DNA of 45,610 nt, taken from the IMG/VR virus record IMGVR_UViG_3300036861_000314, positions 1-45,610 of that record. The stretch is one strand, 5' to 3'. Positions 1 through 45,610 of this stretch are shown here, in pieces. Numbering within the stretch: the stretch's first letter is position 1; every line of letters begins with the position of its first letter. The position numbers and the translations under genes were made by a program. The notes under the pieces were generated by a model that was given only the letters and a program-made list of their open reading frames with translations, made no database searches and was not told the DNA's origin. This DNA is from a virus.

Positions 1-131
1 GCCAGTAAGCAAGTTGCGCTTCACGATCGGCGTACGGCATCGGTTCCTTCTGCTTGGATACGCTCCGAGCGGGCGAATTTACTGCGGGAGCAATCGCGGG
101 CTCGCTGGCAACGCGTCCAGCGCCTTCGGAG
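1..131. repeat. Terminal direct overlap, left copy
   Basis: Bases 1-131 repeat bases 45480-45610. The first 126 are identical; the only mismatch is C at 127 against T at 45606. This is what an assembler leaves at the ends of a circular or circularly permuted phage genome, and it implies a unit of about 45,479 bp. Positions 1-40 hold the first 13 codons (minus strand) of the HNH gene that is complete at the right end. Positions 41-165, between that gene and the portal stop codon, hold no gene that I can support. Confidence 0.9.
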
Positions 132-165
132 GTTGCGGTCGTCCGCCCCTACCCGCGTTATGTTA

Positions 166-2442
166 CTAAGTTGAGTGCTGGCCGCCCTGCGCGACCGACT
201 GGGCCATCTCTTGCATCTGTCCAGACATCGCAGCGGGCGATGAGGCGCCCCGCATTGGCGGGGGCGAAGACATGAAGCCGCCCGGCGTCGGCTGGCCTTG
301 CTGCTGGCCGGCGACCGCCTGAGATTGGGCGACTAGAAGTTGCTGATGGTATTCGGCATGCTTTTCACCGAGAAGCTGCACGATCGGGGGCCACTGTTGG
401 AACGACTCCGACTTCGCCTTCGCGCGCATCTCGCGCGAATGGATCGAATGGTCGTCGATCGAGGGGCGCACCTTGGGTATCTGGAGTTGATACTTCTCCT
501 GGAAGAACTGCGAAAGCATCGAATAATCCATCTGCTCAGCCGCTTGGAGGTCCTCCGGTGTAGCCTCTCGCATCCGCGGGTCCATCGCCAGCTTCTCGAA
601 CGCTTCGTTCTCCATGATGGCGTTCTTCGTGTCCGCCGCCATCGTGGGTGTGAGGTTCGTTCGGCCATAAACTTCCAGGAACTTCCACTTCACTTCGGGG
701 TCTTGGATGTTGATGACGCCCATCTGTGCCAGTTGTTCCATCTCCGCTTTGTCGAGCAGGCTCGAGCGCGGATTGGACGAGGCGGCCTCGGGGATCACGT
801 CGATACGGCCCTGGAGATCCGCACCGAGAAACTTCTCAACCTGCCACTTCCCATCGCGCCCCTTGATCCGGAGCAGCCGCGGCTCAGTCACAAACTCGCG
901 GAAGATTTCGAGGGCTTGCCGCGCCCAGGTCGCCCATGCCTGCTCCCAGAGAATGAACAGGGGGCCATAACGAGAGAGGTTGCGTTCTTGCAAAATCTGG
1001 AGGGCGATGCCCGCCGAGATCCCCTCTGGCCGCGCACCTTTGATGACATCGAACGTCGCGGCAAGTTCCTCGAAGGTGTGGTCGATACGCTGGAGAAACT
1101 CGACAAATGAAACTGGGATGGCCTGCCCGCCCAACCGTTCGGGCTTTGCGGCATTGGGTCCTACCGCGTTGTACGACACGATGTTGCCGGGGTCGCCCGT
1201 CAGATTCGTGACGTTGGCGCCGTTTGGCTTCAGCCAGATCGGCGAGCCCATCCTCATACCACACGCCTCGATAACCGACTCCCAGCGGTTGCGCTGGGAT
1301 TGTTTTGACGCAAGATCGTCGGCAACAGTCTTCGCGTAAGCGGAACCGGGGACTAGCTTCTGCGGGAAACAGACCGAGGGTAAGAAGTATCCGCGGCTAT
1401 CGCCGGGATTCTCCGGCGGGGCGCTGTACGGCAGCGGGCCGGCATACGCGATGGCAGCTTGCCCGACTTTAATCGCTAATAGGCCGTCCGGATACGTCTT
1501 GTCCGGCAATTGCCAATACCAGCGCTCGGTAACCTTCGTGTTTTGTCCAGACGTAGACCCCATGAAGCGGCCAGTCTGGTTCTCGTCAATGGGCGGCCCG
1601 GCGAGCGGCAGGTTCGCCATATACATCGGCCCGCTTTCAGTGACGTTCGCTGTAATCTGATCCGCGATCTGAGGCCAGCGTTCCTTCGATTCGTCTACCG
1701 GAACAGCCTTTTCACGGATGTACGCGCGCTGCTGCTCCCACACAGGCACGCTCGGGTCGAAAAACATCTCGAAGATAGTCGCGACATCGACATACAGGCG
1801 CCCAACAGGCACTTGATCGCCGATGGGCTGACCCATCGCGTCCACGGCGGGCTGCATCTCGGGCGCCCCACACGCTTCACATGGGGCGGGACCTGCTTGC
1901 ACCGCGCCGCACGCGGGGCATTGATTGGACTGCATGAACCGAGTACCGAACCGCGGCGAGGGATCATAGCCCGTCTCTAACCACGCCATTCCGGTGAGCC
2001 CGACCCACACTGCGAGAATCTGGCGCCAAATACGAAGCTTGACTTCGTCTTCGATTACGTCAATAGCCCGGACGGCGACATCCGCGGCTGCACGGTCGTC
2101 GGGCTCATCGGCACTACCTGGTCTGAAATTCAACTGAGGCTCTATTCGCGCAAATACTGAAATCAGTGCATCAAGAGTTGAGGCAAATACATTAGTTACA
2201 GGCGTAGGTGTGTTATGGGGCAATTTAGCAGAACGCCAACGGCTCGACCCGCGGTCAAACTTGATCCACTGTTGACCGCGATAGAACAGAATGTTACGCC
2301 ACGCCGCACGAAGGAACGGCTCGCGGCCTCGTTTCCACTCATCGTAACGCTTGTTCATGAGCGATCGGATTGCATCATGGTCTGCGTAAGCATCTTGGGC
2401 GGTCTGGTAATCAGCCACGTCTATCCGCGTGCCATTCGGCAA
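166..2442 (-). CDS. Portal protein
   Basis: The 758-residue product is in the size range of podovirus portals. The portal is the dodecameric head vertex through which DNA is packaged and ejected. Features supporting this are an N-terminal helical region with a GQQW motif (residues 56-59), a hydrophobic WVGLTGMAWLETGY segment (146-159), position in the terminase-portal-scaffold-capsid order, and a Gln/Pro/Gly-rich tail such as often forms the portal barrel. Four cysteines at 175, 178, 188 and 191 form a CxxC-N9-CxxC zinc-ribbon-like insertion, which is unusual. The start overlaps the end of the upstream zinc-binding gene by 32 bp. Identification rests on synteny and general character, not on one diagnostic motif. 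Confidence 0.85.
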   Translation of the reverse strand: MPNGTRIDVADYQTAQDAYADHDAIRSLMNKRYDEWKRGREPFLRAAWRNILFYRGQQWIKFDRGSSRWRSAKLPHNTPTPVTNVFASTLDALISVFARIEPQLNFRPGSADEPDDRAAADVAVRAIDVIEDEVKLRIWRQILAVWVGLTGMAWLETGYDPSPRFGTRFMQSNQCPACGAVQAGPAPCEACGAPEMQPAVDAMGQPIGDQVPVGRLYVDVATIFEMFFDPSVPVWEQQRAYIREKAVPVDESKERWPQIADQITANVTESGPMYMANLPLAGPPIDENQTGRFMGSTSGQNTKVTERWYWQLPDKTYPDGLLAIKVGQAAIAYAGPLPYSAPPENPGDSRGYFLPSVCFPQKLVPGSAYAKTVADDLASKQSQRNRWESVIEACGMRMGSPIWLKPNGANVTNLTGDPGNIVSYNAVGPNAAKPERLGGQAIPVSFVEFLQRIDHTFEELAATFDVIKGARPEGISAGIALQILQERNLSRYGPLFILWEQAWATWARQALEIFREFVTEPRLLRIKGRDGKWQVEKFLGADLQGRIDVIPEAASSNPRSSLLDKAEMEQLAQMGVINIQDPEVKWKFLEVYGRTNLTPTMAADTKNAIMENEAFEKLAMDPRMREATPEDLQAAEQMDYSMLSQFFQEKYQLQIPKVRPSIDDHSIHSREMRAKAKSESFQQWPPIVQLLGEKHAEYHQQLLVAQSQAVAGQQQGQPTPGGFMSSPPPMRGASSPAAMSGQMQEMAQSVAQGGQHST

Positions 2443-2809
2443 TGATCTCGTTCACCTGTGAGGGCTCTAATGAAAGTGCGTCTTGAAGCCAAGCACGATA
2501 GAATGTCTCGCGCTCTGGCGCGTACCAACTTGCATATCGCTCGTGCGCGCGTTCCAGTCGAATGACTGGGCCGAAGCCCTCTACAGCAGATTCTCCGGTC
2601 TCGGGAGCACACGAGCGACAGAAGGCAACGCCGGGCGCGTGACCTGAAGATGTTTCCAGTCGAGCGTAGAGCGAATCCGGCCGCGGCCAGAGTAGGAACT
2701 CTTGGCCAGCCTGGATAGTGCCGTTATCGCGCGCAGCAGTAGCCGTTCTCCAAATCAATTGTCCGCAGCCGGTGCAATGCCCGGCTTTACAAGCGGTCGG
2801 GAGACTCAC
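2411..2809 (-). CDS. Small zinc-binding protein upstream of portal
   Basis: 132 residues. Two cysteine pairs are visible, CTGC (about residues 12-15) and CRSC (about 64-67), so a single zinc site is likely. The rest is acidic/aromatic with a WYAPERETFYRAWLQ stretch. The gene sits between a small coiled-coil gene (ATGA-type overlap at 2806-2809) and the portal gene, which it overlaps by 32 bp, so it is translated with the head-packaging genes. I do not recognise a family. A structural or packaging accessory role is only inferred from position. Confidence 0.75.
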   Translation of the reverse strand: MSLPTACKAGHCTGCGQLIWRTATAARDNGTIQAGQEFLLWPRPDSLYARLETSSGHAPGVAFCRSCAPETGESAVEGFGPVIRLERAHERYASWYAPERETFYRAWLQDALSLEPSQVNEIIAEWHADRRG

Positions 2810-3051
2810 TCAGTCTCTCCGATGCTCGTGAATTCAGAATCCTTCAGAAGTTTGTCCACAAGTGATTCCCGCTGTTCTACTTCCCGCGGCGTCGGCTGTG
2901 TCACCGGAGTCGCGCCCACGCGAATACGGAGAAGCTCGTCAATCGCAAGCTCCGCGCGCTGGCGCTCGTGCTGGCACTGCGCTCGCAGATATTCAATTTC
3001 TTCTAGAAGGTGCGTCGTGAAAACACGCGCCCAGAACCTAACCCCGAGCAA
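2806..3051 (-). CDS. Small coiled-coil protein, TTG start proposed
   Basis: The reading frame is open upstream to an ATG at 3138, but that would overlap the preceding gene by 101 bp and add a basic stretch that reads like the shadow of that gene. I prefer the TTG at 3051, giving 81 residues and a 14-bp overlap with the upstream stop. The protein is charged, with a helical EEIEYLRAQCQHERQRAE region likely to form a coiled coil. No family is recognised. It lies in the packaging operon between a 74-residue gene and the zinc protein. Confidence 0.55.
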   Translation of the reverse strand: MLGVRFWARVFTTHLLEEIEYLRAQCQHERQRAELAIDELLRIRVGATPVTQPTPREVEQRESLVDKLLKDSEFTSIGETE

Positions 3052-3262
3052 GATCCGACAGCTTTCCGCCAACGGCAATGCCAGGGAATTTAGAACGCAC
3101 TTTCGCCTTGATTTTCGCTTGCAGGGCCGGGCCCGCATTCTGCGAGGCCCGAGCTAGCGCATTCCGCGCGTGAGAGGCATCGGCGATCGGATAGCTACGC
3201 CCTGGCCCAGCAAAAGCAGAGTTAGGCAATGCGTTTCGTTTTGCAGCGGTCAATTTCGCCAT
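3038..3262 (-). CDS. Small basic phage protein (DUF6582-like)
   Basis: 74 residues, basic. The run AKRNALP-(N)-SAFAGPGRSYPIAD followed by ASHARNALARAS matches my memory of a small phage family (DUF6582-type) in which a Lys/Ala-rich start is followed by a YPI.D..HARNAL.R motif. Function is unknown. These proteins often lie beside terminase or head genes, as here. The C-terminus GGKLSDLARG is nearly the same as that of the neighbouring gene at 3268-3456, which is otherwise unrelated. Confidence 0.7.
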   Translation of the reverse strand: MAKLTAAKRNALPNSAFAGPGRSYPIADASHARNALARASQNAGPALQAKIKAKVRSKFPGIAVGGKLSDLARG

Positions 3263-3267
3263 TTCAA

Positions 3268-3456
3268 TTACCCTTTCGCCAAATCAGACAATCTGCCGCC
3301 GCTCACGGCGCGATATTCGGGCTTTCCGGCCGCCTTCCGCTTCTCGGAGAGCATGATAGCGACGGCCTGTTTCCGGTTGGACACCTTTGGCCCCTTCTCG
3401 CTGCCGGATTTCAGCTTGCCCGCTTTATATTTCGCCATAACTTCATTCCACGGCAA
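3268..3456 (-). CDS. Small basic protein (DUF6496-like), TTG start
   Basis: 62 residues. The motif PW.EVM.KYKAGKL.SGS followed by GPKV..RKQAVAIMLSEKRKA matches the small phage/bacterial family I know as DUF6496. Its function is unknown. The start is TTG at 3456, preceded by GGAGAA at a normal spacing; no ATG lies closer to the conserved N-terminus. It ends with GGRLSDLAKG, echoing the end of the next gene. It lies directly downstream of terL. Confidence 0.75.
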   Translation of the reverse strand: MPWNEVMAKYKAGKLKSGSEKGPKVSNRKQAVAIMLSEKRKAAGKPEYRAVSGGRLSDLAKG

Positions 3457-3467
3457 TTTTGGTTCTC

Positions 3468-5165
3468 CTACGAGTAAAATTCGCCAATTTCGGTCTGCGC
3501 GAGTGCGTTTTCGCGCCCATGTTCCATCGCGCGTATCTTGCGGTGCAGTAATCGCGCCGCGCGAAGACTAGAACGATCTAACGGCTCGCCGGGCGGGCGT
3601 TGTGACTGAATTTCGCGCTCGAACTGCCGTTCCTCGCGCTCTTCATCGTCCAAACCGGCGTCGGAGTCCGCCATCTCGGGCCGAACACGCATCTGGAGGC
3701 AATCGGCGAGCGCATCGAGCAAATCGTCGTGCGTGGACTCTTTCCACGGGCGGAACCGCTCAGCTTCCTCAAGAAAATCAGTCAGTGCAGGCAAATCAGA
3801 CGCGAATACGATCTGCTGCGACTGCCAGAAAGGTTCCAGCGAGCGAATACGCACGCTCTTGCCCATCTTCGTGTCCCGTTCGAGCTTCATCAGCGGCAAA
3901 TACACGCCGCGGCTCTCGGAGGCACGCTGAAACTCGCGCAAGTAGAGCTTTTGGAAGCCTACGGCCTCAAATCCGATGATCCGAATGCCAGGAATGCGTC
4001 GATACGCTGCGAAAACCTCATCAATAAGCTGGCTTTCCGCCCATCGGCCACGCCGCAAGTCCAGCACGTACGCCATGCCGTCCGGCGCGAAGCCCACAGT
4101 GGCGATGGCGGAATAATCTGCCCACGCTTTCGTGCTGATGGCGGGGTCTACCGCAGAAACACACCACAAATCCGCGGGATCAGGTAAGTCAACTCGGGGT
4201 TTGATGACTGCCTTACTTCGGGGAAAGAGAGCCGAGGAGTCGTCAACGGGTCGGAGAAGCCATTGAGCAGCGAAAAGTCGCGGATTAATGCGGCGGCGCT
4301 CATCCAAACTATCCCGGGAATGCTTCTCGGCGAAAGCTGGGATGAGCTGGCCCCCTGCATCTTTGAGATATTCATCTTCTGCAATACCGCCTCGCTCATC
4401 AAGTCGTAGTGTTCCAGGCTCGCGCACCTGCCAGCAGGGCTGGCGAAAGATACCGAGCTTGAGATTGCCCGCGATGCGCTGCTGTATGGCCCAGTCGTAT
4501 AGATCCCCGAATTCCCAAGGGGTGCCAATTATGTCTTGGGTCGCATTCGGCTCAAAAAGCGACTGAGACGTACTGTACCAGTGGATAGTTTTTTCGAGAA
4601 GATCGCGTGTGCGCGAATTGGTCTCGTCAACCAAATCGTCGAAAGTTCCGTGATCGTAGTGCCGCCCCGTAGATGCGCCTTCGACGCCGATTGTCTCAAT
4701 CGTCGCTTCCTTCGTTTCGCGAGGACGCTGCACGCTAAGCGCGCTCTGAGACCATTCCGTCGCGTCCCGATACGGGTCTTCCCATAACACCTCGGGGAAG
4801 AGCCAGACCAGTAAGGGGTTAGCTAAATGCCCCTTGATCTCGGCCAACATGCCCTCAGCCGCATCGGCTTTATCCGACGCCAAGAGAATACGGACGGTCG
4901 GATCTTTCAAGATCCGTTGCACATTCGCCGAAATTGTGAGAAGGGAAGTTTTTAAGTGGTCGCGCGAAAGAAGATATAAATTACGCTTGTGCGGCGATCT
5001 AGCCCGCCACGAGCAGACCGCGCGATGGAATTCCTTGGTCATCGGCGTGGCGCTATCTTTGTAGAGGATGTATCGCGCGAGCGCGAACAGGTCGGTCAGC
5101 GCAAGATGGCGGAGGGCTGCTCGCTGATCCGGTTTACTCTTTCGGCTGGTCAGGACTGTCGGCAT
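3468..5165 (-). CDS. terL: Terminase large subunit (ATPase-nuclease)
   Basis: 565 residues, normal for the family. The packaging motor pumps DNA into the procapsid and cuts it. An N-terminal ATPase is indicated by a deviant Walker A at 67-74 (SRDHLKTS, of the R..xKT type known in terminases), a Walker B-like TFDDLVDE at 174-181 and a GTP coupling motif at 214-216. The C-terminal RNase H-like nuclease has Asp340 (VDPA), Glu400 (GFEAVG) and HDDLLDALAD at 479-488. It overlaps the small-subunit gene by 32 bp, so the two are translationally coupled. Confidence 0.95.
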   Translation of the reverse strand: MPTVLTSRKSKPDQRAALRHLALTDLFALARYILYKDSATPMTKEFHRAVCSWRARSPHKRNLYLLSRDHLKTSLLTISANVQRILKDPTVRILLASDKADAAEGMLAEIKGHLANPLLVWLFPEVLWEDPYRDATEWSQSALSVQRPRETKEATIETIGVEGASTGRHYDHGTFDDLVDETNSRTRDLLEKTIHWYSTSQSLFEPNATQDIIGTPWEFGDLYDWAIQQRIAGNLKLGIFRQPCWQVREPGTLRLDERGGIAEDEYLKDAGGQLIPAFAEKHSRDSLDERRRINPRLFAAQWLLRPVDDSSALFPRSKAVIKPRVDLPDPADLWCVSAVDPAISTKAWADYSAIATVGFAPDGMAYVLDLRRGRWAESQLIDEVFAAYRRIPGIRIIGFEAVGFQKLYLREFQRASESRGVYLPLMKLERDTKMGKSVRIRSLEPFWQSQQIVFASDLPALTDFLEEAERFRPWKESTHDDLLDALADCLQMRVRPEMADSDAGLDDEEREERQFEREIQSQRPPGEPLDRSSLRAARLLHRKIRAMEHGRENALAQTEIGEFYS

Positions 5166-5610
5166 CGATCACGTCGCCCGCGATCTGGGCGCGAGTCTCG
5201 GGCATGCTGCCGGCCAACATCGCGCGCAGAAGCGCATTTACTTCCTCGGGCGGCGGAGCCGCATGAATATGGCCGATAGCTCCGGTCACTTGAAGCTTGT
5301 CGTTATACTTACTCGGCCGCTCGGCCTTCAATCGCGCGATGATGGCGAGGAAGCCCATGCTCTTGACTTGGCCTTTGCCCATCTGCACCATGAGTTTTTC
5401 GAGGCTGTCCACGAAGTGCTCGTGAGCTTCCTCGAACTTCTCGGCAAACGTGGGGCTCGCCTCGCGACGCTTCCGAACATAGGGAGTCGTGACACCAGCC
5501 AGCTTGGCTGAGAGCGTGATCCCGCCGAACTCCTGGTAGTGGTCGAGAAACGGTTGTTCCCACGGCTCGGCAGTTTCGCTAACGATGCCGCGCCCCTTGT
5601 ACTTCGCCAT
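5134..5610 (-). CDS. terS: Terminase small subunit
   Basis: 158 residues from the ATG at 5610, which forms a TGATG overlap with the preceding stop. The N-terminal region (about 25-60) reads as the helix-turn-helix of small terminases: ITLSAKLAGVTTPYVRKRR, then SPTFAEKFEEA. A helical oligomerisation part and an acidic tail follow. It would recognise the packaging site on concatemeric DNA and hand it to TerL, encoded next. Family assignment is by motif and position. Confidence 0.85.
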   Translation of the reverse strand: MAKYKGRGIVSETAEPWEQPFLDHYQEFGGITLSAKLAGVTTPYVRKRREASPTFAEKFEEAHEHFVDSLEKLMVQMGKGQVKSMGFLAIIARLKAERPSKYNDKLQVTGAIGHIHAAPPPEEVNALLRAMLAGSMPETRAQIAGDVIDADSPDQPKE

Positions 5611-5771
5611 CAATTTTTCGAGGCGTACGTCGCCACTATCGCCACGTAAGCGCCCTCATCACAAGGTTCGCCACAATCCTCGCATGGCGGCAGATTCACC
5701 AGCGGCAGACGATAAGCGACCATAAAGATGGGATTCGCCCAGGTCGGGTTCGGCTCGATGTGCGCACTCAT
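5610..5771 (-). CDS. Small protein with CxxC-x3-C motif
   Basis: 53 residues from the ATG at 5771, which overlaps the upstream stop as ATGA; the stop overlaps the terS start as TGATG. Three cysteines in the segment CEDCGEPC, followed by aromatic residues, suggest a metal site. No family is recognised. The close coupling on both sides argues for a real gene despite its size. Confidence 0.6.
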   Translation of the reverse strand: MSAHIEPNPTWANPIFMVAYRLPLVNLPPCEDCGEPCDEGAYVAIVATYASKN

Positions 5772-5974
5772 GACCAGGATTGGTCCCATGCGCCAGCAGG
5801 TGGCGCCCAATCGGGATCCAAGGGAATGGGGGCGTACTCGTAGTTGCTCGGTAGCCGATCGCGGTTTAAGTCAATCGCGCGATCATAGGCCGCTGATACG
5901 TCCGCTACGTCGTTCGAGTACAAAGGCCACTGGCGTTCCCAGCAACGCCGGAGCATTTCAAATGCGTCCATCAT
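5768..5974 (-). CDS. Small acidic hypothetical protein
   Basis: 68 residues (67 if the second Met is used). It is Trp/Asp/Pro-rich with a predicted helical N-terminus (MLRRCWERQWPLYSNDVADV). It overlaps the mini-membrane gene upstream by 17 bp and the CxxC gene downstream by 4 bp (ATGA). Function unknown. Confidence 0.6.
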   Translation of the reverse strand: MMDAFEMLRRCWERQWPLYSNDVADVSAAYDRAIDLNRDRLPSNYEYAPIPLDPDWAPPAGAWDQSWS

Positions 5975-6068
5975 CGCCTCCGGCGGGTCCGCCGTGCCCG
6001 AACACCCACGCTAGAATGCAGAAGCAGCCGATCACGAAACCGATCAGCGCCGAAACAAGGTCGAACAT
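5958..6068 (-). CDS. 36-residue membrane miniprotein
   Basis: The protein starts MFDLVSALIGFVIGCFCI and continues LAWVFG before a Gly-rich polar tail, so it has one strong membrane segment (about residues 4-24). Its ATG shares one base with the stop of the 28-residue membrane gene upstream (TGATG), and it overlaps the next gene by 17 bp. The pairing of two tiny single-span proteins suggests a holin/antiholin or other small membrane effector; this is inference. Confidence 0.55.
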   Translation of the reverse strand: MFDLVSALIGFVIGCFCILAWVFGHGGPAGGDDGRI

Positions 6069-6154
6069 CAGTGCCAACCCAACCATCGTGCAATAACAAA
6101 GACGCCTAGAAGCGCTGCGACGGCTAGGGCGTCGATCGTGTTGCCACGGATCAC
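6068..6154 (-). CDS. 28-residue membrane miniprotein
   Basis: GTG start at 6154, forming GTGA with the stop of the lipoprotein gene. The product begins MIRGNTIDALAVAALLGVF and continues VIARWLGWH, so it is a single hydrophobic helix with an N-in/C-basic pattern. The stop overlaps the next start (TGATG). The overlaps on both ends, rather than length, are the evidence that it is translated. Role unknown; lysis or envelope modulation is possible. Confidence 0.5.
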   Translation of the reverse strand: MIRGNTIDALAVAALLGVFVIARWLGWH

Positions 6155-6537
6155 GTCTGCTTCTCGGTTCGTGCGAGACACACCGATGTTCCGGAAATAT
6201 CCCCGAATCGCGCGGTCCACTCCGCAGCGGTAAAGATCTTGATTCCGGATTCGGTCAGCAAATAGAAGATCGGCGTACCAGCATCATCGACCCGAACGAC
6301 CAGGAAAGGGTCACCGTGCTCGTGCTGGCCGTTCAAGGTTGGCCCCACGAAGATGTCCGCGGCTTGGGTGACCGGGTTGGTGTCATAAGCGTGCAGGTAG
6401 AACGTCGAGCCGTCCGGGCAAGGGATCGGCTCGTCCCGCACGAGTTCGGCGCCCTGCGGGGCTGTGGGAAGCGCTGGCGAGGCATAAGCCGCGCAACCGG
6501 CAGTTAAACCGGCAATCAGAACCAACCAGCGAGTCAT
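6151..6537 (-). CDS. Phage lipoprotein
   Basis: 128 residues. The N-terminus MTRWLVLIAGLTAGCAAYA is a type II (lipoprotein) signal with the lipobox LTAGC, so the mature protein should begin at Cys15 and be anchored in a membrane. The rest is a beta-rich soluble domain with two further cysteines (CPDG and SVCLA) that could pair. The start overlaps the FN3-like gene stop as ATGA. Phage lipoproteins are often moron-type exclusion or surface proteins; whether that holds here cannot be told. Confidence 0.7.
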   Translation of the reverse strand: MTRWLVLIAGLTAGCAAYASPALPTAPQGAELVRDEPIPCPDGSTFYLHAYDTNPVTQAADIFVGPTLNGQHEHGDPFLVVRVDDAGTPIFYLLTESGIKIFTAAEWTARFGDISGTSVCLARTEKQT

Positions 6538-6957
6538 ACCGACCTCCGATGGCCGCTCAGGGCCAACATCAGGCGCTCAGAACGGCTCAGTTGGAGATTC
6601 TTCGGTCGATCAGCAGGGGTCGCCTTGATCGTGTCGCTGGGGGCCGACTGCGCGATGATGTTCGTAGCGGTGGCCATGAAGTTCGCTGGGAAACTCTGGC
6701 CCGCCAGGTCGAAGGACTGGCGGGCGACGAGAGGCACCGCGGCAGGCACCGTCCCGATCTTCGTGCCGGCGGCTACCGTACAAGGGCTGACGTTGACCGC
6801 GGCAGCGGTAGATCTCATAGGACTTGACCTCCATCCCGTTCGCCAGAATGCTGCCGTCCGTTGCGGTGTTGACGGTATCCCAGGAGAGGGTAGGGGCTGC
6901 GGCGGCGGATGCCGCCGCGATCAGGGTTAGCGCGATGGCAATTAACAAGCGTTTCAT
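6534..6957 (-). pseudogene. Secreted FN3-like protein, apparently frameshifted
   Basis: The frame from 6957 encodes a clear signal peptide (MKRLLIAIALTLIAAASAAA) and the start of a fibronectin type III-like domain (PTLSWDTVNTATDG, then EVKSYEIYR), then turns into a basic nonsense tail ending at 6610. The frame open from 6818 to 6534 supplies the missing second half, ending in the typical FN3 strand pattern FPANFMATATN, then APSDTIKATP. It stops in an ATGA overlap with the lipoprotein gene. A one-base (+1) shift at about 6800-6812 would join them into roughly 138 residues. Sequencing error, real mutation or recoding are all possible. Alternatively, two short proteins are made. Confidence 0.6.
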
Positions 6958-7079
6958 GCTTCCTCCGGCGGGTCGGCTTCCCAGAGTTGTTCCAAGAGGT
7001 ATTCGACTTCTGCCCAGAACTCTTCCTCGTCCAGCTCGCGCAGGTAGTCAGGGCGCGAATCGTTAAGGCGCTTGGGCAT
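6954..7079 (-). CDS. Small acidic protein
   Basis: 41 residues from the ATG at 7079 (the frame is open further upstream, but that part reads as debris of the HNH gene). Strongly acidic: ELDEEEFWAEVEYLLEQLW. The stop overlaps the next start as ATGA. No family is recognised. Small acidic phage proteins often bind host enzymes or mimic DNA; there is no direct evidence for that here. Confidence 0.45.
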   Translation of the reverse strand: MPKRLNDSRPDYLRELDEEEFWAEVEYLLEQLWEADPPEEA

Positions 7080-7095
7080 TTGGGCTAGTTCCTTA

Positions 7096-7359
7096 CTAGT
7101 ACGTAGGGTGCGCGCTGGTTGCGCCGCTGTTATCAATGCGGTCGATCGTGTGCCCCGCGGGCCGCTCGCCCATGTCGGCTAGGAAGTTCGAGAAAGATCC
7201 CAACCACCGCAAGCAGACACCAATGCCGCGGGCGCCGTATTTCTGGAAACTCTCGAAGCGCGGGTCGTAACAACGTCGCCGCATACACCGCCAGGTGATG
7301 TAGGTAGGGCTTGGGGGTCGCGCGTGGCCGTGCCGCTCGTATCTGCCCCGTAAGAACAT
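7096..7359 (-). pseudogene. Decayed HNH endonuclease-like gene
   Basis: 87 residues. The core (TYITW.CM..RC, then KYGARGIGVCLRW, FLADMGERPAG and TIDRIDN) is clearly related to the protein at 8737-9099. The end differs: after DRIDNSG the frame reads into ATSAHPTY and stops, where the intact relative has [15 protein letters not shown]. Fragments resembling the missing end occur in other frames just downstream (for example RTSKELAQ near 7090-7110). This is probably a frameshifted, inactive homing-type endonuclease. It is the first gene of the late minus-strand block. Confidence 0.6.
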
Positions 7360-7446
7360 TTATGGCTCTTTCCCGCGCTATGCGCGTCTCAGATGGGACC
7401 CCTATTGTGACAACCTGGCACTAGAAAGTCTTTGGAGTGTAGTTGC

Positions 7447-7499
7447 GGGAGTCCCAAATGCCCCCCGGCGGAGGCGCCGGGGCGAGGAACGGGACTCCC
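7447..7499. other. Two-tier hairpin (possible terminator or structured RNA)
   Basis: An outer 9-bp perfect inverted repeat GGGAGTCCC (7447-7455) / GGGACTCCC (7491-7499) encloses an inner 8-bp GC stem CCCCGGCG (7463-7470) / CGCCGGGG (7475-7482) with loop GAGG. No U-tract follows on either strand. It lies just upstream of the late block. Confidence 0.6.
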
Positions 7500-7685
7500 C
7501 AAGACTCGATATCCCAACGCCATCGCACACTTACATCGTGCGCGCCATCGTGCGAGCGAACAAGTTAGTAAGATCGCGGAGTTACATCGTGCGATGAGGC
7601 ATTGGCATCGTGCGGCCGGGCGCACGATGGGACAAGCTGGATTAGGTTGGTTGGCTTGTATTACGCGGGGTTACATCGCACTATT

Positions 7686-7702
7686 GCACGATACCATCGT
7701 GC
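7686..7702. promoter_or_regulatory. Palindromic half-site pair GCACGAT-N3-ATCGTGC
   Basis: A perfect 7-bp inverted repeat with a 3-bp spacer, built from the same half-site as the surrounding repeats. Probable dimer binding site for a phage DNA-binding protein. Confidence 0.55.
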
Positions 7703-7831
7703 TTGGCGTGCGATGGCGGTATGATGGTCGTCAGATGGCGAGTGTCTCATTTTTACCACACACTAACCAGCCACCAACCGGCCTCACACTAGAGATACTG
7801 AACCAGTGATTTCGTGACAGACTGTCCTACA

Positions 7832-7879
7832 CAGTTTCAGCCAGTTTCAGCGTCATACTTGTAAAGCAACTTGTAAAGC
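7832..7879. repeat. Two short tandem repeat pairs
   Basis: CAGTTTCAGC occurs twice in perfect tandem (7832-7841, 7842-7851). CTTGTAAAGC follows twice with a 12-bp period (7858-7867, 7870-7879). The relatively AT-rich stretch ends at the palindrome at 7884. Direct repeats beside palindromes and AT-rich DNA resemble replication origins. Confidence 0.55.
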
Positions 7880-7883
7880 TCAA

Positions 7884-7906
7884 TTATCGTGCCAATTGCA
7901 CGATAA
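7884..7906. promoter_or_regulatory. 23-bp palindrome TTATCGTGC-N5-GCACGATAA
   Basis: Perfect 9-bp arms separated by CAATT. It contains two ATCGTGC half-sites head to head, the strongest such site in the region. Likely operator or initiator-binding site. Confidence 0.6.
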
Positions 7907-7934
7907 CTATGTAACATCGCGCGCTAAAATACAC

Positions 7935-7952
7935 TATTAGGTGCACCTAATA
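7935..7952. promoter_or_regulatory. Perfect 18-bp palindrome
   Basis: TATTAGGTGCACCTAATA is its own reverse complement with no spacer. It is unrelated to the ATCGTGC half-site, so it is probably the target of a different dimeric protein. Confidence 0.6.
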
Positions 7953-8215
7953 TCATGTTTGCACGATTTCGCAAGCCGCCATCGAACAGCAAGCGAGCGA
8001 ATTCGCCTACTTGCACGAAAAATGGGGGAGGGGGACAGGGCGAACGTTCTACGTGAGCCCAGGGGGAGGCGAAGCGGAGGGGACAAGGAGTGAGGCTCTG
8101 CGAACGACGCGCTAGAGCCCGCTGCTGCTTCGCTTACGCTCCGCAGCGGGGGAGGAGCTAGCGAAGCGAAGGCGAAGCCTGAGCTAGCTAGCGGAGGGGG
8201 ACTAGTTTCGCACAA

Positions 8216-8256
8216 GCGCCATCGTGCCGGCCGAAGCGTTAGCGAGAGGCCGGCGC
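8216..8256 (-). terminator. Hairpin after the repressor gene
   Basis: CCGGCC (8227-8232) pairs with GGCCGG (8248-8253), with partial extension by GCGCC / GGCGC outside. It lies immediately after the repressor stop codon on the minus strand. There is no clear U-tract, so termination is only suggested. Confidence 0.35.
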
Positions 8257-8649
8257 CTACTTGGATTGTTTCTTGCGGTATCGCTTCCTTCCTTCCGCAT
8301 GATTGCGCGCTGCGGTAGTAGCGCTGCTCATTTGTTCCAGGAATAGCTCCCAGGCTTCGTCGCTAGCATCCTCCGCCAGCTTGTGCGCCGTCTCTTCGAT
8401 GTCACAGAGCTGCTTCATCCTAGCTCCCTGTCCCTGCGTCTCGGGGAGTTGCAGCAGGGCCGCCAGGGGTACGTCGAGCCCCCTGGCGAGCGCTACCAGC
8501 ATCGAGACAGCATCGAGCGGTTGCTTGCCGGTCTCATATCTATAAATTTGGTGGGCGACCAAACCGCCTCGGTGGGCGACCTGCTCTCGGGAGAGTCCTT
8601 TGCTTTCCCTGAGCGCTCTTAGCTCTGCTCCCGAGATTACGCCCGGCAT
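8257..8649 (-). CDS. XRE-family repressor (cI-like)
   Basis: 130 residues from the ATG at 8649; the same frame is open to a TTG at 8685, but that TTG lies inside the -35 box. The N-terminus is an XRE/Cro-cI helix-turn-helix (about residues 7-62): RALRESKGLSREQVAHRGGL, then IYRYETGKQPLDAVSMLVAL. The rest is a short acidic/helical tail ending in a Lys-rich stretch. There is no S24/LexA protease domain, so RecA-driven self-cleavage is unlikely. Position beside divergent promoters fits the lysogeny repressor. The transcript is predicted to be leaderless. Confidence 0.85.
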   Translation of the reverse strand: MPGVISGAELRALRESKGLSREQVAHRGGLVAHQIYRYETGKQPLDAVSMLVALARGLDVPLAALLQLPETQGQGARMKQLCDIEETAHKLAEDASDEAWELFLEQMSSATTAARNHAEGRKRYRKKQSK

Positions 8650-8685
8650 ATCCGGAATATAGCCTTGTAGGACCATAGCTGTCAA
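8650..8685 (-). promoter_or_regulatory. Repressor promoter, leaderless
   Basis: A consensus -35 TTGACA (8685-8680), 18-bp spacer and -10 TATATT (8661-8656) are followed by 6 bp and then the A of the ATG at 8649. The +1 therefore falls on the start codon, as in lambda PRM-cI. Confidence 0.75.
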
Positions 8686-8706
8686 GGCCTGAAATAAGTC
8701 TTGACG
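8680..8706. promoter_or_regulatory. Operator-like inverted repeat between divergent promoters
   Basis: TGTCAAG (8680-8686) and CTTGACG (8700-8706) form an inverted repeat with one mismatch at the edge and a 13-bp spacer. The arms coincide with both -35 boxes, and looser symmetry continues outwards (GGTCC on both sides). A repressor bound here would block both promoters. Confidence 0.55.
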
Positions 8707-8729
8707 GCAGGGTCCGTTAGGCTTATTCT
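8701..8729 (+). promoter_or_regulatory. Early rightward promoter, leaderless
   Basis: TTGACG (8701-8706), exactly 17 bp, TATTCT (8724-8729). Seven bases later is the ATG at 8737 of the HNH gene, with no Shine-Dalgarno possible if transcription starts at 8736-8737. Confidence 0.7.
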
Positions 8730-8736
8730 TCTGAGT

Positions 8737-9099
8737 ATGGCGTTCCTAGGACCGCATACCCCCGAAGCACGGAAGAAGATTGCGGACGCTCGCACGATGC
8801 ATGGCCACGCCACGCCCGGTGTCGAGACAACTACCTATCGGATTTGGAAGGGCATGATTGCACGTTGTGTGAATCAAAAACGTTGGGACTACCCGTACTA
8901 CGGTGGTCGTGGCATTGCCGTCTGCCCACGCTGGAGGGTGTTCGCTAACTTTCTAACCGACATGGGCATACGCCCCGCGGGACTAACGCTGGAGCGTAGC
9001 GACAATGGCGGTAACTACGAGCCTGCTAACTGCCGATGGGCAACGCGCAAAGAGCAATGTGCAAACAGACGGCTTAGCCCGTCAAGAATAAAAGCTTGA
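8737..9099 (+). CDS. HNH-type homing endonuclease-like protein
   Basis: 120 residues from the ATG at 8737. It shows the pattern of a phage HNH family: [12 protein letters not shown], then [32 protein letters not shown] and [19 protein letters not shown]. The Asp-Asn plus N.CRW..R.EQ elements would form the metal-finger active site. It occupies the cro position, the first gene of the early transcript. It is an intact relative of the decayed copy at 7096-7359. It may act as a selfish nicking enzyme or may have been recruited for early functions. Confidence 0.75.
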
Positions 9100-9101
9100 G
9101 C

Positions 9102-9136
9102 TTGTAAGTCTATTCCTGTGTGAGTAGACTAACAAC
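9102..9136 (+). promoter_or_regulatory. Possible second early promoter
   Basis: TTGTAA (9102-9107), 17 bp, TAGACT (9125-9130), then 6 bp to an ATG at 9137. The geometry is the same as the repressor promoter, although each box matches consensus at only 4 of 6 bases. An AGTCTA...TAGACT inverted repeat overlaps it. Confidence 0.4.
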
Positions 9137-9175
9137 ATGGACGCTAGATCAAACACCAACACAGGGGAGGACGCG

Positions 9176-9394
9176 ATGGCCCAAGCAACGCTCCGCAAGG
9201 CGCTAGCGGTGCACACGCAAATGCATCGTACGGATTGTGACGGCAGCAACTGCGACCGATCGTGCCCGCGTACTGACATCACGGTTCAGAACGAGGGTTC
9301 GATCTTCATCCTGACCGGTCGCACTGACGTGGGCCGCGACTGGATCGAAGAGCATTGCCCCCCCCGGCGGCGGGCCGGCGGAGTTGGATTGTGA
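9176..9394 (+). CDS. Small Cys-rich early protein, C-terminus frameshift-prone
   Basis: 72 residues from the ATG at 9176, which has GGGGAGG at good spacing; an in-frame ATG at 9137 would add 13 residues and could be used on a leaderless mRNA. The motif CDGSNCDRSC suggests metal binding. It is followed by a pattern common in small phage proteins (VQNEGSIFILTGRTD..RDWIEEH). A C8 tract at 9358-9365 then leads into a basic end. With seven Cs the frame would read on as GGGPAELDCERVCAEGHAKE and stop in TGATG with the next gene, which looks like the original form. Confidence 0.6.
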   Translation: MAQATLRKALAVHTQMHRTDCDGSNCDRSCPRTDITVQNEGSIFILTGRTDVGRDWIEEHCPPRRRAGGVGL

Positions 9395-9433
9395 GCGCGT
9401 GTGCGCCGAGGGACACGCGAAGGAGACGAAGTG

Positions 9434-9694
9434 ATGACCCCGCGTTTTGATCTTTACGGCGCTCTGTATCTGCTCTGCTCGTGTTGGCACTCGAGTCAAT
9501 GGTCACGTGGGAGCGAAGTGATGATCTCGCAAGCCTACCGCGACGGTTTCGCAGACGGCTGGAGCGACGCGCGCGACGAGCGCGGCGCGAACACTGTAGA
9601 GCGCGAGGACTACTACGGCCGGGAGTACGCACGCGGGTATCGCGATGGTGCGCAAACATACGACAGGCGACAGGAGGTAAGTGATGGCCGCTAA
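9434..9694 (+). CDS. Small early protein of unknown function
   Basis: 86 residues from the ATG at 9434 (AAGGAGA upstream). An internal ATG at 9521, also with an upstream GGGAG, would give 57 residues containing just the conserved-looking part: YRDGFADGWSDARDE, then YYGREYARGYRDGA, two similar Tyr/Arg/Asp/Gly-rich units. Which start is used is unclear, and both could be. No family is recognised. Confidence 0.5.
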   Translation: MTPRFDLYGALYLLCSCWHSSQWSRGSEVMISQAYRDGFADGWSDARDERGANTVEREDYYGREYARGYRDGAQTYDRRQEVSDGR

Positions 9695-10004
9695 CCGAGG
9701 CTGTAGCGACTGCAAAACACACCTCTGCGCCATTCACCAATTGGCCCCGGCACGGCCCGGAGCCTACGAAATTCGATCCGCTGACATCGCGCTCGCCATT
9801 GTGCGGCGCGCTGAGAAGGAGAACAAGCCCCTCCGTGTCCGCTACGTCGGCGACGGGCAGCATTGTGCAGCATGCGGCAAGGTGTTCTATCCCGCCCGCA
9901 CGATTAGCGGGCGCATCACTGAAAACTATTGCTCCGGGGAGTGTGCAGCTGTCGCGATGCGGACACGGCGCGAGCCGTGGCGGGACGAAGGCGGAGAAGC
10001 GTGA
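9684..10004 (+). CDS. Early zinc-finger protein
   Basis: 106 residues, starting at the ATG at 9684 behind CAGGAGGTAAGTG, an ideal ribosome binding site; it overlaps the previous gene by 11 bp. Two possible zinc sites are seen: CSDCKTHLC near the N-terminus, and CAACGKVFYP, then YCSGECA in the second half, a treble-clef-like pattern. Such small fingers are common in phage early operons as host-takeover or DNA-binding proteins. The exact role is not known. Confidence 0.65.
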   Translation: MAANRGCSDCKTHLCAIHQLAPARPGAYEIRSADIALAIVRRAEKENKPLRVRYVGDGQHCAACGKVFYPARTISGRITENYCSGECAAVAMRTRREPWRDEGGEA

Positions 10005-10159
10005 AACTCCCCTCCCCGCTGTTGACCGTCCTGCTCAAAGCCTTCGCGGCTGTCGTCGCGGCGGACTTCACGGGCAAGACGACCATCACGATTAACTGGC
10101 ACCAAGGGCAACCGAAAACGTCCGTCACCAGCATAGAAGAGGGACAAAAGATCGAGTGA
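10001..10159 (+). CDS. Small early hypothetical protein
   Basis: 52 residues. The GTG start at 10001 forms GTGA with the stop of the zinc-finger gene. It has a hydrophobic, Ala-rich N-terminus (LLTVLLKAFAAVVAADF), then a short beta-like stretch (GKTTITINWHQGQPKT) and an acidic end. It could be a membrane-associated or small DNA-metabolism protein; no family is recognised. Confidence 0.5.
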   Translation: MKLPSPLLTVLLKAFAAVVAADFTGKTTITINWHQGQPKTSVTSIEEGQKIE

Positions 10160-10200
10160 CGCCGCCGATAACGTTCTAAAGGGCCACCTCAACACAGAGC

Positions 10201-10224
10201 GCCCGACGGGATAGCCCGCCGGGC
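10201..10224 (+). promoter_or_regulatory. Hairpin upstream of the sigma-like gene
   Basis: GCCCGACGGG (10201-10210) pairs with CCCGCCGGGC (10215-10224) across loop ATAG, with one internal A-C mismatch. It ends just before the ribosome binding site (AGGGAAAG) of the gene at 10238. It may attenuate transcription or protect or separate the downstream message. Confidence 0.5.
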
Positions 10225-10237
10225 CAGGGAAAGCGAA

Positions 10238-10912
10238 ATGATTCGGCATGAATTTGATAACTGGTTTTCGGAACACTATAACGATCTTCTAGCTGTTGCG
10301 CGAGTCCGACTCGATTTAACGCTCGGAACATATACCGATGACGCTCCTGCCGATGTTGTGCACGAGGCGTGGGCGCGGGCTGTCGAGAATAGCGCTTACA
10401 AGGAATTTGGGGCGCTCAATAAGATGGGTGCTTGGCCTTGGTTTGCGGGGGGCACGCAACCGCGTACCTACGGAGTTATTGATAGCATTGTAGCCAATGC
10501 TGCCGATAGTGCCAGACGGGCAAAAAACGGTGGGTCAGTATCTCTAGAGTGGATAGATCGCCGTGAGTTAGACAATTCCGGCCGCGTTCTATGGTTTCGA
10601 CAAGACACGCCGGGTGAAGCTAAATTTGATGGTCCTCGCAGTCTAACTGGATATAACCCCGGACGGCAGAGCGGCGGGACCCGCTCACGTCCGATTACTC
10701 CCGAGAATTGTCCAAAGTCCCACGGTGTTTCGTTTGCGGGCGAGTTTACGGTTGGGCAATTAGCGCCGTGTAAATGCGGCGCTATTGTGCGGCATCGGAT
10801 CGAACGCGGCCGAGATGTATCGCCTCGAAGCGGTAAGCGCAAGTCCTACACCATCGAAGTTCTGGGCTGTTTAAATGGCCACCGCTCGAATACAAAAGTG
10901 GTGTCTTCATGA
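10238..10912 (+). CDS. Sigma-factor-like N-terminus with zinc-binding C-terminus
   Basis: 224 residues. Residues 5-55 (EFDNWFSEHYNDLLAVARVR, then DDAPADVVHEAWARAVE) resemble region 2 of ECF-type sigma factors: a helix, then an acidic DA.DVVHEA.W.RA helix. No region 4 helix-turn-helix is evident. Instead the C-terminal third has CPKSH, CKCG and a final C..GH, a probable zinc domain, separated by Arg/Lys-rich segments. It could be a phage-encoded transcription regulator that captures host RNA polymerase, which would suit late-gene switching. The resemblance is by eye and may be superficial. Confidence 0.5.
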   Translation: MIRHEFDNWFSEHYNDLLAVARVRLDLTLGTYTDDAPADVVHEAWARAVENSAYKEFGALNKMGAWPWFAGGTQPRTYGVIDSIVANAADSARRAKNGGSVSLEWIDRRELDNSGRVLWFRQDTPGEAKFDGPRSLTGYNPGRQSGGTRSRPITPENCPKSHGVSFAGEFTVGQLAPCKCGAIVRHRIERGRDVSPRSGKRKSYTIEVLGCLNGHRSNTKVVSS

Positions 10913-11730
10913 TTGCCTACGTCGCCTGCTGCTCGTGTGGCTGGCGCGAAGAAGCTCTCGCAGATCGCAAGAGCGCGGAGATTGCCGCGCAATTCCACGA
11001 GGAGACAACGGGCAAGCTGCGACCGCACGCGCACGAAACCATAACCCTTGGCGCACTTTGTATCAACAACTCACAGGAGGCTAACTCAGTGGCAACTGGC
11101 ACAATCCTCAACGTCATCGCAAAGAATGAGGCGCGAAACGCGCCCGGCATTGTGGAGTTTACCGATGGCACGAAGCTATCGACGTTCGATGATGGTCTGA
11201 TCGCGCAAGCGCTGAACGCCCGTGGTCAGATAGCGGAGTATGATGTTCAGTTTCGCCAGGGGAAGAATGGGAAGCAGTACACTAACTTGAGCAAGCTTGT
11301 AGTGCGAAACGGCTCGGCGCCGCTGCCGTCGCCAGTACGCGAGCCCATCGCACCCGTTCCCCCTATCGTACCGCCATCGAACAACTTCGGCCAAGTAGCC
11401 GAAATCGAGAGTGCCATCACACGGCTGGCGGGCGTGATTCAGTCGCTCACTGTTGCGGTCGAGCGCGGTGCAGCGATTCTGCGCTTGGCCCTGCCAAATA
11501 TAGCGAGCGCTCCGGTTGACAACGGTTATCGGGAATCGGCGCAAAGCGAGATTGCTGCGATCCCCGCGCCCGACCCTATCGCTATCGCGCAAGAGCGCCT
11601 CGGTCGCGATATCGGGCCTGATGCCGCTGCCGCACAATTCGATTTTCTGCGAACGAAGCACGCCAAGCATCCGAAGAAGCTGGCAGAAGCAAGTATGAAG
11701 CTGCTAGCGGCGCATGGGATTGAGGGTTAG
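10909..11730 (+). CDS. OB-like (possible ssDNA-binding) protein with zinc N-terminus
   Basis: 273 residues from the ATG at 10909 (ATGA overlap). Residues 1-60 carry ACCSCGWREE, then H.E.T.G..RPHAHE, a small possible zinc module. An excellent Shine-Dalgarno (AGGAGG, 7 bp) precedes an in-frame GTG at 11089, so a shorter 213-residue form is likely. That form starts with a beta-rich stretch (GTILNVIAKNEARNAPGIVE, then YDVQFRQGKNGKQYTNLSKL) like an OB fold. A Pro-rich linker, a hydrophobic helix and a basic tail follow. Position before the nuclease and replisome genes suits a single-strand DNA-binding protein; this is inference. Confidence 0.55.
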   Translation: MIAYVACCSCGWREEALADRKSAEIAAQFHEETTGKLRPHAHETITLGALCINNSQEANSVATGTILNVIAKNEARNAPGIVEFTDGTKLSTFDDGLIAQALNARGQIAEYDVQFRQGKNGKQYTNLSKLVVRNGSAPLPSPVREPIAPVPPIVPPSNNFGQVAEIESAITRLAGVIQSLTVAVERGAAILRLALPNIASAPVDNGYRESAQSEIAAIPAPDPIAIAQERLGRDIGPDAAAAQFDFLRTKHAKHPKKLAEASMKLLAAHGIEG

Positions 11731-12570
11731 ATGAAATACACCGTCGAACATGCGCGCAAGTGTCTCTCGGTAATTGATGCTGGGCTAATCGTGGGGCTTG
11801 GTCAGCCTGAGCCCGGGGAGATGTGCGTAGAGGCCGCGATCTGCTACGCGCTCGGATTGCCGCACGGTGATGACCCGGGTTGCATCTCGGCGGCCGTACG
11901 ATCATTCAAGATTTCGCTGAATGACAAGCGTTGGTCGTCGGATACCGCGAGAGCTGCTGGGTTACGTGCGCTTGCTGTCGCGCAACTCGGCAGCAAAGGT
12001 GTAATTGATGATCGTGTGTTTGTTCAGCGTCTTACAGAACAAATTATTCGTGTAATTGTACCCATTGCTCTTCGAGCATCGGCGCGGCGGGTTCCGTCTC
12101 ATGCACTGGCTCTTGAAACTGCGGCAGTAGCTTGCGAGCGCGAAGGAACGCGGGAAGCGGCCCTAGCGGCTCGTGACGCCGCCGACGCCGCCGACGCCGC
12201 CATCGCCGCCGCCGACGCCGCCGCCGACGCCGTCTGCGCCGCCGCCTACGCCGCCGCCTACGCCGCCTACGCCGCCGACGCCGCCGTCGCCGACGCCTAC
12301 GCCGCCGACGCCGTCGCCGACGCCGCCGACGCCGTCGCCGACGCCTACGCCGCCGACGCCGTCGCCGACGCCGTCGCCGACGCCGCCTACGCCGACGCCG
12401 CCTACGCCGACGCCGACGCCGTCGCCGACGCCGCCGACGCCGTCGCCGACGCCGCCTACGCCGACACTCGCGATGCGGTCTTGGCTAAGGCCGCATCGCT
12501 CGCGTTCGATGTTCTTCGCGAGATGGGTACGCCTGGTGTCGCGTTATGGGATGCGGTGAACGCCGAATAG
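11731..12570 (+). CDS. Ala/Asp/Tyr repeat protein
   Basis: 279 residues, start adjacent to the previous stop (TAGATG). The N-terminal 130 residues are non-repetitive and include CVEAAICYALGLPHGDDPGC, a motif I have seen in phage proteins of unknown role. Residues about 148-247 are a low-complexity helical run of Ala with regularly spaced Asp, Tyr and Val (ADAADAA, AYAAYAAD, ADAVADA). The C-terminus returns to normal sequence (AKAASLAFDVLREMG). It could be a long amphipathic helix or stacked short repeats. Function unknown. Confidence 0.75.
   Translation: MKYTVEHARKCLSVIDAGLIVGLGQPEPGEMCVEAAICYALGLPHGDDPGCISAAVRSFKISLNDKRWSSDTARAAGLRALAVAQLGSKGVIDDRVFVQRLTEQIIRVIVPIALRASARRVPSHALALETAAVACEREGTREAALAARDAADAADAAIAAADAAADAVCAAAYAAAYAAYAADAAVADAYAADAVADAADAVADAYAADAVADAVADAAYADAAYADADAVADAADAVADAAYADTRDAVLAKAASLAFDVLREMGTPGVALWDAVNAE
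12175..12470 (+). repeat. GCC-GAC/TAC/GTC trinucleotide-type tandem repeat
   Basis: About 295 bp composed almost only of GCC alternating with GAC, TAC, GTC and GCC codons, with longer repeated units such as GCCGACGCCGTCGCCGACGC recurring. It lies inside the Ala-rich gene and is likely to vary in copy number. Confidence 0.8.
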
Positions 12571-12573
12571 GCC

Positions 12574-13365
12574 ATGGCGTATAAAAAACCCGGCAGATTT
12601 TATCAGATTGACGGGCTGTCTCTACCCTCAGTCACAACGATTCTTTCTGTTATCGCGAAGCCGCAACTCATAAATTGGGCCAGCTATTCTAGCCGCGATA
12701 ACACCATCGACGCCGCCATCGCGCAGTATCAAGCGTTCGCAGCGGCCGGGTCGTGGGTCTCGAACACGAGTTTCAAGGCTGCGATTCTGAAGCATCTCGG
12801 CAAGCGGCCAGCGCATCTGTCGAAGTCAGACGAAGCAATCGACATCGGTACGCTCGTTCACGCTCGCGTGGAAGCTGAGATGCGTCGTGAACTGGGGCAG
12901 GACGTGGCGCTGCCAGAGGTTCCCGAGCAAGAGATCGTTAACGGTATGGCGAAGGCGCATCCGGCGTGGAGCGCTTACCAAGCTTATTTGGCTTGGCGTC
13001 GCGCGAACGAAGTGAAACCGCTCGAAGTCGAGAAGCGGCTCTATAGCAAACGCCACGGTTATGCCGGTACAGCGGACTTCGAGGGATATGTAGCGGATAA
13101 ATTGACGGTCGCCGACTGGAAAACTTCCCGCGGCGTGTACCCAGAGTACCGGTTGCAGGTAGCCGCTTACCGCACCGCTCGTTACGAGATGGGGCCGCAA
13201 TGTGGTGTCCTCGGCGGGCTTGTGTTGCGGTTCCCCAAGGCGGTTGACGATACGTTCGAGGCGCACGATGTGAAGCCCGAGGAGCAGGGCGAATTATTTG
13301 GCGTCTTTATGGCGGCTCACCAAATTTGGCGCTGGGAGAACCCAGACGAAGGGGTTTTTGAGTAA
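12574..13365 (+). CDS. RecB/Cas4-like PD-(D/E)XK exonuclease
   Basis: 263 residues. It has the order of motifs of the RecB-type nuclease family: GTLVHARVEAEM around His96, GYAGTADFEGYV with Asp168, VADWKTS with Asp181 and Lys183, and YRLQVAAYRTA around Gln195-Tyr199. No four-cysteine iron-sulphur cluster is evident. Such phage enzymes resect DNA ends for recombination and replication. It lies between the repeat protein and the replicative helicase, in the early operon. Confidence 0.85.
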   Translation: MAYKKPGRFYQIDGLSLPSVTTILSVIAKPQLINWASYSSRDNTIDAAIAQYQAFAAAGSWVSNTSFKAAILKHLGKRPAHLSKSDEAIDIGTLVHARVEAEMRRELGQDVALPEVPEQEIVNGMAKAHPAWSAYQAYLAWRRANEVKPLEVEKRLYSKRHGYAGTADFEGYVADKLTVADWKTSRGVYPEYRLQVAAYRTARYEMGPQCGVLGGLVLRFPKAVDDTFEAHDVKPEEQGELFGVFMAAHQIWRWENPDEGVFE

Positions 13366-13434
13366 CCGTGTCGCGAAAAAGAGTATCAGCGGCAGTATCG
13401 TGAATCTAACCCGGACTATTGTCGGTCTTATCAC
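13366..13434 (+). pseudogene. Possible remnant of an HNH (EndoVII-type) gene
   Basis: Between the nuclease and the Gly/Ser-rich gene, a start-less frame reads CREKEYQRQYRESNPDYCRS. This resembles the linker of free-standing HNH proteins in this genome and elsewhere (YQR..R..NP.Y). No HNH core follows. The rest of the gap, to 13486, holds only the ribosome binding site of the next gene. Confidence 0.3.
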
Positions 13435-13486
13435 GTCTCGTTTGCGCTAATTGTCGTGCAGAACGCACACATCGAAGGAGAAAATA

Positions 13487-14185
13487 GTGAAGCGATTTTT
13501 GGGAATTGTTTTGATTGCGGCGATGGTTCTTGTCCCAGCGTCGGCATTCGCCGCGCCGGGTAACTCAGGCAACGGAGGCAACAATGGCGGGGGGTCGAGC
13601 GGCGGCTCGGGATCGAGCAACGGTACGTCAAATTCTGGCGGCGTTGGCGGAGGGGGCGGTAGCAATAGCGGCGCCGGAGGCGGAAACGGCGGTCAAGGTT
13701 CCAGCGGTGGACATGGCGGCGGTGAATCGCAAGGTGGCGGCAGCAGTAGCGGCGGAGCTAGTGGCAGTGCGGGCAGCTCGGGCTCGGGCGGATCAGATGG
13801 TGGCAGTAGCGGAGACAATCACACAATTGTCCAAGGGGATCTCGTCAAGCCTGGACAACGAGCCGGCACGTATTTTCTGACGCCCGCGCAAGAGTACACC
13901 TGGGATGTCTTTCGTGCCTGCAAGGACGCCCAGAATCTCATGGTGACACTCGGCCAGTTGAAGACAAATGGCGGCTTCTCCTTCACCTACTCCGGGACCA
14001 ATCACAACATGCGTTACCTGATCGCTTGCATGGAGCGGTATGGGTTCGTGTTCGAGCAGCCATTGACTAACCCTAACTACGCACCGTCGCCGTACACACC
14101 GGTTGACAACGCCATTCAGGCATTCAAAGCAGATTGTCCAGACCGCCGTGGGGAGTTCTGTGCTCCCCGGCCTCGTCAAAGCTAG
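13487..14185 (+). CDS. Secreted Gly/Ser-rich protein
   Basis: 232 residues from the GTG at 13487, preceded by GAAGGAG. The signal peptide MKRFLGIVLIAAMVLVPASA is cut near AFA-APG. About 90 residues of low-complexity Gly/Ser/Asn follow, then a defined C-terminal domain with several cysteines (RACKDAQNLMVTLGQL, YLIACMERYGFVFEQPL, ADCPDRRGEFC). This domain would fold outside the cytoplasm. A secreted protein in a replication operon is unexpected; it may be a moron that alters the envelope or blocks superinfection. Confidence 0.65.
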   Translation: MKRFLGIVLIAAMVLVPASAFAAPGNSGNGGNNGGGSSGGSGSSNGTSNSGGVGGGGGSNSGAGGGNGGQGSSGGHGGGESQGGGSSSGGASGSAGSSGSGGSDGGSSGDNHTIVQGDLVKPGQRAGTYFLTPAQEYTWDVFRACKDAQNLMVTLGQLKTNGGFSFTYSGTNHNMRYLIACMERYGFVFEQPLTNPNYAPSPYTPVDNAIQAFKADCPDRRGEFCAPRPRQS

Positions 14186-14187
14186 TT

Positions 14188-14301
14188 GTGGTCACCTTCA
14201 TCGCCACCGTCTGTGCCGCATTTGCATTTGGTTTGATTATTGTTGGCGCCGTGTTCTTGCTGTCCGCGATCGTGCGGAATCATCTGGATGCGCGCGAGTA
14301 G
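14188..14301 (+). CDS. 37-residue single-span membrane protein
   Basis: GTG start at 14188, two bases after the previous stop; its last 14 bases overlap the start of the primase-helicase gene. The product is MVTFIATVCAAFAFGLIIVG, then AVFLLSAIVRNHLDARE: one clear transmembrane helix with a basic/acidic cytoplasmic end. The position, between a secreted protein and a replication protein with tight overlap, argues that it is translated. Function unknown. Confidence 0.55.
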   Translation: MVTFIATVCAAFAFGLIIVGAVFLLSAIVRNHLDARE

Positions 14302-15886
14302 TTTTCTCGACGCCGCGCTTGCGTACCAGCGCGCCGGGCTCCACGTAATACCCGTGGAGCCTAAAGGCAAGCGTCCGATCTTAGCGTCTTGGCGTGAGTA
14401 CGTCGAGCGCCGGCCGACCGAGGCCGAGATTACCGATTGGTGGTCACGTACACCGGATGCAAATGTCGCGCTCCTGATGGGGCGCGGCGTGTTCGCTTTG
14501 GATATTGACGGGCCGGAAGGCGAAGCCGCGCTTGCTGCAGCCGGGATTGAGCTTCCTGACGACGCGCCGCAGACGGCAACGGGCAAGGGGCGCCATGTCT
14601 TTATGGCCGGCCTTGCGCTGAACAGCGTCGGCGTGCTGCCGAAGGTTGATACACGCAGCGATGGCGGTTACGTGGTTGTCTCGCCGAGTGTCCACCCAAA
14701 CGGCACGAAGTATGCCTGGCTTGGTCGCTGGCCTACCGGGCAACTTCCGTCCGCTCCGCCCGCTCTGCTGGAGCTAGTCGCCCGCCCTACAAAGCCCGGT
14801 GCGGCAGCGGTTGCACCGGGTGTGACGAGTGCGGACTGGGTTTCCGCCGCACTGTCCGGCGTTGGCGAAGGTTCGCGAGATGCTATGTGCGCGAGGCTCG
14901 CCGGTTATTTTTGGGGGCTTGGCGCGACTGAAGCAACTGTAGAGATTATTTGTCAAGGGTTCGGCGAGAGGTGTGAGCCGGCATTCCCGCCGGACCAGGT
15001 TAGTAAGACCGTCGCGTCGATTGTGCGGCGCGACGGAGGGCCGCAAGTTTCGGTTGGTCCGGCCGCGTCGCTTGACGACGCCATCGAGGAATTCCTTCTC
15101 GAAATGGGGCTACCCGCCAACGAGCGGCGTGTCCGGCCAACCGATATGCCAACGCTGGATCGCTTGTTGTCGGGCGGCTTTAGCCCCGGTGAGCTAATTC
15201 TACTTGGAGCGCGCCCTGGCGTAGGCAAGACCGCGCTGAGCTGCCAGTGGGCGCGGCGCACGGCGAAGACGGGCGCCGGTGTGCTGTTCATCTCAAGAGA
15301 GATGACACGAGTGGCACTGGTGCGGCGGCTGCTGGTGCAAGAGTCGCAGGTGCGCGCGTCGGCTTTAAAGACCGGCGATCTGAGTGATATCGAACGCTCG
15401 ATGCTAGCCGCTGCGATCGAACGCATACGCTACACGCCGTTTCGGCTGACTCAGGACGTGTCTTCGATCGAGGGGCTGAATGAGGAACTGGCCCGCTTTG
15501 AGGCAGGCCAGCTCGGGCTCGTAGTGGTCGATTACCTCCAGTTGATGCGCGGTCCCGCTGACATGCGGGACAAACGCGCGACTGTCGAATACGTGTCGTC
15601 TGAGTTAAAGGCGCTAGCGATGCGGTACGAGGTGCCGATGTTGGTGCTGTCGTCGCTACGGCGTCTCGCCAAACGTAAAGACGGCGATCGCGAGCCGCCC
15701 GATATGAGCGATCTTCGCGAGAGCGGCGAGCTAGAGCATTCGGGCGATGTTGTTTTGATTATGGAGCGCGATTTTGGAAGCGAGGAAGCGGATCTTGTCG
15801 TCGCCAAAAATCGGGATGGGCGCGTGGGGCGGATCAAATTGCGGTTCACGGGCGAGCTTATGCAATTTGAAGAGGTTTGGAAGTGA
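14288..15886 (+). CDS. Primase-polymerase / DnaB-type helicase fusion
   Basis: 532 residues from the ATG at 14288. An N-terminal bifunctional primase-polymerase (Prim-Pol) domain spans about 5-165: PVEPKGKRPI, ALDID with Asp72 and Asp74, GRHVFM with His103, and DTRSDGGYVVVSPSVHPNG. The C-terminal RecA-like DnaB helicase domain begins near 285, with Walker A GARPGVGKT (307-315), Walker B VVVDYLQLM (412-420) and SSLRRL as arginine-type sensor region. One polypeptide thus primes and unwinds DNA at the fork. It is followed by GTGA coupling to an HNH gene and then the polymerase. Confidence 0.92.
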   Translation: MRASSFLDAALAYQRAGLHVIPVEPKGKRPILASWREYVERRPTEAEITDWWSRTPDANVALLMGRGVFALDIDGPEGEAALAAAGIELPDDAPQTATGKGRHVFMAGLALNSVGVLPKVDTRSDGGYVVVSPSVHPNGTKYAWLGRWPTGQLPSAPPALLELVARPTKPGAAAVAPGVTSADWVSAALSGVGEGSRDAMCARLAGYFWGLGATEATVEIICQGFGERCEPAFPPDQVSKTVASIVRRDGGPQVSVGPAASLDDAIEEFLLEMGLPANERRVRPTDMPTLDRLLSGGFSPGELILLGARPGVGKTALSCQWARRTAKTGAGVLFISREMTRVALVRRLLVQESQVRASALKTGDLSDIERSMLAAAIERIRYTPFRLTQDVSSIEGLNEELARFEAGQLGLVVVDYLQLMRGPADMRDKRATVEYVSSELKALAMRYEVPMLVLSSLRRLAKRKDGDREPPDMSDLRESGELEHSGDVVLIMERDFGSEEADLVVAKNRDGRVGRIKLRFTGELMQFEEVWK

Positions 15887-16347
15887 CACCGGAGCGAGTG
15901 GCGTATCACCGCGAGTACAGACAAAGCGCGCGGGGCCGTGAGGCAAAACGCCGTTTCAATGCGAGCGAAAAGGGGCTCCAATCGCGGCAGCGACACGACG
16001 CTAAACGGACCGCCACAGCATCGTGGCGCAATGGATACTTGCGCGCTGTATTCGGTCTGCAATCGGGGGAATACGACAAGCTTCTGGCTTTCCAGGGGGG
16101 CGGTTGCGCTTTGTGTGGGGTCACGGGGAAGACGCGGAGATTGCCGGTGGATCATCGGCATAAAGACGGATTGACTCGGGGGATTCTTTGCTACCGCCAT
16201 AACCGTGGTTTGGGTTTCTTTAGGGACGATGCCGACCTGTTACAGCGCGCAGTTGATTATATCCGACAACCGCCCGCAACTGTGGCGCTCGGTCGGGAAG
16301 TTTATGGGCGCAAAGGCCCTGTACGAAAGCGGTTACGCGGTGCCTGA
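15883..16347 (+). CDS. Endonuclease VII-like HNH endonuclease
   Basis: 154 residues, GTG start at 15883 overlapping the helicase stop (GTGA). The pattern is that of phage recombination endonuclease VII-like proteins: FGLQSGEYDKLLAFQGGGCA, CxxC (CALC), PVDHRHKDGLTRGILCYRHN, then LGFFRDD...RAVDYI. In this copy the second zinc pair is C..H rather than C..C. It is inserted between helicase and polymerase genes and overlaps the polymerase start, a typical homing endonuclease placement. Confidence 0.8.
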   Translation: MTPERVAYHREYRQSARGREAKRRFNASEKGLQSRQRHDAKRTATASWRNGYLRAVFGLQSGEYDKLLAFQGGGCALCGVTGKTRRLPVDHRHKDGLTRGILCYRHNRGLGFFRDDADLLQRAVDYIRQPPATVALGREVYGRKGPVRKRLRGA

Positions 16348-18220
16348 GCTCACTATCGAGCAGCGCGAACTGCTCGCGGCCCTTCGTGCGGCTCTGGCGG
16401 CCGTTCACTCCCCCGAAACATTCGAGGCCGCCATCGCGCGGGTTGGCACGATGACCGAGGCGGTCATTGATCTTGAGTGGGACCCGGACACTGAGGTACT
16501 CGAACTGGTCGGAATCGGCGGACATAACTTCACCGGGTACGATCGGTTCGCGGTCTGCCAATTCTCTTGGCCGGAGCTTAACGACGGCCAGAAGCAGGAA
16601 GTACGCGAGACGGTTTACGCACTCATAGGTCGGGCTCATTTGGTTTATATGAACGCGGCAGCGGACATTAAACAAATGCGGCGCAATGGCTTCAAGCTCA
16701 ACGCCATCGACCACATCAACCTCGACGATGTGATGCTCGCTGATGCTGTCCTGAACAGCGAGGCGGACCACGACCTCGGCGATCTGAACAAGCGTTATGG
16801 GCGACTGCCGGACGGCTACAAGTCACTCAAGAAGATAGCGCCAAAAGAATACAACGCGGCTGACCTGATCGCGCCTATCCAAATCTGGCGCGCGCTTTCG
16901 AAAGAGTTTGCCAAAGATCCGGCGGCCGAAGGCGTGTACCGCGATATGTCTTTAGCGTATTTGCGCGAGATTCAAATCGAAGCTGAAGAGTTCGGCGTGC
17001 GCGTGGCCAAGGCGGTTCCGTATGTGCTGCACGACCGCTACAGCGCTAAACGCGAGCAAGCCGCGCGCTTGGCTGCCGCGTACGTCGGCGGCCCGGGTAT
17101 CAACCTGGGCTCATCGAAGGATCTGAAAAAATTTCTGTTCGTTGTGGAAGGCTTGCCCGAGCAGCGCGAGCGCGCGTACGGCGGCATCGAAGGGAAGCTC
17201 ACAACCGACAAAGACGCTATAGCCGCGCTGCGGCGCGGGCTGGGAACAGAGTACTCCCCCGACGACGAACCGACTCTGGAAGCGGCCTGGAGCAATATCG
17301 AAGCGGGCGGGCATCCCCTCTTAGAGAGTCGCTACCTCTTTATGAACGCGCAACAGGCGATTTCTCACTATATCGGCCCGTGTCTTGAATACGACGCGAA
17401 GGGCGAAGTAGTCGGTATCAAGGACAGGCTGTACCCGGAAACAAGGTTACATGTTCAGGCTAGCGGTCGGCCGTCGATAGTCGGCCCAGCACTACAACAG
17501 TTCCGCGGCGAGCTTCTTACGTTGATCGCGCCGGACGAAGGGCACTGCTGGGTTGGGTGGGATTGGAACCGCATAGAGCCGCGTCTCTTGTACTACTTAG
17601 CAAACGATCTTCCCGGTATTCGGGTGTGCGAGAGCGGAGAGGACATTTATCAGCCAGGTATTCGAGCGATCTTCCCTGAGATTGGTTCGCCGGAGTTGGA
17701 AGAGATGCGGCGCCGGTTCGGAAAAGCACTGATCCTACGTATCCACTACAGAGGCAATCCCAAGAATGCCGGAGACATTCCAGGGACAAGAGCACTAGGT
17801 CTCAAGGTGCCCGATTTGGTTGCCGCCAGTGAGCGGTACTTAGCCGAGCATACGGCTCTACCCGAGCACTGGAATAAGGTAGACGCCCAAATCGACCGCT
17901 CTGGAGTTGTCTACACGTGGGCGGGGCGCCCGCGGCGGTTGACTAACCCCCACCCGGCCGCGCGCTATCGAGAAGGTTCTAACCATCTCTGTCAGGGCGG
18001 TGTAGCTGACGTGTATCTCCTGACGGCCTTGGCGGTCAAGCGGGCGGCTCCCTGGAGCCGCCTAGTGTACGGAGCACACGACGCGCAAACATGGCAGGTG
18101 CCCGTCGAGCGCCGTGAGGAATTTCGCGCACTAATCGAGCCGATCGTGCAGCGAGAATTTCTGATTGGCACTCGCTCGGTTTCGTTCCCCGCAACTTTTA
18201 AGGAAAGGGAGGCACCGTGA
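16304..18220 (+). CDS. Family A DNA polymerase
   Basis: 638 residues from the ATG at 16304; earlier in-frame starts would only extend into the HNH gene. The N-terminal 3'-5' exonuclease-like domain has AVIDLEWD (Asp56, Glu58) and NAAADIKQM (Asp121). The polymerase domain shows the ASGR...ALQQFRGELL segment, motif A DWNRIEPRLLYYLAND (Asp420, Glu425), motif B RRRFGKALILRIHYRGN (Lys474), and motif C YGAHDAQTWQVP (His592, Asp593). Motif C has HDA where most family members have HDE. It is the replicative polymerase, partnered by the Prim-Pol helicase. Confidence 0.9.
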   Translation: MGAKALYESGYAVPELTIEQRELLAALRAALAAVHSPETFEAAIARVGTMTEAVIDLEWDPDTEVLELVGIGGHNFTGYDRFAVCQFSWPELNDGQKQEVRETVYALIGRAHLVYMNAAADIKQMRRNGFKLNAIDHINLDDVMLADAVLNSEADHDLGDLNKRYGRLPDGYKSLKKIAPKEYNAADLIAPIQIWRALSKEFAKDPAAEGVYRDMSLAYLREIQIEAEEFGVRVAKAVPYVLHDRYSAKREQAARLAAAYVGGPGINLGSSKDLKKFLFVVEGLPEQRERAYGGIEGKLTTDKDAIAALRRGLGTEYSPDDEPTLEAAWSNIEAGGHPLLESRYLFMNAQQAISHYIGPCLEYDAKGEVVGIKDRLYPETRLHVQASGRPSIVGPALQQFRGELLTLIAPDEGHCWVGWDWNRIEPRLLYYLANDLPGIRVCESGEDIYQPGIRAIFPEIGSPELEEMRRRFGKALILRIHYRGNPKNAGDIPGTRALGLKVPDLVAASERYLAEHTALPEHWNKVDAQIDRSGVVYTWAGRPRRLTNPHPAARYREGSNHLCQGGVADVYLLTALAVKRAAPWSRLVYGAHDAQTWQVPVERREEFRALIEPIVQREFLIGTRSVSFPATFKEREAP

Positions 18221-18411
18221 ACGCGACGTGGCGTAAGTGTGGGCATCCGCGGACGGCCGAGAATACAGCGCCGTTGTCGGCGAGGCCGGGCGGGCGATGT
18301 CGAATGTGCCATAACGCGTATCAGGCGGGGTATTGCGACACACTGGTGGGCATATTTATCCAGGAACGACAGCGCATGCTATGGAACGCGAAAAGGAGGG
18401 GCAATCGGTGA
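18217..18411 (+). CDS. Solo zinc-ribbon module of EndoVII-type HNH proteins
   Basis: 64 residues; GTG start overlapping the polymerase stop (GTGA). It encodes WRKCGHPRTAENTAP...RCRMC, which is nearly the same as the N-terminal zinc ribbon of the HNH proteins at 33436-33861 (WRKCGHAKTAENTAAGRCRTC) and 34593-35063 (WRCGHPRIPENTSP). The HNH catalytic core is absent and the frame ends in a basic tail. It may be a truncated homing endonuclease or a DNA-binding fragment kept for its own use. Confidence 0.6.
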   Translation: MNATWRKCGHPRTAENTAPLSARPGGRCRMCHNAYQAGYCDTLVGIFIQERQRMLWNAKRRGNR

Positions 18412-18602
18412 GAGGCAACGTCGAACAAGCGTGGGTAAACCGCCGCAAGGTGATTTCGGCGGCAATCCGACTTCGGTATGCAATAGAAGCGGATAACGAA
18501 ATCAATCGTGTGTTGGACGAAGAGCGCAAGAAGTTCAATAAGGAAGTCTTGCAAGGCCGTCTGCCAGCGCCGTTAGACACGAAGAAGTCGCTCGGTGCCT
18601 AA
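18408..18602 (+). CDS. Small charged helical protein
   Basis: 64 residues. The GTG start at 18408 has an AAGGAGGGG ribosome binding site 8 bp upstream and forms GTGA with the previous stop. The sequence is highly charged and helical (AIRLRYAIEADNEINRVLDE, then ERKKFNKEVLQGRLP). It overlaps the exonuclease start by 8 bp. No family is recognised. Confidence 0.6.
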   Translation: MRGNVEQAWVNRRKVISAAIRLRYAIEADNEINRVLDEERKKFNKEVLQGRLPAPLDTKKSLGA

Positions 18603-19149
18603 CCTCCGTGTTCTGGATTTCGACATCGAGAACCGGCCGCTATCGTACCTCGGCCAAGACTACACGACCGCTGAGATCACGGCCATTGCGGCGTGCTGGG
18701 ACGGGCACCCGAAGTCGATGACGGTCTGGCTGCTCGGCGTTGACGATCCCATTGATATGCTCGAAGGCTTCCGCAAGGTGTACGACCAAGCCGATATGGT
18801 GACCGGACATTATATCCGGATGCACGACTTGCCGATCATCGACGGCGCCATGATGGAACTGGGGCGCCCGCCATTAGCGGAAAAAATGACGTGCGATACA
18901 AAGCTCGATCTAGTGCGCCACGGCGCGGTTATCTCTGCATCGCAAGAGAACCTCTGCGAAATGCTCGGCCTGGCGCCGCCGAAGATCCACATGAACACCG
19001 TGCGCTGGCGCGAGGCGAACCGCCTCACGCCGGCCGGGCTGGAGCTAACCGCGAAGCGGGCGGTTGGCGACGTGATTCAGCACATGGCGCTGCGGCGCGA
19101 GCTAGTGAAGCGCGACTTGCTCAGCGCGCCGAAAGTGTGGAGGCCGTAA
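18595..19149 (+). CDS. DnaQ-like 3'-5' exonuclease
   Basis: 184 residues, GTG start. The motifs of an RNase H-fold exonuclease can be read: FDIENRPL with Asp10 and Glu12 (ExoI), a GHYIRMHDLP segment with Asp78 (ExoII), and CDTKLDLVRH with Asp101. ExoIII is less clear (AVGDVIQHMALR near the C-terminus). It is similar in feel to stand-alone exonuclease domains of family B polymerases. It may proofread for the family A polymerase, whose own exonuclease domain is divergent, or may process nucleic acids in recombination. Confidence 0.75.
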   Translation: MPNLRVLDFDIENRPLSYLGQDYTTAEITAIAACWDGHPKSMTVWLLGVDDPIDMLEGFRKVYDQADMVTGHYIRMHDLPIIDGAMMELGRPPLAEKMTCDTKLDLVRHGAVISASQENLCEMLGLAPPKIHMNTVRWREANRLTPAGLELTAKRAVGDVIQHMALRRELVKRDLLSAPKVWRP

Positions 19150-19448
19150 TGGGCGAAGCAAGGCGTCGCGGCAAGCCCGCACAGTACGCGCCGCAAGTTC
19201 CAAAGATCCGTATGTTCGACGCGGTAGCTGTAGACAAGCTCGCGTTCGAGACGGAGTACGCAGCGTTCTGTGCGCGGGTTTCAAAAGTAAGCCAAGTTGA
19301 ATACCTCGAAATGCTGATCGCGTCTGCGCTGGAGCTGGCGCGGCTGACGCGTGAGGCGGCGCAGCCTGCGGCGCCGCTGGAGGTGCGCTTGCCCGAGGGG
19401 ATTCAGGAAGCCGCGGCGCGGTTGCAAGCGATGAAGGATTCGGCTTGA
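19149..19448 (+). CDS. Hypothetical early protein
   Basis: 99 residues; the ATG at 19149 overlaps the exonuclease stop (TAATG). It has a basic N-terminus (GEARRRGKPAQYAPQVPK), a helical middle (FETEYAAFCARVSKVSQVEY) and an Ala/Leu-rich helical C-terminus. No domain is recognised. Confidence 0.6.
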   Translation: MGEARRRGKPAQYAPQVPKIRMFDAVAVDKLAFETEYAAFCARVSKVSQVEYLEMLIASALELARLTREAAQPAAPLEVRLPEGIQEAAARLQAMKDSA

Positions 19449-19663
19449 AAGGGGTAACCAATGCGCCGCTTGTTATTGACGTTGAGGAAGAGTGGTACAG
19501 CCGCCCTGATATCTTGGCACTTATGCGCCAAGGGCACACAGTGCGTAAGATCGTGACCGGCGATCTTACGCTCACGAGGTCGGCCGGCTGGTGCGAAGAG
19601 CTTTTCGATTACTTGCCCGCGGCGTTGACGCGCGCCCGGGCGCGAAGGAAGAAGATGAAGTGA
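19445..19663 (+). CDS. Hypothetical early protein, TTG start
   Basis: 72 residues. TTG start overlapping the previous stop (TTGA). It contains DVEEEWYSRPDILALMRQGH, then a very basic tail (RARARRKKMK). It ends in GTGA overlap with the next gene. No family is recognised; the pattern EEW..RPDILALM..G looks helix-turn-helix-like and might bind nucleic acid. Confidence 0.5.
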   Translation: MKGVTNAPLVIDVEEEWYSRPDILALMRQGHTVRKIVTGDLTLTRSAGWCEELFDYLPAALTRARARRKKMK

Positions 19664-20235
19664 GACGCAATATTTATCTTGTCGGCAGTCTCCGTAATCC
19701 GGAGATCACACGCATCGCTCGCGTGCTGCGCGACGCCGGCCACAGCGTATACGACGACTGGATTTCTCCGGGGAAAGAGGCCGATGACAGGTGGCAAGAG
19801 TATGAGCGGGACCGGGGGCGGACGTTTCCTGAAGCGTTAAAGGGTCACCACGCACGCCACGTCTTCGAGAACGACAAAGAACATCTCGACGAAGCGGACA
19901 CTGTGGTCATGGTCGCGCCCTGCGGGCGTTCGGCGCATTTGGAGCTGGGGTATTTCGTTGGCTGCGGGAAGCCAGCGTACATCTTGCTCCCCGGAGATCC
20001 TGACCGTTTCGACATCATGTACCGCTTTGCAACGGCCGTGTACTTTAATCTTGACGATTTAGTTATGGAGCTAATGAAATGCGACACGCGCTCTCGTTAC
20101 GATTCAGCGAACTTCTTAAAGAAATGGACGCCCTTCATATCAAGAAAGGCGCGGACTACGGGCTGGCGGACGACCCTTTCTCGAATGTTCGAGCGACCGA
20201 GGAGTGGGGCCAGCCCGCTTGGGTCGGCGCGATGA
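19660..20235 (+). CDS. Nucleoside 2-deoxyribosyltransferase-like protein
   Basis: 191 residues from the GTG at 19660. The Rossmann-like pattern of the family is clear: IYLVGSLRN at the N-terminus, EADTVVMVAPCGRSAHLELG around residues 79-98 with a candidate catalytic Glu95, then GKPAYILL. Family members exchange bases on deoxyribosides or hydrolyse modified nucleotides. The natural end appears to be near residue 140 (LDDLVMELMK). The remaining 51 residues are basic and lie wholly over the start of the next gene, as if the stop codon had been lost. Confidence 0.75.
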   Translation: MRRNIYLVGSLRNPEITRIARVLRDAGHSVYDDWISPGKEADDRWQEYERDRGRTFPEALKGHHARHVFENDKEHLDEADTVVMVAPCGRSAHLELGYFVGCGKPAYILLPGDPDRFDIMYRFATAVYFNLDDLVMELMKCDTRSRYDSANFLKKWTPFISRKARTTGWRTTLSRMFERPRSGASPLGSAR

Positions 20236-20459
20236 TTCGCGCCACCGACAAGATGCGCCGGCTCCAGAAGGTCGCGCAGGGTGGCACGCTGTCGAACGAG
20301 TCGGCGCGTGATTCCTTCCTCGATCTTGCGGTGTACGCATTGATCGGGCTGGTGTTGTACGAAGAGGGATCGCATCCGGATAGTGCGCCCTACAAACGCG
20401 GTTACGTTCGCGCCGCTACTGTCAACAACGACGACGATTCGGACACGGTTCCCTTTTAG
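20079..20459 (+). CDS. DUF1599-like (nucleotide modification-associated) protein
   Basis: 126 residues. KKGADYGLADDPFSNVRATE, then AMIRATDKMRRLQKVAQGG and DSFLDLAVYALIGLVLYEEG match my recollection of the family called nucleotide modification associated domain 1 (DUF1599), a helical protein related in style to MazG/dUTPase-type pyrophosphatases. It overlaps the deoxyribosyltransferase-like gene by 157 bp, and the two probably act in the same nucleotide pathway. The acidic C-terminus ends DDDDSDTVPF. Confidence 0.7.
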   Translation: MRHALSLRFSELLKEMDALHIKKGADYGLADDPFSNVRATEEWGQPAWVGAMIRATDKMRRLQKVAQGGTLSNESARDSFLDLAVYALIGLVLYEEGSHPDSAPYKRGYVRAATVNNDDDSDTVPF

Positions 20460-20744
20460 ATGCGCGTCCCGCGCTCGATCGTCGGTAAGGTCGTTGAGAT
20501 TATCTGGCGCGATCCCGGTACCGACCGCAAGCCGCTGCGCGATGCTCTCAAGGGCAGCGCGGCGCTAGCATCGTGGAAGGAGTATGGGCTTGTGGATGAT
20601 CTGACCGATGGGGTTGTCCGGGTTATCCATAGCGCCGGCTACGATCCGGGCGAGACCGAGATTGACGAGATTTCGTACACTGTGGTCCCGGAAGCGCTTG
20701 TCGAAAAGGTGACGGTCTATACGGCTGGGGAATCGCTCCAATGA
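20460..20744 (+). CDS. Conserved-type hypothetical phage protein
   Basis: 94 residues, starting directly after the previous stop. It has the pattern VGKVVEIIWRDPGT..KPL, then ALASWKEYGLVDDLTDGVVR and IDEISYTVVPEALVEKVTVY. I have seen this type of small beta protein in phage early regions but know no function. The stop overlaps the next ATG (ATGA). Confidence 0.65.
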   Translation: MRVPRSIVGKVVEIIWRDPGTDRKPLRDALKGSAALASWKEYGLVDDLTDGVVRVIHSAGYDPGETEIDEISYTVVPEALVEKVTVYTAGESLQ

Positions 20745-20914
20745 TTGATCGCAGCGAGGACCTCGCGATGGAGGCCGCGATTACCGAAAGCCTGCGTGCT
20801 TCGGTGAAGCGGTTGTTCGATGCTGCGCGCAAACCGGCGGTGACGGTCGAAGTGCAGCGTAAAGACTTGGAGATTGTATTAATAGCGTTCTCAGGAAGGA
20901 AGGTGGCTCGATGA
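20741..20914 (+). CDS. 57-residue hypothetical protein
   Basis: ATG at 20741 in an ATGA overlap with the gene before; its stop forms ATGA with the gene after. It is helical and charged (MIDRSEDLAMEAAITESLRA, then SVKRLFDAARKPAVTVEVQR). Both overlaps support translation. No family recognised. Confidence 0.55.
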   Translation: MIDRSEDLAMEAAITESLRASVKRLFDAARKPAVTVEVQRKDLEIVLIAFSGRKVAR

Positions 20915-21372
20915 GCGTTAGCCGCGATGCATACCTCGATCTCATAAAGGAGAATAAACAGCTACAGGAACGGTTCGACGCGGCCCGCGAGCGAGAGGCT
21001 AACGCAATGGCCGCAGTTGCGGAAGCGTATCGGGCGCAGATCGCCGCCAGTGCCTCCGCGTTGGAATGCCAGACCAAGCTGCTGGATCAAGAGCGTGTGA
21101 TCGCCGCCCTCGCGAAGAAATGCGCTCAGCTTGAGGCGGATCGCGAGTACAACGCAGGGCTAGTGCGCGCGATGGAGGGGCGGATGATTGCTGATCTCAA
21201 GGCTGAGCCCGCCGATCGCGCGGCGATCCGGGCGCTGGACCACATGCTTACCCAAATGCTCAATGAGACGGGGTGCTGTGGTCGGGAGCAAGCGATCAAT
21301 GCACAAAAGTACCATGCCCCTACCATCGCGCGCGCCTACGGCAGTGTTGACAATCTAGCCTCGGAGGAATAA
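20911..21372 (+). CDS. Coiled-coil early protein
   Basis: 153 residues; AGGAAGG ribosome binding site. Long helical segments (LIKENKQLQERFDAAREREA, then ALAKKCAQLEADREYNAGLV) are probably a coiled coil. The C-terminal part (RALDHMLTQMLNETGCCGRE) contains a CC pair. It sits just before the integrase. Function unknown. Confidence 0.65.
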   Translation: MSVSRDAYLDLIKENKQLQERFDAAREREANAMAAVAEAYRAQIAASASALECQTKLLDQERVIAALAKKCAQLEADREYNAGLVRAMEGRMIADLKAEPADRAAIRALDHMLTQMLNETGCCGREQAINAQKYHAPTIARAYGSVDNLASEE

Positions 21373-21376
21373 TCTG

Positions 21377-22363
21377 ATGTCATTCTCTGTCCTACGGGGT
21401 GAGACCATGACATTCTCGGCGCTGGCTCGCGACTACCTCCGCTCGAAGGCTGCGGTCGGCCGACAGGCCGCCCGGACTGGCGAGAATTACGACGAGACGT
21501 TTGGGTTATTCGTGGAGTTCCTGCATGGGCAGGGGCGCCAGGACGACGTTCGCGAGTTCACGCCCGAAAACGTCGCCGCGTTCCGCGACTGGCTAACCGC
21601 CGGCCGAAAGGGCTCGTCGGTCTCGAACCGGCTATCCGCCCTGTCTAGCCTCGGCCAATGGGCGACCAAGACCGAGCGGCCGAAGGCCACTCGGCTAGCG
21701 ATCAACCCTGCTTCCCCCGACTTCGTGGAGCGCCCCAAGAAGGAGCACCCGCGGGAGAAGTTCCTATATCGGGAGGAGCTTGCCGCCCTCCGGGCGGTAT
21801 CGTGCGACCCTTGCGAGCGGCTGGCGCTTGACCTGTTCCTCGACACCGGGCTCCGGGTGAACGAGTTGGCAAGCGCGACGGTACGGTGCCTGACCCTGGA
21901 AGCCCGCCCTGCGAGCCTAGGCGCCGCCAGGATCGACGATCAGCCTCCGGGGGCTACTCCGGCAGGGGTAGTCCTGAGCGTCCGCCTCAAGGGCGGGCGG
22001 CAGAGCCCGCCTATCCCGCTCGACCCCGACTTGGGGGCTCGGCTGGAGGTCACCCTCCGCCAGCGGGAAGTCAAGCCGGACGACCCCCTGCTCGTGAATA
22101 CCCGCGGGGATGCCTATAAGCGGAACACTCTGACCGAGATGGTGTACCGGCTGGCTTGCCGGGCCGGCATCACGCGGATTCCGGTAAGGCCGCACGTGCT
22201 GCGGCACACCTACTCAGTGTTCGCGCGGCAGGCGGGGTTAGATACCGTGCAGAGGGCTAGCTTGCTTAACCATAGCGATACTTCCACTATCCACCGATAC
22301 GATCACTTGATGCCGGGAGAAGCTGTGAGCGCACGATCGCGCGTGAGGGAGGCTATGAGGTGA
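21377..22363 (+). CDS. int: Tyrosine recombinase (integrase)
   Basis: 328 residues from the ATG at 21377 with CGGAGGA upstream. The N-terminal SAM-like core-binding domain covers about 11-110. The catalytic domain has Arg160 (DTGLRVNELA), Lys205 (RLKGGRQ), His273 and Arg276 (HVLRHTYS), His299 (LLNHSDTST) and the nucleophile Tyr308 (IHRYDH). All active-site residues are present. It would catalyse integration and excision of the prophage. Alternatively such enzymes resolve multimers, but with a repressor present lysogeny is the simplest reading. The attachment site may lie in the gap at 22896-23126. Confidence 0.92.
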   Translation: MSFSVLRGETMTFSALARDYLRSKAAVGRQAARTGENYDETFGLFVEFLHGQGRQDDVREFTPENVAAFRDWLTAGRKGSSVSNRLSALSSLGQWATKTERPKATRLAINPASPDFVERPKKEHPREKFLYREELAALRAVSCDPCERLALDLFLDTGLRVNELASATVRCLTLEARPASLGAARIDDQPPGATPAGVVLSVRLKGGRQSPPIPLDPDLGARLEVTLRQREVKPDDPLLVNTRGDAYKRNTLTEMVYRLACRAGITRIPVRPHVLRHTYSVFARQAGLDTVQRASLLNHSDTSTIHRYDHLMPGEAVSARSRVREAMR

Positions 22364-22509
22364 ACGAACCAGTAATTACGGGGCCGTCGGGGCTTTTGCT
22401 GCAAGCGGGGTATTGTCACCGGAACCATTTGCCGGGGTGTACTTGCTGGCAGAGTTTTTGGGAACTGATCTATCAGAACGGCGCACTGTACGGGCGGGTG
22501 CGGGGATGA
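22360..22509 (+). CDS. 49-residue Cys/His protein
   Basis: GTG start overlapping the integrase stop (GTGA); its stop overlaps the next ATG (ATGA). Contains YCHRNHLPGCTCWQS, a likely zinc-binding or disulphide cluster. It could be an excisionase-like accessory, but no DNA-binding motif is clear. Confidence 0.55.
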   Translation: MNEPVITGPSGLLLQAGYCHRNHLPGCTCWQSFWELIYQNGALYGRVRG

Positions 22510-22739
22510 CGCCGGAGGCGCACGCGGATGTTTGGAAAGAACGGCTTGCTGAGGCCGCTTGGGTTACCGAAGCTATCCGCGCCGCTGTCGCCGAAGAGCG
22601 CGAGGCTTGCGCGAAGATTGCAGACGCCGAAGCCGAATCCGAAAAATATGGGGATAGCCACTGGGAAGACGTAGCGCGATTCCATCGTTTCGGTGCTGAA
22701 AATGTGGCGCACGCGATCCGGGCGCGGGGAGGAAAGTAA
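22506..22739 (+). CDS. Small acidic helical protein
   Basis: 77 residues from the ATG at 22506. It is helical and rich in Ala/Glu (AIRAAVAEEREACAKIADAE), with ARFHRFGAENVAHAIRARGG at the end. This resembles the C-terminal part often seen in short phage proteins of unknown role (EREACAKIA motif). Position at the operon end. Confidence 0.6.
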   Translation: MTPEAHADVWKERLAEAAWVTEAIRAAVAEEREACAKIADAEAESEKYGDSHWEDVARFHRFGAENVAHAIRARGGK

Positions 22740-22895
22740 ATGGAATGCTTCATCCTTGCTTACTTCTACTTTGTAGTCAGCCTCTCCGACTATCAAGTAA
22801 TTGCGGGTCCGTATCAAAATCGTGGTGCGTGCGAAGAAGCACGCGCGAACATCGAAGCGCGGCTACCGGAGTATCGGATTCGCCCCAGTCGTTAG
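22740..22895 (+). CDS. 51-residue protein with hydrophobic N-terminus
   Basis: ATG at 22740 behind GGAGGAAAG. It begins MECFILAYFYFVVSLSDYQV, a membrane anchor or signal, then GPYQNRGACEEARANIEARL. It is the last gene of the rightward operon, 21 bp before a strong terminator. Function unknown. Confidence 0.55.
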   Translation: MECFILAYFYFVVSLSDYQVIAGPYQNRGACEEARANIEARLPEYRIRPSR

Positions 22896-22916
22896 TCCCA
22901 CCGTACACAAACGAAT

Positions 22917-22954
22917 GGCCCCTGACACAACCATCGTGTCAGGGGCCGCTTTTA
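22917..22954 (+). terminator. Rho-independent terminator of the early operon
   Basis: A perfect 12-bp stem GGCCCCTGACAC (22917-22928) / GTGTCAGGGGCC (22936-22947), 7-base loop, followed by GCTTTTATTT. It ends the rightward block and may also stop leftward transcripts. Confidence 0.9.
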
Positions 22955-23126
22955 TTTGGTACGTTTTCACGTACTTAAATCGAACGGGATAGAAACCGAG
23001 CACAACCCGGCTTAGGGCCGGTGCCAATTTCTCGCTCTGCGAGTTATACAGAGTTTACAGGGACTTATCCTTCTATCGGCGGATCATTATAAGAAGGGTA
23101 ATATCCGCTTCTGGGACATTCCCCGG
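22955..23126. other. Convergent intergenic region, candidate attP
   Basis: No gene is seen. It contains a small perfect hairpin GTACGT-TTTC-ACGTAC (22959-22974), further short inverted repeats (CTCGC-N3-GCGAG near 23032, and GCGGAT...ATCCGC near 23080-23110) and AT-rich stretches. Position after the integrase operon and between convergent blocks suits an attachment site. No tRNA-like core was recognised. Confidence 0.4.
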
Positions 23127-23240
23127 TCAATCGCCGGTTAGGACCAACAGCGCGAGCACGGTCGCCAGTCCCAACAGAAGGCAGAGCCCTAACCAGGCTT
23201 GGGCGGTCGTCTGTGGGTCGTCCGGGTCGCCGGACAGCAT
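23127..23240 (-). CDS. 37-residue membrane protein, last late gene
   Basis: ATG sharing one base with the preceding stop (TAATG). It has a polar, acidic N-terminus (MLSGDPDDPQTTAQA), then WLGLCLLLGLATVLALLVLT, one long hydrophobic helix. It lies at the end of the lysis-like cassette, so it may be a holin partner or a pinholin-type protein; inference only. Confidence 0.55.
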   Translation of the reverse strand: MLSGDPDDPQTTAQAWLGLCLLLGLATVLALLVLTGD

Positions 23241-23410
23241 TACGCCTGAGGCGGCTTCGGCGCCTCCGGCGCCTTCAGGAGATTCAGGACAAGCGACAGG
23301 ATGTTTACGACTCCGGCACTTTGTTTCGGGAACCGATACGCGAGGAAGGCCGACGCGACCGGCGCAAGCATCTGAAACCAGGGCGAATTGAGGAAGGCAA
23401 AATACTCCAT
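23240..23410 (-). CDS. Small hydrophobic protein (holin candidate)
   Basis: 56 residues from the ATG at 23410 behind AAGGAGAAC. Two moderately hydrophobic stretches (FQMLAPVASAFLAYRF and VVNILSLVLNLLKA) are followed by a Pro/Lys tail. Small size, two possible membrane segments, a charged end and a neighbour with an envelope-type domain make it a holin candidate. Confidence 0.5.
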   Translation of the reverse strand: MEYFAFLNSPWFQMLAPVASAFLAYRFPKQSAGVVNILSLVLNLLKAPEAPKPPQA

Positions 23411-23412
23411 GA

Positions 23413-23811
23413 TTAGTTCTCCTTGTCTGTAATCGTGATGAAACACGGTTCGTGGATCTTCGACATCAGCGCGATTAGCGCGAGCCGTGCATGAATGAGA
23501 ATCGAGTCGAGTCGATCTTGGCCGACTAAGATGCAACCAATACCATCGGCAACCTTGTTGCCAGCGTGAATGCGGATGCCGCTCCGGCCGGGAACATCAA
23601 TCAGAAGCGGGAGCATGAAATCGTGCGGGCTCCAGAGGTGGCCAGTCGCGGCACGCTCCGATCGTGTTATTTGGACACGATACGTCCCAGCCTTTATCCG
23701 GGGGTGCGATGGGTCATCGGGCGGGCGCTCCAGCGTGAAACACTCCCAGATGCTCTCGATATAGAGTTGGCCCCGGGTTAGATCGTCCTCGCGTTTCAGA
23801 TGTAGTTCCAT
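23413..23811 (-). CDS. DUF5675 family protein
   Basis: 132 residues, normal length. It has the DUF5675 pattern: F..RPP, IKAGTYRVQITRS, LWSPHDFMLPLLIDVPGRSG, IRIHAGN and GCILVGQ. The His-Ala-Gly ... Gly-Cys arrangement recalls the H...GC active site of YkuD L,D-transpeptidases, so it may act on peptidoglycan; this has not to my knowledge been settled. It lies among small membrane proteins at the end of the late operon, where an endolysin is expected, and no other endolysin is seen. Confidence 0.75.
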   Translation of the reverse strand: MELHLKREDDLTRGQLYIESIWECFTLERPPDDPSHPRIKAGTYRVQITRSERAATGHLWSPHDFMLPLLIDVPGRSGIRIHAGNKVADGIGCILVGQDRLDSILIHARLALIALMSKIHEPCFITITDKEN

Positions 23812-23825
23812 TGATGAAATGCGCG

Positions 23826-24050
23826 CTACACGAGCTTCTGGATATGTGTTTTCTCCAGCGCTTCCGTGAGTCTGGCATTGGTCTCCGCTAAGCGGCGCAG
23901 CTCGACGTTTAGCGCCGCAGTCGTCTCGATCGATTTGGTACGCTCCGAGTTGACGGCTGTGTGGATCTCACGGGTTAGATATGTAATATAGATACCGATA
24001 AGCACACCAACGGTTGTAATAGCGGAAGTAATGATGGGCGTCCAGTCCAT
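23826..24050 (-). CDS. Membrane-anchored coiled-coil protein (holin/spanin-like)
   Basis: 74 residues; TAATG overlap with the gene before. One N-terminal transmembrane helix (ITSAITTVGVLIGIYITYL) is followed by a charged coiled coil (NVELRRLAETNARLTEALEK). The form is that of some phage holins and of inner-membrane spanins. It begins the lysis-like cassette. Confidence 0.6.
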   Translation of the reverse strand: MDWTPIITSAITTVGVLIGIYITYLTREIHTAVNSERTKSIETTAALNVELRRLAETNARLTEALEKTHIQKLV

Positions 24051-24544
24051 TAGCGTTGCTGCCCTCGCCGCATGAGCGCCTCAGGGTCCGACAGAGGGAA
24101 GAACCCCTTAATGCCGCCTATCGTCTGTGTGTCTTGAGGGTTACCTGTCATGGCTCCCAGCGGCGCGGTGGCTGCTTTATTGCCGAGCTGGCTAAGGATC
24201 TCCAAGAGAGTGGCTCCGGGCGGTGTATTCTGGCCCGGAGGTAGCGGGGGCTGCGCAGGGGCGGGCCAGCGCCCTGGCGGCATCCGAGGCGGTGGCGCCA
24301 TTAGCTGACCTAAGTTAGCTCCTGGGGCCGCTTGGGCAGTGTAGATGTCCGGTTGGCGCGGGGGTGTGATTTCGGTCGGACTGGGAGTGCCTTCGTTTCC
24401 TATGGGCTCCGGATCGAAAGAAGCCGGAGAACCGGGGAGTTCAAACTCCCCGAGTAAGTCGGTGAGATCCATTTGCCGAGGTCGGCTGCCCCCGGATCTT
24501 CCGGTTAGTGCATCCGGCGGAATCTGATACGGCTGAAGCGGCAT
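24050..24544 (-). CDS. Pro-rich virion-associated protein
   Basis: 164 residues, very rich in Pro, Gly and Gln (PPPRMPPGRWPAPAQPPLPP), with an acidic LTDLLGEFELPG stretch near residue 27 and GGIKGFFPLSDPEALMRRG at the end. Predicted disordered. It follows three large Ala/Gly-rich genes with TAATG coupling, so it is probably part of the internal virion set. Function not recognised. Confidence 0.6.
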   Translation of the reverse strand: MPLQPYQIPPDALTGRSGGSRPRQMDLTDLLGEFELPGSPASFDPEPIGNEGTPSPTEITPPRQPDIYTAQAAPGANLGQLMAPPPRMPPGRWPAPAQPPLPPGQNTPPGATLLEILSQLGNKAATAPLGAMTGNPQDTQTIGGIKGFFPLSDPEALMRRGQQR

Positions 24545-25560
24545 TACAGGCGCGTCTCCGGCTCCGGTGAGCTTTGGCTATTAGCCGCCGTCCCGAGAAG
24601 GATCTTTAACAAGCTCCCCCAGTCCGTAGACGGCGCAGTCGAGGGTGCAGGGACAGGCGGTTTTTGTTTAAGCGTGTCTTTCATAGTCCAGCCGGGTAAC
24701 TCTGGCCCGTACGGGACGATCTTGGGCGGTATAGCGGGCTTGAGGGGCTGGCCGGTTGGGCCGAGCAGGTTTGGCCCTCCGTGCCCTGCCGGAACGCCTG
24801 TGGGCACGTACATCCCCATGCCCTCGCCTGGCACTGCCGCAGTCGGTGCTTGCTTGGCCGCAAGTAGATTCTCTAGCGCTTTGGTGTTGGCCTGATAAGC
24901 CAGCGCTTTTGAGCCCGGCGAAGCTGCCATTGCGCGCGCCGCTACTGCCGGTCCTGCCCGCTTGAGCACGCCTGCTAGCGGCCCCGCGCCCTCTAGGAGC
25001 GCCTGGATACCGCCGCCCTGCAGCGCCGCCTTTCCCATCGGTTGTCCTTGTAGACCCGCCTCAATGCCGCGACTTGCGCCACCAACGCCGATTCGGGCAA
25101 GCGCCGGCGCCAAAACAGGGTAGGCAGGGGCTGCAGCGCCCGCAGCGGGTCCGGCGGCGAGCATGGCGCCTAGCGTCGCTATATCCCCCGCCGCTTGGGT
25201 TTTTGTGGGGATATAACCGCTCCCTGGGAACTCTTTGCCCAATTCGGGGCGTTGCCCCGCCCGGATGGCGTTGTTCGTTTGCATCCATGGATGTTCCGTC
25301 TGGACGCGATACTGTTGCGCCTGCTGTGTAGCCGCCTTAATGTCGGGCGCCTGAACTTCGTACGTATTGCCGTTGGGGAGTTGGATTTCGAAGGTTGACA
25401 TCCCACCGCTCGGAGGTGTCTCGCCACCGAATTGCACTTGTGCCCCGGGCTCATACTTCATGGCGCCCACGGAACGGTTAATATCCGGCTCCTGGATGCC
25501 GCGCTGGCGCATTTCGTTAGCCATGTCATCCGTAGTTACTTTCGTGGTAACGGGCGGCAT
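24544..25560 (-). CDS. Candidate ejection (internal virion) protein
   Basis: 338 residues. The N-terminal region contains a small module, FEIQLPNGNTYEVQAPD, then IKAATQQAQQYRV, typical of phage head/ejection proteins. A long Ala/Gly-rich hydrophobic middle (IATLGAMLAAGPAAGAAAPA and following) may insert into membranes. The C-terminus is Pro-rich. Such proteins are stored in podovirus heads and pass into the cell ahead of the DNA. Assignment is by composition and position. Confidence 0.6.
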   Translation of the reverse strand: MPPVTTKVTTDDMANEMRQRGIQEPDINRSVGAMKYEPGAQVQFGGETPPSGGMSTFEIQLPNGNTYEVQAPDIKAATQQAQQYRVQTEHPWMQTNNAIRAGQRPELGKEFPGSGYIPTKTQAAGDIATLGAMLAAGPAAGAAAPAYPVLAPALARIGVGGASRGIEAGLQGQPMGKAALQGGGIQALLEGAGPLAGVLKRAGPAVAARAMAASPGSKALAYQANTKALENLLAAKQAPTAAVPGEGMGMYVPTGVPAGHGGPNLLGPTGQPLKPAIPPKIVPYGPELPGWTMKDTLKQKPPVPAPSTAPSTDWGSLLKILLGTAANSQSSPEPETRL

Positions 25561-26828
25561 TAGCGTTTCTTCCGGATCTTCATACCGTTACCCACGTCAA
25601 CCCACGGCTCTTCGGGTGTTGCCGGCGGCGCGGCGGGCGCCCCACCAATCGACGGGCGCTGTGGTCGTGGCGAAATAACACCAGGGAACCCTTGACGCCC
25701 TCCGGCGGTCTCGTATTTCTGGAGGTCATTAAGATAGTCGGCCATACTGCCGGATAACGCTTCAAGCGCTGCTGGTGTGGTAGCGCCGTAAAAGGGGCCG
25801 ATGATCCGTTGAAACCGCTCATACATCTGCGGCGATCCCGCGCCGCGCAATCCCGAGATAGCAGCCTCATATCGCAACTGTGCGTGCCGGAGTCGAGTAG
25901 CGATGCCCTGTTCCTCGGGTGTGAGAAAGCCAATCGAGCTAAGAAATGGAACGCCCTGGGCGAAGGACCGCCAAGACTGGTTTAACCGCGTGAGGCTATC
26001 GGGACCGAGTTTGCGAAGATCCCCCGCCAGGTCCGACATTTCGTGGACGGAGAAGTCAGCTTGCGCCGCGCCCTTGATCGTTTCATCCGAACTAAGCGCC
26101 GGGCGGGAGATTACAGGAACAGGCGTCGCCGAAGGCGCGTTTGGCTGCGCGCTTGGGTTAGGGAATCCGGCTATCTCAGATTTGGAGAAAGCTTGGCCAC
26201 CCGGGGCGACTGTTGTCGTACCTGCTAGTGTGTTGATACGCTGCAAATTTTCGGGTGTGGGATTCTGTTGATACGCTGTTACGGCTTGGTCGAGAGCTGA
26301 GCGGGTAGCAACCGCCGGGATACCCGGTGTTTCCACTCCAGTAATGTTGCCTTGACGCCCGGTTCGCACGTTAGCCCACGTTGGCTTGCCCTGCGCATCT
26401 ACCGATTGAATGATATGTGGTGTCTCTTTACCAAGGTCGGTCAGATCTTTAAGGAGGGTGGCTTGCGGGGCCGTTGGCCCCAGACCCACAGCCTTGAAAG
26501 CCCGCTCTTGGGGCGACAGCCCCAAGGAATTCTCAGTGAATGCGTTCCACGCTTCTTGCTGCCGCTTTGCTTCTGCCGCTTTATCCGTCGTCTCCCGTAG
26601 CTTCTCGTATGTGGGGAGGATGGTATTCGGGATTTGCTTCACATCTGGAGAGATGAGATTACGGAGTGGTTCGGGAAGCGCCTGCACGTCAGTCAGACGA
26701 CCCAGGTCAAACTGGCGTTTCTGTTCCGCGAGCGCGGCGGCCTTCTGCTGATCCTCCACGCTATGCGACAAACCTGTCCCGGTACCACCGAGCACGCCCA
26801 TCAGCGCTGCGAGGCCGTAGTCCGCCAC
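25560..26828 (-). CDS. Candidate ejection/internal virion protein
   Basis: 422 residues from the GTG at 26828, two bases after the previous stop; an upstream in-frame ATG at 26882 would overlap that gene by 52 bp. It begins MADYGLAALMGVLGGTGTGL, then a Gln/Ala helical region (DQQKAAALAEQKRQFDLGRL) and a long helical C-terminal part (EEQGIATRLRHAQLRYEAAI). Pro-rich end. No enzyme motif. It is probably part of the injected protein set. Confidence 0.6.
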   Translation of the reverse strand: MADYGLAALMGVLGGTGTGLSHSVEDQQKAAALAEQKRQFDLGRLTDVQALPEPLRNLISPDVKQIPNTILPTYEKLRETTDKAAEAKRQQEAWNAFTENSLGLSPQERAFKAVGLGPTAPQATLLKDLTDLGKETPHIIQSVDAQGKPTWANVRTGRQGNITGVETPGIPAVATRSALDQAVTAYQQNPTPENLQRINTLAGTTTVAPGGQAFSKSEIAGFPNPSAQPNAPSATPVPVISRPALSSDETIKGAAQADFSVHEMSDLAGDLRKLGPDSLTRLNQSWRSFAQGVPFLSSIGFLTPEEQGIATRLRHAQLRYEAAISGLRGAGSPQMYERFQRIIGPFYGATTPAALEALSGSMADYLNDLQKYETAGGRQGFPGVISPRPQRPSIGGAPAAPPATPEEPWVDVGNGMKIRKKR

Positions 26829-26830
26829 GA

Positions 26831-27688
26831 TCAGAAGTACCCGTAGTCCGGGCCGGAGTTCTGTTGATTGAGAAGGCCCCATAGATCCATGCCCGAGTTG
26901 TCCACGCTGCTGCCTAGTCCGGAGTAATCGTATGATGGCGTGTCGAAGGAATAACCGCCGCCGTACGCGGGCAGATCAGTTCCGCCGCCGGAGAAATTGA
27001 GCCCGCTGGGGTAGGAAGCCTCGAAGGATGATGGCGCGTTGTACCCGCCGGAGGCGGGCGCCATCTCGCTCGACATCTCGTTAGTTTTCGCCATGTCAGG
27101 CGCTTGCTCCGTCTTTGGGCCGCCGAAGAGGCCAGCGAGTTTGTTGTAGCCGCTTTGCGCGGCACCTTTAAGCTCGGGGCCAAAACCTTCCTTGCTGAGC
27201 GCGTATCGACCAACGCCGCCCGCGAGGCCGCCTAAACCGCTGAAGATTTGCCCCTGCGTCTGCCCCTTACCGGCGGCGGCGAGTTGGGCGCGCTGTCGCG
27301 CGTCGGCGGATGCGTTTTGGGAAGCTGCCAGGTTCGCTTGCGTCGCGCGATTGCGCTCGCTGGTGGCGTAGCTAGCCGCGTTGCCAATCGCGGCTTGCTG
27401 CGCCTGGCGCATAGCGTTCTCCGCGTTCTGGCGAATCTGGCCGGCGGCTTCGGTTTGATTCATGCTGTTGAGCGCTTGCTGGTAGGCGTTCCAAGTACTG
27501 AGGCCCATACCCTTACCGAATGCCGCCTCGTTCTGCTGCTGCGCGAGCTGGCCGTATTGGCGCAGATTCTCCGGCATCGCGGCGCCCACTTGCTGCTCAA
27601 CTTGGGCGCGCTGTTGCTCCGGCGTGAGAATCTGGTTCGACATACTCTGCGGAAGGCCCGCAATCAGATCATCGAGAGTGGCTGCCAT
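26831..27688 (-). CDS. Gln/Ala-rich internal virion protein
   Basis: 285 residues. Residues 20-150 are a Gln/Ala/Asn-rich helical region (EQQRAQVEQQVGAAMPENLR, NAMRQAQQAAIGNAASYATS). A Gly-rich hydrophobic segment follows (IFSGLGGLAGGVGRYAL), then a Gly/Ser/Tyr-rich disordered C-terminus ending SGPDYGYF. Like podovirus ejection proteins it has no cysteine-rich or enzymatic motif. Confidence 0.6.
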   Translation of the reverse strand: MAATLDDLIAGLPQSMSNQILTPEQQRAQVEQQVGAAMPENLRQYGQLAQQQNEAAFGKGMGLSTWNAYQQALNSMNQTEAAGQIRQNAENAMRQAQQAAIGNAASYATSERNRATQANLAASQNASADARQRAQLAAAGKGQTQGQIFSGLGGLAGGVGRYALSKEGFGPELKGAAQSGYNKLAGLFGGPKTEQAPDMAKTNEMSSEMAPASGGYNAPSSFEASYPSGLNFSGGGTDLPAYGGGYSFDTPSYDYSGLGSSVDNSGMDLWGLLNQQNSGPDYGYF

Positions 27689-27691
27689 GGG

Positions 27692-29416
27692 TTATGTACC
27701 ACCTCCGCCAGCCGCGTTCTGGTTGAATAAGTCCCGAAGCTGCGACTGATACAAAGTATTAAATTCTCGCTCTTCCCGCTCACGCCCGGCCTGGCCCGCT
27801 GCCGTCCGCTCTCGATCCGCTTGCATAGCTTCCTCAGTGATCGGACTGGTTACGCGCGGTAATTGGGCAAGAAGCGGAGCGTACTGTTGAATCATGGCGA
27901 GAATAGTCTTAGAAGCTGTCGTTTGCAGGGCATTTGTAGTAGCTAGAAAGGCATGCCCAGGACCCACATAAGGGACATCGACAGCCGTCGCGAACCACTG
28001 GTCATTAGCGCGGCCGCCAAGCTCGCCCTGTTCTTGGTAGGCTTTCAAGAATCGGACGAATTGTTCGGGCGACAATTGGCTAAATCCGACCGACGCAGGG
28101 ATACCAATCGATTTCGCCACATCATCAGGAAGTTGGAGGGAGACTTGCACGCCGGGAACGGGGCCTTCTAACGCTTTTTGTATGGCGCGTATATCCCCAC
28201 TATAGGCCGCCGTCTGAATCCCGGTTCCGTACTGATTGATGTCATCCTTCAGCGCTGTCATCGCATCCTGGCGGTGTCTTATATAAGGCTGATCCTGCAT
28301 GGTCCGTGTAATCAGATCAGAGAGCATTCCAGCGCCAGGGCCGCCGATAAGCTGGGCTATACCGCCGTAAATCTGTTTATCGTTTCCTGTCTGTATCTTA
28401 CCAACGCTTTGATACACGCTATACAGAGCTGCTGCTGCCCCAAGGGGGAGAGCGGCTGCGGACCCAAGGGCAGCAACCGTTGCGGTCGCTTCGCTCGCCG
28501 CTATAACCCCATATTCCACGGCTAGCGCGACTAATTGGGTGGCAGTAGTAACACCGTTTTGCAACAAGTTAATAATCATCCCGGGCGTTACTTCAGCGCC
28601 GGAGGCCAACCCGTAGATAGATGCGACCAATCCCATGACTGACGCACTCGCGCCAAGCGCTGAGGCGCCACCGCTAGCTGCGCCACCCTCGCCCCCAGCC
28701 CCGAGCTTGTAGTCTCCAGCGTCCATGGGGAACCCTTCAGTGGGTTGTCCGGTAAGAGACAGGTTGGACGGGAATTGGGCTCCAGTAGCTTCTACGCCGC
28801 CAAAGGATAACCCCGAAGGATATGCCGCGCCGCCGGCCGCACCGCCCGTCTGAAACAGTTGCTTCAGATAGTTATTAACTTTGCTTCCAGTCGCCTTGTC
28901 GAGCATGTTGGCAGCACTGAGCCCGGTCTTGGCGTAACCAAGCTCGGTCAATCCTGCGGGCGGACCGTTGTCCGCCCCGCCAACATCCTGCTCGACACCG
29001 TCCTGATGGCCGCCCTGCGCCGCCTCATTCTGGCTGCCCCCGCTAGACCTGAAAAAGTCTTTCAGGCTTACAGAGCGCTGCTCGCCCGTCAGGGGGCCAT
29101 ACTGTCCGGCCTCACCAGTTAGAACGTTGCCGAGTCGTTCCGCGGGGGGCAGGAGCGGGGATGACTCTTGAGTAGCGGGGGCGCGCTCCACGCGCTCCGT
29201 GGCGAGTTGCGACGGCTCGCCGGCCTCGGGGGAGACTTGCGATGATTTGCTCAGCTCGCCTCCGTATAACGGCTGCTCCTGAAGATCGGCTGACTGTTGG
29301 TCGTTAGCGTATCGGCCCAGCCCTTGAAGGCCATAAAGAGATAGCTTCTTGCGTCGGCTGGCTTCGGAGTCGCTCTCGGGGGCGGCGTCGATAGAAAAGG
29401 GGTTGTCAACGGGCAC
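27692..29416 (-). CDS. Large candidate ejection protein
   Basis: 574 residues, GTG start. The polar, low-complexity N-terminus (about 1-160) is followed by YPSGLSFGG, a motif echoed in the neighbouring 285-residue protein (YPSGLNFSGG). Next comes a hydrophobic middle (ASALGASASVMGLVASIYGL, VALAVEYGVIAASEATATVA) able to span membranes, and a helical C-terminus with many Arg/Glu (REREEREFNTLYQSQLRDL). It is the largest of the internal-protein cluster, probably a trans-envelope channel component. Inference from composition and order. Confidence 0.6.
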   Translation of the reverse strand: MPVDNPFSIDAAPESDSEASRRKKLSLYGLQGLGRYANDQQSADLQEQPLYGGELSKSSQVSPEAGEPSQLATERVERAPATQESSPLLPPAERLGNVLTGEAGQYGPLTGEQRSVSLKDFFRSSGGSQNEAAQGGHQDGVEQDVGGADNGPPAGLTELGYAKTGLSAANMLDKATGSKVNNYLKQLFQTGGAAGGAAYPSGLSFGGVEATGAQFPSNLSLTGQPTEGFPMDAGDYKLGAGGEGGAASGGASALGASASVMGLVASIYGLASGAEVTPGMIINLLQNGVTTATQLVALAVEYGVIAASEATATVAALGSAAALPLGAAAALYSVYQSVGKIQTGNDKQIYGGIAQLIGGPGAGMLSDLITRTMQDQPYIRHRQDAMTALKDDINQYGTGIQTAAYSGDIRAIQKALEGPVPGVQVSLQLPDDVAKSIGIPASVGFSQLSPEQFVRFLKAYQEQGELGGRANDQWFATAVDVPYVGPGHAFLATTNALQTTASKTILAMIQQYAPLLAQLPRVTSPITEEAMQADRERTAAGQAGREREEREFNTLYQSQLRDLFNQNAAGGGGT

Positions 29417-29419
29417 GGG

Positions 29420-30388
29420 TTAGCCCTTGCCCCGACGGTCGATCCAGCCGAGGGTTGCAATTTGAACGAGCGCGTTGGCGTCCGCGCGGTAACGAATTTG
29501 GGCACTAGTGTTTGTTGAGACTTGAATCGGACCTACGTTCATTACGCTCGCTGATGCCGTACCAATAGACGCTAGAGGAGTAGTCGTTGTGCCAACAGCC
29601 TCATCGTTAACAGCCAAAGAACTGACATACATTCTCGTGCTGTTTGCTGTATTAAGATTAAGAAGGGCAACTACAACAATTCCGGTTGGGACTTTTAGTG
29701 TCGCAGTATTCGCTGATGTTCCGGGCGTGGCGTTGGCAACATCAAGAACTGACGCTTTTCGTTGAAATCTGTCGCCATCTTGATCAAAGAGAACGATGGC
29801 GGCACTCTCACGCATGATGGACCCGATCCGCCGTGACTTTGTATAGTTTGTCGGCATCGTCGGGGCGGTTGCAGAGAGGCTGAATAGCGCATCCACTACA
29901 CCGGTATCGACCCGCTCAATCAGGTGTACGTGGTAGGTGTTGTTGCCAATCGCGCCAGTATCGAGCCCGCCCTGGTTCGTGCCGACAACCCAGTTAACGT
30001 CAAGCTGTTTGGTCAGCGCCGACGTAAGGGACATGAAGACACGGTTAGCAATAGCTGCGTCCGCACTGGCCGCGGCGCCTACCGCGATGTCAATGTCGTT
30101 CGTCGCGTCGGCGCCGTTGTTGGATAGCGCTAGGCCAGTAAGCTGATCGGTGAGGCCGGCTGCCGAGGCCCACGCGGGTATACTGACGCCCATCGTGAGC
30201 ACCTGGCCGGCGCTGCCCGGCGTGAGCCGGGCTAATGTGTTCGTGGCGGAGGCGTACGGAATCTCGCCGATTGCCCACGCTGATATAGCCGTGGCGGAGC
30301 CAATAGCGTTGTTGAGCGCGGTGTAGTTGCCGTTGAAGTCGGCTGCGACCGGGACCGTACCGTCCACGAGGACAACCATGGCGGGCAT
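29420..30388 (-). CDS. Tail fibre-like protein
   Basis: 322 residues. The N-terminal VDGTVPVAADFNGNYTALNN and TNTLARLTPGSAGQVLTMG segments are typical of phage fibre proteins that anchor to the tail. A beta-rich C-terminal half has Thr/Ala/Asn-rich strands (TLKVPTGIVVVALLNLNTAN). It likely forms a trimeric receptor-binding or fibre-tip part. It follows the other fibre gene and two tiny coding regions. Confidence 0.7.
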   Translation of the reverse strand: MPAMVVLVDGTVPVAADFNGNYTALNNAIGSATAISAWAIGEIPYASATNTLARLTPGSAGQVLTMGVSIPAWASAAGLTDQLTGLALSNNGADATNDIDIAVGAAASADAAIANRVFMSLTSALTKQLDVNWVVGTNQGGLDTGAIGNNTYHVHLIERVDTGVVDALFSLSATAPTMPTNYTKSRRIGSIMRESAAIVLFDQDGDRFQRKASVLDVANATPGTSANTATLKVPTGIVVVALLNLNTANSTRMYVSSLAVNDEAVGTTTTPLASIGTASASVMNVGPIQVSTNTSAQIRYRADANALVQIATLGWIDRRGKG

Positions 30389-30451
30389 TTACAGCGCCCT
30401 CGTCAATCTGCCGCGTTCGTCACGCGGCATATTCGCACCTGTGTTAAGCAT
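30389..30451 (-). CDS. Possible 20-residue peptide
   Basis: ATG directly after the stop of the 39-residue gene (TAAATG) with GGGGAAG upstream; its TAA is directly followed by the fibre ATG. Encodes MLNTGANMPRDERGRLTRAL. It may serve mainly to couple translation. Low support by length. Confidence 0.3.
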   Translation of the reverse strand: MLNTGANMPRDERGRLTRAL

Positions 30452-30571
30452 TTACTTCCCCGACTCGTGCTTCTTTAGCTCGGCTTGCAATCGCGCGATT
30501 TCTGCTTGAAGCGCCGCAATTTGTAAAACAAGCGAACCAATAATCTTTTGAAGAATTTCTTCAACACTCAC
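30452..30571 (-). CDS. 39-residue coiled-coil protein
   Basis: GTG at 30571 behind AAGGGGA. The product has a heptad-like pattern (SVEEILQKIIGSLVLQIAAL, then QAEIARLQAELKKHE), probably a trimeric or dimeric coiled coil. Lying between two fibre genes, it could be a fibre chaperone or stalk piece. Confidence 0.55.
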   Translation of the reverse strand: MSVEEILQKIIGSLVLQIAALQAEIARLQAELKKHESGK

Positions 30572-30582
30572 GCCATATCCCC

Positions 30583-31815
30583 TTAACTGATCGCCGTAAC
30601 AATGCCGTTTTTCACGGTGATGCTCGTGACCGCCCCAGGACCGAATGTTGCAACGCCTGCAACACCATTAGCCCAATACGCGCCCGAGGCGTTGATGGTC
30701 CCAGCACCTTTATCGCCGCCAGCGGGCGTCCCGAGTTGTAATCCACCCGTACCGGTCTCGTTAAGCTTGATTGCGCCAGTCGAGTTATTGATCCGTTGAA
30801 ATATCCCGATCGACGGATTAAAAATCTGAAGATCGCCCGCTGTAGAAATCCCTATATCCCAGCGAGCGGCAGTATCCGCCATACGCTCAAGACGAATGCC
30901 GATATCACCAATATTGGTAAAAATATGGAGCGGTACTTGTGGGCGCCCCGCGGGGCTACCTTGGTTTGCGCTATTGCCGATCGCAACGCCTATTTGGCGT
31001 TGTGCGGTTCCCAGCGTGCCCACGCCGGCATAGGTAACTGCTGCCCGTACATTGCTAACAATTACGGCGGTTGCCCCGGTGACGGTCTGGTTCGCAGCGG
31101 GAGAAATGGTTACTGACGTATTACTTGCTATGTTTGTGATTGTTACCGTCTGCGTACCGGAGCCGCTTCCGGGTACATAGTTAATAACGATTTGGTCGCC
31201 TACATTGGCGCGAAGTTCTGCTTGAAACTGCGTCCCAACGCCGGTTACCGTCGTTGTTCCGTTTGTGTTGAGCGTACCTGTAAGGGTCGCATCATCGAGA
31301 CGAATAGCATTACTCCATACAACGTCCTTGCCGGTAGCGCTGCCCCAAACAACATTGACCAGGGCTTGTTGAAGTTCGTTAACCGATGGCTGCGTAAAAG
31401 CGTTGGAATAAAACGATAATGAGGACCCGATGCCCGCGCCGACCGAGGATAGATTGCGAGTTACAATACTGCCGGAAGATGATGTGCCTACCGGTAAAAT
31501 CAGTTCCATGTGTCCGCGAGTGCTATCGATGGCACCCGCAGCATTGCCCACTAAAACCACACCCGCGTCAGTGATACGAAACGCTTGTACGCCGTCTGTC
31601 GCTAGCCCGACTTGGTGCAGAGCCGGAAAGTACAGCCCAGTGTTCGCACTGCCGGATGCGGTAAAAGCCGGAGCGCCAACCGTCCCGCCTGTGGTTGTCA
31701 CCGAGGGTGTAGTAATATCGTCATGTGTCCCATCAGCGTTATGTTCCAAACGCAACCACGGCACCAGAATGTTGAAGTACGGAGACTCGCCGAAAGACGG
31801 TAAGCGCTCAGCCAT
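30583..31815 (-). CDS. Tail fibre/tail spike-like protein
   Basis: 410 residues from the ATG at 31815; the frame extends upstream to 31905 but that part overlaps the previous gene. The N-terminus has LPSFGESPYFNILVPWLRLE. A long beta-rich region has Thr/Val/Gly repeats (TLTGTLNTNGTTTVTGVGTQ), features such as ASGSANTGLYFPALHQVG and GIRLERMADTAARWDIGIST typical of phage fibres, and a GAVTSITVKNGIVTAI end. Likely a receptor-binding fibre. Confidence 0.7.
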   Translation of the reverse strand: MAERLPSFGESPYFNILVPWLRLEHNADGTHDDITTPSVTTTGGTVGAPAFTASGSANTGLYFPALHQVGLATDGVQAFRITDAGVVLVGNAAGAIDSTRGHMELILPVGTSSSGSIVTRNLSSVGAGIGSSLSFYSNAFTQPSVNELQQALVNVVWGSATGKDVVWSNAIRLDDATLTGTLNTNGTTTVTGVGTQFQAELRANVGDQIVINYVPGSGSGTQTVTITNIASNTSVTISPAANQTVTGATAVIVSNVRAAVTYAGVGTLGTAQRQIGVAIGNSANQGSPAGRPQVPLHIFTNIGDIGIRLERMADTAARWDIGISTAGDLQIFNPSIGIFQRINNSTGAIKLNETGTGGLQLGTPAGGDKGAGTINASGAYWANGVAGVATFGPGAVTSITVKNGIVTAIS

Positions 31816-31817
31816 CG

Positions 31818-33443
31818 CTAAATCCCGAATCCACCGGCGCCGAAGCCGGCGCCGCCCGAAGTGCCGCCCGTGGTGGAGGGCCGAACGGCCCGACGCGGGC
31901 GCCACAGGATCTCGTAGCCATACCAGGTGAAGGGCTCCCCAGCGTTGACGTTCTTGATGCCGATTTCGAGGAACTCCCCTAGGCCTGCCATGTCGATACG
32001 TTTGGCAAGCTGGTCTTTCCGCCCAAGCGGGTCCACGCCGAGTTGCCAGTTGACGCCGAGCGTGTGCGAGCCGCCGAGCAAGCTCGCGGTATACGACTGG
32101 CCGCCCGAAGCGCCGAAGTCGAATTTGGTATCAATGATGACGGCGAAATCTCCCTCTTCCTTGAAGTAGAAGAATCCGTGCCGCGGTGACTTCTGGATAC
32201 CCGGCGCGTTAAGCGCCGAGAGGTGACGCGCTTCGCCGCGAAACGCATTAACAGATATATCTTGATTCAGCTTGTAGACGTGCCCGTTATAGCCACCCGC
32301 AAAAATATCCGTTACACCCGTGGTCGTGTTGAACACGGGCCACATGCTCGCGAGCGCCACGTCGGGCCACACGCTCCAGCCGTTCGTGTGCAGGTCGATA
32401 ACCAGAACGATGTCGTTCTTCGTCGTCGCGCCCGTGCTCGCCGCGCAATAGATACGGTTGTTCTGGCTGTCGTACACCATGACCGCATTCGCGAGATTCT
32501 GGAGGCCGAGCGTCACGCCGCTGCCGGCTTCCCAATACGGCGCGATGCGGTCGCTGGCGTAGCTGGCCTTCAGGTCACCGAAGTTCAGCACCGTGCGCAG
32601 GTTGAGGATTCCGTTGTTCGCCAGGAACCACACGTCGTTGATTGCGAAGACGTTGCCCTTCGTGGAGACCGCGCCCTTGCTGCCGGTCGTAGGCACGACG
32701 TTCGTGATGCTGTACGTTGACGGCGATGTACCCTGGAGGCGATACGGCCGGCCGCCCTTGAAGATAATCAGCTCGTTGATCGACGGAACAAGATCAACGA
32801 TATCCGAACCGTCATTCTGGTTGATGACCGCGCTCCCGGCATTCAACGCGGTCGTGTAATCCTCTTCGGAGTTTAGTGCGGACCATGCAATCGTGGACTT
32901 GAGACCAGCGGAGGCATCCGCGAAGAACACGCGGTTGGAGTGAACGACAACCGGGCCGCCCTTGGCGGGCGGCGTGCCGCCGAGCACAGCAGACGTAGCC
33001 GCGTCAGTCGTCTTCCGCGGCGCGTCGGCGCGGTTGCAGAAGATCAGCTTGTCGTTATAGACCGCGAAATACCACCGGGTGCCAGTTGTAGCGCCTGTGT
33101 GGAACGTCGCCGTCGTGCCGTCGCTATTGAGCCGGTAGACTTTACCGTCATCACCACCGAAGGTATTGAACCGAGTGCCATCCGACTTGACGAACTCAGA
33201 GCCGCCAGTGATCGCCACCGAGGCGCCGACGCTCGATGTCGTCATGCGCTCGATGTCGAACCGCTTCGTGACGGCGCCCGATGCGGTGTACACGCAGTTG
33301 TCAGCTTTGCGAAGGGTGTTCTGGCCCTTCTGGACAGCCAACTGTAGGGGGCTGTCCTTGATGTTGAGACCTTTCTTGAAATCGAAAACTTGGTAAGTTT
33401 CTAACCCTTTGCCGAAAGTGGCGGGAGCGACGCCCTTAGCCAA
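31818..33443 (-). CDS. Beta-propeller-like tail/neck protein
   Basis: 541 residues; TTG start overlapping the HNH gene end. Repeated beta units suggest a propeller: GGDDGKVYRLNSDGTTATFH, WYFAVYNDKLIFCNRADAPR, VPSINELIIFKGGRPYRLQG, IDLHTNGWSVWPDVALASMW, FAGGYNGHVYKLNQDIS. This resembles P22-type tail accessory/stabilisation proteins that seal the portal after packaging. The C-terminus is Gly-rich. Position after the adaptor gene agrees. Confidence 0.7.
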   Translation of the reverse strand: MAKGVAPATFGKGLETYQVFDFKKGLNIKDSPLQLAVQKGQNTLRKADNCVYTASGAVTKRFDIERMTTSSVGASVAITGGSEFVKSDGTRFNTFGGDDGKVYRLNSDGTTATFHTGATTGTRWYFAVYNDKLIFCNRADAPRKTTDAATSAVLGGTPPAKGGPVVVHSNRVFFADASAGLKSTIAWSALNSEEDYTTALNAGSAVINQNDGSDIVDLVPSINELIIFKGGRPYRLQGTSPSTYSITNVVPTTGSKGAVSTKGNVFAINDVWFLANNGILNLRTVLNFGDLKASYASDRIAPYWEAGSGVTLGLQNLANAVMVYDSQNNRIYCAASTGATTKNDIVLVIDLHTNGWSVWPDVALASMWPVFNTTTGVTDIFAGGYNGHVYKLNQDISVNAFRGEARHLSALNAPGIQKSPRHGFFYFKEEGDFAVIIDTKFDFGASGGQSYTASLLGGSHTLGVNWQLGVDPLGRKDQLAKRIDMAGLGEFLEIGIKNVNAGEPFTWYGYEILWRPRRAVRPSTTGGTSGGAGFGAGGFGI

Positions 33444-33861
33444 TTGGGGCCTCGCGTGGATGGTGCTTGCTTAGATACGCCTGCATAGCCGACAACCGCT
33501 CGTAGTTATCTTTAACAAGCCCCAGCGCGGCATTGCACGTGAAACACAACAGCCCGCGGACTGCTACCGAGCACGCGGAATCACGAAGACCGTTTCGCTG
33601 CCCACCGCCAGTGGCGTGGTCGTGATCGACCCCCAACCGCTTCCCCGCGGAAGGCGGCTGCCCACATATAGCGCACGTGCCGCCCTGCGCTGCGAGTAGA
33701 TCGTTATAGACACTCGGTGTTATGCCATACCACCGGCTCATATAGTCGTCCCGCAGCGCACGCTTCGGAAAGCACGTGCGGCACCGCCCCGCGGCGGTGT
33801 TCTCAGCCGTCTTTGCGTGGCCGCACTTACGCCACATGCCATCATTACGCCGGCCGCGCAT
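33436..33861 (-). CDS. Endonuclease VII-like HNH endonuclease
   Basis: 141 residues; ATG at 33861 sharing a base with the adaptor stop (TAATG). It contains the WRKCGHAKTAENTAAGRCRTC zinc ribbon, then YGITPSVYNDLLAAQGGTCA, CxxC, VDHDHATG and RGLLCFTCNAALGLVKDN. Between VDHDHATG and RGLLC there are about 15 extra residues, an insertion other copies lack. It lies between the adaptor and propeller genes and its end overlaps the propeller start. Confidence 0.85.
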   Translation of the reverse strand: MRGRRNDGMWRKCGHAKTAENTAAGRCRTCFPKRALRDDYMSRWYGITPSVYNDLLAAQGGTCAICGQPPSAGKRLGVDHDHATGGGQRNGLRDSACSVAVRGLLCFTCNAALGLVKDNYERLSAMQAYLSKHHPREAPIG

Positions 33862-34562
33862 TACCAACCGCTCAAATAGGAACGAGCTACATTTAAATCC
33901 TGGGATTGTCGCATATCCGATCCAAATTTTTCCGCTATGATTTTGTCGCCACTCGCCTCGTACGTCCCAGCATCGGGCGAGCGATCTTGGCGTAGGGCAA
34001 ATGAAGTCGCATAATCACAAACCGCGATGTAAAGCGGGTTGGGCAGCGTAAGCCGATCGGTATCTGCGGACAGATCCGCTAGCGTCTGTACATAGGTGAT
34101 GCGGAGGTCCAAAGTCGTATCTGACTTTGGAGCTATCCGCAGTACCGCAGGTTCTTGGATGATGTCGTAGAACAGCTCATCTACCGGCGACTGGTTATCT
34201 ACGAGCGAGCGGATGGCCCTAAACTCGGGATCGTTGATGTCCAGTCGGGTGAAACTGAGGTCCTCGAAGCCGGACGTGATGCACTCGATGGCGGACATCT
34301 GGTCGAAGTCCGGAGGCAGCGCGTAGTCACTTGTCCCCGCAACAATACGGAACGAACTGGTGTTGTAACTCTCACCTTGGATAGTGAACGCGCCATCGTT
34401 GCTCGTGCGTGTGATGGTGCAGTAGTACTCGTTTAACGCGCGGAGCCTAGTCCAGACTCTGTCTTTGGCGCGGTTGAGGTACCTATTTATTTGCAGGTCT
34501 GTCCAAAAGCTAGCCGATGCCTCATCTAACTGATCGCGCACCCGCAAGCGCAAGTCGCTCAA
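33861..34562 (-). CDS. Head-to-tail adaptor protein
   Basis: 233 residues, TTG start. The N-terminal LRLRVRDQLDEASASFWTDL and INRYLNRAKDRVWTRLRALN, then TSDYALPPDFDQMSAIECIT, are the hallmarks of podovirus/siphovirus adaptor (connector) proteins. The rest is mixed alpha/beta with QTLADLSADTDRLTLPNPLY. It would bind below the portal ring and join it to the tail. Confidence 0.75.
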   Translation of the reverse strand: MSDLRLRVRDQLDEASASFWTDLQINRYLNRAKDRVWTRLRALNEYYCTITRTSNDGAFTIQGESYNTSSFRIVAGTSDYALPPDFDQMSAIECITSGFEDLSFTRLDINDPEFRAIRSLVDNQSPVDELFYDIIQEPAVLRIAPKSDTTLDLRITYVQTLADLSADTDRLTLPNPLYIAVCDYATSFALRQDRSPDAGTYEASGDKIIAEKFGSDMRQSQDLNVARSYLSGW

Positions 34563-34592
34563 ACTCTTATAATGTTCGTTTGAAATGACTAG

Positions 34593-35063
34593 TTACCTCG
34601 CCTGGTGCCGAAGAAGATATGCATGGAGCTTAAGAAGACGTTCGGGGTCGTCGTTAACCATACCGAGAGCGGCATTGCAGCCATGGCACAGCAAGTCTCG
34701 TACACGCCCCGTTGCGTGGTCGTGATCGACATGAAGACGCTTGCCAGGCAGCGGAGTATACGCGCAGGTTGCACACTTATCGCCCTGTGCGGCCACCATC
34801 GCGGCGTAACCATCTAGACTAAGCCCGTAGGAGGATCGAAGATTGTTTTCTAATATCCACTTAGCGCCGCGGCGCGCACGAAGAGCAGTCGCCCTTCGGC
34901 GTTGCCCGGCACGACCCTTTTCAGTTTTCGTCCAACGCCGTGCGTAAGCCCGCTTACAAGGGCGACAAGTGGTCCAGCCGGACTTCCCAAGCGGCGAGGT
35001 ATTCTCAGGGATACGCGGGTGCCCGCACCGCCAAGGGCGAAGCGGCCGTGCCGTCTTAGGCAT
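34593..35063 (-). CDS. Endonuclease VII-like HNH endonuclease
   Basis: 156 residues; ATG at 35063 overlapping the previous stop (TGATG). Zinc ribbon WRCGHPRIPENTSP...CRPCK, then a basic linker, YGLSLDGYAAMVAAQGDKCA, CxxC, VDHDHATGRVRDLLCHGCNA and LGMVNDDPERLLKLHAYL. All expected His, Asn and Cys residues are present, so it is probably active. It is a separate insertion beside the adaptor gene. Confidence 0.87.
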   Translation of the reverse strand: MPKTARPLRPWRCGHPRIPENTSPLGKSGWTTCRPCKRAYARRWTKTEKGRAGQRRRATALRARRGAKWILENNLRSSYGLSLDGYAAMVAAQGDKCATCAYTPLPGKRLHVDHDHATGRVRDLLCHGCNAALGMVNDDPERLLKLHAYLLRHQAR

Positions 35064-35374
35064 CAGCCAGAAACCTCAGTCCATACCAGCGGATCAGCAG
35101 TCGGATTCAAAGATTTCCAAATCGTCCCGTCATCTTTCAAACCGAGCAGAAAGTTGCCAGACGCGATAAACGCGATCGACACAAAGTCAGGGCCGGTTGG
35201 CGCAGGCTGCGGTGGTGGGCCAATAATCTCCGCCCACGGCGAGACGTTGCTCTGGCCGAGAACGGGAGCACTGTACCGAGCGGCCCACAAACGGCCGTCG
35301 TTGTCGAGTTCCAGAATACCGACAAGCTCGTTCTGGCTATTCGTAATAATTTGGAATTGGACGGTTTTCGCCAC
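35063..35374 (-). CDS. Small virion protein, beta-rich
   Basis: 103 residues. The pattern FQIITNSQNELVGILELDND, LWAARYS and FLLGLKDDGTIWKSLN is reminiscent of propeller-type units. It probably forms part of the head/tail surface. Coupled by TGATG to the HNH gene downstream. No family recognised. Confidence 0.6.
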   Translation of the reverse strand: MAKTVQFQIITNSQNELVGILELDNDGRLWAARYSAPVLGQSNVSPWAEIIGPPPQPAPTGPDFVSIAFIASGNFLLGLKDDGTIWKSLNPTADPLVWTEVSG

Positions 35375-35835
35375 TACTCTTTAAGTTCCCCGGCTTGATT
35401 GCCGATAACGTTATACGCAACCGCAATAAATGCGCCGATTCTAACTGGCGCACCGAGCCTGCCAAATGAGTCAAGCGTCGCTACAAGCCCGTCGCCCGGA
35501 GCGAGTAAAAAGTAATCACTCGGCGCCCAGTTGGTTTCGCGATCCGCACCAACTGCGGCGACGCTGTTACCCGGACGAAACTCGAACACAGCGCCGCCCA
35601 TGATCGCGAAATCGCTTAAGCGGAACAGCGCCAGTGCGAATTCATGTGCGCCGCCGTGTATGGTTCCGGTGTGATAGTGCATCCGCCCGAGGATGCGGAT
35701 GATGGCGATAGTGCTACCCGGCCGCGGATGAGGAATAGGGAACACATGTGTCATCGTCGCTTGCGCGACTTCTACATCCGACTGGAGAACGTCTCTGACG
35801 GCGTTTACAACGACAGCGCTGTAGAGACGCGGCAT
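35374..35835 (-). CDS. Hypothetical structural protein
   Basis: 153 residues with a beta-rich character (VFEFRPGNSVAAVGADRETN, YFLLAPGDGLVATLDSFG). The first 30 residues include VVVNAVRDVLQSDVEVAQAT. The last codons overlap the next gene. Likely a head or neck decoration protein, by position only. Confidence 0.55.
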   Translation of the reverse strand: MPRLYSAVVVNAVRDVLQSDVEVAQATMTHVFPIPHPRPGSTIAIIRILGRMHYHTGTIHGGAHEFALALFRLSDFAIMGGAVFEFRPGNSVAAVGADRETNWAPSDYFLLAPGDGLVATLDSFGRLGAPVRIGAFIAVAYNVIGNQAGELKE

Positions 35836-35841
35836 CGAACC

Positions 35842-36345
35842 CTACGCAATACGCCGATCGCGTACCTTGAAACCAAAACCACTGTCCGCGTACTCGAGCT
35901 CCGGGTTGGTTACAGCAACCCGGCGCCCATCCGCCCACGCCATCCGTTCGTATGCATCGTCCGTCGCGCCTTTGGCCCAATGGTCAATTTGCTTGTCCGT
36001 TTGCGCGTCCCACTTCTCCGCATCCGCGTCCAGTTGGCGGTTGATTTCCTTCATCCCGCCTTGGCGCCAGGCGTCCAGGCGGGCAAGCTCCGGCGCGATA
36101 AACTGCCAGTGCGCTAGCTCGCGCGGAACGCTCAGGACGTGTACGTAACCCTCGCGCCAGCCTTCAAACAGATCCTTGCGGATCGGCGGCGCGTCGTCTG
36201 ACGGCGGCGTAGCGTTCGCTAGCCGCGGGTCCGAGGCCGGCTGGTGCCGCTCGATTAGGAACTTCCCGGCGTGCAGGCCCCAGCGGATGCGGAGCTTGGA
36301 GTCGTAGGCCGCAAGATCGCGCACGAGGGAAGCGTCGGGGATCAT
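35842..36345 (-). CDS. Hypothetical virion-region protein
   Basis: 167 residues, highly charged and helical (IRKDLFEGWREGYVHVLSVP, RQGGMKEINRQLDADAEKWD) with many Trp and Asp. Starts YDSKLRIRWGLHAGKFLIER, a pattern I have seen in phage proteins near head-completion genes. Function unknown. Confidence 0.6.
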   Translation of the reverse strand: MIPDASLVRDLAAYDSKLRIRWGLHAGKFLIERHQPASDPRLANATPPSDDAPPIRKDLFEGWREGYVHVLSVPRELAHWQFIAPELARLDAWRQGGMKEINRQLDADAEKWDAQTDKQIDHWAKGATDDAYERMAWADGRRVAVTNPELEYADSGFGFKVRDRRIA

Positions 36346-36804
36346 TCAGTTCGCCCTATAATGGTGATATTGTTCGGGCTCGCCGCCCGCAGGGGCGCCC
36401 GGAGTGAAAATTACATCCGTCTCGTTGGGCGCCGAATCGCCAAAAACGATGCCGCCTGCTCCGCCTTGCCCACCCGTGAAGACGTGACCCGTAACAACAC
36501 CCACGGCATTAGGAGCGGCGTCGCCAAACACGAGCCCACCAGCGCCGACAATAGACTTGCCGATGGCCAATGGGGCAACTCCGCCCAGCACGATCCCGCC
36601 GGCTCCACCTTGGCCGCCAATGAAGCTGAAGCCGGTGATAAAGGGCGCCACCCCGCCGAGTATCAAGCCGCCCGTGGGCGCCTGGGGGATATAGCCGATC
36701 AAGCTCTCCGCCGTACTGCCGAAGATGATGCCCCCGCTACCAATGTAGAGATACTCAGCGGCACCCCCGGGGGCTTCAAAAAGAGAGCGGTAGGCGGCTA
36801 ACAT
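36346..36804 (-). CDS. Gly-rich repeat structural protein
   Basis: 152 residues. Five copies of a decapeptide lie at 24-33, 45-54, 69-78, 89-98 and 117-126: GGIIFGSTAE, GGLILGGVAP, GGIVLGGVAP, GGLVFGDAAP, GGIVFGDSAP. Between them are Gly-rich linkers such as GGQGGAGG. This would suit a beta-solenoid or fibrous decoration protein. No family recognised. Confidence 0.65.
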   Translation of the reverse strand: MLAAYRSLFEAPGGAAEYLYIGSGGIIFGSTAESLIGYIPQAPTGGLILGGVAPFITGFSFIGGQGGAGGIVLGGVAPLAIGKSIVGAGGLVFGDAAPNAVGVVTGHVFTGGQGGAGGIVFGDSAPNETDVIFTPGAPAGGEPEQYHHYRAN

Positions 36805-36823
36805 TTACGAGAGGAAACCCGCT

Positions 36824-37453
36824 TTAAATAGCTACTTCAGCCCACGTCATGCTCGCGATGGTCGAGAGAACAGTGGAGGTATATTCGGCTACCCAACCTC
36901 CCGGCGGAATGACGATGGAGCCGCGAATCTCGTAGATCGAGCCATTGACCGGCGGGTTCACAACCTGCGCCGTGGCGCCCGTGATAGGCGTGACGCCAAG
37001 GGCGAGGAAAAGGAAGGGCGTACCAACAGTCGTGGCGGCAGCGTCGACCTTAGCTGTCCCGATGGCCGATGCGCTGAGGAGCGTACACTGTGGAACAAGT
37101 GGAGTCGTGTGGGTCACAACACCCGCCGCGTTGAATCCCGCCTGAAGCCCGAACGTACTGAGCGCGGCCGGGGCACCGACAACAGCGAGACTGTATTGGA
37201 GGAGAACGAGGTTCTTAGTGTTACCGGCTGGATTGCTCAGGATTAACCCCAGCGCCGTGGTCGTCAGGCCGACCGAGGTCGTGGTGCCGCCAGGACCCTG
37301 ATTGCTGCCTGAGAAGATCAGGCCGCGCTGGGCAAGCTCTTGGTAATCGCCCATCCCAGCACCAACGATAGTTGCCCCGTCGCGGCCAGACCGCTGTGGG
37401 ATCGTCACGCCATCGGACGCAACGATGAGTCCCGTTCTCAGTTCACTAATCAT
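36824..37453 (-). CDS. Beta-rich virion protein
   Basis: 209 residues, Thr/Ala/Gly/Val-rich with predicted beta strands (LVLLQYSLAVVGAPAALSTF, SIYEIRGSIVIPPGGWVAEY). It resembles the capsid-decoration/fibre-type proteins in this cluster. ATGA coupling to the gene upstream. Probably a head fibre or decoration protein. Confidence 0.6.
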   Translation of the reverse strand: MISELRTGLIVASDGVTIPQRSGRDGATIVGAGMGDYQELAQRGLIFSGSNQGPGGTTTSVGLTTTALGLILSNPAGNTKNLVLLQYSLAVVGAPAALSTFGLQAGFNAAGVVTHTTPLVPQCTLLSASAIGTAKVDAAATTVGTPFLFLALGVTPITGATAQVVNPPVNGSIYEIRGSIVIPPGGWVAEYTSTVLSTIASMTWAEVAI

Positions 37454-37719
37454 AGAATGTCACTCACTCCTTGAGACGAGGTAGGTCCTGCGATAATCAA
37501 CAGAACGAGAAGAATCTTATCGAGCGTTACCTGCTGCGCTTCCAACAACTGCCGAACCTTTGACTCATGGGCGCTTTCGATGAACTCCGGTGGCCCCGAG
37601 ACGATCTCTCTATGGACATCGGCGTATGTCTGGTCAGGTTGCTTGACGGAGTCGATCTCCGTCCGCATCTTCTTCCCACTGCCATCAGGAGCAACCTGGA
37701 TATAGCCCGGGTCGGCCAT
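37450..37719 (-). CDS. Small protein with C-terminal hydrophobic helix
   Basis: 89 residues. The polar N-terminus begins MADPGYIQVAPDGSGKKMRT. A helical segment VRQLLEAQQVTLDKILLVLL and IIAGPTS follows, possibly membrane-interacting. ATG overlaps the preceding stop (TGATG). Function unknown. Confidence 0.55.
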   Translation of the reverse strand: MADPGYIQVAPDGSGKKMRTEIDSVKQPDQTYADVHREIVSGPPEFIESAHESKVRQLLEAQQVTLDKILLVLLIIAGPTSSQGVSDIL

Positions 37720-37814
37720 CAGTCCAACTCGTCCTTCGCAGTGATCCGCGGCGTTTCCGCTAACGGAACCGGAACTACGTCAAATGAACCACACGCTCGG
37801 CACGGGTGCGCCAT
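37719..37814 (-). CDS. 31-residue CxxC peptide with duplicated C-terminus
   Basis: ATG directly after the previous stop; its TGA overlaps the next ATG. It encodes AHPCRACGSFDVVPVPLAET, then PRITAKDELD. The C-terminal TPRITAKDELD copies the end of the preceding gene (TPRVTCKDELD). A CxxC pair suggests a zinc half-site. Small but firmly coupled. Confidence 0.5.
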   Translation of the reverse strand: MAHPCRACGSFDVVPVPLAETPRITAKDELD

Positions 37815-38231
37815 TTAATCCAATTCGTCTTTGCACGTTACGCGGGGGGTGACTTTTATGGAGTCCCCGTTGTTCTGAATGACGAACGGGGCGCCCGTGA
37901 ACCGCTCCGCATACACCAGCGTACCGGACCCAAGTTGGGTTAGAAAATACCCATAAATGTTCTGCGCGGCTTGGTCAGCGGACGAGGTAAACGTCTGCTG
38001 GGCGTACGACGCTACCCCCGGCGCCCCGGGAGAAACCGTCCAGCTTGCCCCAGTAAGCGTCAGGTTCGCGTATCCCGTGAAGGTCGCCTCGGTGTAGGTC
38101 GCAGCGGTGTCGGCGTCCGCTGGCGTGATGTTGTTCTGGTACAGCTTCAGAACAAGGTTCTGGCCGGCGGTATGGTTCAGCAGCGCCTTGAGGGCGATAA
38201 CCTCGCCCTCGTCCGTGACACGAAGGGACAC
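37815..38231 (-). CDS. Virion protein of the head/tail cluster
   Basis: 138 residues. Beta-rich, with ALLNHTAGQNLVLKLYQNNI and ATYTEATFTGYANLTLTG at the start and AGAPFVIQNNGDSIKVT-type ending that closes with RVTCKDELD. I recall related proteins in podovirus-like head regions, of unknown function. Confidence 0.6.
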   Translation of the reverse strand: MSLRVTDEGEVIALKALLNHTAGQNLVLKLYQNNITPADADTAATYTEATFTGYANLTLTGASWTVSPGAPGVASYAQQTFTSSADQAAQNIYGYFLTQLGSGTLVYAERFTGAPFVIQNNGDSIKVTPRVTCKDELD

Positions 38232-38234
38232 GGG

Positions 38235-38537
38235 CTATCCCAGGTCGGCGAACGCTTCGGCGGCTTTCTTGAGTGCGGCGGACTTCTTGGCGGCTAGGCT
38301 GGCCAGCTCCGCCCGAATACGTTCAGCTTCGGCTTGCACCCGGGCAAGGTCTTCTTTGGCGTGCGCCAACTCAGCACGAGCCTTCTCGCGAGCATTTTCA
38401 AGATTATCGACCGAGTTCATTAACTCGCCCACGCCAGCTAGCGCGGCTTTGATCTGTGGCAGTTCCCGCGCCATAGTATCGAGAACACTAAGGCCGTTCT
38501 GTACCTCCCGAAGTTCTTTTGCGCCAACAGTCGCCAT
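38235..38537 (-). CDS. Coiled-coil protein
   Basis: 100 residues, almost entirely heptad-type helix (VDNLENAREKARAELAHAKE, LARVQAEAERIRAELASLAA) with a Lys/Ala end. It could be a minor structural rod or a chaperone for its neighbours. Confidence 0.6.
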   Translation of the reverse strand: MATVGAKELREVQNGLSVLDTMARELPQIKAALAGVGELMNSVDNLENAREKARAELAHAKEDLARVQAEAERIRAELASLAAKKSAALKKAAEAFADLG

Positions 38538-38774
38538 TTAACTAACTCCAAAGTTTTCTACTTCAATCGAGCCGGGTAAGGCAGCAAGATACGCCGCAAG
38601 CGGAATAGGTGGAGAGTCGGACAAATTCCAACGCAACGATAGCTCTACGATTCCCCATTCCCTCACAAAATCACCTTCGGTGGCGTGTAACACCTTATGG
38701 ATAACCGTAAGTTTTCTAGTATCAGGAAACACGTCGCCTGCGTTTGCAAGTGAGCCGTCTATAGAAATAGCCAT
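38538..38774 (-). CDS. Small virion-region protein
   Basis: 78 residues, mixed alpha/beta (LTVIHKVLHATEGDFVREWG, IVELSLRWNLSDSPPIPLAA). No family recognised. Directly abuts both neighbours, consistent with a structural module gene. Confidence 0.55.
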   Translation of the reverse strand: MAISIDGSLANAGDVFPDTRKLTVIHKVLHATEGDFVREWGIVELSLRWNLSDSPPIPLAAYLAALPGSIEVENFGVS

Positions 38775-39167
38775 TTACCCGTCCAAACCCCACGCAATAG
38801 GGATAATAATGCTATCAACAGCGGCGGTAACTGTAGTAACCGTAACTAGGCGAAGAATACTGCTCCCTCCGCCGAGAACTGTAACGGGGCACGAAATCGT
38901 TGTGTTATCGGGGAACGATGCAACCGCCATGAACGCAATCGTTCCCGCCACAACAACTGATGTCAAGTCTGTCCAAACTTCGGCTTCTTGGTCGCTAGCG
39001 CGTGGGCTCAAAGCCTGAATTCGCCAGGACACGGCAGTAGTATCCGGTAGGTAAAACGTCCCTACCTTTGCGCCAAGGGGAACTGTGAAGGAGCGACTCT
39101 TGTCTCCGTTAAGGGTGTCCGGGAATAAAACCTTGTCGAAAAGCCCGGTATCGGCCTTGTAACTCAT
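38775..39167 (-). CDS. Beta-rich virion protein
   Basis: 130 residues with strands such as RSFTVPLGAKVGTFYLPDTT and TISCPVTVLGGGSSILRLVT. It probably forms a decoration or neck subunit. ATGA overlap with the glycosyltransferase-like gene upstream. Confidence 0.58.
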   Translation of the reverse strand: MSYKADTGLFDKVLFPDTLNGDKSRSFTVPLGAKVGTFYLPDTTAVSWRIQALSPRASDQEAEVWTDLTSVVVAGTIAFMAVASFPDNTTISCPVTVLGGGSSILRLVTVTTVTAAVDSIIIPIAWGLDG

Positions 39168-39868
39168 GCCATCATCTCCTGGGGAGCGTGTGCTAGGTCA
39201 GTAGCCTGGATTCCCCAGGCGCAGGAATTGTCGTAAGAAGCGCGGCCCACGTGTTCGATCAGTACCTTACGAGTCGCGAAAAGCGTCGCGCCAGCGGCGC
39301 GAGCCTGCCGGCTAAAGTCCCAATCTTCAGGTTGCGTTTCGGCGAACCATTCGCCATTCTGGTTGCGGATGATGCGGTCGCGAATCGTGAAGCAGATGTC
39401 CTTGGCCCAGTCGGCCCGCATATCGACCAAGAGGAGCCCAGTGTTAACGAGTAAGCCAGGCTCCGTCCAAGTCTCTTCTCGCGCGAAAACCTCAGCCAGA
39501 GAGAGACGACGAGGATTCCAAATATCATTAGTTTCTAGAGCGGTTGAGGTAAGCCCGTCTGGCGTCTTGATGGGCGACACAACCGATAGCACCGACGCCT
39601 TGTGCTCGGTTAACTCGTTGAACATGATGGCCGGCCAGTGGTCGGAGATTGGAATTACATCCTCGTGAATCATCAGGAAGAACTCAGCCCCGGCGTTGAG
39701 CGCCGCTGCCCAAGCACGGTTAAACCCCAAGGCGAGAAGCGAACTCGCTACCTGGAAGAACCGTACGTTGAGGTTGAGGATGCCGCACAGCTCGACCATT
39801 GAGGAGCCGTTGCTCCTGCGGCCGTCGTAGCTCGGCAAAGCGACAAACAGCGTGGGCTTGTCGCCCAC
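39164..39868 (-). CDS. GT-A-type glycosyltransferase-like protein
   Basis: 234 residues, GTG start. The arrangement fits a GT-A fold: LFVALPSYDGRR at the N-terminus, NRAWAAALNAGAEFFLMIHE (residues about 50-69) with an HEDV acidic motif, and ETQPEDWDFSRQARAAGATL near the C-terminus, where the acidic pair would bind the acceptor. No transmembrane helix. It could decorate virion proteins, host envelope sugars or DNA bases. Confidence 0.7.
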   Translation of the reverse strand: MGDKPTLFVALPSYDGRRSNGSSMVELCGILNLNVRFFQVASSLLALGFNRAWAAALNAGAEFFLMIHEDVIPISDHWPAIMFNELTEHKASVLSVVSPIKTPDGLTSTALETNDIWNPRRLSLAEVFAREETWTEPGLLVNTGLLLVDMRADWAKDICFTIRDRIIRNQNGEWFAETQPEDWDFSRQARAAGATLFATRKVLIEHVGRASYDNSCAWGIQATDLAHAPQEMMA

Positions 39869-39870
39869 GT

Positions 39871-40239
39871 CTAGCTACCGGGTTCGAAATAAACGTCAAT
39901 ACCAGCCGGGCGCGCGGTGGTCGCGACGAGGGTAGCACCGTTAAAAACAGTCGTAACAGAAACCCCAATGCCGTTAGCCATGCGTTTTCCGCCCGCGGGG
40001 AAGATCATCTTGACCCGGCCGCGCAGTCCAGACGTAGCGGGGAGTGGAACAGCGAGGGCAGCCACCGGCACGTCGGTGCCCGCGGTGGGCGCTGAGGCCG
40101 TGTCATAGATCATAACGTTGGCTAGCGCCGAAAGACCGTCAGTAGGAAGATCGACGTGGATAGCACTCATGCGGCAAGATACGGCCGCAACGCTAGTGTT
40201 AGTGCCGCACGCGGTTTGATCCATGTGGAAGACAGCCAT
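39871..40239 (-). CDS. Beta-rich decoration-like protein
   Basis: 122 residues with VFHMDQTACGTNTSVAAVSC and VMIYDTASAPTAGTDVPVAA, Thr/Ala-rich beta strands and a short acidic end. It lies between enzymes and might be the glycan-bearing virion protein; that link is inference. Upstream is a spacer with two small hairpins and the ribosome binding site AAAAGGAAAA. Confidence 0.55.
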   Translation of the reverse strand: MAVFHMDQTACGTNTSVAAVSCRMSAIHVDLPTDGLSALANVMIYDTASAPTAGTDVPVAALAVPLPATSGLRGRVKMIFPAGGKRMANGIGVSVTTVFNGATLVATTARPAGIDVYFEPGS

Positions 40240-40284
40240 TTATTTTTCCTTTTCCCGGCCGGGGTGTCCGCCAAAGGCGGCAAG

Positions 40285-40800
40285 CTAAACGGTCTCGGGA
40301 TGCTTCTGAAGAATCCAATTGTACGAGTCGCCTTGATCCTGCGTCCAAACAAGACGGAAGTCATTTTTCCAGAGCCAGCGGTAGTCCGTCATAGGCGAGA
40401 CACCAATCTGGCGGGCATACTCAGCTTGATTCAGGAAGACCAGCGACGAGGGCGAAACGATGCGGCGGTGACCCGGATCGGACCATGCCCACACACTGTC
40501 CCATTTAGGGGTGCTACCGACGAGGATGCCATAGGGTTTCAGAATTCGGTACAGCTCGGCGAAATGCTGGAAAAATGAGCGGTAGTCACCTTGCTGGCCG
40601 AGGTGCTCTAGGACTTCGTAAGCGTGGACTTCATCGAACGTATTGTCGTGAAACGGCAGTCCGTCTTCGATATCAGCAAGGCAGTCTGCTTTGCAATTCG
40701 GGTCCATGTCCAGTGCTATCAAATGCGTCCACGTTTGCGGGCGCCACGCAGGACGAATCTTCTTTTCGCGACTATTGCCGCTGCCCAGCAAAAGCTCCAT
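40285..40800 (-). CDS. SAM-dependent methyltransferase
   Basis: 171 residues. Class I fold signs: LLLGSGNSREKK (SAM-binding loop, slightly deviant), LDMDP acidic motif, then DIEDGLPFHDNTFDEVHAYE and VLEHLG, and RILKPYGILVGSTP (motif 4/5). Type of substrate not clear; small metabolite, sugar or protein are all possible. It sits between a glycosyltransferase-like gene (stop/start share a base at 40800) and a decoration-like gene. Confidence 0.75.
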   Translation of the reverse strand: MELLLGSGNSREKKIRPAWRPQTWTHLIALDMDPNCKADCLADIEDGLPFHDNTFDEVHAYEVLEHLGQQGDYRSFFQHFAELYRILKPYGILVGSTPKWDSVWAWSDPGHRRIVSPSSLVFLNQAEYARQIGVSPMTDYRWLWKNDFRLVWTQDQGDSYNWILQKHPETV

Positions 40801-41495
40801 CAGCGGTACTTCTCGTGCCAGTATTCAACCCAGTCATTTGCGCCGAGCTTGAGCTTGCCGCACCAGGCGGTAACGCCCTTTCTTTCCGCGCGACTCGGGT
40901 AAACCTCAATAGTTGTCAGGTGGCCAAGCGGGACATCGAGCGCGACGTGCGGCGTGAAGCCGGCCGCACGAACCTTCTTGAAGAACAGGTGATCTTCACC
41001 AATCAAGCCCTGGCGCTCGAACCAAGGTTCGGCTAACGCTTCCAAGACGCGGCGACGGACTAGTAGGCCGCCCGAGCCCGCACTGGCGACCGGCAGGAGT
41101 CCTTCCTTGCCTTCCAGATTGACCCAGCCGTAGCCATTGAAGGACCCGTCTTCGTTCTCGGATTTGTAGATGCACGGGTTGAATGGGGGCTGGCGCTGGG
41201 CGTACAAGGGGACGACGACATCGACGTTCTGGTCCAGGAGACGAATCGTGGTGTCCGGCGGGAAGATGTGGTCGTCATCCCACATCTGAACGTATTCGAT
41301 ATCCGGGTTTTGTAGAGCGAATCGGATTATCGAATTACGATTATAGCTGACATCATAGCCAAGCCCGCCGTATCCTTTAGAACCGAGGGGCACATGGAGG
41401 CTAGAGAACGCCATCGTGAAAGCGTGATACCGGGCTAACTCGCCACCCGCGAGGCCGACAACAATCGGCGGGTGGTTGGATTCTACGTAGATCAC
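40800..41495 (-). CDS. GT-A glycosyltransferase (family 2-like)
   Basis: 231 residues. N-terminal VVGLAGGELARYHAFTMAFS, then NSIIRFALQNPDIEYVQMWD with the DDD metal-binding motif (MWDDDHIFP), SAGSGGLLVRRRVLEAL and GEDHLFFKKVRAAGFTPHVA, all in order for GT-A enzymes of the phage/anaerobic type. It is clearly an enzyme, unlike the small structural proteins around. With the second transferase and the methyltransferase it forms a modification cassette. Confidence 0.75.
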   Translation of the reverse strand: MIYVESNHPPIVVGLAGGELARYHAFTMAFSSLHVPLGSKGYGGLGYDVSYNRNSIIRFALQNPDIEYVQMWDDDHIFPPDTTIRLLDQNVDVVVPLYAQRQPPFNPCIYKSENEDGSFNGYGWVNLEGKEGLLPVASAGSGGLLVRRRVLEALAEPWFERQGLIGEDHLFFKKVRAAGFTPHVALDVPLGHLTTIEVYPSRAERKGVTAWCGKLKLGANDWVEYWHEKYR

Positions 41496-41516
41496 TTGCC
41501 CTGCTTTCTGTGAGAA

Positions 41517-41573
41517 GGCAGACGTTCGCCGGTCTGCCAGCGGCTCGGGACGCGCGTAGCGGAAGCTACGCGC
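41517..41573 (-). terminator. Two adjacent hairpins between head and modification genes
   Basis: GGCAGAC (41517-41523) / GTCTGCC (41532-41538), and GCGCGTAGC (41552-41560) / GCTACGCGC (41565-41573) with a GGAA (plus strand) tetraloop. No U-tract. Probably an attenuating terminator or processing site lowering expression below the capsid genes. Confidence 0.5.
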
Positions 41574-41580
41574 CCACTTA

Positions 41581-42072
41581 CTACCTGTTGCTGTAAAGAA
41601 TCGTAACGGTAGGAGCCGAACCTGCCACCGCGGCGGTGTTCAGGTTGGCCGCGTCAACAACTGCATACGACGCTCCGGTCTGGAACTCCGTACCCTGCGG
41701 CAGAAACACCGCAGTCTTGCTCTTACCGGCAGCGACGCCAAGACCGATCATCTCGGCGCTGGCAGTAAAGCCGGTCGTGGTCAGCGCGATACCGCCCGTT
41801 GAGGTATTAAACACCCGCACGAGCACGTTCTGAGTCGCCGCGGCCGGCGAATCAGCGTGGATCGCGTAGATATTGACACCCGCATTGGTGCGGATTTCGC
41901 CGCCGGCCGCGAGGGCGGTCACGGTGCCGTGAAAAACCTGAAGCGCATCCGAACCGACTTCGAAGCCGGCCCCGAGGCTCTCCTTCAGGAGCGGAATCAT
42001 ACGCTCAAGGGATTCCTTGCCGTAGATCCCCTCATTCAGGAGTTGACTAAGAACTGCTGCATTTGAGGGCAT
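41581..42072 (-). CDS. Head-associated beta-rich protein
   Basis: 163 residues. The N-terminal helix (MPSNAAVLSQLLNEGIYGKE) is followed by a beta domain (GGIALTTTGFTASAEMIGLG, VAAGKSKTAVFLPQGTEFQT). It lies two genes after the capsid gene, where decoration or head-fibre proteins are often found. No family recognised. Confidence 0.58.
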   Translation of the reverse strand: MPSNAAVLSQLLNEGIYGKESLERMIPLLKESLGAGFEVGSDALQVFHGTVTALAAGGEIRTNAGVNIYAIHADSPAAATQNVLVRVFNTSTGGIALTTTGFTASAEMIGLGVAAGKSKTAVFLPQGTEFQTGASYAVVDAANLNTAAVAGSAPTVTILYSNR

Positions 42073-42075
42073 TGA

Positions 42076-42498
42076 TTATCTTTCCTTGCTAAACGTGCCG
42101 CCTCCGGCGGCCACGTTAGCGTAGTCTGACGGATTGCGCTTGAGCTGGATGGTACGCAACTGACCCTCACCGCGATCAGGAGCCGCATCCGTATCCCAGC
42201 CTTCAACCCGCTGTGTGTCGATATCGATGGGCGAGCAGTCCATCTCTCCGACGCGCTTGGTCAGCTCATCTGGAGCATCCCGCACGCCGAAACGCTGAAC
42301 CCATTCACCGCCCGTTGTATGAACCCTTTGCTGATCAACCCGCGCCAGCCACTCGGCAAGAAACAACGGCACGGGCCGCTCCTTCTGTCCTGGTTTGAAG
42401 ACAATACGGATACCGTCGTGGATGATTTCGCACCCACCCTTACCCGTGCGATCTACCAGGTTAACGAATTCGTAGCCTTGTGTTGGAAACTCACTCAT
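42076..42498 (-). CDS. Hypothetical head-region protein
   Basis: 140 residues from the ATG at 42498 (ATGA overlap with the HNH stop); the frame is open upstream to 42579 but inside the HNH gene. GYEFVNLVDRTGKGGCEIIH and IRIVFKPGQKERPVPLFLAE then WVQRFGVRD form a compact alpha/beta start with the VPLFLAEWL motif known to me from phage head-region proteins of unknown role. Confidence 0.6.
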   Translation of the reverse strand: MSEFPTQGYEFVNLVDRTGKGGCEIIHDGIRIVFKPGQKERPVPLFLAEWLARVDQQRVHTTGGEWVQRFGVRDAPDELTKRVGEMDCSPIDIDTQRVEGWDTDAAPDRGEGQLRTIQLKRNPSDYANVAAGGGTFSKER

Positions 42499-42959
42499 GC
42501 CGCTGCCTCTTTCCTTTGTGTGTAGTGTTTGCGCGCGTGTGTGCGAATCCGATGGCAATTCGCACACACGACTTCGCACTTAGCGATTTCCGCTGCTAGT
42601 TTTTCCATCGAACATTTACCCTTCATTAACCCGATGCTGAACGTCTTCTCACCGAGGTGATCGAAGTCCATAGCAACGGGCGGATATTGCACCCCACAAT
42701 CCGCACAGGGACGATTTTTCAAAACGTCCACCATCTCTGAGCGTTCGCGGTAACGTCGGCGACTGTATTCGTTGTAATACTCAGGATTACGCGCTTTCTG
42801 CTCCAGTTGAGCCGCATACGCACACGACTTACAATACGAAGCACGATAATCTCGTGCCGCGTAGCGCGGCTGAGAAGACCGTTTACCGAATTTTGTAGAA
42901 CGGTGGAATTGATCGACTGGTTTAGTCTGCGCGCAACGACCGCAGCGGATTTCAAGCAT
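42495..42959 (-). CDS. HNH endonuclease, zinc-finger type
   Basis: 154 residues; ATG shares a base with the capsid gene stop (TGATG). N-terminal CGRCAQTKPVDQFHRS and YCKSCAYAAQ pairs (zinc), then CADCGVQYPPVAMDFDHLGE, a D.DH.G HNH core, and CEVVCANCHRIRTHARKHYT at the end, the CxxC-H.N..H arrangement of a common phage HNH family. Inserted directly behind the major capsid gene, a typical homing site. Confidence 0.82.
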   Translation of the reverse strand: MLEIRCGRCAQTKPVDQFHRSTKFGKRSSQPRYAARDYRASYCKSCAYAAQLEQKARNPEYYNEYSRRRYRERSEMVDVLKNRPCADCGVQYPPVAMDFDHLGEKTFSIGLMKGKCSMEKLAAEIAKCEVVCANCHRIRTHARKHYTQRKEAAA

Positions 42960-44251
42960 CAGGGCACGGCTACCACGACCACGGTGGCCGTAACAGAATC
43001 TAGCCGAGCACTCCGATTCGGAAAGTCATTCGAGAAATTGTCCCACAGCCGATAGTGCGCCTCAAAAGCATCAGACGCCGACGAGCCAGTACCAACCCGC
43101 GCGAGAACCGCGCCGTCGTCGTCAGCCCACTCGCCATTAACGAGCGTCCAACGCTTGAAGCCCGAGTTATCAATCGCGAAGATAATCCCGTACGGGCAAT
43201 ATTTATCCTCAGTGATCGGGATGCCACCAAACGCGAGCTTGCCCTTCTTGGCCGCCACAGTGCCCGCATCGGGCTTACTCAGATCACCCGACATGTACCG
43301 GCGGTCGCTCTCCATAAGGGCGAGATACGCGCGGCGCACGCTGTGGTGCATGAGCAGATCGCTGATCTCGCCGTCACCGACTTCATCGGCCACGTCGAAA
43401 GCGCGCTGAATCACGTCCGCCGACAGAGCGCCGACAGACGAAATAACCTTGCTGGAAAACATCGGGTAGGTCGTCCGGTTGATGTTGTGCAGCGTAGAGA
43501 CGTACGTACCGTCATCCACGAGGCCCAACAGCCCCATGATTTCCTTACCGTAGGAAGTATCCGTAACCGACGTAGCGCCGGTCGTGGTGTACCGGACAAT
43601 AAAATCATTGTCCGTCCAGGTCTTTGCCGAATCCAAAGTCACCTGGTTACCGTTAGCCGCAACGCTCACAATCGTCGCCACCGTGGACGCGCGAACGTCC
43701 TGGGTAGCCGGATTGATAGCGCCGACAATCATACCAGGTCGGATGAACCGGGCGCCGTTGACTGAACCGGCTACTCCACCTGGCGCGTCGAGAGTCTGCG
43801 TCACGGTAGCGGAACCCGTGCCGTTGACTAGGGCGAGCACACCCTTGCCATCGTGCAGAATCGCGCGACCGCGATCGGCCGCCATCGTCTTGACTACGCT
43901 CGCCATCTCCCGCTCCATCGCGGAAGCGAAGGCGTTCTTGTTACCCTGAGACTGCTTCATCACCTGCGCGGTAAGCGTGAGGCGTCCGTACTGGAAACGG
44001 CAAGGAATACGCATGTCCGCGAACTTCTCGCGGCCGGCCGAAGGGAGAAGCCCGCCTTCCGATGCGTACCCGGCGCCTTCTGAACGCTGCACGTTGACGG
44101 GGTACTCGACGTACTTGCCGCCCCATGCACTTGAATCACCCTCGGTGAACATATCGAGGGCTTTGGTCTTGGTTTGAATGAGTTCGGCGATGCCTGGGCC
44201 GTAAACGACCTTCAGAACATCATCAAACGTCGCTGTATCTTGTCCTGCCAT
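42959..44251 (-). CDS. Major capsid protein
   Basis: 430 residues, lying right after the scaffold gene. TKALDMFTEGDSSAWGGKYV, then FQYGRLTLTAQVMKQSQGNK, AMEREMASVVKTMAADRGRA, NGARFIRPGMIVGAI and VRRAYLALMESDRRYMSGDL describe an HK97-type coat protein with an N-arm, spine helix and axial domain. It belongs, by feel, to the coat family found in podovirus-like phages with no protease nearby. It is the most abundant virion protein expected. Confidence 0.85.
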   Translation of the reverse strand: MAGQDTATFDDVLKVVYGPGIAELIQTKTKALDMFTEGDSSAWGGKYVEYPVNVQRSEGAGYASEGGLLPSAGREKFADMRIPCRFQYGRLTLTAQVMKQSQGNKNAFASAMEREMASVVKTMAADRGRAILHDGKGVLALVNGTGSATVTQTLDAPGGVAGSVNGARFIRPGMIVGAINPATQDVRASTVATIVSVAANGNQVTLDSAKTWTDNDFIVRYTTTGATSVTDTSYGKEIMGLLGLVDDGTYVSTLHNINRTTYPMFSSKVISSVGALSADVIQRAFDVADEVGDGEISDLLMHHSVRRAYLALMESDRRYMSGDLSKPDAGTVAAKKGKLAFGGIPITEDKYCPYGIIFAIDNSGFKRWTLVNGEWADDDGAVLARVGTGSSASDAFEAHYRLWDNFSNDFPNRSARLDSVTATVVVVAVP

Positions 44252-44260
44252 GATTGAAAG

Positions 44261-45043
44261 TTATCCTTGAAGCGACTCCAGCATCTTCCTCGCTCTACTG
44301 TGCATATCGGCCTCATACGCGCGCTCCTTACCCGGCTCTAGCTTGGCGGGAGCGGGTTGACCGGCAACACCGCCGCGCGGGGCGGGCGGGAGTCCCTTAG
44401 TTTTGTTCTTGGTTTGTGCGACGGTTGCTTCGGCGGGTTTCCTCATGGCCGAGAGCCACGGCTTGATGGCGGTGAACGCCTCTTCAAGCACGCTGAGGTC
44501 GCCGCTTGAGTACCGTTCGTTTCCTTGTTCGAGAGACATTGCCTCCCCCGCTACCAGCCGCACGATGTGACGTAGGCTGGCATCATCGGTGGGAAGGCCG
44601 TCCGCGGCGGCCAACTCTTTGATTGCTGACCGTGCGGCGTTGGTATGCGCACGCGCCGCCTGGGCTTGCATAGCGTCGATGCCCTGGAAGCGCTGTTGGA
44701 ACTGCGGGGCCTGCTTGAGCAGGTCGAAGATCCCTCTCAGCTCGGGATCATTGCCAATAAGCCGCTTGAGTGCCGCAGCAGCCTGTTGATACTGCTGCGC
44801 CTCTTCGGGGGCCATTGGCTGCCCCTGCTGCTGCGTCTGCTGCATCCTCTGTGTAAGCGCAGCAATCTGCGCCTTCATCTCACGGTTCGCCGTGGTCAGC
44901 TCTCTGAAGCGCGGGTGTTCGTGGAACGGCCGCGAATCAACTGGCGGCGCTACCTGCGTTGACGGTGCAGGAGCCGTTGCGGCGTCAGTCGTCGTGTCGG
45001 TCGTGGACGAATCGACCTGTGCGTCCATTACTTCGTCGGGCAT
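44261..45043 (-). CDS. Scaffolding protein
   Basis: 260 residues. Acidic, Thr/Ala/Pro-rich N-terminus, then a Gln-rich helical centre (EMKAQIAALTQRMQQTQQQG) and a basic C-terminal helix (KERAYEADMHSRARKMLESL) of the sort that binds coat protein. AAGGAG lies close before the ATG at 45043; the start overlaps the HNH stop by 16 bp. Position immediately before the capsid gene supports the call. Confidence 0.78.
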   Translation of the reverse strand: MPDEVMDAQVDSSTTDTTTDAATAPAPSTQVAPPVDSRPFHEHPRFRELTTANREMKAQIAALTQRMQQTQQQGQPMAPEEAQQYQQAAAALKRLIGNDPELRGIFDLLKQAPQFQQRFQGIDAMQAQAARAHTNAARSAIKELAAADGLPTDDASLRHIVRLVAGEAMSLEQGNERYSSGDLSVLEEAFTAIKPWLSAMRKPAEATVAQTKNKTKGLPPAPRGGVAGQPAPAKLEPGKERAYEADMHSRARKMLESLQG

Positions 45044-45519
45044 TGGATCTCCTTATTCCCGGACTGTTCGCCGTCCGTCGCGTATTGTTCGACATATGCG
45101 GCGGCAAGCCGCATAAGGGAGGGATCGTCATTAAAGAAACCGAGTCCGCGATTGCAGCAATCACACAGCAACATCCGCTTTGTGCCGGTCTTGTGGCAAT
45201 GGTCAGCGGCCAGAGCGAGCTTCAAATCAGAAGCACGGCGCGGACAAATGCCACACTTGCCGTCTTGCGCTACAAGAGCCGCGTCATACTCTGCTTGCGT
45301 CCAACCGGTGTCGCGGCGTCGCTTCCAACCATTTGCGCGTCCGTACGCGCGGGCTTGAGCGCGTATCATGTCGCCGGTCGAGCGGTATCGCATTAAATCG
45401 TACTCGCGCTTCTCCGGCGCACGGCGTTGCGTGATAGCCCGAACCTTCTCGGGGTCACGCTGCGTTGCGTTATAGTCGCGCCAGTAAGCAAGTTGCGCTT
45501 CACGATCGGCGTACGGCAT
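45028..45519 (-). CDS. Endonuclease VII-like HNH endonuclease across the circle junction
   Basis: 163 residues. Basic helical N-terminus (YWRDYNATQRDPEKVR), WTQAEYDAALVAQDGKCGIC, AADHCHKTGTKRMLLCDCCN, LGFFNDDPSLMRLAAAYVEQ. All core His and Cys residues are present; VDHDHATG is replaced by AADHCHKTG. Its first 13 codons recur at positions 1-40. It sits between portal and scaffold genes, another likely insertion by homing. Confidence 0.85.
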   Translation of the reverse strand: MPYADREAQLAYWRDYNATQRDPEKVRAITQRRAPEKREYDLMRYRSTGDMIRAQARAYGRANGWKRRRDTGWTQAEYDAALVAQDGKCGICPRRASDLKLALAADHCHKTGTKRMLLCDCCNRGLGFFNDDPSLMRLAAAYVEQYATDGEQSGNKEIQCPTK

Positions 45520-45610
45520 CGGTTCCTTCTGCTTGGATACGCTCCGAGCGGGCGAATTTACTGCGGGAGCAATCGCGGGCTCGCTGGCAACGCGTCCAGC
45601 GCCTTTGGAG
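45480..45610. repeat. Terminal direct overlap, right copy
   Basis: Same 131 bases as 1-131, with T at 45606 in place of C at 127. It marks closure of the circle. Confidence 0.9.

Follow-up and report, generated by a model that had tools for sequence, protein, structure and literature searches.

A mixed-orientation short-repeat array at the late/early junction of a temperate phage genome is a probable replication origin

Genome organization around the repeat-rich region

We analyzed a window of 45,610 nucleotides, i.e., the whole stretch of DNA from one IMG/VR virus record (IMGVR_UViG_3300036861_000314). The 131 bases at its two ends agree at 130 of 131 positions, and this end repeat indicates a circularly closed genome of about 45,479 bp; the window is essentially a complete, circular temperate phage. 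Late genes occupy the minus strand and early genes the plus strand, and the region studied here (positions 7360 to 8256; 897 bp) sits at the junction between them (Table 1). The strong repressor promoter lies over the start of the repressor open reading frame (ORF), so that transcription probably begins at, or slightly ahead of, a downstream ATG and would give a leaderless mRNA. The lambda cI mRNA transcribed from PRM is leaderless as well. The two HNH endonuclease genes flanking the region and the repressor gene belong to one family; both are 57 to 60% identical over 51 to 85 amino acids to HNH proteins of Bradyrhizobium phage ppBjS10J-1, and they are possibly mobile genes inserted near the putative origin. 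A search for the host via prophages gave only two weak hits, both to MAGs.

An earlier, sequence-only reading of this DNA had proposed an iteron origin here while recognizing no plasmid-type initiator gene. The latter statement is correct, but it overlooked the phage's own replisome, i.e., a Prim-Pol/DnaB fusion, a family-A DNA polymerase (PolA), and an exonuclease.

Table 1. Positions of genes and sequence features in the window
Feature	Position	Strand	Remark
Portal	166-2442	-	Late
Large terminase (TerL)	3468-5165	-	Late
Small terminase (TerS)	5137-5613	-	Late
HNH endonuclease fragment	7096-7359	-	Start of late block
Inverted repeat GGGAGTCCC/GGGACTCCC	7447-7499		Encloses a second GC-rich stem; no T-run
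Iteron set 1, ATCGTGC	7535-7702	both	7535+, 7547+, 7586+, 7607+, 7622-, 7686-, 7696+; one mismatch, 7678-
Imperfect palindrome of two half-sites	7606-7629		11/12 pairs
AT-rich spacer between iteron sets	7703-7885		183 bp; 48% GC (genome, 59%)
Putative unwinding element	7740-7970		Genome minimum of stability and GC content; lowest 100 bp at about 7854-7960
Tandem 10-mers, CAGTTTCAGC x2	7832-7851
Tandem 11-mers, ACTTGTAAAGC x2	7857-7879		12-bp period
Perfect palindrome TTATCGTGC-N5-GCACGATAA	7884-7906		ATCGTGC-N5-GCACGAT
Iteron set 2, ATCGTGC	7886-7967	both	7886+, 7898-, 7961-; one mismatch, 7916+, 8013-
Perfect palindrome TATTAGGTGCACCTAATA	7935-7952		Unrelated to half-site
G-rich stretch with hairpin potential	8020-8256		RNA fold z, -2.7 (plus strand) and -2.2 (minus strand)
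G-runs	about 8025-8090
Eleventh ATCGTGC, outlying	8221-8227	+
HTH_31/HTH_3 repressor	8257-8685	-	Adjoins region
Repressor promoter, TTGACA-N18-TATATT	8685-8656	-
HNH endonuclease	8701-9099	+
Two short ORFs		+	Early
Sigma region 2-like protein, Cys-rich C terminus	10238-10912	+	Candidate binder
Exonuclease	12574-13365	+	Early
Prim-Pol/DnaB helicase fusion	14240-15886	+	548 aa
Endonuclease VII		+	Early; listed between Prim-Pol/DnaB and PolA
PolA	16205-18220	+
Tyrosine integrase	21377-22363	+	Early
Major capsid	42959-44251	-	Late; tail genes also minus

The iteron array and its unstable DNA

The sequence-only reading had described about 0.9 kb of repeat-rich, noncoding DNA with about eleven ATCGTGC half-sites, two palindromes built from them, an unrelated perfect palindrome, two tandem repeat pairs, and G-runs, all of which we could locate. 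There are 11 exact ATCGTGC sites in the region (7 plus and 4 minus) versus 17 in the remaining 44.6 kb (0.38 per kb), corresponding to a Poisson P of 1.4e-13 with the outside rate as the expectation. Dinucleotide shuffles of the region contained 0.15 sites on average and 2 at most, and thus the enrichment is real and not compositional. Besides, 3 further sites differ from ATCGTGC at one position, and four of the eight genome copies of the variant ATCGCAC are located here. Three ORFs inside the region scored -0.09 to -0.23 on codon usage, compared with +0.06 to +0.23 for 12 clear genes, which makes the region noncoding by this measure; among 50,697 phage records, no DNA match to the region was found.

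We also applied a sequence-blind detector, which reports any 7-mer that occurs at least six times, in both orientations, in a stretch of 500 bp and leaves out arrays inside ORFs of 200 amino acids or more. The ATCGTGC array at 7535 to 7967 was the only mixed-orientation noncoding array in the genome. The strongest 7-mer cluster of the genome lies in an early gene (11731 to 12570) with a low-complexity Ala/Asp/Tyr repeat of the DAAYAADA type.

The array makes up about 1% of the genome, yet it holds the genome's GC and stability minima, a feature overlooked by the sequence-only reading. The lowest-GC windows of 100, 150, and 250 bp start at 7861, 7811, and 7721, respectively, and nearest-neighbor energies place the starts of the least stable windows of 100 and 200 bp at 7854 and 7740, respectively. 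The region thereby combines two marks of an iteron origin, i.e., multiple copies of a short repeat in noncoding DNA and adjacent, easily melted AT-rich DNA. The functional-looking core spans about 7522 to 7970, and the part from 8000 to 8256 is G-rich and structured, with one further site; an Rfam search gave no known RNA family for it. The cumulative GC skew, a check suggested with the sequence-only reading, reaches its minimum at 6301, about 1.2 kb from the array, which speaks against an origin here but is confounded by gene direction.

The array immediately precedes the late block and neighbors the repressor gene, and its palindromic 19-bp sites resemble operators; these features also fit transcription control, in which a phage activator or repressor would bind ATCGTGC, switch the leftward late operon, and silence it in the lysogen. 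However, the array contains no sigma70-like promoter, ATCGTGC is absent from the repressor promoter region (8656 to 8730), where an operator array would be sought, and an origin accounts better for eleven irregularly arranged sites of both orientations that surround the genome's least stable DNA. Together with the orientation of an element shared with a relative (see below), these observations make transcription control unlikely. Readings of the region as a repressor operator, an attP site, or a parS-like site found no support. Integrase arm sites are short repeats, and the phage encodes a tyrosine integrase, but its gene lies 13 kb away and no tRNA or tRNA fragment was seen in the region, so that an attP with arm-type sites is scarcely credible. 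The exact 19-bp palindrome occurred in 84 contigs, approximately the number expected by chance, and formed no dense clusters.

Closest relatives of the replication module

Scans with single Prim-Pol or PolA sequences yielded no close relatives, whereas an alignment scan succeeded. One relative, G16 (locus L294), matches this phage at 49% in PolA, 45% in Prim-Pol/DnaB, 68% in an exonuclease subunit, and 37% in the sigma2-like protein, and nine GTGACA copies occupy 123 bp between its large-terminase and early genes, at a distance of 8.3 kb upstream of Prim-Pol. G15 (L293; Prim-Pol/DnaB, 48%; PolA, 42%), which is nearest to this phage by Prim-Pol, has no iteron array, and this counts against the origin reading. 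Within the late/early junction of G15 (25205 to 26116), however, lie the 100 bp of lowest stability in that genome (25625) and an 18-nt exact match, TTTCAGCCAGTTTCAGCG, to window positions 7835 to 7852. The 17-nt core of this match occurs nowhere else at 0 mismatches in 3.76 Mb of fetched sequence, and simple arithmetic gives about 2e-5 expected 18-nt matches between two such regions. The shared element has opposite orientations relative to the early genes in the two phages, implying that a binding or unwinding element suits it better than a promoter. The G15 repeats AAGGGCGA were rejected as iterons, being coding, collagen-like repeats. A PolA relative, ct9yY11 (32%), has seven GCGGAAA copies beside TerL and seven more elsewhere.

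The two closest Prim-Pol/DnaB relatives, as judged from sequence, mark the same late/early junction with an origin-like stretch. The repeats and the instability of the DNA in this phage, as well as the junction position and one conserved element kept in relatives, are established. The exact repeat ATCGTGC is not conserved in relatives, as might be expected of a relic of dispersed repeats or a functionless chance accumulation. Nonetheless, a P of about 1e-13, the coinciding stability minimum of the genome, and the conserved position and 18-nt element make such an explanation very improbable.

Survey of Prim-Pol loci

To our knowledge, the replication origins of most uncultivated phages are unknown. 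The alignment scan supplied 34 other viral loci (523 kb) that encode a Prim-Pol relative, and in these the detector reported 14 arrays with differing repeat words. Thirteen of them either overlap the Prim-Pol ORF or are found no more than 0.3 kb from it, on its upstream or downstream side, and all 14 coincide with the lowest 0 to 1.4% of local GC; locally shuffled loci returned none. Since some loci are near-related (L309/L310 and L312/L314), the arrays represent about 12 independent cases. The sole exception to Prim-Pol adjacency is G16, the nearest relative of this phage having an array. Annotated phages agree with this pattern: 16-3 and RHph_X2_25 have repeats directly behind Prim-Pol (see below), and in phage phi3, CGGAACA repeats surround a 22% GC gap directly after the primase. 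Of the long Prim-Pol fusions that have an array next to them, two carry a terminal HTH domain. The survey suggests that a mixed-orientation short-repeat array at a local GC minimum marks the origin in Prim-Pol phages; such arrays would mostly adjoin the Prim-Pol gene and, in the lineage of this phage, sit where late and early genes meet. The array of this phage, lying 6 kb from Prim-Pol/DnaB, departs from the adjacency seen in 13 of 14 arrays, which argues against the origin reading.

Two loci (L312, 9998 to 12853; L320, 131 to 3019) encode viral Prim-Pol proteins that contain, as fusions, DUF927 and an HTH of the Cch type (SCCmec Cch family). Immediately downstream of each lies a mixed-orientation array that surrounds a gap of 17 to 23% GC.

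In control loci with capsid genes (355 kb), the detector reported 3 arrays, each of them located upstream of the large-terminase gene, and junction arrays could instead serve transcription or packaging. For a packaging initiation (pac) site recognized by the small terminase, arrays lie near or upstream of TerL in G16, ct9yY11, L095, L098, and L099, and circular closure with the 131-bp end repeat is compatible with headful packaging. In this phage, however, TerS is about 2 kb away, so that the array is neither in nor beside the small-terminase gene, and such arrays otherwise sit at Prim-Pol genes rather than terminases; we regard a pac site as quite improbable. Among the capsid-gene relatives, L095 (850 to 1350), L096 (2599 to 2837), and L099 (170 to 467; arms of 60 nt) have inverted repeats with GTAAGCTATTGAT/ATCAACANNTTACG motifs upstream of the large terminase. 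The large terminase of MW202554 (L088, 32005 to 34542) is split in two, and additional sequence, perhaps an intein, separates its conserved parts.

A scan for ATCGTGC itself found clusters beside four primase types (L178, L200, L211, and L250). A special role of this word was rejected; a reversed control motif also gave noncoding clusters (11 hits against 38), and the Prim-Pol arrays use many other words, so that nothing is claimed for ATCGTGC as such. Likewise, GTG as a primase start within all iterons is not a rule, because only some arrays contain GTG. The scans also revealed four ATCGTGC sites (++--) between integrase and T7-like RNA polymerase genes (L258, 5240 to 5394) and, with the control motif, a noncoding cluster of four CGTGCTA in one fixed arrangement shared by eight contigs (L283, L285 to L287, and L289 to L292).

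Candidate initiator and proposed mechanism

We consider it likely that the region is a theta-replication origin of the phage, consisting of iterons and an unwinding element in a PICI/SaPI-like build. The array, the instability minimum, the two-set layout, the Prim-Pol survey, and the junctions of relatives together make this reading probable. The iteron origin put forward by the sequence-only reading is thus the best-supported interpretation, through indirect comparative evidence, and that proposal is partly supported overall.

By analogy with PICI/SaPI, P4 alpha, and pRN1, we infer that binding, melting, and helicase loading take place at the array. A putative sequence-specific initiator would occupy the ATCGTGC copies in both iteron sets, and the bending or strain imposed in this way on the AT-rich DNA inside and between the sets would make it melt. 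Next, the Prim-Pol/DnaB fusion would load onto the separated strands, unwinding and priming them, and PolA would extend the primed strands. A similar initiation has been proposed for P4 alpha and pRN1 (PMC4234260).

The sequence-only reading had suggested the sigma-like or zinc proteins as possible binders. No recognized initiator family was found among the early proteins examined. In the fusion, DnaB_C covers residues 300 to 545 of 548, with no further domain and no C-terminal DNA-binding extension, indicating that an origin-binding domain is not fused to it, a point against the origin reading. The sigma2-like protein has a clear homologue in G16, which has a junction array, and a marginal match (E = 0.019) in G15, which has none; this co-occurrence (n = 3) makes it a candidate binder as a lead, not as evidence. 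A structure model of the protein was unusable (mean pLDDT, 36). It is possible, albeit rather doubtful, that this Prim-Pol/DnaB lineage has its origin at a distance from the replicase, where late and early genes meet, and uses a separate undescribed initiator, perhaps the sigma2-like protein, whose binding word varies by phage.

Comparison with known replication origins

The crenarchaeal plasmid pRN1 (Prim-Pol ORF904) is likewise a Prim-Pol replicon with a required noncoding element, and its primase starts at GTG, a triplet contained in ATCGTGC, but that element is a 100-nt stem-loop without iterons, in which GTG mutations are tolerated (PMC4234260). Phage P4 alpha uses short repeats as origin sites and encodes a primase-helicase fusion; its primase is of the Toprim type with a winged-helix (wHTH) origin-binding domain (PMC4234260), whereas the phage studied here has Prim-Pol (PF09250) and DnaB without a fused binding domain. 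The putative origin of SCCmec Cch2 has short iterons near the initiator helicase of a mobile element, and priming prefers the same DNA, although the iterons lie directly downstream of cch2 and the primase is unrelated (PMC7581432). Rhizobium phages 16-3 and RHph_X2_25 share a Prim-Pol replicase and mixed-orientation, GTG-containing repeats with this phage, but their 15 to 16 repeats are of the GTGACA type and directly follow the Prim-Pol gene. This array was computed here, and we found no literature description of it as an origin.

The origins of PICI/SaPI (pri-rep-ori) likewise have an AT-rich region with a set of short iterons on either side, in a genome that encodes its own primase-helicase, and this iteron layout has been called peculiar to PICIs (PMC6092414). 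The same arrangement is present here, with 7 sites to the left and 3 to the right of the AT-rich spacer. A PICI origin immediately follows the 3' end of rep, and its iterons are bound by the C-terminal domain of the Rep protein (PMC6092414), whereas Prim-Pol/DnaB lies 6 kb downstream of our array, has no array beside it, and lacks an iteron-binding domain. Similar layouts beside phage primase genes would call into question the PICI-only status of this layout.
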